Shown: one piece after another, positions 1 to 32,063 of the stretch
Layout of the letters: every line of letters starts with the position of its first letter
Numbering within the stretch: position 1 is the stretch's first letter
Assembly (NCBI GenBank): GCA_936914905.1
Contig: CAKZGI010000028.1
Location: forward strand, 1 to 32,063
DNA: 32,063 bases
Direction of reading: 5' to 3'
Source of the DNA: an uncultured Trichormus sp.
Lineage (GTDB): Bacteria; Cyanobacteriota; Cyanobacteriia; Cyanobacteriales; Nostocaceae
Position numbers and translations under genes: made by a program
The notes under the pieces: model-generated
Databases searched by the model: none
What the model was told of the DNA's origin: nothing
What the model saw: the letters and a program-made list of their open reading frames with translations, nothing else

Positions 1-321
1 AACCTATCAAAGGGATAGTTAGCTCTGCTTTGCAGACACCTTCTTTAATCCCTCTAGCTTCGACCTGAATCCTTACCCCGATGTTAAAAACTGCTGAAGG
101 TATCTAAATCCTTCATCAGTTGTAAACTATTGCCTATCTTTAGGATAGTAATGATGTTTATATTGAATTTATAAAGGTGATGTAATCACTATATCAGCTC
201 AAAAAACAGTAACTTTAGTTAGAGGAAATATTGAATCATAAATTGCTGTAATTAAATGAGAACCAACTGTTTATAAACCAGCAATATTACAAGTAGAGAT
301 AAAAAGATTCACGAGGAAAAT
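1..321. other. AT-rich left edge with a possible gene relic
   Basis: No intact gene is visible. On the + strand, the frame from 176 to 325 reads like coding sequence (Gly-Asp-Val-Ile-Thr-Ile-Ser-Ala-Gln-Lys, later Val-Glu-Ile-Lys-Arg-Phe-Thr-Arg-Lys). It is broken by two stops, a TAA near 240 and a TGA near 258. Its final stop overlaps the start codon of the next gene. I do not recognise the family. It may be the 3' end of a decayed upstream gene, or chance. Confidence 0.25.
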
Positions 322-888
322 ATGATAACTCAAGAAGCTAAACGTGCATTAGGAGTATTTCCTAAAACTCAAGAATTAGAACAAGCGATTAAGGAATTAA
401 AAGCTTCCGACTATCCGATGGAGAAAGTTTCCATTATTGGCAAAGATATAAAACATAATAGTAACCTTGGGGAAGGACAAATAAGTAATCAAATTGGTAA
501 TCAAGATGTTAATACTACGGCTGCAGTGGAAGATACACTGACTTCAACTACCTGGGGTAGTTTGTTAATTGGACTGAGTGGACTGGCTATACCGAGTTTA
601 GGAGCGATACTGGCAGCAGGTTCTGTAGGTGTAGCCTTGGTGGCTAGTATTGCAGGTGTGACTGTGGGAGTAACCGCAAATGAGAATTTAGTCAGGTCTT
701 TAAAGGATTTAGGTATTCCCGAAGACAGAGCAAGAATGTATAGCGATCGCCTCCAGCAAAGTTATTATTTAATTATTCTTGATGGTACAGATACAGAAAT
801 CGATTGTGCTGAAGCAATATTAGGTCAGCAAGGTATCCAAAGTTGGGGTGTTTTTGATTATCCAGCAACTTCAATATTGCAGTTATAA
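322..888 (+). CDS. General-stress-protein-17M-like membrane protein
   Basis: This 188-residue protein starts at an ATG preceded by GAGG at 313-316. Residues 1-45 form the domain seen at the start of cyanobacterial proteins related to B. subtilis general stress protein 17M: Lys-Arg-Ala-Leu-Gly-Val-Phe, an amphipathic helix, then a Val-Ser-Ile-Ile-Gly-Lys-Asp strand. Residues about 80-120 are a glycine- and alanine-rich hydrophobic stretch that could form a membrane hairpin. The C-terminal part has the family pattern Leu-Gly-Ile-Pro-Glu-Asp-Arg-Ala-Arg-Met-Tyr, then Tyr-Leu-Ile-Ile-Leu-Asp-Gly-Thr, and ends near Gly-Ile-Gln-Ser-Trp-Gly-Val-Phe. The biochemical role of this family is not established; a link to stress is suggested by the name only. 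It appears complete and monocistronic, followed by a strong hairpin at 912-944. Confidence 0.75.
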   Translation: MITQEAKRALGVFPKTQELEQAIKELKASDYPMEKVSIIGKDIKHNSNLGEGQISNQIGNQDVNTTAAVEDTLTSTTWGSLLIGLSGLAIPSLGAILAAGSVGVALVASIAGVTVGVTANENLVRSLKDLGIPEDRARMYSDRLQQSYYLIILDGTDTEIDCAEAILGQQGIQSWGVFDYPATSILQL

Positions 889-911
889 ATAATACCTAAG
901 TCATGAAAATC

Positions 912-944
912 AGATCCCCGACTACTTCCAGTAGTCGGGGATCT
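912..944. repeat. Perfect 14-bp palindrome, GGGGATCT repeat family
   Basis: Arms at 912-925 (AGATCCCCGACTAC) and 931-944 are perfectly complementary around a 5-nt loop. The core (A)GATCCCCGACT...AGTCGGGGATCT recurs at 3142-3170 and 9758-9790. It lies 24 bp after the stress-protein gene and could act as a bidirectional transcription end, but it lacks a clear T tract on the + strand. Confidence 0.8.
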
Positions 945-994
945 AAATCTGCTAAACCCATACTTTATCCTGAATTATTATAAGGAAATTTACT

Positions 995-1315
995 TTGATG
1001 CGTATACAAAATCATCTTGATGAATACGAAAAATTTATTAATCATTTCTTTAAGCTCTATCAAGCCAGTTTTAATTATCAAGTCTTATTAAACGATATTG
1101 ATATTACGGCTTCTTGGGAAGTTATTGAAAATTTGAATCTTGTAGATGGAAATAGTAAAATACTAGATGATTTACCGCACATTATTGAATTAATTTCTAA
1201 TGAATTTGACCCAAAATTAGCTGAGAAATCTCGTTCCGAAGATGCCGTTATTATTCAAGGTAAATTATTAAACACAGCTATTGCTAATTGGTCACACCAG
1301 CAACAACTCATTTAG
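995..1315 (+). pseudogene. phaE: Truncated PHA synthase subunit PhaE (C-terminal part)
   Basis: PhaE is the non-catalytic partner of PhaC in class III polyhydroxyalkanoate synthases. This 106-codon frame resembles only the C-terminal part of cyanobacterial PhaE. The recognisable stretch is Lys-Ser-Arg-Ser-Glu-Asp-Ala, then Ile-Gln-Gly-Lys-Leu-Leu-Asn-Thr-Ala and Gln-Gln-Gln-Leu, near residues 78-105. Cyanobacterial PhaE is normally about 300 or more residues, so most of the protein is missing. The ATG at 995 is probably an internal codon or chance start. The TAG at 1313-1315 lies directly against the first PhaC-like codons in the same frame, which suggests that a deletion joined the end of phaE to the start of phaC. 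Identification rests on short motifs and on the phaC gene just downstream. Confidence 0.6.
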
Positions 1316-2368
1316 CATTTTTTGCCTATTCTCAACTGTTTCAATCAAATTAATCCGATTAATATTGTCAATTATCTGTATGCAGATAAACTTAAGGTAG
1401 GAGTAACACCAAGAGTAGAAGTATACAAGGAGGATAAAGTGGTATTATACTATTTCTTCCCTGGTTGAAATTCTTTAAACATCCCAATATTGATTGTTTA
1501 TGCTCTAGTCAATCGTCCCTACATTGTTGATTTATAAGAGGGACGTTCTTTTGTTTCTAACTTGCTCAAACTTGGTTTCGATGTCTACTTAATTGATTGG
1601 GGATATCCTGGTGAGGATGAACGCTGGCTGACTGTGGATAAATATATCAATGATTATATCAATAATTGTGTAGGTATAATATCCAAAATCCATGATCTTG
1701 CACAGATTAATTTATTGGGAATATGTCAAGGTAGAACATTCAGCCTTTGTTAGAGTTCTCTGTATCCAGAGAAGGTAGAAAACCTAATTACGATGATTAC
1801 TCCAGTGGACTTTCATGTTAATGATGGACTCCTGAATATTTGGAGTGGATCTACATTAGGTTATCAAGCTTTAGATATAGACGTAATAGTTGATACTTTG
1901 GGGAATATTCCTGGTAATTTACCTAATTATGTCTTTTTAATGTTGAAACCATTTCAATTGGGAATTAAAAAATATATTGATTTGCTAGAGATTGTTGAAT
2001 CTGAAGAAAAACAGCTGAAGTTTCTGAGAATGGGAAAATGGATTTTTGATAATCCTGATCAAGCTGGTGAAACATTTAGACAGTTTATTAAGGATTTTTA
2101 TCAACGAAGTAAATTGATTCAAGGTGAATTAAAAATTGGTAAACAGCGAGTTAATTTAGCAAATATCCAAATACCAATTTTAAATATTTATGCAGAACAG
2201 GATCATTTAGTCCCCTCAGCTTCATCTTTAGCACTTGACAAATATATTCCTAGTGTTGATTATAAAGTGCATTCTTTTCCAGTTGGACATATTGGAATTT
2301 ATGTAAGTGCTAAGGTGCAGAGAGACTTACCTTTAACTATTGGAAATTGCTTAAAGATGCGAATGTAA
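1316..2368 (+). pseudogene. phaC: PHA synthase class III catalytic subunit, three stops
   Basis: PhaC polymerises (R)-3-hydroxybutyryl-CoA into PHB on the granule surface. A single frame runs from about 1316 to the TAA at 2366-2368 without frameshift. It contains Leu-Val-Asn-Arg-Pro-Tyr, Val-Tyr-Leu-Ile-Asp-Trp-Gly, the lipase-like box Gly-Ile-Cys-Gln-Gly with the nucleophilic Cys, the catalytic Asp (Ala-Glu-Gln-Asp-His-Leu-Val-Pro) and the catalytic His (Gly-His-Ile-Gly-Ile-Tyr). Three in-frame stops break it: TGA near 1466, TAA near 1535, and TAG at 1751-1753, just after the nucleophile motif. No ATG is left at the N terminus. Since all catalytic residues survive, inactivation looks recent. 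The family is about 350-380 residues, close to the 350 codons here. Confidence 0.88.
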
Positions 2369-2449
2369 AAATTAAAAATAGTAGAAAATCTTAGAGGATG
2401 TTTGAAAACTCCTTAGTGATGTATCAAAAACTTTTAGATACCTCTAAAT

Positions 2450-2512
2450 CCCCCTTGTTAAGGGAGACTTTGATTCCAGTTTCCCCCTTAACAAACGGGG
2501 GTTAGGGGGGAT
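2450..2512. repeat. Imperfect inverted repeat, CCCCCTTGTTAAGGG type
   Basis: CCCCCTTGTTAAGGG at 2450-2464 is repeated in inverse orientation at 2485-2501 with a 2-nt insertion, followed by GGTTAGGGGGG. A shorter relative with the same GGGGTTAGGGG tail is at 14154-14182. These are dispersed intergenic repeats of the kind common in Nostocales. The rest of 2369-2700 shows nothing else except two copies of TCCAACCTACATTA near 2621 and 2690. Confidence 0.6.
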
Positions 2513-2701
2513 AAATAAGTGCCTAAGGTCACAGCCAGAAACTTTTAAAAAAAAGTCTTAGATTTGCTTGAGCGACAGGGTAAACCATATATATAGATGA
2601 TGTTGAGTTTCCTCGCGTCAATCCAACCTACATTAATATTAATCTCATCACAAACCAGCGAACACGTCTAAGGAGATGGCTCTCCAACCTACATTATTGG
2701 T

Positions 2702-2965
2702 TTATGATTTACGCATCATTTTAAAAAAACTATCCCATAATTTTCTTAGAGTGTCAATGGAGAAAAGATTCACCTATTATTGAAAATCTAATGAGTTTCT
2801 CACTAAGTCTTATTGTAGTTTTATACTTTGTTATAAATTCTCTGGTGGATTTGATAAGTGCAGATTCTGCATACTTGATAGAGTTGAATTCAAATTATTG
2901 AAAGCCAAACTTTGAAATTCGTTTAATTGCCTGAAAAACTGATCAATATTATTCAATAATTCCAT
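2702..2965 (-). pseudogene. Phasin-like protein remnant, four in-frame stops
   Basis: A frame of 87 codons runs from the ATG at 2965 to the TAA at 2702-2704 on the - strand, with AGGAG 7 nt before the start. There is no frameshift, but codons 45, 52, 63 and 64 are TAA, TAA, TAA and TAG. The residues between them still read as an amphipathic, Gln/Asn-rich helical protein: Asn-Ile-Asp-Gln-Phe-Phe-Arg-Gln-Leu-Asn-Glu at the start, Asp-Leu-Val-Arg-Asn-Ser-Leu-Asp-Phe-Gln in the middle, and Leu-Trp-Asp-Ser-Phe-Phe near the end. Size, composition and position between phaC and phaA suggest a phasin, the small amphipathic coat protein of PHB granules. The family assignment is inferred from context. 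The existence of a decayed gene is well supported by the ribosome binding site and the preserved frame. Confidence 0.55.
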
Positions 2966-3141
2966 TGTGATTACTCCTATTGGCTGATATTATTCTATCT
3001 ATTCGACTTCAACTTTAAAGTTACTAGATATGTCAGATTTTATTTATTTATGAAGATTGATTTATGAATGAATATTTTTTCATATTGTGAAATTGAAAAT
3101 AGTGGAATTTAGAGTTTAACAACCATAGCCATAATACCCAT

Positions 3142-3170
3142 ATCCCCGACTTATCAAAGAAGTCGGGGAT
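3142..3170. repeat. Palindrome ATCCCCGACTT, GGGGATCT family
   Basis: Arms 3142-3152 (ATCCCCGACTT) and 3160-3170 are perfectly complementary around a 7-nt loop. This is the second of three copies in the window (also 912-944 and 9758-9790). It lies about 50 bp before the thiolase remnant. Confidence 0.75.
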
Positions 3171-3216
3171 CTATCATCTATCTCCTCTAGAGGGATTTGT
3201 ATTAGTTTGATGGAGC

Positions 3217-4418
3217 AGTATTCAAGAAGCTTATATTGTCTCAGCAGTCCGTACACCACTGGGTAAATTTGGAGGTATTTTAGCAAATTTGTCATCAGTA
3301 GAGTTGGGAGCGAGCGCAATGGGTGCGGCTTTAGAAAAAGCGGGAATTTCGGGGAATGCTTTAGAATTGTATATTTTTGGTAATGTACTCAGAGCCGGAC
3401 ACGGACAGTCATGACCCCGTCAAGCAGCTTTCAAAATCGGGATTCCTGACACAGTAAACGGTTATGCGGTGGATATGGTGTGTTCGTCAGGAATGATGAG
3501 CGCCATCAACGCTGCTACACCGATTCGTTCGTTCTGGTGAAGCTGATTTAGTGCTCACTGGGGGTATGGAATCTATGTCTCAGACAGAATTTTTACTATC
3601 AAATCGCGCTCGCTGGGGATATAAATTCTTACAGGAATCCCCAGAAGAACTGAGGGATATTTTATTTGATGACGGACTCACAGATCCGATCAGTGGGGAA
3701 AGAATGGGAGAACAAGCGGAACGGTTAGCAACTACTTACCAAATCAGACGGTTTGAGTGAGATGAAATTGCTTTTTATTCACAACAACGAGCAACAGAAG
3801 CTACCGCAAACAGCTTTCTTAAACAGGAAATCATTCCCATTACAATCCAGGGAAAAAAAGGGCAGCAAATTATCGCTCAAGATGAAGGAATCCGCCCAGA
3901 AATGAGTGTAGAAAGTCTAGCAAAATTGAAACTAACTTTTAGAGAAGATGGAGTTTTCACTGGTGGTAATAGTAATCAAATATCCGATGGTGCAGCAGCT
4001 TTAGTTTTGGCAAGTACAACAGCAGTAGAAGGTCATCAACTCTAACCTATAGCCAGGTTAATAGGTGGAATATGGACAGGTCGAGAAGCTTGGAGATTTC
4101 CCAAAGCACCGATTTTAGCTATAAAAAAAACTGTTAGAAAAGCTGAAAATGAAAATTAACGATTTTGATTTATTTGAGAATAACGAAGCCTTCGCTCTGA
4201 GTAACGTATTATTTAATCGCTTATTAAGAACTCCCGAATAAAAATAAAACGTTTTTGGGGGTGTGATTGCACTAGGACATCCTCTAGGAGCTTCAGGAGC
4301 GCGAATTTCAGTTACCCTACTCAACGCCTTACAGTAAAAAAACGGGCATTTAGGATTAGCCGTAGTTTGTCATGCTAGTGGTGGCGGAACTGCTATCGCA
4401 CTAGAAAGACTCAGGTAG
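3217..4418 (+). pseudogene. phaA: Acetyl-CoA acetyltransferase (PHB beta-ketothiolase), broken
   Basis: The intact enzyme condenses two acetyl-CoA to acetoacetyl-CoA, the first PHB step. Recognisable thiolase blocks are Glu-Ala-Tyr-Ile-Val-Ser-Ala-Val-Arg-Thr-Pro at 3226, the acyl-Cys motif Met-Val-Cys-Ser-Ser-Gly-Met near 3477-3497, Gly-Gly-Met-Glu-Ser-Met-Ser near 3560, Asn-Glu-Ala-Phe-Ala near 4180, Ala-Leu-Gly-His-Pro-Leu-Gly-Ala-Ser-Gly near 4268, and a C-terminal Val-Cys-His-Ala-Ser-Gly-Gly-Gly near 4365. Lesions include a TGA at about 3413, a frameshift near 3530, a TGA at 3758-3760, a TAA near 4044, and further stops and shifts at 4155-4345. The original start codon is not in frame with the body. 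It is clearly dead, and more damaged than phaC or phaB. The TAG at 4416-4418 is the natural end. Confidence 0.88.
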
Positions 4419-4497
4419 AAACTACTTTCTTCTTCCTTCTTCCTTCGCCGAGTGTCCCGAAGGGATAGATGCGAACGTGGTTGATTCAATCAGTAAC
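4419..4497. other. phaA-phaB spacer with a CCCGAAGGG-type repeat
   Basis: The 79-bp spacer contains a TTCTTCC-rich run and CCTTCGCCGAGTGTCCCGAA followed by GGGAT. It resembles the abundant short interspersed repeats of Nostoc genomes. No promoter or terminator is evident. Confidence 0.4.
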
Positions 4498-5220
4498 ATG
4501 ACATCTCTAGGTTTAGAAAACTAAGTAATCTTAGTCACAGGTGGTAATCGAGGCATAGGAAGTGCGATCGTCAACTTGCTTTTAGAGTTAGGAAGCAAAG
4601 TAGCTTACACCTACCGCAGCAACCACACTCACCAACTTGGCACCCTCGCAATCCCCGCAGATGTCACCAATAAAACCGCTATGGCACAAGTAGCAGAACA
4701 GGTAGAAAACAAACCCGGTACAATTTACGGAATTGTCCCTAATGCCGACATCACCAAAGATAACTTTTTCCCCAAGCTAACAAGTGCAGACTGGGATGCA
4801 GTCATGGATACCAACTTAAAAGGAGTCTATAAAACCCTCAAACCAATTATCCCCAAAATATACGATCACCTTTCTGGTTCAGTAGTTTGTATTTCCTCAA
4901 CTTCCGGCGAACAAGGCAACCTCGGTCAAACTAATTATGCACCATCCAAAGCAGTGGTAATAGGCTTAACTAAATCCTTAGCCAGAGAAGCAGCCATGTA
5001 TGGAGTGCGGGTAAATTTAGTAGCACCGGGATTCATTGAAACTGATATGCTTAACCCCATTTCCGAGAAAGTGAAACAACGGATTTTATCGGAAATTCCC
5101 CTATCACGCTTTGGTAAACCCGAAGAAGTCGCTTGGGCTGTACCCTTTCTCCTCTCACCCTTAGCCAGTAGCTACATTACAGGCACAGTTATGGGAGTTA
5201 ACGGCGCTCATCATACTTAG
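4498..5220 (+). pseudogene. phaB: Acetoacetyl-CoA reductase, nonsense at codon 9
   Basis: The intact enzyme is an SDR that reduces acetoacetyl-CoA to (R)-3-hydroxybutyryl-CoA with NADPH, the second PHB step. The frame runs from the ATG at 4498 to the TAG at 5218-5220 (240 codons, normal length) with one in-frame TAA at 4522-4524. After it come the Rossmann motif Thr-Gly-Gly-Asn-Arg-Gly-Ile-Gly, the structural Asn in Asp-Thr-Asn-Leu-Lys-Gly, the catalytic Ser in Cys-Ile-Ser-Ser-Thr-Ser-Gly, and Tyr/Lys in Asn-Tyr-Ala-Pro-Ser-Lys-Ala. The usual Asn-Ala-Gly-Ile motif reads Asn-Ala-Asp-Ile here, a second likely damaging change. The only later start, TTG 4576, would lose the cofactor motif. It follows phaA in the classical phaAB order. 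Confidence 0.88.
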
Positions 5221-5290
5221 AAGGGTGTGGGCGCAGGGCGAAAAATTTATTCTTTCTCCTGACTCCTGACTCCTGAACTCCTTAAAAAAA

Positions 5291-5911
5291 ATGATTACAG
5301 AAACTACGACAGAAGAAAAATATTATAGATGTAGATGGCTTAAACATACGCTATATAACAGCAGGTAATAATGATCCACCTTTGGTCTTACTACATGGAG
5401 TTGGTGAAAGTGTTATTGATTGGTCTTGGGTACTACCCGAATTAGCAACATAGTTAACCCCATTCTGTCTAATTTGACCTTGCCTTTGTACGGAGAGTTA
5501 GCGATTACCTGGTGCAAAAGTTCTATAGGAGCAACACAGCGGGCTTAGTCACGGGCATTACTGCTGTTTAACCAACCTGTTAAATTCCCTCCTTAATGGA
5601 TAGGAGAACAGGAGCGTATGGCAAAAATACCGGGCTTGTTAGAGGCTGGTTTATCTTCACTCCGCGCCCAATTAAATCTATTTGTACAGCATCAAATATT
5701 ACTTGATTCTCTCCCACAATTACAAATCCCAACTCTAATTATGTGGGGAATAAATGATTTAGTTTTGCCAAATAATCAAGCTGAAAATGCTGTTAGTCAT
5801 CTCCAACAAGGACACTTGGCTTTAATACCCAACTCTAGAGATATACCCCAAGTTGAACGTCCTGAATTATTCACTGCTGAATTAAACAAGTTTCTTGATT
5901 CTGTTGAATAA
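5291..5911 (+). pseudogene. Alpha/beta hydrolase remnant, nucleophile region deleted
   Basis: The N-terminal part reads Ile-Asp-Val-Asp-Gly-Leu-Asn-Ile-Arg-Tyr, then Leu-Val-Leu-Leu-His-Gly-Val-Gly-Glu-Ser (the oxyanion-loop motif after strand 3). It ends in a TAG near 5452 after a frameshift close to the ATG at 5291. From about 5460 to 5610 no frame resembles the family, so the Gly-x-Ser-x-Gly nucleophile elbow and part of the cap are gone. The C-terminal part (5618-5911, 97 codons) is open. It contains Pro-Thr-Leu-Ile-Met-Trp-Gly-Ile-Asn-Asp with the acid residue, but Arg-Asp-Ile-Pro-Gln-Val-Glu where the catalytic His (Gly-His-Leu/Ile-Pro) is expected. Substrate unknown. It sits between phaB and an SDR gene on the same strand. 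Confidence 0.75.
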
Positions 5912-5916
5912 AAGGA

Positions 5917-6936
5917 GTAGCATCGATCCAATTAAAACCAATTAATAAACAAGTCGTTTCCGTCGTTGGTGCTTCTAGCGGTATTGGCCGAGAAACAGCT
6001 TTACAATTTGCTAGACGGGGTGCAACAGTAGTTGTTTCCGCCCGTAGCGAATCAGGGTTAAAGTGTCTGGTGGAAGAGATTCGCCGTTTTGCGAGTGAAG
6101 CAACTTCTATTGTTACCGATGTGCAGGAATTTGAACAGGTGAATGCGATCGCAGATAAAACTGTGGAGATATTTGGACGGCTTGATACTTGGGTTCATGC
6201 CCCTGCAATTGGACTTTTTGCCACTTTCGACAAAACAACACCAGCCGAATTTAAGCACGTTATTGACGTTAACTTAGTTGGTCAAGCTTATGGCGCAATG
6301 GCAGCTTTACCCCATCTGAAGCGAGAAGGAAGGGGTGCGTCAATTCATATTTCTTCCATGGAAGGTAGGCGATCGCTTCCTTATCAAAGTGCTTACTCTG
6401 CCCATAAACATGGAATTGAAGGCTTTGTGGAGGCTATGCGTGTGGAATTACAACATGATAAATGGCCGATTAGTCTCACCAGTATCAAACCTGCGGTAAT
6501 TAATACCCCATTTTCGAATAATAGTTTAACTAAGTTAGGCGTAAAACCAGCCGGAATACCACCTTACTACGACCCCAAACTATTAGCTGATGCTGTCCTC
6601 TATCCAGCAGAACACCCCACCCGTGACCTTTTAGTGGGTGATGTAGCCAAGGCGCTGGATTTATTACAACGGATTTCCCCAGGGTTAGCAGATTCACTGT
6701 TACTGCTCATAGGTTTCGATTTACAACATAGTTCTGAGCCAAAATCTGAAAACGCACCAAATAACTTTTATCAGCCTATTCCTGAAAACGACAGAATTGA
6801 TGGAGACTATAAAACCCAAGTCATACCTAGCGTTTTTGATACCCTGGATAAAAATCCCTTGTTGCAATGGGGAGCATTAGCCGCTACAGGTATTTTAGCC
6901 TTGTTAGCAGCACACACTTTGAAAAACAGAGGGTGA
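5917..6936 (+). CDS. SDR-family oxidoreductase lacking a standard start codon
   Basis: The frame is open from 5908 to the TGA at 6934-6936. It carries the NAD(P) motif Val-Val-Gly-Ala-Ser-Ser-Gly-Ile-Gly (about 5968-5994), Asp-Val-Asn-Leu, the catalytic Ser in His-Ile-Ser-Ser-Met-Glu-Gly and Tyr-Ser-Ala-His-Lys (Tyr and Lys of the SDR triad). A hydrophobic C-terminal helix near residues 318-335 suggests membrane attachment. The problem is the start. A Shine-Dalgarno-like AAAGGAG at 5911-5917 is followed by GTA GCA TCG ATC CAA, with no ATG, GTG or TTG before the glycine motif. The first usable start, GTG 6070, would delete the cofactor site. Either the start was mutated (recent pseudogene) or a rare ATC/ATT start is used. 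Substrate unknown. It is downstream of the PHB remnants but is not a PHB enzyme by motif. Confidence 0.6.
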   Translation, partial: VASIQLKPINKQVVSVVGASSGIGRETALQFARRGATVVVSARSESGLKCLVEEIRRFASEATSIVTDVQEFEQVNAIADKTVEIFGRLDTWVHAPAIGLFATFDKTTPAEFKHVIDVNLVGQAYGAMAALPHLKREGRGASIHISSMEGRRSLPYQSAYSAHKHGIEGFVEAMRVELQHDKWPISLTSIKPAVINTPFSNNSLTKLGVKPAGIPPYYDPKLLADAVLYPAEHPTRDLLVGDVAKALDLLQRISPGLADSLLLLIGFDLQHSSEPKSENAPNNFYQPIPENDRIDGDYKTQVIPSVFDTLDKNPLLQWGALAATGILALLAAHTLKNRG

Positions 6937-7081
6937 TATCATGTCTAGTGAAACACTTATCATTTAGGGAGCAGTGGGAGATAGTACCACATTTAAGTTT
7001 TGTATGAGTCCTGACTACTCTTAATAGGATGATTAAAAAGTCATGCTGTAGCTAGCTTTCCGCAGGGTACGTAGCGCAAGC

Positions 7082-7238
7082 TATCAGATTGTGGTTGATC
7101 AGCATGGTGGTGTATTGAAATATTGAAATATTGAAATATAGATCAAAAGAGGGAAGAGGTACAGAATTTTAGATTGAAATCCCTTCTACAGCAGACGTTA
7201 GGAATAAAAGGGGTCTGGTAGTGTCAACCCAAAAATGA
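7082..7238 (+). pseudogene. Histidine kinase C-terminal (ATPase domain) fragment
   Basis: Tyr-Gln-Ile-Val-Val-Asp-Gln-His-Gly-Gly (7083-7112) matches the helix after the G2 box of HATPase domains. After an ATTGAAAT repeat tract, another frame reads Ser-Lys-Glu-Gly-Arg-Gly-Thr-Glu-Phe, then TAG, then Ile-Glu-Ile-Pro. That is the usual end of the domain with TGG (Trp) changed to TAG. It ends at the TGA 7236-7238. The rest of the kinase is absent. From 6937 to 7080 only a GCTAGCTTTCCGCAGGGTAC-type interspersed repeat (7033-7075) is seen. Confidence 0.6.
7114..7137. repeat. Three tandem ATTGAAAT units
   Basis: Three perfect 8-bp units (7114-7121, 7122-7129, 7130-7137) are followed by a partial unit. 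They lie inside the kinase fragment and probably caused its frame change by slippage. Confidence 0.85.
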
Positions 7239-7363
7239 CAGGTAAAAGCAGGCAGGGGGAGCAGGGGAAGAATAGAAATTTTTTTCCTGTCATCACCCAT
7301 TTGAATGAAGATTGCATTCCCTGTGGTACGCTATTTCCTTTAGATAGTGTCGAGGTAGAGAAG

Positions 7364-8419
7364 ATGTCTAAACTGCGGGTGGGGTTGCTGTTTGGTGGAC
7401 GTTCTGGAGAACATGAAGTTTCAATAATTTCCGCAAGGGCGATCGCAAATGCTTTAAGTGCAGAAGAAAATAGTCATAAGTATGAAATTCTGCCATTCTA
7501 CATCCAAAAAGATGGGGTTTGGCAAGCTGGGGAAGTTGCACAGCAAGTTTTAACATCAGGTGTAGCTAAAGACAATCCAGGCAATAGAGGTAACTTATGG
7601 CAGTTTCCACCGCAAACAGCAGAAATTGATCTTTGGTTTCCAATTCTCCACGGTCCAAACGGTGAAGATGGGACCATTCAAGGCTTACTAACTTTGATGC
7701 AAGTTCCCTTTGTTGGTTCTGGGGTGTTAGGTTCAGCAACGGGAATGGATAAAATCGCTATGAAGACTGCTTTTGCTCAAGCAGGACTACCCCAGGTAAA
7801 ATATAAAGCATTAACTAGGGCGCAGATTTGGTCCAATCCTTGTGTATTCCCAAAACTGTGTGATGAAATAGAAGCAACATTAGGCTATCCCTATTTTGTT
7901 AAACCTGCTAATCTGGGTTCATCGGTAGGTATTGTCAAAGTGCGATCGCGCCAGGAATTAGAAGCAGCTTTAGATAATGCCGCAACCTATGATAGACGCA
8001 TCATTGTTGAAGCCGGAGTGGTCGCTAGAGAAGTGGAATGTGCCGTTTTAGGTAACGATAACCCCAAAGCCTCAATTATTGGTGAAATTACTTTTGATAG
8101 CGATTTTTACGATTACGAAACTAAATATACCCAAGGTAAAGCTGATTTATTTATTCCTGCACACCTGCCAGAATCAGTTGTTCAACAAATTCAAGAAAAA
8201 GCATTACAAGCATTTACAGCCGTTGATGCGGCTGGTTTAGCCCGGGTAGACTTTTTCTATGTAGAAGCTACCGGAGAAATCTTAATCAACGAAATTAACA
8301 CCTTACCAGGATTTACATCCACCAGTATGTATCCTCAACTTTGGGCAAATACTGGTCTTTCTTTTCCTAAACTAGTAGACCAACTAATTAAACTAGCAAT
8401 GGAAAGACATTCTAATTAG
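7364..8419 (+). CDS. ddl: D-alanine--D-alanine ligase
   Basis: This cytoplasmic ATP-grasp enzyme joins two D-alanines for the peptidoglycan pentapeptide. The 351-residue product from the ATG at 7364 has normal family length. The open frame extends upstream to 7235, but that extension is not family-like and GAGG at 7352-7355 supports 7364. Motifs in order are [13 protein letters not shown] at the N terminus, Leu-His-Gly-Pro-Asn-Gly-Glu-Asp-Gly, the ATP-binding Gly-Ser-Ser-Val-Gly, Glu-Val-Glu-Cys-Ala, the omega loop Asp-Tyr-Glu-Thr-Lys-Tyr, Arg-Val-Asp-Phe-Phe, and the metal-binding Glu-Ile-Asn-Thr-Leu-Pro-Gly-Phe-Thr. No lesion is seen, as expected for an essential gene. It stands alone, with a kinase fragment before it and a truncated IS after it. 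Confidence 0.97.
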
Positions 8420-8451
8420 GGCTTTGGGCATTAGATTTTCCCCTCTACACC

Positions 8452-8781
8452 CCATTGGTGACAAGTTAAGGCTGAAAGTCTTTTGTCAAGAGGCTTTTGG
8501 AGAAATATGGAAAAAGAATTGCTCAGGCCCTCGTTGAAGATCAGGAAACGGAGCGACAATTAACCTAATATTTGTTTTTCGCTGTTGTTTGATAATACCT
8601 AAATCGAGATTTAGGGGGTCAGCAAAATACTTAACTTTCTTCTGTTGCCTTACCTTTTTGATCAGCCATCGTAAAATGATAAAGACGACGATAAATCATT
8701 TCTAATGACATTTCATCAAAGGGCAGAGAAAGCTCATCCGCTACGGCATCACCTAAATCTACTAAAACAGCATAAAATGAC
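8452..8781 (-). mobile_element. Truncated IS4-type element (3' end only)
   Basis: The sequence from CCATTGGTGACAAGTTAAGG (8452) rightwards is, on the - strand, a copy of the 3' end of the IS4-type element at 14613-15448. It includes the blocks encoding Asp-Ala-Val-Ala-Asp-Glu-Leu-Ser-Leu-Pro-Phe-Asp-Glu, Phe-Ala-Asp-Pro and Pro-Phe-Pro-Asp-Leu-Gln. Similarity stops near 8781, where the LRR remnant region begins. About 330 bp remain, so this copy has only one inverted terminal repeat and cannot move by itself. Confidence 0.8.
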
Positions 8782-9330
8782 CTAGAATCAGCGAAATTCA
8801 TGCATTTAGTGGTCAGCCATTGCGCGAATTTATCTAGTTCAGCAATTTAAATTTAGCTTCTCTAAAGCTGACAGTTCCCCAATTTCATCTGGTAGATAAT
8901 GATCAAAAGTCCCCACAATCTCTAACTCTTGCAATTGGTGCAGGTGACCAATTTTCGGGCAAAGAACACAGTGTATGCCAGATTTCACACTGAACTTTAA
9001 GTTTTTCAGATTTGTCAGTTCAAAAATAGGCTCTGGCACTGCCATGAATCCACAATGAAGCAACTTTATTTCTTCCAGAGAACTTAGGCGAAAAATCAGC
9101 AGGTAGGTCTTTGAGGTCGTACATATTCTCTAGGATAAATTGTTTCAAGTTACTCAATCTACCAAATTCTGCTGGTAAATATTCTAACTTATCTATGTTT
9201 AGATATAGCCATTGAAGAGTATTAACTGGTGTATTTTTGACAGTAATGATCGCACCACCTTTGTGAGAAGTAAGGTGTAGAAGTGCATTTTGATATTCAC
9301 ATAATATTAAATTGTATATTTTTTTAGAAA
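8782..9330 (-). pseudogene. Leucine-rich-repeat protein, broken
   Basis: Read on the - strand from about 9330, repeats of the form Leu-x-x-Leu-x-x-Leu are clear: Leu-Glu-Tyr-Leu-Pro-Ala-Glu-Phe-Gly-Arg-Leu-Ser-Asn-Leu-Lys, then after a frameshift near 9085 Val-Pro-Glu-Pro-Ile-Phe-Glu-Leu-Thr-Asn-Leu-Lys, then Leu-Pro-Asp-Glu-Ile-Gly-Glu-Leu-Ser-Ala-Leu-Glu-Lys-Leu. The second part is open from 9063 to 8839 and ends in TGA. A further open stretch (Glu-Leu-Asp-Lys-Phe-Ala-Gln-Trp-Leu) continues in another frame to about 8785, where the IS4 fragment joins. No start codon with a ribosome site is seen upstream. Such proteins generally mediate protein binding; the target is unknown. The IS copy probably cut off its 3' end. 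Confidence 0.7.
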
Positions 9331-9374
9331 ATGTCTACGTCACACTACAGGATACAGGGACTAAAAATGGTAAT

Positions 9375-9401
9375 GGTGCGTTAGGGACAGCGTAACGCAC
9401 C
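9375..9401 (-). terminator. Hairpin after the small conserved gene
   Basis: GGTGCGTTA (9375-9383) pairs with TAACGCACC (9393-9401) with a 9-nt loop, starting 13 nt after the stop at 9415. A T-rich tract on the - strand is weak. The GTAGGGTGCGTTACG type is also a common cyanobacterial interspersed repeat, so the terminator role is inferred. Confidence 0.5.
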
Positions 9402-9414
9402 CTACGTTTAAGGT

Positions 9415-9654
9415 TTACATCCTTCCTTGTGCCATTATTTGTTGGAGATGATGGCGAATTTCTTGTGCTTCTTGAATTTCCGACTGACGCAATTTTTGGA
9501 ACAGTTCAACACAAGGCTGAGAATTTGCTTCTTGGGCATCTTGAATGTAATCTGCATAAGCTTGTACTGCTGCGGCTTTGTTGTGCAGTAGACTGATAAA
9601 GTCATACTCTAAATTAGTGATAGGTTGTTGAGATTGTCCGTTACCCGTGGTCAT
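9415..9654 (-). CDS. Small conserved helical protein (79 aa)
   Basis: Start chosen at the ATG 9652-9654 (Met-Thr-Thr-Gly-Asn-Gly), which has AAAGGA 9 nt upstream. The longer open frame to 9723 adds 23 residues without a ribosome site. The protein is almost entirely alpha-helical by pattern (Glu-Tyr-Asp-Phe-Ile-Ser-Leu-Leu-His-Asn-Lys-Ala-Ala-Ala, then Ile-Gln-Asp-Ala-Gln-Glu, then Glu-Ile-Gln-Glu-Ala-Gln-Glu-Ile-Arg-His-His-Leu). Glu, Asp and His at helical spacing resemble half of a ferritin-like bundle, but this is only a pattern impression. I do not recognise a named family and give no function. No signal peptide or membrane segment. It appears intact. Confidence 0.7.
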   Translation of the reverse strand: MTTGNGQSQQPITNLEYDFISLLHNKAAAVQAYADYIQDAQEANSQPCVELFQKLRQSEIQEAQEIRHHLQQIMAQGRM

Positions 9655-9757
9655 TATTTTTCGATCCTTTAAGTGTTTATTTAATTTAAACTTACTCTCA
9701 AAGTTTAATTCATCTACCTGCAAGTGGACAAAAAATATCAGTTTTGCTAGAAAAGAT

Positions 9758-9790
9758 AGATTCCCGACTACTTTGAAAAGTCGGGGATCT
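9758..9790. repeat. Third copy of the GGGGATCT palindrome
   Basis: AGATTCCCGACT (9758-9769) pairs with AGTCGGGGATCT (9779-9790) with one T-G mismatch and a 9-nt loop. Same core as 912-944 and 3142-3170. It lies upstream of the small gene at 9415-9654. Confidence 0.7.
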
Positions 9791-9886
9791 GGGTATGATT
9801 TTTATTTCTACCCATTGGCTTATTTACTGTGACATAGGCTGTTTTTGCTCACATTCATCTAAATACTGAAATCCCAACTCGTTTTG

Positions 9887-10375
9887 TCATTCTCTGCGTC
9901 CTTGATGCGCGACAGGAATGTATTTTGTGTTTGCACTCATACAGTCCACGTGGGGTTTTTTCCCACACACTAACAATAGTCCACCCAAAATGAATAATAA
10001 GCCACAAATTTCTGCTGTTTGTATTCCCGAAATTTCTAGTGCACCATGAACGACTACTTCCCGCAGTACAGAAACAATGGCTACTTCGACTGCTACACCA
10101 ACGGCTATACTATGCTCTTGTAAGTAAAGCATAAGTAGTAGAAATAACTCAACTGAAATCAACACAAATAGCATTTTGGCTGTTACTTGTTTTTAGTCTA
10201 TTGATTGGCTGATGGCAATAAATATACCCCATACCTGTATCAACATCACTGCAAATAAGGATAAACATAGGACAATCACAATTAGGTCTTGAAATGCCTC
10301 CATGTTGAGAACAATTGCATGACGATCTAACCAGCGATCACAAAATGAAAACCTACTCTTGAAGCGTTTTTGCAT
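9887..10375 (-). pseudogene. psiE: PsiE-family protein, nonsense at codon 61
   Basis: PsiE proteins are small phosphate-starvation-inducible membrane proteins of unknown activity. The frame runs from the ATG at 10375 to the TGA at 9887 (162 codons plus stop) and is interrupted by one TAA at 10193-10195, where the family usually has an aromatic codon after Asp. The first half contains Trp-Leu-Asp-Arg-His-Ala-Ile-Val and Met-Glu-Ala-Phe-Gln-Asp-Leu-Ile-Val-Ile-Val with the first membrane helix. The second contains Val-Glu-Leu-Phe, Leu-Gln-Glu-His-Ser-Ile, Glu-Val-Ala-Ile-Val-Ser-Val-Leu-Arg-Glu-Val-Val-Val and two further membrane helices. A downstream ATG at 10174 could give a 95-residue fragment lacking the first helix. 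A single base change separates this from an intact gene. Confidence 0.8.
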
Positions 10376-10462
10376 GAAAATTTACATTCCAATGGCAGTT
10401 TAGACCACACTAGCCAGTTAACCCGATTTTCTTATCGTTACGTAATATTAATGCTTTGCGCC

Positions 10463-11387
10463 TCAGCGTGGTTTGTTATTTAAGTTTTGTGCTTGTATTA
10501 ACAATTTTTCGGCGTTGATTGCCCACTGAGAGTTACCTGTTTTTTATACACATCTCGGGCATATTTTATTACTTTTACGACTTCTGTATATTCCTTCAAT
10601 TGTATAAATACTAATCCTCCACCGTAATAAGCATCAGCATAGTTAGAGTTAGCATCGATTAATTCTCTAAATGCTACTAATGCTTCGTTAAATTTACCTT
10701 TATTAAACAATATATAACCTAAATTAAATGAGATTATGCATCTATGGTATTTGTAGCTACTGCTTTGGTAAAGCCTTGTTTTACTGGTTCAATTTTGCGT
10801 TGTTCTAAATAAGACATTCCTAAATGATAGGCTGGTTCTAGTGAATTTTGACTATATGTTATGGCTTGTTGAAAATATGCGATCGCACCATTCCAATCTT
10901 TTTGTATTTCTCTGACCAATCTTAAGTTATAAGAAGCAAAATCCAACTTTGGATCTAGTTGTAAAGCCCGTTGTAAATAATCAGTTGCTAACTGTAAATT
11001 ATTGCCTTCTAACAACGCACCACCTGAATTTGCAAAGGCTGGTGCAAACCGTGGATCTGCTTGTGTCGCTTGATAAAATGCGTCTGCTGCTTGTTGTAAT
11101 TGTCCAGCTTGTCGCATTGCTAAACCTAAATTATAATGCGCTGCTGCTCAGGTCGGATCTAATTGCGTTGCTTGACGAAAAGCGGCGATCGGATCTTTTA
11201 CCCTGGTCTCCTGAATCGCTTTTAAGCGTTTATTTAACCAGCCTAAACCAATTTGGCGAGGAGTTTGTGCCAGTAAGGGGAGATGAGGGAGATGAGTAGA
11301 AGTTGAAAATACTGGTTTAATATTTAAATATAGTACCAATCAAGTAACAATTCCAATTAGTGTATATTTCTGTAATAATAATGTCAT
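10463..11387 (-). pseudogene. Secreted or anchored TPR-repeat protein, several lesions
   Basis: Read from the ATG at 11387: Met-Thr-Leu-Leu-Leu, a hydrophobic N terminus (signal or anchor), then a linker and at least six tetratricopeptide repeats such as Ala-Ala-Ala-His-Tyr-Asn-Leu-Gly-Leu-Ala-Met-Arg-Gln-Ala-Gly and Leu-Gln-Arg-Ala-Leu-Gln-Leu-Asp-Pro-Lys. Lesions: TGA at 11340-11342 (codon 16), TGA near 11146 where a Trp is expected after Asp-Pro-Thr, a frameshift near 10733, and a probable one-base loss in the A6 run near 10549 that removes the natural C terminus ending at 10463. Such proteins scaffold protein complexes; the partner is unknown. Four lesions show this gene died earlier than its neighbour psiE. 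Confidence 0.85.
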
Positions 11388-11455
11388 AAGTTTTCTAGAT
11401 AAAAATATCTTGAGTTAGTTTTTCTAGTTAAAAAACGTTGCTGAAATCTTATTTA

Positions 11456-11486
11456 TTGACAAAAATTCTATATTTTGGCATATAAG
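11456..11486 (+). promoter_or_regulatory. Candidate sigma-70-type promoter for the EF-G-like gene
   Basis: TTGACA (11456-11461) is followed 17 nt later by CATATA (11479-11484), overlapping TATAAG (11481-11486). It would give a 5' leader of about 175 nt before the ATG at 11668. The leader holds a small hairpin CAGGA-N7-TCCTG near 11583-11599. Position and sequence only; not proven. Nothing else is seen in 11388-11667. Confidence 0.35.
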
Positions 11487-11667
11487 TTAGTACTGCTTAA
11501 TATTACTTAAACTAAGTCTTACAATAAACTACGATTTTTTTAAACTCAGATTAAACAATGGATAATAAAAAATTAAATAACGCAGGAAGAATTCTCCTGT
11601 CCGATCAATGAATTGCTCCTGAAAATATACATAATGCGGTTGAGCGAATCACCGTAAAGGAGGGTTT

Positions 11668-13698
11668 ATGAACGAAAAAGTAAAATCCGGTTCACGGAAT
11701 GTGGCAATTGTTGGACCATATTTAAGTGGAAAAACCACATTACTAGAAAGTTTGTTATTTGTCACCGGAGCGATTTCTCGCAAAGGTATCGTTAAAGATC
11801 GTAACACAGTTGGAGACAGCGCCAACGAAGCACGGGACAGACGCATGAGTGTGGAGGTATCTGCAGCTTGTACCGAATATGAAAATACACGCTTCACATT
11901 TATAGATTGTCCTGGTTCTGTAGAATTTGCCCAAGAAACATACAATGCTTTAATCGGAGTTGATGCCGCAATTGTCGTTTGCGAACCAATCCGCGACCGA
12001 GTTCTTACCCTGGCACCATTATTTAAATTCCTTGATGATTGGGAAATTCCCCATATCGTCTTTGTGAATAAAATGGACAGGGCAAATATTCATGTTTTAG
12101 AAAAATTAGAAGCCCTAAAAGCAGTTTCCAGCCGTCGTTTAGTTGCTCACCAATACCCAATTATGCAAGGGGAAAAACTGATAGGATTTATTGATATGGT
12201 AAGTCAACAAGCTTACCAATATCATGCCGGCGCAGCTGCTGATCCTATACCTTTTCCAGAAGAATTAAAAGCAGAAGAACATATAGCCAGAGCAGAAATG
12301 TTAGAAGCTTTGGCAAATTTTGATGATCATTTACTCGAAGAACTTTTAGAAGACATCGAACCACCCCAAGAGGAGATTCTCAAAGATTTAAAACTAGAAT
12401 TAGGTGCAGATTTAGTTGTACCTGTTTTCTTTGGTGTGGCGGAACAAGATTTTGGTGTTAGACCTTTATTAGAAGCTCTACTGCGGGAAGCACCAGAACC
12501 AGAAATGACAATGGAACGGCGCTTGAAAACAATCAGCGATAGTCCTTTAGCGCAAGTTCTCAAAACTTTCTACACTCCCCAAGGTGGTAAACTTTCTCTG
12601 GTGCGAGTATGGCAAGGAACATTAACTGATGGTATAGTTTTAAATGGCGTGCGTGCTGGTGGTCTTTACCGCTTAATGGGACAACAACAACAGCAAATTA
12701 ATCAAGCTGTGGCTGGGGAAATTATCGCCATCAGTCGGTTGGAAGGAATTAAAACTGGCGAGACAATTTCGAAAAATTCCCATTTAAAAGAATTACCAAA
12801 ACCGGAAAAATTAGAACAAGTTTTTGCTTTAGCAATTACACCAGAAAAACGCAATGATGAGGTAAAACTGAGTGCGGCTATTAGCAAATTATTAGAAGAA
12901 GATTGTTCTCTGGCTTGGGAACAACACGATGATACTCATGAAGTGATACTTTGGGGACAAGGGGAAATACATTTACAAGTTGTATTAGATAGGTTGCGTC
13001 GCAAATATAATTTACCAATGTCTACTCATCTTCCCCAAGTTCCTTATAAAGAAACCATTCGCAAACCTGTAAATTCAGTTCATGGACGTTATAAACACCA
13101 AAGTGGTGGACATGGACAATTTGGGGATGTGTTCTTAGATATTCAACCTTTACCCAGGGGAGAAGGTTTTAATTTTAATGAAAAAATTGTGGGTGGTGTT
13201 GTTCCTAGACAATATATTCCTGGTGTAGAAATGGGAGTGCGGGAATTTCTCACACATGGACCTTTAGGTTACCCAACGGTGGACGTAGCAGTGACATTAA
13301 CCAATGGTTCTTATCATACCGTTGACAGTTCGGAACAAGCTTTTAAACAAGCTGCACGTCTAGCAATGCAGATGGGGATACCCCAAGCGCAACCTACCCT
13401 GTTAGAACCAATTTTAAAGGTAGATGTGAATACTCCCAGTGAGTTTACTTCTAAGGTTCTGCAGCTTTTGAGTGGTAAACGTGGGCAGGTTTTGGGTTAT
13501 GAGGGTAGACAAGATTGGCCAGGTTGGGATAATGTTTCTGCATATTTACCCCAAGCGGAAATGCAGAATTTTATTGTAGAATTGCGATCGCTCACTTTAG
13601 GCGTCGGTTCTTTCCATTGGGAACAAGATCATCTGCAAGAAGTACCAAAAAAGCTTGCTGAACGAATTCTCACTACTAATGGTGGTAAGGGTAAATAG
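11668..13698 (+). CDS. Elongation factor G-like translational GTPase (EF-G2 type)
   Basis: The 676-residue protein has a strong ribosome site (AAGGAGGG at 11656-11663). GTPase motifs: P-loop Gly-Pro-Tyr-Leu-Ser-Gly-Lys-Thr at residues 16-23, Asp-Cys-Pro-Gly-Ser at 80-84, and Asn-Lys-Met-Asp at 134-137. Domains II to V follow, with the domain IV Tyr-Lys-His-Gln-Ser-Gly-Gly-His-Gly-Gln-Phe-Gly-Asp near 470. In canonical EF-G the third motif is Asp-x-Pro-Gly-His and the His helps GTP hydrolysis. Ser at 84 is the mark of the EF-G-like subfamily (mycobacterial FusA2 type), whose role is unclear and is not normal translocation. It is therefore probably not the main fusA. The gene is intact. A diverged copy of its last codons lies at 13981-14088. 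Confidence 0.9.
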   Translation: MNEKVKSGSRNVAIVGPYLSGKTTLLESLLFVTGAISRKGIVKDRNTVGDSANEARDRRMSVEVSAACTEYENTRFTFIDCPGSVEFAQETYNALIGVDAAIVVCEPIRDRVLTLAPLFKFLDDWEIPHIVFVNKMDRANIHVLEKLEALKAVSSRRLVAHQYPIMQGEKLIGFIDMVSQQAYQYHAGAAADPIPFPEELKAEEHIARAEMLEALANFDDHLLEELLEDIEPPQEEILKDLKLELGADLVVPVFFGVAEQDFGVRPLLEALLREAPEPEMTMERRLKTISDSPLAQVLKTFYTPQGGKLSLVRVWQGTLTDGIVLNGVRAGGLYRLMGQQQQQINQAVAGEIIAISRLEGIKTGETISKNSHLKELPKPEKLEQVFALAITPEKRNDEVKLSAAISKLLEEDCSLAWEQHDDTHEVILWGQGEIHLQVVLDRLRRKYNLPMSTHLPQVPYKETIRKPVNSVHGRYKHQSGGHGQFGDVFLDIQPLPRGEGFNFNEKIVGGVVPRQYIPGVEMGVREFLTHGPLGYPTVDVAVTLTNGSYHTVDSSEQAFKQAARLAMQMGIPQAQPTLLEPILKVDVNTPSEFTSKVLQLLSGKRGQVLGYEGRQDWPGWDNVSAYLPQAEMQNFIVELRSLTLGVGSFHWEQDHLQEVPKKLAERILTTNGGKGK

Positions 13699-13782
13699 GC
13701 TAGTTTTAGCGACACCCATGCAGAGTGTCCTGAGTTTTTTATTTCGCGCAAAGACGCAAAGGGGAAAACTCTGAACAATACC

Positions 13783-13823
13783 TTCAGGTGATGTACGCTT
13801 TTTTAAAGCGTACATCACCTGAA
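13783..13823. repeat. Perfect 19-bp palindrome with 3-nt loop
   Basis: TTCAGGTGATGTACGCTTT (13783-13801), loop TTT, and its exact reverse complement (13805-13823) form a 41-bp hairpin 85 bp after the EF-G-like gene. There is no T tract after it in either direction, so a simple rho-independent terminator is not convincing. It could be a MITE-like remnant or a processing site. The rest of 13699-13980 holds only a CGCGCAAAGACGCAAAG-type repeat (13744-13760), echoed at 14205-14221. Confidence 0.85.
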
Positions 13824-13980
13824 TCTAAGGAAACATGGCTATCTCTAATCCAATAACCATTTTGTCTATATTCAACATACTGCTTATGAATGACCTATGC
13901 TGCTGTCATATTAGGAAATAATTTTTAGTATATTCAGGTTAATCTCACAATGATTATACAGGGAAATTGGCTTATGTGAA

Positions 13981-14088
13981 TCACTCACTTTAGGCGTTGG
14001 TTCTTTCCATTGGCAACAGGATTATCTTCAGGAAGTACCGAAAAAGCTGGCTGAACGCATTTTGATTAGTAATGGTAACGGTAAATAG
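13981..14088 (+). pseudogene. Duplicate of the EF-G-like gene 3' end
   Basis: This 108-bp block reads Ser-Leu-Thr-Leu-Gly-Val-Gly-Ser-Phe-His-Trp-Gln-Gln-Asp-Tyr-Leu-Gln-Glu-Val-Pro and on to Lys-Leu-Ala-Glu-Arg-Ile-Leu-Ile-Ser-Asn-Gly-Asn-Gly-Lys-stop. It is a diverged copy of the last ~36 codons of 11668-13698 (original 13588-13698), with many third-position changes and one 3-bp difference. No other part of the gene is present. It probably remains from an ancient tandem paralogue after a large deletion. Confidence 0.9.
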
Positions 14089-14153
14089 TTTAATCTCGTT
14101 CTCAGTCTCTGATTCCATTTCACGAAAACTCTGATACTTATAACTTCTCTTCG

Positions 14154-14172
14154 CCCCCCTTTTTAAGGGGGG
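14154..14172. repeat. C6/G6 hairpin of the GGGGTTAGGGG family
   Basis: CCCCCCTT (14154-14161) pairs with AAGGGGGG (14165-14172) around TTT, followed by TTAGGGGT. Related by sequence to the repeat at 2450-2512. Confidence 0.7.
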
Positions 14173-14259
14173 TTAGGGGTATCTATTTCTAGCTTCCATT
14201 TTTATTTCGCGCAAAGGCGCAGAGAAGCAAAGATACAAATCAAGAAGAGAAGATAAGAA

Positions 14260-14451
14260 TCAATCTTGTTTTGGTAAATAATCTTGATTTAAACTTTCAT
14301 CTGTAGTAAATGGAGAGTCTACAGGAAAAGTATCAAGTGATAATCCAGTTTCTAAGGATGCTTGTTTTCTCACATCTTGATAACATTCGCTAAATACCTC
14401 AGAGAAGTACTCTTTTAAACTTGGACTTTCGGTTAGATCTTCTTTCAGCAT
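14260..14451 (-). pseudogene. DUF29 protein, C-terminal fragment
   Basis: The 63-codon frame matches the end of DUF29 proteins: Ser-Pro-Ser-Leu-Lys-Glu-Tyr-Phe, Cys-Tyr-Gln-Asp-Val-Arg-Lys-Gln-Ala and Glu-Thr-Gly-Leu, with Phe-Pro near residue 42. The full family is about 130-150 residues, so the N-terminal half is lost. The ATG at 14451 is probably an internal codon by origin. No ribosome site is evident. DUF29 function is unknown; the genes are abundant and often decayed in Nostocales. Confidence 0.75.
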
Positions 14452-14523
14452 AATGAAATGATACTATTTATATTTAACCAATTCACTATTACTCAAATTC
14501 CTTAGTTGATGACCAAACCTTAA

Positions 14524-14557
14524 AAACAGGATTCTACTTGCACAGGTTATCCTGTTT
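14524..14557. repeat. AAACAGGAT inverted repeat
   Basis: AAACAGGAT (14524-14532) and ATCCTGTTT (14549-14557) are perfect arms with a 16-nt loop. A similar ACAGGAT/ATCCTGT stem is at 26435-26477 in the pec operon. Confidence 0.6.
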
Positions 14558-14612
14558 CAATTGATTGGTAGAACCTAAGCAAACTGTCAGAAATCAATTC
14601 AGATTGCTATAC

Positions 14613-15448
14613 CATTGGTGACAAGTTGAGGAAAAGAAGAAATTGTCAAGCGTGGTATTTGGATAGGTCAAAAATCGTGATCAACTCAGTGTAGACAAAT
14701 AATTTAGCGATTGAGACAAGCAATGACAAGCAGCCGAAAAACCAATCGAGACCACGGCAACAAGAAACAGAGACCAATGGTCGAATATGAAGTAATAGCC
14801 GAGCAATTGGAAAGATGACTGACACCAGCCATTACAAATCAAGAAAATTACTACCGAAAACTAGGACTCAGAGAACGGATACTGAATTTACCGTTGATGA
14901 TGGGTGCGGTGTTGACCTTACTGTGGCGAGATATAGGAGGAGTCAGAGAAGTGACAAGAATGTTAGCTAGAGATGGTTTTCTGTGGTGTAATCCCACAAA
15001 AGTTAGTCAAGGTGAATTGAAGATGCTTTTAATACAGTCAAAAGACTCTTGGGTTTAAGTTATTTATGAACAGGTTCAATCAATGGAATTAAATTACAAA
15101 TTTGGGCAAATTGGTGATTTTATAGTGTTTTACTAGATTTAGTAGATTTAGTTGATGCCGTAGCAGATGAACTTTCTCTGCCTTTTGATGAGATTTTATT
15201 AGAAATGATTTATCGTGGTCTTTATCATTTTACTATGGCTCATCAAAAAGGTAAGGCAACAGATCCTGTTAGATATTTTGCTGACCCTCTAAATCGAGAT
15301 TTAGGTATTATCAAACAGAAGCGAAAACCAAGTGTTAAGTTAGTTGTCGCTCCTTTTCCTGATCTTCAACGTGGGACCGACCGGTTTTTTCGAAAATTCT
15401 CCCAAAGCCTCTTGACAAAAGACTTTCAGCCTTAACTTGTCACAAATG
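14613..15448 (+). mobile_element. Internally deleted IS4-type insertion sequence
   Basis: Terminal inverted repeats are CATTGGTGACAAGTT at 14613 and AACTTGTCACAAATG ending at 15448 (one mismatch). The element is 836 bp, too short for an intact IS4-family transposase gene. The middle of the transposase, including the expected DDE catalytic core, is deleted. The right end enters the EVE-domain gene. A truncated relative is at 8452-8781. Confidence 0.85.
14723..15435 (+). pseudogene. IS4-family transposase, core deleted
   Basis: The N-terminal part (ATG 14723: Met-Thr-Ser-Ser-Arg-Lys-Thr-Asn-Arg-Asp) has a TGA near 14816. It continues as Leu-Gly-Leu-Arg-Glu-Arg-Ile-Leu-Asn-Leu-Pro and Cys-Asn-Pro-Thr-Lys-Val-Ser-Gln. 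Near 15012-15020 the sequence jumps to the C-terminal region, Asp-Ala-Phe-Asn-Thr-Val-Lys-Arg-Leu-Leu-Gly-Leu-Ser-Tyr-Leu, then TGA where Trp is expected. An open tail (15205-15435) ends Pro-Phe-Pro-Asp-Leu-Gln-Arg. About 200 central residues are missing, so the protein cannot be active. Confidence 0.85.
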
Positions 15449-15902
15449 ATATAGGTAGTATTTTCTTAGCCACTGCTGACGACACAGGCATCACCGATAA
15501 GCGATTTCCTGGTCTGACGAAAAGTAGCTCATCAGAACTAAATTTTTCTTTGAGTATTGATAGCAAGATAGAGTTAGAAAAAGTCTCAAGAAATTCCACT
15601 CCTACTGTTTGCCATCGGGGGGATTCGGGACTTGATTTAGGGTCATAATCTTTACTCATTGGCTCAAATTGTGTCGGGTTAGTAATACCTGTTTCGACTA
15701 TACGCATTAACCCCACAATACCAGGGGAACTAGTATTAGAGTGGTAGAAAAAAGCTAAGTCCCCTAACTGCATTTGTAGTAAAAAATTACGAGCTTGATA
15801 ATTACGCACACAGTCCCAGATAGTCTCACGCTGATGTTGCAGGTCAGTAATACTATAAACTTCCGGTTCAGATTTCATTAACCAATAATTTGTAGAATTC
15901 AT
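15432..15902 (-). CDS. EVE-domain protein (THYN1-like)
   Basis: The 156-residue protein begins Met-Asn-Ser-Thr-Asn-Tyr-Trp-Leu-Met-Lys-Ser-Glu-Pro-Glu, the typical start of EVE-domain proteins. It continues with Trp-Asp-Cys-Val-Arg-Asn-Tyr-Gln-Ala-Arg-Asn-Phe-Leu, Gly-Asp-Leu-Ala-Phe-Phe-Tyr-His-Ser-Asn and Pro-Gly-Ile-Val-Gly. EVE domains have a PUA-like fold and bind modified bases in DNA or RNA. In bacteria they occur alone or fused to restriction nucleases. The domain looks complete. The last five residues (Phe-Val-Thr-Ser region) and the TAA stop lie inside the terminal repeat of the IS4 element, so the natural C terminus was replaced by a few residues, probably with little effect. Confidence 0.85.
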   Translation of the reverse strand: MNSTNYWLMKSEPEVYSITDLQHQRETIWDCVRNYQARNFLLQMQLGDLAFFYHSNTSSPGIVGLMRIVETGITNPTQFEPMSKDYDPKSSPESPRWQTVGVEFLETFSNSILLSILKEKFSSDELLFVRPGNRLSVMPVSSAVAKKILPISFVTS

Positions 15903-16082
15903 TGAGAATATGTGGTGAAGATTTACGAGGGAGATACCGACCGAAATTGACAGCCAGATATGGCAAATGAACCTAATACTTTAATAATCTAGCATGATCA
16001 GGGATAATACTTATAAAGGACTTAGTTTTAAGTTAGAACTTTCTAAATTAATCGTAGAGATATTTTAGAGATATTTTATCTG

Positions 16083-16475
16083 ATGAATAACCAACTCCTG
16101 AAACAAAAGTTACAGGCGGCGCTTAAAAAGATTCAGATTAATAGTCATGGTTCTCCTGTCACTAACTTGAAACTGGATAGAAATTTAGCCGCAGAAACTG
16201 AACAATTAACAACACAACTAGAAAGTGAACAGATGAAATTTGTGTTATAAAAAGAGCGTCAAGAAGCTGAGAGAAAGAAAATCGAGGCGAAAGGTATAGC
16301 TGATTCTCAAAAAATTATCTCTGGTGGACTTACTAACCAGGTTCTCCAATTTCGCTCAATTGAAGCTACAGAAAAACTTGCTCAATCTAATAATTCTAAA
16401 ATTGTCGTCATTGGTTCTGAAAAAGGGGGAATGCCTATTTTAATTCAGTCAGATACAGGAACATCAAAACCTTAA
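16083..16475 (+). pseudogene. Prohibitin/SPFH-family C-terminal remnant
   Basis: The frame starts at the ATG 16083 and runs to the TAA at 16473-16475 with one in-frame TAA at 16248-16250, where the neighbouring residues (Met-Lys-Phe-Val-Leu-x-Lys-Glu-Arg-Gln-Glu-Ala-Glu-Arg) call for Gln. Downstream it reads Ile-Ala-Asp-Ser-Gln-Lys-Ile-Ile-Ser-Gly-Gly-Leu and Leu-Gln-Phe-Arg-Ser-Ile-Glu-Ala-Thr-Glu-Lys-Leu-Ala, typical of the coiled-coil end of cyanobacterial prohibitin-like proteins. The N-terminal membrane helix and SPFH domain (about 150 or more residues) are missing, so the first ~25 codons may come from another place in the gene or another gene. Prohibitins form membrane rings that affect protease access. 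Confidence 0.75.
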
Positions 16476-17259
16476 AGCATTCGGCACCTAAAATTCAATC
16501 CCATTTAAAAATAAACCGTTCAGTTTATTTAGACTTAACACACAGACAATCACAGAAAAATTATCTCTTCTGGATGTCAAATATGGAATGAGGTTTTACC
16601 TTTAGCTTTATGAATTACTAGGACAACATGCTTGTATTCAAGTTATTAGTTAGAAATTACCTAAGTAAGTTATATTATGAGGGATCACACTTTTTAGGAC
16701 TATTCTATCTTTTCTTCATCATCACTACCAAAAGACACACAAGGACTATCAATCGACCCCTTGCAAAATTGTTTCTGTGGTATGATAGAGAGTTTTAGAT
16801 TTTATGTATTCTTGGTGTTCTTTGCGCTCGCTAATTCAGCGATAACCGTGTAACTCTAACTTTTGGCTAAAACAAAGACAACCCCCCACTCTAATATAGA
16901 AGTAATTCTGCAAGAGGTCTAATTTCTACCGCTGGAGTGAATGAATTACAAAAAATCACAGTAGCACAATTAACCCCCAAATCATCGGGGCGAGTGCATT
17001 ATAATCTGACATAAAATGCACAGTCTTCACAAATACTTTTACGTGACATCGGTTGCAATTCCATCGAGGCTGACATAATTCAAAATACTGAAGAGAATAT
17101 AATAACCACTACATTGTGTTTGTTGTAGTGGACAATAGCAATAACAAACAATGTCATTGTGATCATCTGTTATTTATGTAAGTAATTTAAAGGTTCCATG
17201 TAATAATTGCATTATTATCTTGCATTTAGAGTAAATTGATCAAATTCAGAAAATTGAGT
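16476..17259. other. Long intergenic region without a gene (outside the MITE)
   Basis: Apart from the element at 16754-16920, I see no intact frame. A stretch near 16948-17080 (Leu-Gln-Lys-Ile-Thr-Val-Ala-Gln-Leu-Thr, Ser-Gly-Arg-Val-His-Tyr-Asn, then stops) looks like decayed coding sequence on the + strand, but I cannot assign a family. A short CACTACA/TGTAGTG hairpin lies near 17110-17130. Confidence 0.35.
16754..16920. mobile_element. 167-bp MITE-like element with GACCTCTTGCA ends
   Basis: The left end CGACCCCTTGCAAAATT (16754-16770) and right end AATTCTGCAAGAGGTCT (16904-16920) form an imperfect terminal inverted repeat of about 17 bp. AAT flanks both sides (16751-16753 and 16921-16923), a possible 3-bp target duplication. 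There is no coding capacity. The same end sequence forms the palindrome at 29546-29592. Confidence 0.65.
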
Positions 17260-17996
17260 CTACCGTAAACCATGGGCTTTTAACAACTCATTCACCCAAA
17301 TAATATCCGTTTCTTGAATTGGTGGCACAGGTTCACGGTTATAATCTATAGCTAAATCAAAACCAGCACGATCAAACGAATCTTGAATCACACTTGTAAA
17401 TCTACTAAAGGTTCTATATCTGCTTTTTCCAGAGGTAAGAAAAAAGCAGGAATTGATTCTTGTAAATTGAAAGGATATCATTCTGCTCTAGGACGTAATT
17501 GACTACGACTAACTAAGATTCGATAATCTGATTTAATTTCATTATCTAATATCGGCATAGATTCACCACCAAGTAATAAATCTATTTCTACTTCTACTAA
17601 ATGTGTATAACCTTCTAATATTTGTTAACGCTTAGTTTGATCTGCATTTCTTCCTTCTCCCACACGTTTATTTTTAGGTGAAAGCAGTTCAATCACTGTG
17701 ATAACTTCTGCTGTCGCAACTTCTCTGACTTCTAAATAACTTTCTCTAATTTCTTCAGGAGATGACTCTTGATTTGTGGGTTTTAAAGAAGGTGCTATAG
17801 TAACATCAGGAATACCAATTAAAACAGAATTTCCATCTGTCATTTGATAGACTCTTTTTTCTACAGCTACTCTCTATTTTGGTCGTAAATGAGGGAAAAT
17901 TGCATCAGTGATCGCAATGATTAATCTACTGTGAACTTCTGGCCACAATTCAGGATGTTCTAAATAGGGGTTCATCCCTGGAAATGGTGAAGGCAT
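17260..17996 (-). pseudogene. DUF4058 protein, three stops and a frameshift
   Basis: Read from the ATG at 17996: Met-Pro-Ser-Pro-Phe-Pro-Gly-Met-Asn-Pro-Tyr-Leu-Glu, the hallmark start of DUF4058. TAG near 17875 follows Leu-Arg-Pro-Lys. An open part (17843-17625) has Gly-Ile-Pro-Asp-Val-Thr and Val-Ile-Glu-Leu-Leu-Ser-Pro-Lys-Asn-Lys. TAA follows at 17625-17627, then TGA near 17479. A 2-bp loss near 17396 shifts the frame before the end, Ala-Ile-Asp-Tyr-Asn-Arg-Glu-Pro-Val-Pro-Pro. Total length is near the family's usual 245 residues, so this is a full-length gene killed by point lesions. The Glu-Leu-Leu-Ser-Pro-x-Asn-Lys motif resembles PD-(D/E)XK-type nucleases such as Uma2; function is not established. 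Confidence 0.85.
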
Positions 17997-18121
17997 AGGT
18001 AAATAATTCCAAATTCAACTCAAGTAAAATTCAAACCCGCGCAGCTTGTTTTTTTGCAATATCCGGGATTGATAATCAAGTTGTGCCTCTTGATCCTATG
18101 CTAGCAAACCTATCTTTGATT

Positions 18122-18307
18122 ATGACGAATACACAAACCTGGTATATTATCAAGTATCAATCCGAAATATGCGAAGTAGTACCCAGCCAACAAGTTAAGG
18201 AAAATAACCCAGACATTATTAAAAAATGGGGAACTTTTAATTCACAACCAGAAGGAATCGCCCGTCGAGTAGGATTAATCAGGGCTGGAAAATGCCAAAC
18301 CCAATAA
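18122..18307 (+). CDS. Small conserved cyanobacterial protein (61 aa)
   Basis: The start is placed at the ATG 18122 (Met-Thr-Asn-Thr-Gln-Thr-Trp-Tyr-Ile-Ile-Lys). The frame is open from 18083, but the upstream part is not protein-like. The pattern Cys-Glu-Val-Val-Pro-Ser-Gln-Gln-Val, then Ile-Lys-Lys-Trp-Gly-Thr-Phe and Glu-Gly-Ile-Ala-Arg-Arg-Val-Gly-Leu-Ile-Arg-Ala-Gly-Lys-Cys, resembles short hypothetical proteins of Nostocales that seem to report on sequence flags (a Trp-Gly-Pro/Thr-Phe turn and a C-terminal helix). No clear ribosome site is visible. Function unknown. Confidence 0.55.
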   Translation: MTNTQTWYIIKYQSEICEVVPSQQVKENNPDIIKKWGTFNSQPEGIARRVGLIRAGKCQTQ

Positions 18308-18355
18308 ATTCAAGTCAAAATAGTGCTTCCAGCAGCCTGTGCGAACACAATTTGT

Positions 18356-19639
18356 TTAATTCTTGTTTGTAGTCTTACTATTTTTAGCAGCTTGTTTACC
18401 CAAAATTTCCACAGCTTTGGCAAATTGGGGATCTTCTAAAGTGGCCAGTTTATCCCGTTCCTTTAACCATAAATCTTGTCTTTGGGCATCAGTTAAATCC
18501 ACTTTTACATCAGGATCAATACCATGCTTATTAATATCTTTACCGCTAGGGGTATGATACTTAGCAATAGTCACTGCTAACCCTGAACCATCTTCCAAAG
18601 GTCGTACAGATTGCACTAAACCCTTACCAAAGGTTTGCGTACCCACTATGGTCCCACGTTTATTATCCTGCAAAGCACCGGAAAGAATTTCACTAGCACT
18701 AGCTGAACCCTTATCAACTAACACCACTAAAGGTTTAGTAGTCAAAGCACGACCTTTAGCAATTTCCCTCTCCTGTTCACCTTGACGGTCAATAGTAGAG
18801 ACAATAGTTCCTTTATCTAACCACATTCGGGCAATGTCCACACTGGAGAATAATAAACCACCAGGATTGCCCCGCAGATCCAAAATATAACCAGATACGT
18901 TTTTAGTCTCTAATTTACTAATTGCATCTTTCATTTCCTTGGCAGCATTAGCACTGAACTGATTCAGACGAATATAACCAAGATTAGCCGCTGGAGTTTG
19001 TTTCTCAGAATACTTAACCGGATGGATTTCAATCTTGGCCCGTGTGATATCAAATTGTTTTTTCTGACCATTCCGCAAAATCTTCAATCTGACCTTAGTT
19101 CCCGCTTCACCGCGAATCAAAGATACAGCCTGGTTAGTATCCATGTCTTCAGTGCTTTTGCCATCAATTTCCAGGATCACATCCTTAGCTATAACTCCCA
19201 TTTTAAAGGCGGGTGTATCCTCAATCGGGGCAATCACAACTAATTGCTTAGTTTTTTCATCCTGACTGATGGTGATACCAATCCCTGTGAGTTCTCCAGA
19301 GGTATCAACCTGCATATTCTTGAATTCCTCTGGGTTCATAAACCGGGTGTAAGGATCTTCTAGCTTTTTCAGCATTTCCCTGATCGACTTATAAGCTTCC
19401 TCCTGGTTGGTGTAGGACTTGCTTAAATATTCTTTACGAACAGCTTGCCAATCTACCTGATTAAACGTCCCGTCTACATATTGACGGTAAACAATTTGCC
19501 AAACTTCGTCTATCAATTCCTTGGGGCTTGCTTTAAATAAAGCCTGACCACGGGAGTGAATGCCAAGACTAGTAACAGCAATTGTAGAAAGCGTCACTGC
19601 CGTAGCACCTAAAACAAGTCTACTTTTTGTAATTACCAT
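18356..19639 (-). CDS. Carboxyl-terminal processing protease, S41 family (CtpC-like)
   Basis: Start chosen at the ATG 19637-19639 (Met-Val-Ile-Thr-Lys-Ser-Arg-Leu-Val-Leu-Gly), which gives a normal signal or anchor helix. The open frame to 19708 adds an unlikely leader. The mature part starts Ala-Ser-Pro-Lys-Glu-Leu-Ile-Asp-Glu-Val-Trp. A PDZ domain follows at about residues 100-190 (Gly-Ile-Gly-Ile-Thr-Ile, Asp-Val-Ile-Leu-Glu-Ile-Asp-Gly). The protease core has Leu-Asp-Leu-Arg-Gly-Asn-Pro-Gly-Gly-Leu, the catalytic Ser in Gly-Ser-Ala-Ser-Ala-Ser-Glu and the catalytic Lys in Phe-Gly-Lys-Gly. Such enzymes act in the periplasm or lumen. CtpA matures the D1 protein of photosystem II, but this sequence looks closer to the CtpB/CtpC paralogues, whose substrates are less clear. 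427 residues, intact. Confidence 0.9.
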   Translation of the reverse strand: MVITKSRLVLGATAVTLSTIAVTSLGIHSRGQALFKASPKELIDEVWQIVYRQYVDGTFNQVDWQAVRKEYLSKSYTNQEEAYKSIREMLKKLEDPYTRFMNPEEFKNMQVDTSGELTGIGITISQDEKTKQLVVIAPIEDTPAFKMGVIAKDVILEIDGKSTEDMDTNQAVSLIRGEAGTKVRLKILRNGQKKQFDITRAKIEIHPVKYSEKQTPAANLGYIRLNQFSANAAKEMKDAISKLETKNVSGYILDLRGNPGGLLFSSVDIARMWLDKGTIVSTIDRQGEQEREIAKGRALTTKPLVVLVDKGSASASEILSGALQDNKRGTIVGTQTFGKGLVQSVRPLEDGSGLAVTIAKYHTPSGKDINKHGIDPDVKVDLTDAQRQDLWLKERDKLATLEDPQFAKAVEILGKQAAKNSKTTNKN

Positions 19640-19746
19640 AATGACAGCTGTGTCAGAGGGAAAATTTATAGTCAGTATGCCCAATCTAACACAGGGTAAA
19701 CAATTCAAGGTTCAAAATTCAAAATTCAAAGTGAAGAAAATTCAGA

Positions 19747-22425
19747 TTACACTAGGGGCAATGTGACGGTGACAGTTGTACCATGACCTAGTTCACTAAC
19801 GATGTTCAAATGCCCACCATGTAAATCCACACATTTTTTAACAACGACTAGTCCTAGTCCGGTTCCAGCAATGTTACGGACATTCTGACCCCGATGAAAT
19901 GGCTCAAATATTTGATTTTGGTCAGTTGTGGAAATCCCGATGCCGTGATCGCTAATTTGAATAATTACTTGATTATGATCAAACTTGAGGCAGAAATCAA
20001 CCTGAGTTCTTTCTGGGGAATATTTAATGGCGTTTGACAAGAGATTTCCCAAAATTGAGCGCAATAACTTTTCATCCAGATATGCTTGTTGCCATTGTTC
20101 TATGGTTTTACACCAGGCGACGCTATCACAAGTAAAGGTGAGTACGTATCCAGAACCGTTACTCAGACGGATTTCTTCCACAAACTGACGACAAAATTTT
20201 TCTAAATCCAGCCATTGGGGATTAAATTCTAAGTTACCAGTTTCTGCCCGATTGATGGTGAGGATGTCATCGAGAAGCTGCACCATATTTTTCACTGAGT
20301 CTTGAATGCGCCGTAAGTTGCGCGATCGCTTTTCTCCATTTTCCCAGGCATGGGGAGAATTTTCTAATAACTGGGCAGCAGCTAAGGCTGTACTCAGTGG
20401 TGTTCGAAATTCATGGGATGCCATTGAGAAGAAGCGAATTTTCATAGCACTTAATTCTTTTTCTCGCTCCAATGCAAGTCTCACTTCTTCTAATCGTTTT
20501 CGTTCCGTAATATCACGTGAATTCACCACAATGCTTGTTAATTCTGAATTATCCACAAATTTCTGGCTGATGGCTTCTAGAGTCCGCCAAGAATCATCTT
20601 GATGACGATAACGAAATTCTACAGGTAAGGGTACATCTGGATTTTTAATAGCATTGGTAATGTTGTAACAAGTGGCAACAAAGTCATCAGGATGAATCCA
20701 GGCAAAAAAGTTTTGATTAATCAATTCCACAGACTGATAACCCAAAACCTTTTCCACAGATGGACTCATGTAGTGAATAGTTCCGTCTGTATCGAGGATG
20801 GTAATTACATCTAGGGCATTTTCAATTAACGAGCGAAATCTTTCTTCACTACAACGTAGTGCTTGTTCAATGCGCTTACGTTCGCTAACATCTCGCTGGA
20901 TTGAAATCCAGTGCGTATAATAACCAGTTTTGTCAGCTACAGGAACTATACTGGATTCTACCCAAAATTCCGAGCCATCTTTGCGATAGTTGATTGCCTC
21001 CACTGTCACAGATTCCCTACTAAATAGGGCGGTTCCTACTTGATCCAAGACAGCGCGAGTAGTTTTCGGTCCTTGGAGAATACGGGGGGTTTTACCTAAC
21101 ACTTCTTCCGGGCTATACCCAGTCATCCGAGTAAAGGCTTCATTAATATAGAGAATGCGGGGAACTGGTTCATCAATGGGTTCTGCTTCTGTAATCAAAA
21201 CGGCATCATTGGTGTTAACGACTACAGACTGAAGAAATCGCACTTGCTCGGCTTGCCGTTTCTGTTCGGTTATGTCGGCTACAACTGCCACCATACCACT
21301 AATCACTCCTTCAGTGTTGTGTAGGGGAGCAGCAGAGAACACAATATCAATTAGCGAATTGTCTTTTTTGCGTTGACGTACTTCTACACTAGGAGGAGTG
21401 ATACCTTGGATGACGGTTTCCTTAATCTTTTCATACTCCTCCAACTCTGCCGACATAATCGGGTTGGGCTGATCTAATACTTCTGTTTCACTCCAACCAA
21501 ACATTCTTTCGGCTGCGGGATTCCACATTTTGATATTGTTGTGTAAATCCAAGGTGAAAATAGCACGGGGTGAGGCGGCGATGAGAGATTGTAAGGTTTG
21601 GTTAGTGTGGCGGAGTGAAGCTTCAGTGCGCTGACGGTCGACAATTTCAGCCCGCAAAGATGTATTGGTTCTGGCTAGTTCTTCTGTGCGTTGTTGTACA
21701 CGATGTTCTAGTTGAGCATTGAGCTGTTGCAACTGTTCGTAGAGTTCTGATTGTTGAATGGCGATCGCTACCTGGGTGGCTAGTTGTTTCATTAACTCAA
21801 CTTCCCAGGTTTGCCATTGACGCACATTACTGCATTGGTGAGCAATTAACAATCCCCAAAGATGGGGAGAAGGGTGGAGGGATTCAGAGTTATCAGTTTC
21901 TCTAACTTCCCTGACTTCCTGCAAAATCGGTACTACCAATTTAGCTTTTACACCGAACTGGTTCAAAAATCCTGCCAAACATGAATTTACATCGCTTTCA
22001 ACATTGGTAATAGCAGTAGTTTTTCCTTGAGTGTAGGCGTGATGATATTCTCTAGGAAAGACTTCGGCTGGAAATATTCGACCCAAAATACAAGGATAAT
22101 CAGGTGATACGGTTTCCGTAATGGCGCTACCGGTTCCATCTTCCCAAAGTCGATAAATAAGCACTCTGTCAGCTTGAAGAAACTGTTTTACCTCTGCAAC
22201 TGTGGTGACTAGTACTTCTTCTAAGTTCAGAGATTTGCGAATATGGTGAGCTATTTGGCTAACTAGACGTTCTCTTTCTGTCTGTTGTCGGAGGATATTT
22301 CCTGTCTGTTGTCCTTGAGTTATTTGTCGTTGCAGTAAGTAGTAAGTTGTGAAAAGGATGATAATTAATAATCCAATTGCAATACCTAATGGATTAAGCA
22401 TGGGGCAGGGGTTTAGGATTATCAT
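19747..22425 (-). CDS. Membrane-anchored sensor histidine kinase, GAF and three PAS domains
   Basis: 892 residues. One N-terminal membrane helix (about 10-30) is followed by a GAF domain (about 48-215), a coiled coil (215-275), PAS 1 (283-400), PAS 2 (405-525), PAS 3 (535-650), HisKA with His in Met-Ala-Ser-His-Glu-Phe-Arg-Thr-Pro-Leu (about 668), and an ATPase domain with Asn-Leu-Leu-Ser-Asn-Ala-Ile-Lys-Tyr, Asp-His-Gly-Ile-Gly-Ile and Gly-Thr-Gly-Leu-Gly-Leu. The GAF domain ends in the cyanobacterial Leu-Ile-Ala-His-Gln-Cys-Ser pattern but lacks the Cys-His bilin site, so it is probably not a cyanobacteriochrome. PAS 2 has Gly-Lys-Thr-Pro-Arg-Ile-Leu-Gln-Gly, LOV-like in form but without the flavin-binding Cys. 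No receiver domain, and no cognate regulator adjacent. Intact. It lies 107 bp upstream of the protease gene on the same strand. Confidence 0.92.
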   Translation of the reverse strand: MIILNPCPMLNPLGIAIGLLIIILFTTYYLLQRQITQGQQTGNILRQQTERERLVSQIAHHIRKSLNLEEVLVTTVAEVKQFLQADRVLIYRLWEDGTGSAITETVSPDYPCILGRIFPAEVFPREYHHAYTQGKTTAITNVESDVNSCLAGFLNQFGVKAKLVVPILQEVREVRETDNSESLHPSPHLWGLLIAHQCSNVRQWQTWEVELMKQLATQVAIAIQQSELYEQLQQLNAQLEHRVQQRTEELARTNTSLRAEIVDRQRTEASLRHTNQTLQSLIAASPRAIFTLDLHNNIKMWNPAAERMFGWSETEVLDQPNPIMSAELEEYEKIKETVIQGITPPSVEVRQRKKDNSLIDIVFSAAPLHNTEGVISGMVAVVADITEQKRQAEQVRFLQSVVVNTNDAVLITEAEPIDEPVPRILYINEAFTRMTGYSPEEVLGKTPRILQGPKTTRAVLDQVGTALFSRESVTVEAINYRKDGSEFWVESSIVPVADKTGYYTHWISIQRDVSERKRIEQALRCSEERFRSLIENALDVITILDTDGTIHYMSPSVEKVLGYQSVELINQNFFAWIHPDDFVATCYNITNAIKNPDVPLPVEFRYRHQDDSWRTLEAISQKFVDNSELTSIVVNSRDITERKRLEEVRLALEREKELSAMKIRFFSMASHEFRTPLSTALAAAQLLENSPHAWENGEKRSRNLRRIQDSVKNMVQLLDDILTINRAETGNLEFNPQWLDLEKFCRQFVEEIRLSNGSGYVLTFTCDSVAWCKTIEQWQQAYLDEKLLRSILGNLLSNAIKYSPERTQVDFCLKFDHNQVIIQISDHGIGISTTDQNQIFEPFHRGQNVRNIAGTGLGLVVVKKCVDLHGGHLNIVSELGHGTTVTVTLPLV

Positions 22426-22817
22426 AACTCGGATGATGAATTGTTAGAGGCTCTTTTCAGAATATAGATGTTTCCAATATAGATGTTTCGGGAAAACTAA
22501 CAGTAGAATCTTATTTATTTCACTAGTGTTGCTGGATGAAAGTATGAATTTGTTTCACGCACAGGAGGACACTTGCGTGGGTGGCTTTGCCGACTTGAGC
22601 AAAGTATCCGTCGCACAAAGGCAAAGAGAAATAGTTTGAAAAATGGAATTTCTGACTTTCATACCTAAATTAATTAACCCACCCTGAAAGGAAAAAATTT
22701 ACACCTGATATTATTTAGCAAACATACATATTTGAGGAGTTGTGATTAAGAACAATATCTGGATCACCAGAAGTGTTGAATTCCTTGCTGCAAATCAATT
22801 AGGAGTGAATATTAATT
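22426..22817. other. Intergenic region with short repeats
   Basis: It contains two adjacent copies of AATATAGATGTTTC (about 22460 and 22476) and a GCGTGGGTGGCTTTGCCGAC-type interspersed repeat near 22575-22640. There is no gene. AGGAG at 22800-22804 belongs to the following gene. Confidence 0.5.
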
Positions 22818-23150
22818 ATGAATATCCCAAATAGCTATCGCTCGATTACTGCGCGATCTAAGCTGACTGAGTATTTATTAAATACTGAACATAAACGTGG
22901 TGGGACAAAAGCTAAATTACTCCTCCAATTTGACTATTCTCCCAATCACTGGGAGCAGCTAGAATTAGATATCCGTAAGTTTCATCTAACTGTAGATGTT
23001 AATCTTATTAAAGAAACTGCTTATGGTTCAAGATATGAAGTTAGCGCAAATCTGCTTACCCCCATCAACAGACCACTCCTTCTCAAGACAATCTGGCAAA
23101 TAGATACAGGTAGAGACTTTCCTCGATTGATCACTTTACTTCCCAATTAG
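22818..23150 (+). CDS. DUF6883-type small protein
   Basis: The 110-residue product (Met-Asn-Ile-Pro-Asn-Ser-Tyr-Arg) has the layout of the DUF6883 family: an N-terminal helix (Lys-Leu-Thr-Glu-Tyr-Leu-Leu) followed by Lys-Arg-Gly-Gly-Thr-Lys-Ala-Lys-Leu-Leu, then His-Trp-Glu-Gln-Leu-Glu-Leu-Asp-Ile-Arg, a Gly-Ser-Arg-Tyr-Glu-Val strand, and a C-terminal Thr-Ile-Trp-Gln-Ile-Asp-Thr-Gly near residue 95. These genes usually precede a DUF4926 gene, as here (22-bp gap). The pair has the size and arrangement of a toxin-antitoxin-like module, but activity is not established. AGGAG precedes the ATG by 13 nt. The gene looks intact although its partner is dead. Confidence 0.7.
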   Translation: MNIPNSYRSITARSKLTEYLLNTEHKRGGTKAKLLLQFDYSPNHWEQLELDIRKFHLTVDVNLIKETAYGSRYEVSANLLTPINRPLLLKTIWQIDTGRDFPRLITLLPN

Positions 23151-23171
23151 CAAGCAATATTGGAGGCTGCA

Positions 23172-23510
23172 ATGAATTTTACCCTTTACTCAGATGTAAT
23201 ATTATTGCGTGATATTCCCGAATAAAATGTATATGCTGGAGACATTGGCACGGTAGTTTAAAAACATGATGTTCCCGGACTAGAAACAGGCTACAGTGTT
23301 GAGTTTTTCAATATGCTTGGCAATACTGCTGGAGACATTGGCACGGTAGTTTAAAAACATGATGTTCCCGGACTAGAAACAGGCTACAGTGTTGAGTTTT
23401 TCAATATGCTTGGCAATACTGTGGTAATTGTAACATTACCAAAGAGTTGTTTTCGCTTGCCAAATAGTGCGGATAGACCCGCAGTCAGGTTGATAACTAA
23501 TGCTGCGTAG
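23172..23510 (+). pseudogene. DUF4926 protein with in-frame stops and internal duplication
   Basis: GGAGG at 23162-23166 precedes the ATG 23172. The frame reads Ser-Asp-Val-Ile-Leu-Leu-Arg-Asp-Ile-Pro-Glu, TAA at codon 18, then Gly-Asp-Ile-Gly-Thr-Val-Val, TAA at codon 30, Gly-Tyr-Ser-Val-Glu-Phe-Phe, and finally Val-Ile-Val-Thr-Leu-Pro. This is the DUF4926 pattern (Asp-Val-Gly-Thr-Val-Val, Tyr-x-Val-Glu-Phe, Val-Thr-Leu-Pro). A 93-bp segment with the second stop is tandemly repeated, giving another TAA at codon 61. All three stops and the duplication keep one frame to the TAG at 23508-23510. It is not translatable as a whole. Confidence 0.82.
23235..23420. repeat. Exact 93-bp tandem duplication
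   Basis: Unit 1 (23235-23327) and unit 2 (23328-23420) appear identical over all 93 bp, which is 31 codons. Both contain the same TAA, so the nonsense change preceded the duplication. Confidence 0.95.
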
Positions 23511-23921
23511 TTTATTTGTATAGCGTACCATTAAAATAAAAACACATCTCGTTTGCAGGATTCAGGAGCAATGACAACGGTAATTACTCAATCCATGGAC
23601 TTAGAAGAGTCTCTTAAACTACCAGAAATAAAACCTGCCTGCAAATACATCAACGGTGAAATTATTCCAAAACGTATGCCAAAAGGGAAGCATAGCTGAT
23701 TACAGTTAAAACTGTGCAATAGTGTTAATGATGTCACCGAAAGTGAAAAGATTGCTTATGCTTTTCCTGAACTGCGTTGTAGTTTTGGTATTCGCTCAAT
23801 AGTAGCTAATATAGCTGTTTTCAACTGGTCAGGTATTCCCTTTGCTACTGACGGAGAAGTACCTAATGATTTTCTGATTTTTCCAGACTGGACAATTGAA
23901 ATTCTTTCCCCAGGACAAAAG

Positions 23922-24731
23922 AGACGGCCGAGAATTTACAAAGGAGTCTGTGTCTGGCTTTCCATAGTGTTAAGATTAGGACAGAGCCAAGGAAAGAATC
24001 AGGGTTGGGAATAGTAACTGATAGGAACTATCCATGAAGATGTTGATAACTAATTCATAACTGACCTCATATCCATAACATTTATGAAATGGGCAAAACT
24101 AATTAACCAATTATTAATGAACCAATTCGTAATGTGACTAAACCACAAGTAGTAAGAATTACTTGTTCGTAAATTCGGAAATTCAGGGGAAATCTTTGTT
24201 GAGCTAGCCGGAATCTTTTTACAAGTCTAATGACGTGTTCAACAAAAATACCCTTGCTGGAAAACTCTTTGTTTCGTGCCTTTTGTTCTGAGTCGGGATC
24301 CCTCGCTCTCATGTTTTTATACCTGTTCAAGGAGACTAGCAGGCAAAACATTTCCTAATATCTCTAGCCAGTAGTGAAATGTGTCCTTTTTGGATATACC
24401 TAAATGCAAACCTAAAACCTTAAATGTTGGCATTTTCCTCAAATAGAACAAGCATAGACATACCTGTTCTTTTATCTCTAGTTTCGGTTTCCGCCCTCTT
24501 CCTTTATGATTTATATGTATCTTTTTACTTTCTATTTCAGCTTGAAGTTTTTTATGCTGCATTTCAGCTTGGGCTAACAAGCCTTGAAACTGATGGTTAG
24601 TTGTTCCCAGTATTTGTTTTGTACGATGTAGATATTATTAAATATAATTAAGTGGATTTTTCCTTTTGGTAGACGGTCAAAATTCCCTTCTACTATTTTT
24701 CTGACACCAAGTTAATTTTCCTGACAGGTCT
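23922..24731 (-). mobile_element. Internally deleted IS5-type element in the Uma2 gene
   Basis: The borders are inferred from the interrupted Uma2 reading. AAAG occurs at 23918-23921 and again at 24732-24735, consistent with a 4-bp target duplication. The ends begin AGACGGCC and, on the other strand, AGACCTGT, so the terminal repeats are weak or decayed. At 810 bp it is shorter than usual because the transposase middle is missing. Confidence 0.65.
24103..24580 (-). pseudogene. IS5-family transposase remnant, catalytic core deleted
   Basis: The first part from 24580 reads Met-Leu-Ala-Gln-Ala-Glu-Met-Gln-His-Lys-Lys, then Gly-Arg-Gly-Arg-Lys-Pro-Lys-Leu and the helix-turn-helix region Phe-Lys-Val-Leu-Gly-Leu-His-Leu-Gly-Ile-Ser-Lys, to Leu-Leu-Glu-Gln-Val and a stop near 24317. 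In another frame the C-terminal end follows immediately: Ser-Lys-Gly-Ile-Phe-Val-Glu-His-Val-Ile-Arg-Leu-Val-Lys, Leu-Ala-Gln-Gln-Arg-Phe, and a stop at 24103. About 100-120 residues with the first catalytic Asp residues are missing between them; only the Glu of the final motif remains. Confidence 0.8.
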
Positions 24732-24952
24732 AAAGTTCAAATCTAGTTATAGATAATATTCTATATTGCTTAAATCATAGTTGTCAATTAGGTTGGTTGA
24801 TAGATCCAGAAGACCGTTCTATTTTGATTTTTCCTCCAAATCAAAATAGAACTTTTACGGGATGATAAACGTTTACCAGTCTTACCAGGGATAGACTTGG
24901 AGTTAACAGTTACTAAGGTACTTGATTGACTGAAAATGAGTAATTAAAGTAT

Positions 24953-25408
24953 TTACACATTCAAAATAATCCGAATCCGTTCTTTAACTACTCGGTCTGA
25001 TTCTTGCATCATAGCTTGGTCAAGGATGGTATTAATTTCAACAGTAGCAATTCCTCCCAAAGAAACCGCCGCCGCATAACGCAACGCCCAATCTTCAGCA
25101 TTTAATAATGCCCATGAAAGCTTATAAATTGCTCTTTGACTCTTTTCAGGGTCGGTAGTGGTAATCACCATCTGTTCTAAGCCCCTAGCTGCCACTCGAC
25201 GTACATTTCCTTGGCAGTGATTAGCAACTTCTACACCCACAACTTCCACAAGTAAATCTAAAGCGCGATCGTCACCGAGTTCAGCTAGAATGCTGATAAT
25301 ACCTGCCTGTATGTTTTGATTTGGGCAACTGTGATAAGCCTCAATCAAAGATTCCACACTGAGGAATGCAAGTTGGTCTAATGTTATGTCTGGTTGCAGA
25401 CTTATCAT
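24953..25408 (-). CDS. pecF: Phycoerythrocyanin alpha-subunit lyase/isomerase subunit PecF
   Basis: PecE and PecF together attach phycocyanobilin to PecA and isomerise it to phycoviolobilin. This HEAT-repeat protein carries the motif Asn-His-Cys-Gln-Gly-Asn, known as important for PecF activity, followed by Val-Arg-Arg-Val-Ala-Ala-Arg-Gly-Leu, then Glu-Asp-Trp-Ala-Leu-Arg-Tyr-Ala-Ala. The ATG at 25408 gives 151 residues. A TTG at 25486 would give 177, but its extra residues are not HEAT-like. Neither start has a clear ribosome site. The N terminus is shorter than I expect for PecF, so 5' damage is possible; a MTTE-stop reading lies near 25520. The stop is 5 bp from the convergent Uma2 pseudogene end. 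Last gene of the pec operon. Confidence 0.8.
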   Translation of the reverse strand: MISLQPDITLDQLAFLSVESLIEAYHSCPNQNIQAGIISILAELGDDRALDLLVEVVGVEVANHCQGNVRRVAARGLEQMVITTTDPEKSQRAIYKLSWALLNAEDWALRYAAAVSLGGIATVEINTILDQAMMQESDRVVKERIRIILNV

Positions 25409-25545
25409 ATCTGTCAGGTATGGTAATTGGTAATGGTAATTATTAATTATGGTTCTTCCGTTCTTTTTATGGAAAAACAGGTTCAAAACCCTTGAAAGCC
25501 TTATTCCGTAGTCATTTCATTTAGAATCAGGGAATAATTCTTTAT

Positions 25546-25566
25546 AACCCTTCCCCCCTAAGGGTT
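25546..25566 (-). other. Hairpin between pecE and pecF
   Basis: AACCCTT (25546-25552) pairs with AAGGGTT (25560-25566) around a C-rich loop. In the transcript it lies in the 211-nt gap upstream of pecF. It could affect mRNA stability; there is no U tract. Confidence 0.4.
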
Positions 25567-25619
25567 TTGTTGTAATCAATCCTTAATCACCATAAAAACA
25601 ACGCAAGAGCCTTGATTAT

Positions 25620-26405
25620 TTAAAGTTGCATTAAAAGTTGATCAATTGCTTTAAATATGTTTTGAGTTGCTTGTTGTTTTTCCAACTCGGAAACATCGCT
25701 TTCTAATACTGTCTCTAAAATTCGTTTTAGGTTTAACAGCTTGAGACTATTACCAACCTTTGCTTGCACAATTGCTTCAGCTGCTTGTATGTGACCAATT
25801 GCCCCTAAATCAAAGGCAGCAGCCCAGCGCAAATAGGGATTTTCATGATTAAGATTTTCAATGATGCGTTGGAGATATTCAGGTTGTTGGGTGATGAGAT
25901 AAAGATAACGAGCAGCTGCACACTGCACTCTTTCTGAGGAATGCTGTAAAAATGGTTCAACCAAAGGACGAGCTTCTGATACCCGTAATTCTCCCAAGGC
26001 TTCAATTAAGGCTTCATAGGGTTGGGATTTACCCAACTGTAAAAGTTGTAACAGAGGATAACTCGCTGTGAGATCGCCAATTTTTCCCAATGCCTCAATG
26101 ACAGCTTCCCGAAATAGCCCATCTTCTTCACATCTGAGGGCTTCCAGCAATGCAGGTAATGCTTGAATATTTTTGAGTTGTCCTAGAGCGCGAGCAACCT
26201 GACGACGTAAAGGATAACCGCCTTGAACTGTACGATAGCGTACATCATGGAGTTGCTGACAAAGTGCTGTACAGGCTGATTGAATTTGATGTTTTCCCAA
26301 CCACCAAGCAGCATAATATCTAATTTGATTATCCTCTGCATCTAGGGCAGCAATCGCTGTTTCAGGAGAGAGAATTGGTTCAGTAGAGGAATTAGTAACA
26401 ACCAT
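25620..26405 (-). CDS. pecE: Phycoerythrocyanin alpha-subunit lyase subunit PecE
   Basis: 261 residues, normal length. The protein is a HEAT-repeat solenoid with the PecE signature Tyr-Tyr-Ala-Ala-Trp-Trp-Leu-Gly near residues 30-37. Conserved repeats follow: Tyr-Pro-Leu-Arg-Arg-Gln-Val-Ala-Arg-Ala-Leu-Gly, Phe-Arg-Glu-Ala-Val-Ile-Glu-Ala-Leu-Gly-Lys-Ile-Gly and Leu-Arg-Trp-Ala-Ala-Ala-Phe-Asp-Leu-Gly-Ala-Ile-Gly. With PecF it forms the heterodimeric lyase that loads phycoviolobilin onto Cys84 of PecA. The start is ATG 26403-26405 with no strong ribosome site, in line with low expression compared with the structural genes. It follows pecC after a 115-bp gap holding a hairpin. Confidence 0.93.
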   Translation of the reverse strand: MVVTNSSTEPILSPETAIAALDAEDNQIRYYAAWWLGKHQIQSACTALCQQLHDVRYRTVQGGYPLRRQVARALGQLKNIQALPALLEALRCEEDGLFREAVIEALGKIGDLTASYPLLQLLQLGKSQPYEALIEALGELRVSEARPLVEPFLQHSSERVQCAAARYLYLITQQPEYLQRIIENLNHENPYLRWAAAFDLGAIGHIQAAEAIVQAKVGNSLKLLNLKRILETVLESDVSELEKQQATQNIFKAIDQLLMQL

Positions 26406-26434
26406 GTCAGAATCAGAATTTACAGAATTAAAGA

Positions 26435-26477
26435 ATGAACAGGATGGATTTGGAGATGATTAATTTATCCTGTTCAT
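26435..26477 (-). other. Hairpin between pecC and pecE
   Basis: ATGAACAGGAT (26435-26445) and ATCCTGTTCAT (26467-26477) form an 11-bp perfect stem with a 21-nt loop in the pecC-pecE gap. It probably separates high expression of the structural genes from low expression of the lyase genes, as partial terminators do in other phycobilisome operons. It also resembles the interspersed repeat at 14524-14557. Confidence 0.55.
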
Positions 26478-26520
26478 CTCATTGGTAATTCGTCATCAAA
26501 TTACCAATTAACAATCACTT

Positions 26521-27354
26521 TTACACAGGTGTGATGCTAATAATCTTGCCACCTTGTTTGTGAATTTCCTGATACCGCCTAGAGAGTTGATCAAACGGCA
26601 CAGTATACACTTGTCGGCTACGACGTACTGCTACCTTAGTAGCAACACCACTAGCGATAACTTCGATCACATAAAGTCGCTGGTCTCCACGAACAGGAGA
26701 ACTATTTAATTGTCCAACACTAAGCACAGATGCAAAGCGGATGGCGGAACTAGGAGGAATAATCATATTAGGCAAATTCATTGCCAGTTGTTGCCGTAAA
26801 CGAGGGCTTTTTGTGCCAGCATTATCGCTGTTACCATTGCCCCTATACAGTGTAAACAAGCGGTTGAATCCAACCTGTTTCATGCCAGGAATTGATTTAA
26901 ATCCCCGATAGTAGGGAACTGTGTTATCACCAAAGGCGTTATTATACTCCTGGCTGTCGATATAGGAATCTATATCCGCATCGTAGCCTTGAGAGGCATA
27001 GAGATCGACATGATAAGCAATTTCTGACTGGTCGTAGGGAGCGCGTCCTAACAGATGTTTGTAGTTTAGTTCAATAAACCGAATTTGGGAGTTGTTATAA
27101 AAAAATCTCTCTTTGTAAAATTCGGATTTTGCCAATGTTTGGACAAATTGGCGCACACTAATTTTCCCATTACGGAGCATTGCTTCCGCACTAGAAAAAA
27201 TTCCGCTAACATAAACGCGTTCACGTCCAAGTACGTGTTCGTAAGCGGTTTTAAATATCTGTTGCAATTCATCTTCACTGTAATTAGGGCGCAGTTCAAT
27301 TTTTGCATTTGTAACTGCACTGATGCCTAATCTTTGTTCCATTGACAGGCTCAT
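26521..27354 (-). CDS. pecC: Phycoerythrocyanin-associated rod linker PecC
   Basis: 277 residues, typical of a ~32-kDa rod linker. The N-terminal phycobilisome linker domain (about 18-150) contains Tyr-Glu-His-Val-Leu-Gly-Arg, [12 protein letters not shown] and [10 protein letters not shown]. The C-terminal CpcD-like domain (about 210-277) contains Leu-Tyr-Val-Ile-Glu-Val and [10 protein letters not shown]. The linker fixes the phycoerythrocyanin hexamer at the tip of the rod. AACGGAG lies 7 nt before the ATG at 27354. Gene order pecB-A-C-E-F matches Anabaena-type operons. Intact. Confidence 0.95.
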
Positions 27355-27397
27355 AATTTAAACTCCGTTAAACAATTTAGGGCAGGGAGATAAAGAA

Positions 27398-27433
27398 AAA
27401 GGGGAAAAGGATAAATCATCAATTTTCCCCTTT
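27398..27433 (-). terminator. Partial terminator between pecA and pecC
   Basis: AAAGGGGAAAA (27398-27408) and TTTTCCCCTTT (27423-27433) are perfect 11-bp arms with a 14-nt loop. In the transcript the hairpin is followed by CCUUUU-type pyrimidines within its 3' arm and beyond. It lies 23 nt after the pecA stop. Such hairpins attenuate read-through from the abundant alpha/beta subunits into linker genes. Confidence 0.6.
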
Positions 27434-27456
27434 CCCCTTTAAATTATTCCTAATTT

Positions 27457-27945
27457 TTAGCTCAAGGCGTTGATGGCGTAGTTCAGGTAAATATTGGCTT
27501 CTCCAGCCACATCACCTGATAGACCATTGTTGTCACGGACAAATTCCAACGCTGCTACATACCAGCTTGGAGATAAGCCCAAGGCTGCATTAAATTCTTT
27601 AACTCCAGCAATTACATATTCGTCTAGTGGGCCTGTGCCACCAACGACGCAGCAATAGCTGATGGTGCGGAGGTAATGGCTAATATCGCGGACACACTTA
27701 GATTTTCCTTCGGGAGTGGAAGCGTATTGACAACCCTGCATCTGGGTGGTGTAAGGGAACTTCTGATAAACATGATTAGCTGCTGCTTCTGCCCATTTTT
27801 GACCATTTTGGTAGAAAGCTCTGGCAGCTTCTAGTCCAGCTTTAGCACGGCTGAAACGACCAAATACAGCTTGCATTTCAGTGTTGCTCAGGTAAGCACC
27901 ACGAGTATCAGCAGCAGCAATAGCCTCGGTTAACGGGGTTTTCAT
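27457..27945 (-). CDS. pecA: Phycoerythrocyanin alpha subunit
   Basis: 162 residues, exact family length. The globin-like phycobiliprotein fold starts [10 protein letters not shown]. Cys84 (Lys-Cys-Val-Arg-Asp) is the phycoviolobilin attachment site. Cys98 and Cys99 (Ser-Tyr-Cys-Cys-Val-Val) are the neighbouring pair known to modulate reversible photochemistry of this subunit. It pairs with PecB to form trimers and hexamers at the rod end and absorbs green-yellow light. GGGAG precedes the ATG at 27945. It follows pecB after a 70-bp gap, in the same transcript. Intact. Confidence 0.97.
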
Positions 27946-28015
27946 AGTTAAATTTTCTCCCTAAATATGTGTCAATTGTGTCAATGATCAAAAATGAATT
28001 CAAAATCTTATGCTT

Positions 28016-28534
28016 TTAAGCAACTGCTGCTGCTGCCCGATCAAAGTAACTAGCCAGTTCTGATATTAAGCTGCTGCAATCTCCACGGGTAATGCCACTG
28101 TTGTCATTAGCAATAGTGATCGCTGCATCTTTCATTTTGCCAATCCCGGAAGCCACGGTAGCACCTGGTGTTCCTAATGCTTGGTAGGTTTCGCGCAAAC
28201 CGTTCAAGCAGCGATCGTCCATTACACTGGTATCACCAGATAAGATGGAATAAGTGACGTAACGAAGAATAAAGCCTAAATCACGAATACAAGCTGCTTG
28301 ATTGCGGTGATGGAAACAAGCACCACCAGGTCCAAATACCTTGGGTTGTTCAGCAACTAAGGCCCGATAAGCATTAGCTGTAATTGTTGAGGCGTTGCTG
28401 GTTAGACGGTTTACTATATCTAACCGTTTGTTACTGTCCCCAACTAATGCAGACAAGGCATTAATTTGGTCATCGTTCAAGTATGAGCCTTGGCGATCAC
28501 TCTGTTCAACCACTCTAGAAAAAGCATCAAGCAT
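28016..28534 (-). CDS. pecB: Phycoerythrocyanin beta subunit
   Basis: 172 residues from the ATG at 28534 (Met-Leu-Asp-Ala-Phe-Ser-Arg-Val-Val). A TTG two codons earlier is less likely, and AGGAG at 9 nt spacing suits the ATG. The two phycocyanobilin sites are present at canonical numbers, Cys82 (Ala-Ala-Cys-Ile-Arg-Asp) and Cys153 (Arg-Gly-Asp-Cys-Ser). [13 protein letters not shown] is the conserved central helix. First gene of the pec operon, with a 340-bp region upstream shared with a divergent response regulator. Intact. Confidence 0.97.
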
Positions 28535-28540
28535 CTTCAA

Positions 28541-28875
28541 TTTCTCCTAAACTGTTAGGTTTTGGCTGGGTTTCGGTATCGGAGTATTATCTTGACCCGC
28601 CTTACTTTAGAAGAGTAATTGGTTAGTTGTAAATAAATTGGTAAGAGATTTGTAAAAAATTCGGAAAGATTATTAGAACCACGGTAATCTTTACAGTTCT
28701 TAATGAAAATTGTAAAGAAGTTTTGCAAAAATCAAAGAAGTATTTGGGATTTTTAAGCAAAAAAAGTTCGATTTCTTGCGGTTTTTTAATTAAAATTCCC
28801 TATTTTGCCCGCTCATGAACATAGCTCTTTTCCTGTTAGCTTTGACTAAAATTTGTTATCTAATCATCTACTCTG
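28541..28875. promoter_or_regulatory. Divergent control region between pecB and the response regulator
   Basis: The AT-rich region contains four copies of TGTAAA or its complement: 28628-28633, 28651-28656, 28690-28695 (TTTACA) and 28711-28716. The last two form an inverted pair, CTTTACA-N15-TGTAAAG. TTTACA-type half-sites resemble those bound by RpaB-like regulators, but the spacing here (21-39 bp) does not fit the strict HLR1 pattern. No clear -35/-10 pair is assigned. The motif cluster is seen; its function is inferred. Confidence 0.45.
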
Positions 28876-29568
28876 ATGAAGATTCTGCTAATTGAAGACG
28901 ATATTCGTTTAGCTGAAACGCTGGCAGAAGCCCTAACTGACCAGCTTTATGTTGTTGACATCGCCACAGATGGAGAATCCGCTTGGGATTGTACCAAAGC
29001 GCTAGACTATGACTTGCTGCTGTTGGACGTAATGCTACCGGAAATTGATGGTATAACTCTGTGTCATCGGTTGCGATCGCATGGGTATCAAAAACCTGTC
29101 CTCATGCTCACTGCCTGTGATACAATCAGCGAAAAAATTTCTGGACTAGATGCCGGCGCAGACGACTACATTATTAAACCCGTTGATTTGGGAGAATTGT
29201 TTGCTCGCATTCGGGCTTTATTACGTCGAGGTAACACAATCTCTCCTCCTGTTTTAGAGTGGGGCAATCTGCAACTTAATCCTAGTACCTACGAAGTAAC
29301 CTATAACCATACCCCTCTCCATATCACACCCAAAGAATACAGTCTTCTGGAATTACTACTGCGGAATGGTCGCCGAGTCCTGAGTCGCAGCGTCATCATA
29401 GACCATATTTGGAGAACCGATACATCTCCAGATGAACACACCGTGAAAGTTCATCTCAGAAGTGTACGTCAGAAGTTAAAAGCCGCTGGTGCGCCTGAAG
29501 ATTTTATTGAAACAATGCACGGTATGGGCTATCGTCTCAAATCACTAGACCTCTTGCAAAAGTCCTAA
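28876..29568 (+). CDS. OmpR/PhoB-family response regulator
   Basis: 230 residues. The receiver domain (1-120) has Asp8/Asp9, the phospho-acceptor Asp51 (Leu-Leu-Leu-Leu-Asp-Val-Met-Leu-Pro), the conserved Thr in Met-Leu-Thr-Ala, and Lys in Tyr-Ile-Ile-Lys-Pro. The winged-helix DNA-binding domain (about 130-225) has Ile-Thr-Pro-Lys-Glu-Tyr-Ser-Leu-Leu-Glu-Leu-Leu and Val-Lys-Val-His-Leu-Arg-Ser-Val-Arg-Gln-Lys-Leu. Its divergent position suggests that it may control pec transcription, but no kinase is adjacent. The last codons (Leu-Asp-Leu-Leu-Gln-Lys-Ser-stop) lie in the left arm and loop of the palindrome 29546-29592, so the original C terminus was probably replaced after Tyr-Arg-Leu-Lys. 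Confidence 0.93.
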   Translation: MKILLIEDDIRLAETLAEALTDQLYVVDIATDGESAWDCTKALDYDLLLLDVMLPEIDGITLCHRLRSHGYQKPVLMLTACDTISEKISGLDAGADDYIIKPVDLGELFARIRALLRRGNTISPPVLEWGNLQLNPSTYEVTYNHTPLHITPKEYSLLELLLRNGRRVLSRSVIIDHIWRTDTSPDEHTVKVHLRSVRQKLKAAGAPEDFIETMHGMGYRLKSLDLLQKS

Positions 29569-29592
29569 TTTTCACATTCAGCAAGAGGTCTA
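29546..29592. mobile_element. 47-bp palindrome with the MITE end sequence
   Basis: TAGACCTCTTGC (29546-29557) and GCAAGAGGTCTA (29581-29592) are perfect 12-bp arms. The sequence matches the ends of the element at 16754-16920. It could be a minimal solo remnant of that family, and on the + strand could end transcription of the response regulator. Confidence 0.65.
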
Positions 29593-29619
29593 CCTGGGTA
29601 CGGCTTGGGATTTTACACC

Positions 29620-30843
29620 TTAAGGTTCTACCCAACGTCCATCAGCCTTAATCAAATTAATCAGTTCTTCCACGCCCTGATTTTCTGGGACTTTTTTAAT
29701 TTCTTCCCTGCCACGATATAAAGAAATGTAACTGGGAGTTTTGCCAACATAACCATAGTCAGCATCTGCCATTTCTCCAGGGCCATTGACAATACAACCC
29801 ATGACAGCAATATCTAAACCTGTTAGATGTTTAGTAGCTTCTCTAACTGTGTGCAGCACTTCTTCTAAATTAAACAAAGTTCTTCCACAGGAAGGACAGG
29901 CCACATACTCAACCATCGTTTTCCGCAAACCTAAAGCTTGCAGAATGCTGTAACACACAGGAATTTCTTTTTCTGGTGCTTCAGTTAAAGACACGCGGAT
30001 TGTATCACCCAAACCATCAGCTAATAATGTCGCAATTCCCGCTGTAGACTTAATTCTGCCATATTCCCCATCGCCTGCTTCTGTCACACCCAGATGTAAA
30101 GGATAATCCATCCCTGAATCATCCATGCGCTTGGCCATCAACCGATATGCAGCCACCATCACAGGAACTCGTGAGGCTTTCATGGAAATAACGATGTTGC
30201 GAAAATCGAAAGATTCACAAATACGGATGAATTCTAAAGCCGATTCTACCATCCCTTCCGGGGTGTCACCATAGGTAAATAGCATTCTTTCAGCTAAGGA
30301 ACCATGATTAACACCGATCCGCATAGCTTTACCTTGATCACGTAGGGAAATTACCAAAGGAGCTAAGGTTTCGCGGATTTTTTCGCCAATTTCGTCAAAT
30401 TCAACTTTTGTATATTCGCTGCGGCTGGTATTTGGTTTTTCAAATACATATAAACCCGGATTAATACGGATTTTTTCAATGTGTTTAGCAACTTCCAGGG
30501 CAATTTTCATGCCATTGTGATGGACATCGGCAACAATGGGGACATCGCGGTAGGTTTTGATTAATTTTGGCTTAATTTCCGCCAAGGCTTTAGCGTGTCC
30601 TAGACTGGGAACTGTAACGCGAACAATTTCGCAGCCTATTTCATGGAGACGACGAATAGCCGCCACAGAACCGTCAATATCCAGTGTATCTTCGTTAATC
30701 ATTGACTGTACCACCACTGGGTAGCCTCCCCCAATGGTTACATCTCCCACCTTTACAGCACGGGTTTTGCGCCGTTTGATGGTGGTATCAAAAACAGGTT
30801 GACTAGTGGTCTTGGTAGTTTCAAGGGGTTGTAGGGTTTGCAT
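29620..30843 (-). CDS. ispG: 4-hydroxy-3-methylbut-2-enyl diphosphate synthase
   Basis: IspG (GcpE) converts methylerythritol cyclodiphosphate to HMBPP in the plastid-type isoprenoid pathway, using a [4Fe-4S] cluster and, in cyanobacteria, ferredoxin. The 407-residue product has normal length. It starts Met-Gln-Thr-Leu-Gln-Pro, with [11 protein letters not shown] before the TIM-barrel domain ([10 protein letters not shown]). The cluster ligands are in Ala-Cys-Pro-Ser-Cys-Gly-Arg and [10 protein letters not shown]. Intact, as expected for an essential pathway supplying carotenoids, chlorophyll tails and quinones. Single gene, on the strand convergent with the response regulator (52-bp gap holding the palindrome). 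Confidence 0.97.
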
Positions 30844-31071
30844 AGCTTCAACAGGTAGATTTTCTGTAGCTAAAATATCAGATCACAAGGGGTTCTGCTT
30901 CTCAGATTGGCACAGTTGAAGTGTTTTTGGGTGATGGAGTGGGAAAGTTAGAAAATTGGTGATACCAACGACGAGTGTTCACGTAGAGTTGAGAAGAATA
31001 GCAATTAAACTTAATCTTTTCCATCTAGTGACTGAGAAAAACATTTGATTTCAACCTTCGGAGATGTCTAA
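30844..31071. other. Spacer upstream of ispG
   Basis: No gene is seen. A short + strand stretch near 30900-30960 (Gly-Thr-Val-Glu-Val-Phe-Leu-Gly-Asp-Gly-Val-Gly-Lys-Leu-Glu-Asn-Trp, then TGA) has coding-like character but no recognised family. The ispG promoter is not evident by eye. Confidence 0.3.
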
Positions 31072-31125
31072 TTATTCCAATAGCTGACGAACCGACAATA
31101 CAGGCACTGTTGAACTTAAAAAACG

Positions 31126-31476
31126 CTACCTGTGGCGTGTCAAGATTGGTTCTAATCCTTGAGTAACAGCACAGGCAATTTGAATTGCATCTTCAAAATC
31201 ACCGATTCCAGATGCGAACGCCCACTCCAAAATAGTTCGATTGACGGGGCAAACCATCATAACCGTCAATGTTGCTAAAACTGCCTGTCGTGCTTGTTCA
31301 ATACTCTGAGTATGTCTTCGCGCAATGTAGAAAATGTCTGTGAGGGTAGTTGCTGTAACATACCCAATGATGCGACCAGAATCAATTGCTTGAAATAACT
31401 CTTCTGCATCTTGTCGAAATAGCTCTCGCTGCAAAAGAAAATCCAGCACAATACTAGTATCAATCAAGACTTTCAA
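31126..31476 (-). CDS. PIN-domain ribonuclease toxin, shortened
   Basis: PIN toxins of VapBC-type pairs cut RNA using a cluster of acidic residues. This 116-codon product starts at TTG 31476, whose TTGA overlaps the antitoxin stop. It has Val-Leu-Ile-Asp-Thr-Ser (first Asp), Ala-Glu-Glu-Leu-Phe and Gly-Asp-Phe-Glu-Asp-Ala-Ile-Gln (third acidic site). It stops at TAG 31126-31128 after Leu-Thr-Arg-His-Arg. In the same frame beyond the TAG, Phe-Leu-Ser-Ser-Thr-Val-Pro-Val-Leu-Ser and Gln-Leu-Leu-Glu continue to a TAA at 31072-31074, which matches the usual PIN end. Thus about 17 residues were lost, together with the last acidic position (Asn-x-x-Asp-Phe in relatives). Probably an inactivated toxin. 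Confidence 0.8.
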   Translation of the reverse strand: MKVLIDTSIVLDFLLQRELFRQDAEELFQAIDSGRIIGYVTATTLTDIFYIARRHTQSIEQARQAVLATLTVMMVCPVNRTILEWAFASGIGDFEDAIQIACAVTQGLEPILTRHR

Positions 31477-31703
31477 TGAAGATACCTCTCCACCACTTGC
31501 TCTTCTAACATTGCCTCCACTTCTTCATCTGTTGGTGCTGGCTGGTCTGTTTTTAAAAAACCTCGCATTCGTCCAACTGCATTAGATTTATCAGGTTGGA
31601 GGCTGGGTGTAGCTTGGAGAGATTCAATAATGAGGCTTACCAGTGCAAGGCGATCGCTCACAGAGAGTTTGTAAACCTGCTCCTTAAGTTCTTGTAACAC
31701 CAT
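31473..31703 (-). CDS. Antitoxin of a VapBC-like pair
   Basis: The 76-residue product (Met-Val-Leu-Gln-Glu-Leu-Lys-Glu-Gln-Val-Tyr-Lys-Leu-Ser) is of the small acidic antitoxin kind often placed before PIN toxins in cyanobacteria: an N-terminal helical region with Ser-Asp-Arg-Leu-Ala-Leu-Val-Ser-Leu-Ile-Ile-Glu-Ser, a flexible middle, and an acidic C-terminal helix (Asp-Glu-Glu-Val-Glu-Ala-Met-Leu-Glu-Glu) that would cover the toxin. It overlaps the toxin by 4 bp (TTGA), a sign of translational coupling. Intact. Confidence 0.8.
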   Translation of the reverse strand: MVLQELKEQVYKLSVSDRLALVSLIIESLQATPSLQPDKSNAVGRMRGFLKTDQPAPTDEEVEAMLEEQVVERYLH

Positions 31704-31867
31704 AGGCTAACTCCGCTAAAGCGACGTATCTAACCTTAACCTTAATGATATCTTTTATAAATGTGAATTAGGATATGGGCTATTCACTCCGACTTCAAAC
31801 ATCAGAAAATACCTGAAAATTCCACAAAATTTGCGGAATGTCAGATATAATGGAATGTGGGTAAGCT

Positions 31868-31972
31868 ATGGAAACATTGATGACAGAAGTAAAAAGACTG
31901 CTTTCTATTGATGGCGGCGGTATTCGTTGTATAATGGCTGCTGAAATTTTAGTAAAGATAGAAGATGCATGA
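31868..31972 (+). pseudogene. Patatin-like phospholipase, N-terminal stub
   Basis: From the ATG 31868 (or 31880) the frame reads Lys-Arg-Leu-Leu-Ser-Ile-Asp-Gly-Gly-Gly-Ile-Arg-Cys and on to Leu-Val-Lys-Ile-Glu-Asp-Ala, then TGA at 31970-31972. The Asp-Gly-Gly-Gly-Ile-Arg-Gly motif is the oxyanion hole of patatins; the last Gly is Cys here. No Gly-x-Ser-x-Gly nucleophile region follows in any frame before the window ends, so the gene was cut by a stop and probably by a rearrangement at about 31973. A TATAAT near 31849 could be its old -10 box. Confidence 0.7.
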
Positions 31973-32063
31973 ATTCAATTTGACTAAAAAATTCACCTCC
32001 AAGGCTCTATGGAAACACAACAAGTAGGGGAGTTGGTAGACAGGCCAATGGAAATAGTAGAAT

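Follow-up and report, generated by a model that had tools for sequence, protein, structure and literature searches.

Does the run of broken pha genes near the start of a contig from an uncultured Trichormus sp. record the death of one whole PHB pathway, and did the organism lose its PHB with it? We addressed this in a stretch of 32,063 nucleotides, referred to here as the window. The original prediction described a PHB locus that was present but dead, with phaE, phaC, phaA and phaB in order. The synthase gene, phaA and phaB do indeed survive as broken remnants in that order on the forward strand between 995 and 5220, far beyond chance, but phaE had been misread and other genes had been missed. 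The locus very probably represents the ancestral chromosomal PHB cluster of a cyanobiont of the water fern Azolla, as we take the organism to be; it carried a fused class III synthase and lost its function in an ancestor shared with a sister genome (G001, apparently 'Nostoc azollae' 0708).

The cluster extends from 995 to 6936 and comprises genes for the synthase, phaP, phaA, phaB, a hydrolase and a short-chain dehydrogenase (SDR) (Table 1). Anabaena lutea has the identical gene order with intact frames, and lesions were scored against its genes as the reference. Identity to them at the DNA level is 82-89%, near full length in all cases except the hydrolase. All genes of the cluster are broken except SDR, which is unconstrained. 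The order first proposed holds for the synthase, phaA and phaB, whereas phaP on the minus strand, the hydrolase and the lost SDR start had escaped notice. The name phaP is our assumption from position and sequence, the intact homologous protein encoded on contig C469 of the same assembly having no NCBIfam match; we likewise presume an alpha/beta-hydrolase-like identity from sequence for the gene that follows phaB. No Rfam match was obtained in the window at gathering thresholds.

Table 1. Features of the PHB cluster and its upstream flank, in window coordinates.
Feature	Position	Strand	Remarks
Stress-protein-like gene (YflT domain), intact	322..888	+	upstream flank, outside the dead pathway
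phaEC pseudogene	995..2368	+	fused PhaE (C-terminal part)-PhaC; 4 nonsense codons; first ATG 998
PhaE-derived N-terminal module of phaEC	998..1340 (end approximate)	+	colinearity with A. lutea protein, and hhalign
Nonsense codon TAG, phaEC	1313..1315	+	reference codon 109; apparent end of 'phaE'
Nonsense codon TGA, phaEC	1466..1468	+	reference codon 160
Nonsense codon TAA, phaEC	1535..1537	+	reference codon 183
Nonsense codon TAG, phaEC	1751..1753	+	reference codon 255; sister has TAA at that codon
phaP (phasin-like) pseudogene	2705..2965	-	82.8% DNA match across entire A. lutea gene
phaA (acetyl-CoA acetyltransferase) pseudogene	3220..4418	+	A. lutea DNA match; family from C469 homologue
phaB (acetoacetyl-CoA reductase) pseudogene	4498..5220	+	lesion relative to A. 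lutea; family from C469 homologue
alpha/beta-hydrolase-like pseudogene	5291..5914	+	A. lutea DNA match
SDR-family gene	5926..6936	+	no internal stop; start ATG -> ATC

What had been taken for a truncated phaE (995-1315) is the 5' part of a longer frame, phaEC, cut off by the stop at 1313. This single frame of 458 codons, the final one being the stop, contains no frameshift and runs colinear with the intact fusions of relatives, whose frames have 454-471 codons; the continuous frame and the colinear intact frames rule out a separate truncated phaE. The three stops ascribed to phaC (1466, 1535 and 1751) are real, but the fused gene has a fourth, at 1313. Read through its stops, the PhaC domain scores 457 bits against TIGR01836, and that of the C469 fusion 504 bits (cut-off 365.3). 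Three columns, in which we take the Cys, Asp and His to form the PHA synthase catalytic triad, are invariant in 16 aligned rows, and the window translation keeps GICQG, EQDH and GHIG.

All PhaE-profile matches in the fused N-terminus fall below curated cut-offs. Residues 10-118 of the A. lutea fused protein match TIGR01834 with an E value of 7.4e-10 and 38.8 bits (cut-off 154.95), and the fused module aligns to PhaE profile positions 182-289, again under the family cut-off. The sole PF09712 match in the assembly, 24.5 bits against a cut-off of 25.7, comes from the C469 fusion; the window's own module gave none at E <= 0.001. When fused N-termini were compared with full PhaE, hhalign returned a probability of 98.7. 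A conserved stretch at the PhaE C-terminus, present in five full and six short PhaE rows, occurs in none of the seven fused rows (two of them from one genome). AlphaFold2 modelled the C469 fusion poorly (mean pLDDT 43.7). The separate PhaE subunit of class III is missing, the PhaE core lying in one frame with PhaC. Judged from its sequence, phaEC is a natural one-chain form of the class III synthase, and its intact counterparts presumably work as single-chain synthases. Such a fusion would have joined the C-terminal part of PhaE to PhaC, with loss of the last PhaE helix and of the PhaC N-terminal leader.

Intact fused frames occur in five relatives outside the genus, which form one clade in the sampled tree. 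These are five other genomes among the 19 whose synthase scored above the cut-off in a search of 145 family genomes; seven genomes with synthase matches below the cut-off were left out of the classification. One continuous fused frame of 454-471 codons was found at five of the seven loci inspected. Another locus (L044) has a 133-codon PhaE-like frame that does not include phaC, and one (L046) has no scored frame; the locus of genome G025 (L024) begins at a contig edge. In the PhaC tree, which includes four of the five canonical genomes (row L012 was left out), the fused rows form one clade (99/99). The window and its sister group with A. lutea (100/100), all three rows being flagged for odd base composition, and C469 groups with Fortiea (100/100).

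As predicted, a single nonsense codon interrupts phaB, situated at 4522 before the GxxxGxG motif, and phaA has many lesions: six nonsense codons and two frameshifts. There are four nonsense codons in phaP, and the hydrolase gene has a 238-base deletion, a 1-base insertion and three nonsense codons. The sister carries the identical phaB stop, one identical phaP stop, the TAA at phaA reference codon 371, and the hydrolase deletion, insertion and one stop. Each of these four genes therefore has at least one lesion identical in both genomes, whereas phaEC shares only a stop position. The stops at phaEC codon 255 and at phaA codon 341 (TAA in this strain, TGA in the sister) could be independent because the two genomes use different stop codons there. 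From the identical lesions in phaP, phaA and phaB, together with the common stop position in phaEC, the genes were probably broken before the two lineages split, and we infer that their common ancestor already had a broken phaEC.

Substitutions tell a similar story. Since the split, nonsynonymous and synonymous changes over the six genes number 111:28 in this strain and 108:24 in the sister, while the differences from A. lutea common to both, which precede the split, number 227:330. Relative to a neutral ratio of 2.95, set by hand from per-gene values of 2.76-3.80 with an assumed transition weight of 2, the corresponding p values are 0.17, 0.07 and 3.5e-64. Within this strain, phaA (26:12) and phaB (9:4) lie slightly under the neutral ratio, and SDR has 15 nonsynonymous and no synonymous changes on this branch (287 codons compared). 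The near-neutral ratios after the split, as against the earlier 227:330, support the proposal that selection was relaxed across the pathway as a whole, as opposed to a single deletion event. The cluster thus combines disabling lesions with neutral substitution, SDR having lost only its start codon.

Separate decay of each gene, confined to this strain, would agree with the uneven damage among genes and the many strain-specific lesions, but it is contradicted as a sole account by the lesions in phaP, phaA, phaB and the hydrolase gene that recur in the sister, and we consider it highly improbable. Still harder to believe is that sequencing error produced the stops or that translation passes through them. 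Four stops with no frameshift in phaEC might have suggested as much; we dismissed it on the identical lesions in a second genome, the frameshifts and 238-base deletion nearby, and the neutral substitution ratio. The pathway probably died before this strain and its sister diverged, and has drifted neutrally since.

Whether PHB itself was lost is a separate matter. The original prediction inferred loss of carbon storage, to be overturned if the genome had a second pha locus that was intact. In the sister the loss is well supported; both of its TIGR01836 matches fall in one dead gene. In this strain it may or may not have occurred, for at face value such a locus exists: C469 carries intact phaEC, phaP, phaA and phaB of Fortiea type, on a contig that may be foreign. 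These genes are constrained (72:69 on the C469 branch for the four summed, 57:53 in Fortiea, neutral about 3:1). C469 shows 88-93% identity with Fortiea and 71-76% with the window. A recent duplication of the window copy is ruled out by the grouping of C469 with Fortiea. C469 is chained to contigs C129 and C206, both plasmid-like, by exact 55-base end overlaps. The locus would thus have come in with foreign DNA, or it would be a replacement carried on a plasmid.

As the source of C469, C129 and C206 we moderately favour another cyanobacterium that was collected together with the fern, and this strain would then be without a PHB synthase. C469 is far closer to Fortiea than to the window, and the sister has no such locus. 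A mobile-element stretch of C129 finds its longest match at 73% over about 550 bases in the assembly, compared with 81% over 821 bases in Fortiea. The assembly has an estimated contamination of 3.5% in 485 contigs and contains other foreign DNA, C286 resembling a plastid; the chain is covered over only about 29 kb. Apart from the contamination estimate, these points also count against the reading in which this strain retains PHB, a plasmid-borne Fortiea-type locus having taken over as the chromosomal copy decayed. Such a takeover is the less probable of the two, but a serious contender. It would account for four intact pha genes constrained much as in Fortiea, for the exact overlaps along the chain, and for frames on C129 that we take from their sequence to be ParA- and ParB-like. 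C206 shares an exact 55-base end, and 90% identity over 175 bases, with C41; matches of C41 to the sister stand at 83% for contig C3 and 86% for the chromosome. Neighbouring genes on the chain contigs are broken as in an eroding genome (a hydrolase stop, a frame-split stress gene, an interrupted ndhH).

Against a second cyanobacterium, C291 and the plastid-like C286 were the only contigs on which rpoB was found. A small test with a 19-kb Fortiea stretch, with 40 of 282 candidates scored, gave no match of at least 100 bases above 80% among the 49 listed, and so no sign of a Fortiea-like chromosome. A search for 16S as a sign of a second cyanobacterium was uninformative, none being found in the assembly among the 25 of 57 candidates scored. 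No record in a plasmid collection covered 80% of the query for C469 or the first 8000 bases of C206. A plasmid of a minor community member could still account for all three contigs. A broader proposal, that the fern symbiont replaced its dead pathway with the plasmid-borne Fortiea-type one, and that the one-chain PhaE-PhaC synthase encoded by both arose once in Nostocales through trimming of PhaE and its fusion to PhaC, is a tentative one.

In the ancestor that this strain shares with its 0708-like sister, the chromosomal cluster itself would have ceased to function, to drift without selection from then on; the loss may have been tolerated because the organism, sheltered in its host, had no need of a PHB store, which would fit a host-supplied lifestyle. 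The lesions common to both genomes place the chromosomal loss before the two cyanobiont lineages diverged. Among the titles and abstract openings listed from the open-access literature, nothing appeared relevant to PHB in the Azolla cyanobiont and none indicated a natural PhaE-PhaC fusion, and the words hydroxybutyrate and hydroxyalkanoate are absent from the main text of the cyanobiont genome papers examined. 'Nostoc azollae' 0708 is described as having 31.2% pseudogenes, in a main text without the words 'hydroxybutyrate', 'hydroxyalkanoate' or 'PHB' (Ran et al. 2010, PMC2900214); the same PHB locus is dead in G001, apparently that genome.

Like the class III pair PhaE and PhaC (TIGR01834, TIGR01836), the fused system has a PhaC domain above the TIGR01836 cut-off and phaA and phaB as neighbours. 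Unlike that pair, it is one chain of about 460 residues, from which the first half of PhaE, the LPTRxEVDE...LRKEVKNLKK stretch at the PhaE C-terminus and the PhaC N-terminal leader are missing. The short-PhaE systems of Nostocaceae, with frames of 149-217 codons beside phaC, share the reduced PhaE core and branch between canonical and fused forms in the PhaC tree, but they consist of two genes and retain the PhaE C-terminal stretch. The minimal PhaE core kept in the natural fusion indicates which part of PhaE is indispensable, a question made testable by the size series from 340-351 residues through frames of 217 and 149-156 codons to the fusion, and the fused gene offers a one-gene synthase for probing the role of PhaE.

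The PHB synthesis locus is real and dead, as the original prediction held, with stops, frameshifts and a deletion across the cluster. Its death predates what could be seen from the window's sequence by itself. With the intact cluster of Anabaena lutea as the reference for lesions, codon numbers and the polarising of changes, the stops at phaP codon 45, phaA codon 371 and phaB codon 8 proved identical in this strain and in G001, the only other genome of the genus in the set searched (hereafter the sister), as did the insertion, the deletion and the codon 286 lesion of the hydrolase gene. These four genes were therefore broken in the common ancestor of the two. The same probably holds for phaEC; at its codon 255, and at phaA codon 341, the two genomes carry differing stops. 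The insert in the sister's phaP (L035, 8972-10147) appears by eye to be a decayed transposase gene and is absent from the window copy. The sister has no counterpart of window 6785-7088.

Genes of the decayed cluster and open stretches of the window, with lesions in each genome
Feature	Window position	Lesions, this strain	Lesions, sister (G001)
phaEC	995-2368	4 stops	6 stops, 3 frameshifts
phaP	2705-2965 (-)	4 stops	1 stop, 912-base insert
phaA	3220-4418	6 stops, 2 frameshifts	4 stops
phaB	4498-5220	1 stop	2 stops, 2 frameshifts
hydrolase	5291-5914	3 stops, 1-base insertion, 238-base deletion, 39-base gap at end	3 stops, 3 frameshifting changes
SDR	5926-6936	0 stops, ATG changed to ATC	1-base deletion, 3' end lost
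open genes among decay	7235-8419, 11668-13698, 18356-22425, 24953-27354, 28876-30843		
dispersed repeat	15138-15448		

The open stretches encode a D-Ala-D-Ala ligase, an EF-G-like protein, an S41 protease, a PAS/GAF histidine kinase, HEAT-repeat and phycobilisome linker genes, a response regulator and GcpE. In inverted orientation and at 86%, the repeat matches a piece of sister DNA that aligns a second time near window 8.4-8.8 kb.

Across the six cluster genes, nonsynonymous to synonymous changes since the split, polarised with A. lutea, number 111:28 in this strain and 108:24 in the sister, and the differences shared by both 227:330; with the neutral ratio fixed at 2.95, the p values are 0.17, 0.07 and 3.5e-64, respectively. 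In this strain phaA (26:12) and phaB (9:4) lie slightly under neutral, and the sister's phaP stands at 4:3, all on small counts.

The source assembly comprises 5.87 Mb in 485 contigs, the window being contig C28 (32,063 bases). The sister has three contigs, the first of 5,354,700 bases, and 16S matched it at four places, one partial; 'Nostoc azollae' 0708 is described as having one chromosome, two plasmids and four rRNA clusters (Ran et al. 2010, PMC2900214, section 5). We infer that the sister is 0708 or nearly equal to it, and that the window's genome is another Azolla cyanobiont. Contig C286 of the window's assembly (L049, L051) has rpoB with in-frame stops. Its putatively plastid-like genes probably represent the plastid of the fern host, binned together with the symbiont, and this fits DNA prepared from fern. 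In the main text of the cyanobiont genome papers PMC2900214, PMC12376041, PMC12362246, PMC10095879 and PMC6786969, neither 'hydroxybutyrate' nor 'hydroxyalkanoate' occurs.

Whether this strain has lost PHB depends on contig C469. The proposed search for a second pha locus did yield an intact one in the window's assembly, but its ownership by this strain is doubtful. On this contig of 7,893 bases phaEC, phaP, phaA and phaB are all intact. Its sequence shares 88-93% identity with Fortiea sp. LEGE XX443 and 71-76% with the window, and a tree built from the DNA of the PhaC part groups its synthase with that of Fortiea (support 100/100). Nonsynonymous to synonymous changes in the four genes are 43:30, 8:5, 12:22 and 9:12 on the C469 branch and 38:26, 4:2, 4:17 and 11:8 on the Fortiea branch; by these ratios the C469 genes either still function or did so until recently.

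We somewhat favour a foreign origin of the C469 locus; that it lies on a plasmid of this strain is a credible but distinctly less probable reading. C469 has exact 55-base ends in common with C129 and C206, and the other end of C206 is in common with C41, as in neighbours of an assembly graph. C129 carries frames that appear to resemble ParA and ParB, along with apparent remnants of mobile elements, and C41 matches the sister at 83% identity on its contig C3 and 86% on its chromosome. Against a plasmid of this strain, the sister has no such locus, and the mobile-element stretch of C129 is closer to Fortiea (81% over 821 bases) than to the present assembly (73% over about 550). A 19-kb stretch of Fortiea chromosome gave no match of at least 100 bases above 80% in the assembly among the best 40 of 282 candidates, a result compatible with contamination or with none, neither showing nor excluding it. 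Genes neighbouring the pha locus on the linked contigs are damaged. The chain C129 (L072), C469 (L004) and C206 (L047) looks plasmid-like, with ParA/ParB-like and crtO-like genes beside the intact pha locus, extra copies of ndhK, ndhH, ndhI and cox1, and several broken neighbours.

The separate truncated phaE of the original prediction did not survive comparison: it belongs to a fused gene whose window copy keeps one frame over 458 codons, with all four stops ahead of its end and no frameshift, and relatives have intact fused frames. Because its first stop falls at 1313, the fused frame can be taken for a short phaE with phaC after it. A synthase-family search over 145 family genomes gave 26 genomes with a match at E <= 0.001; seven lay under the family cut-off and 19 above it, and the type counts cover these 19. 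Besides the window's genome and the sister (2/19), five have intact fused frames of 454-471 codons (G056, G106, G030, G011, G124), six a phaC adjoining a short PhaE frame, 149-217 codons long, and five a PhaE of 340-351 residues; one locus begins at a contig edge. The fused-locus records are Nostoc sp. T09, A. lutea FACHB-196, Calothrix sp. FI2-JRJ7, LEGE 11386 and Fortiea sp. LEGE XX443. The 217-codon PhaE frame adjoining phaC (L019, 866-1516) is intermediate between full-length PhaE and the forms of 149-156 codons, and in the examined stretch of a Cyanocohniella record (L044, near 6001-6333) a PhaE-like frame of 133 codons does not run on into phaC.

In the PhaC-part tree (19 rows, one canonical row missing, five flagged for odd base make-up, including the window, the sister and A. 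lutea), the eight fused rows fall into one clade together with the unclassified G025 (support 99/99). The fused N-terminus matched TIGR01834 at E 7.4e-10 (A. lutea) and 2e-7 (C469), both well under the family cut-off, and hhalign aligned it to PhaE with probability 98.7 over 111 columns. A PF09712 search of the window's own N-terminal module gave no match; that module is assigned to PhaE because it is colinear with the fused relatives. Among the literature matches listed we found no natural PhaE-PhaC fusion. The short form of PhaE matches the full-length one at E 4e-49, and the C-terminal stretch of PhaE, kept in both the full-length and the short types, is missing from the fused proteins.
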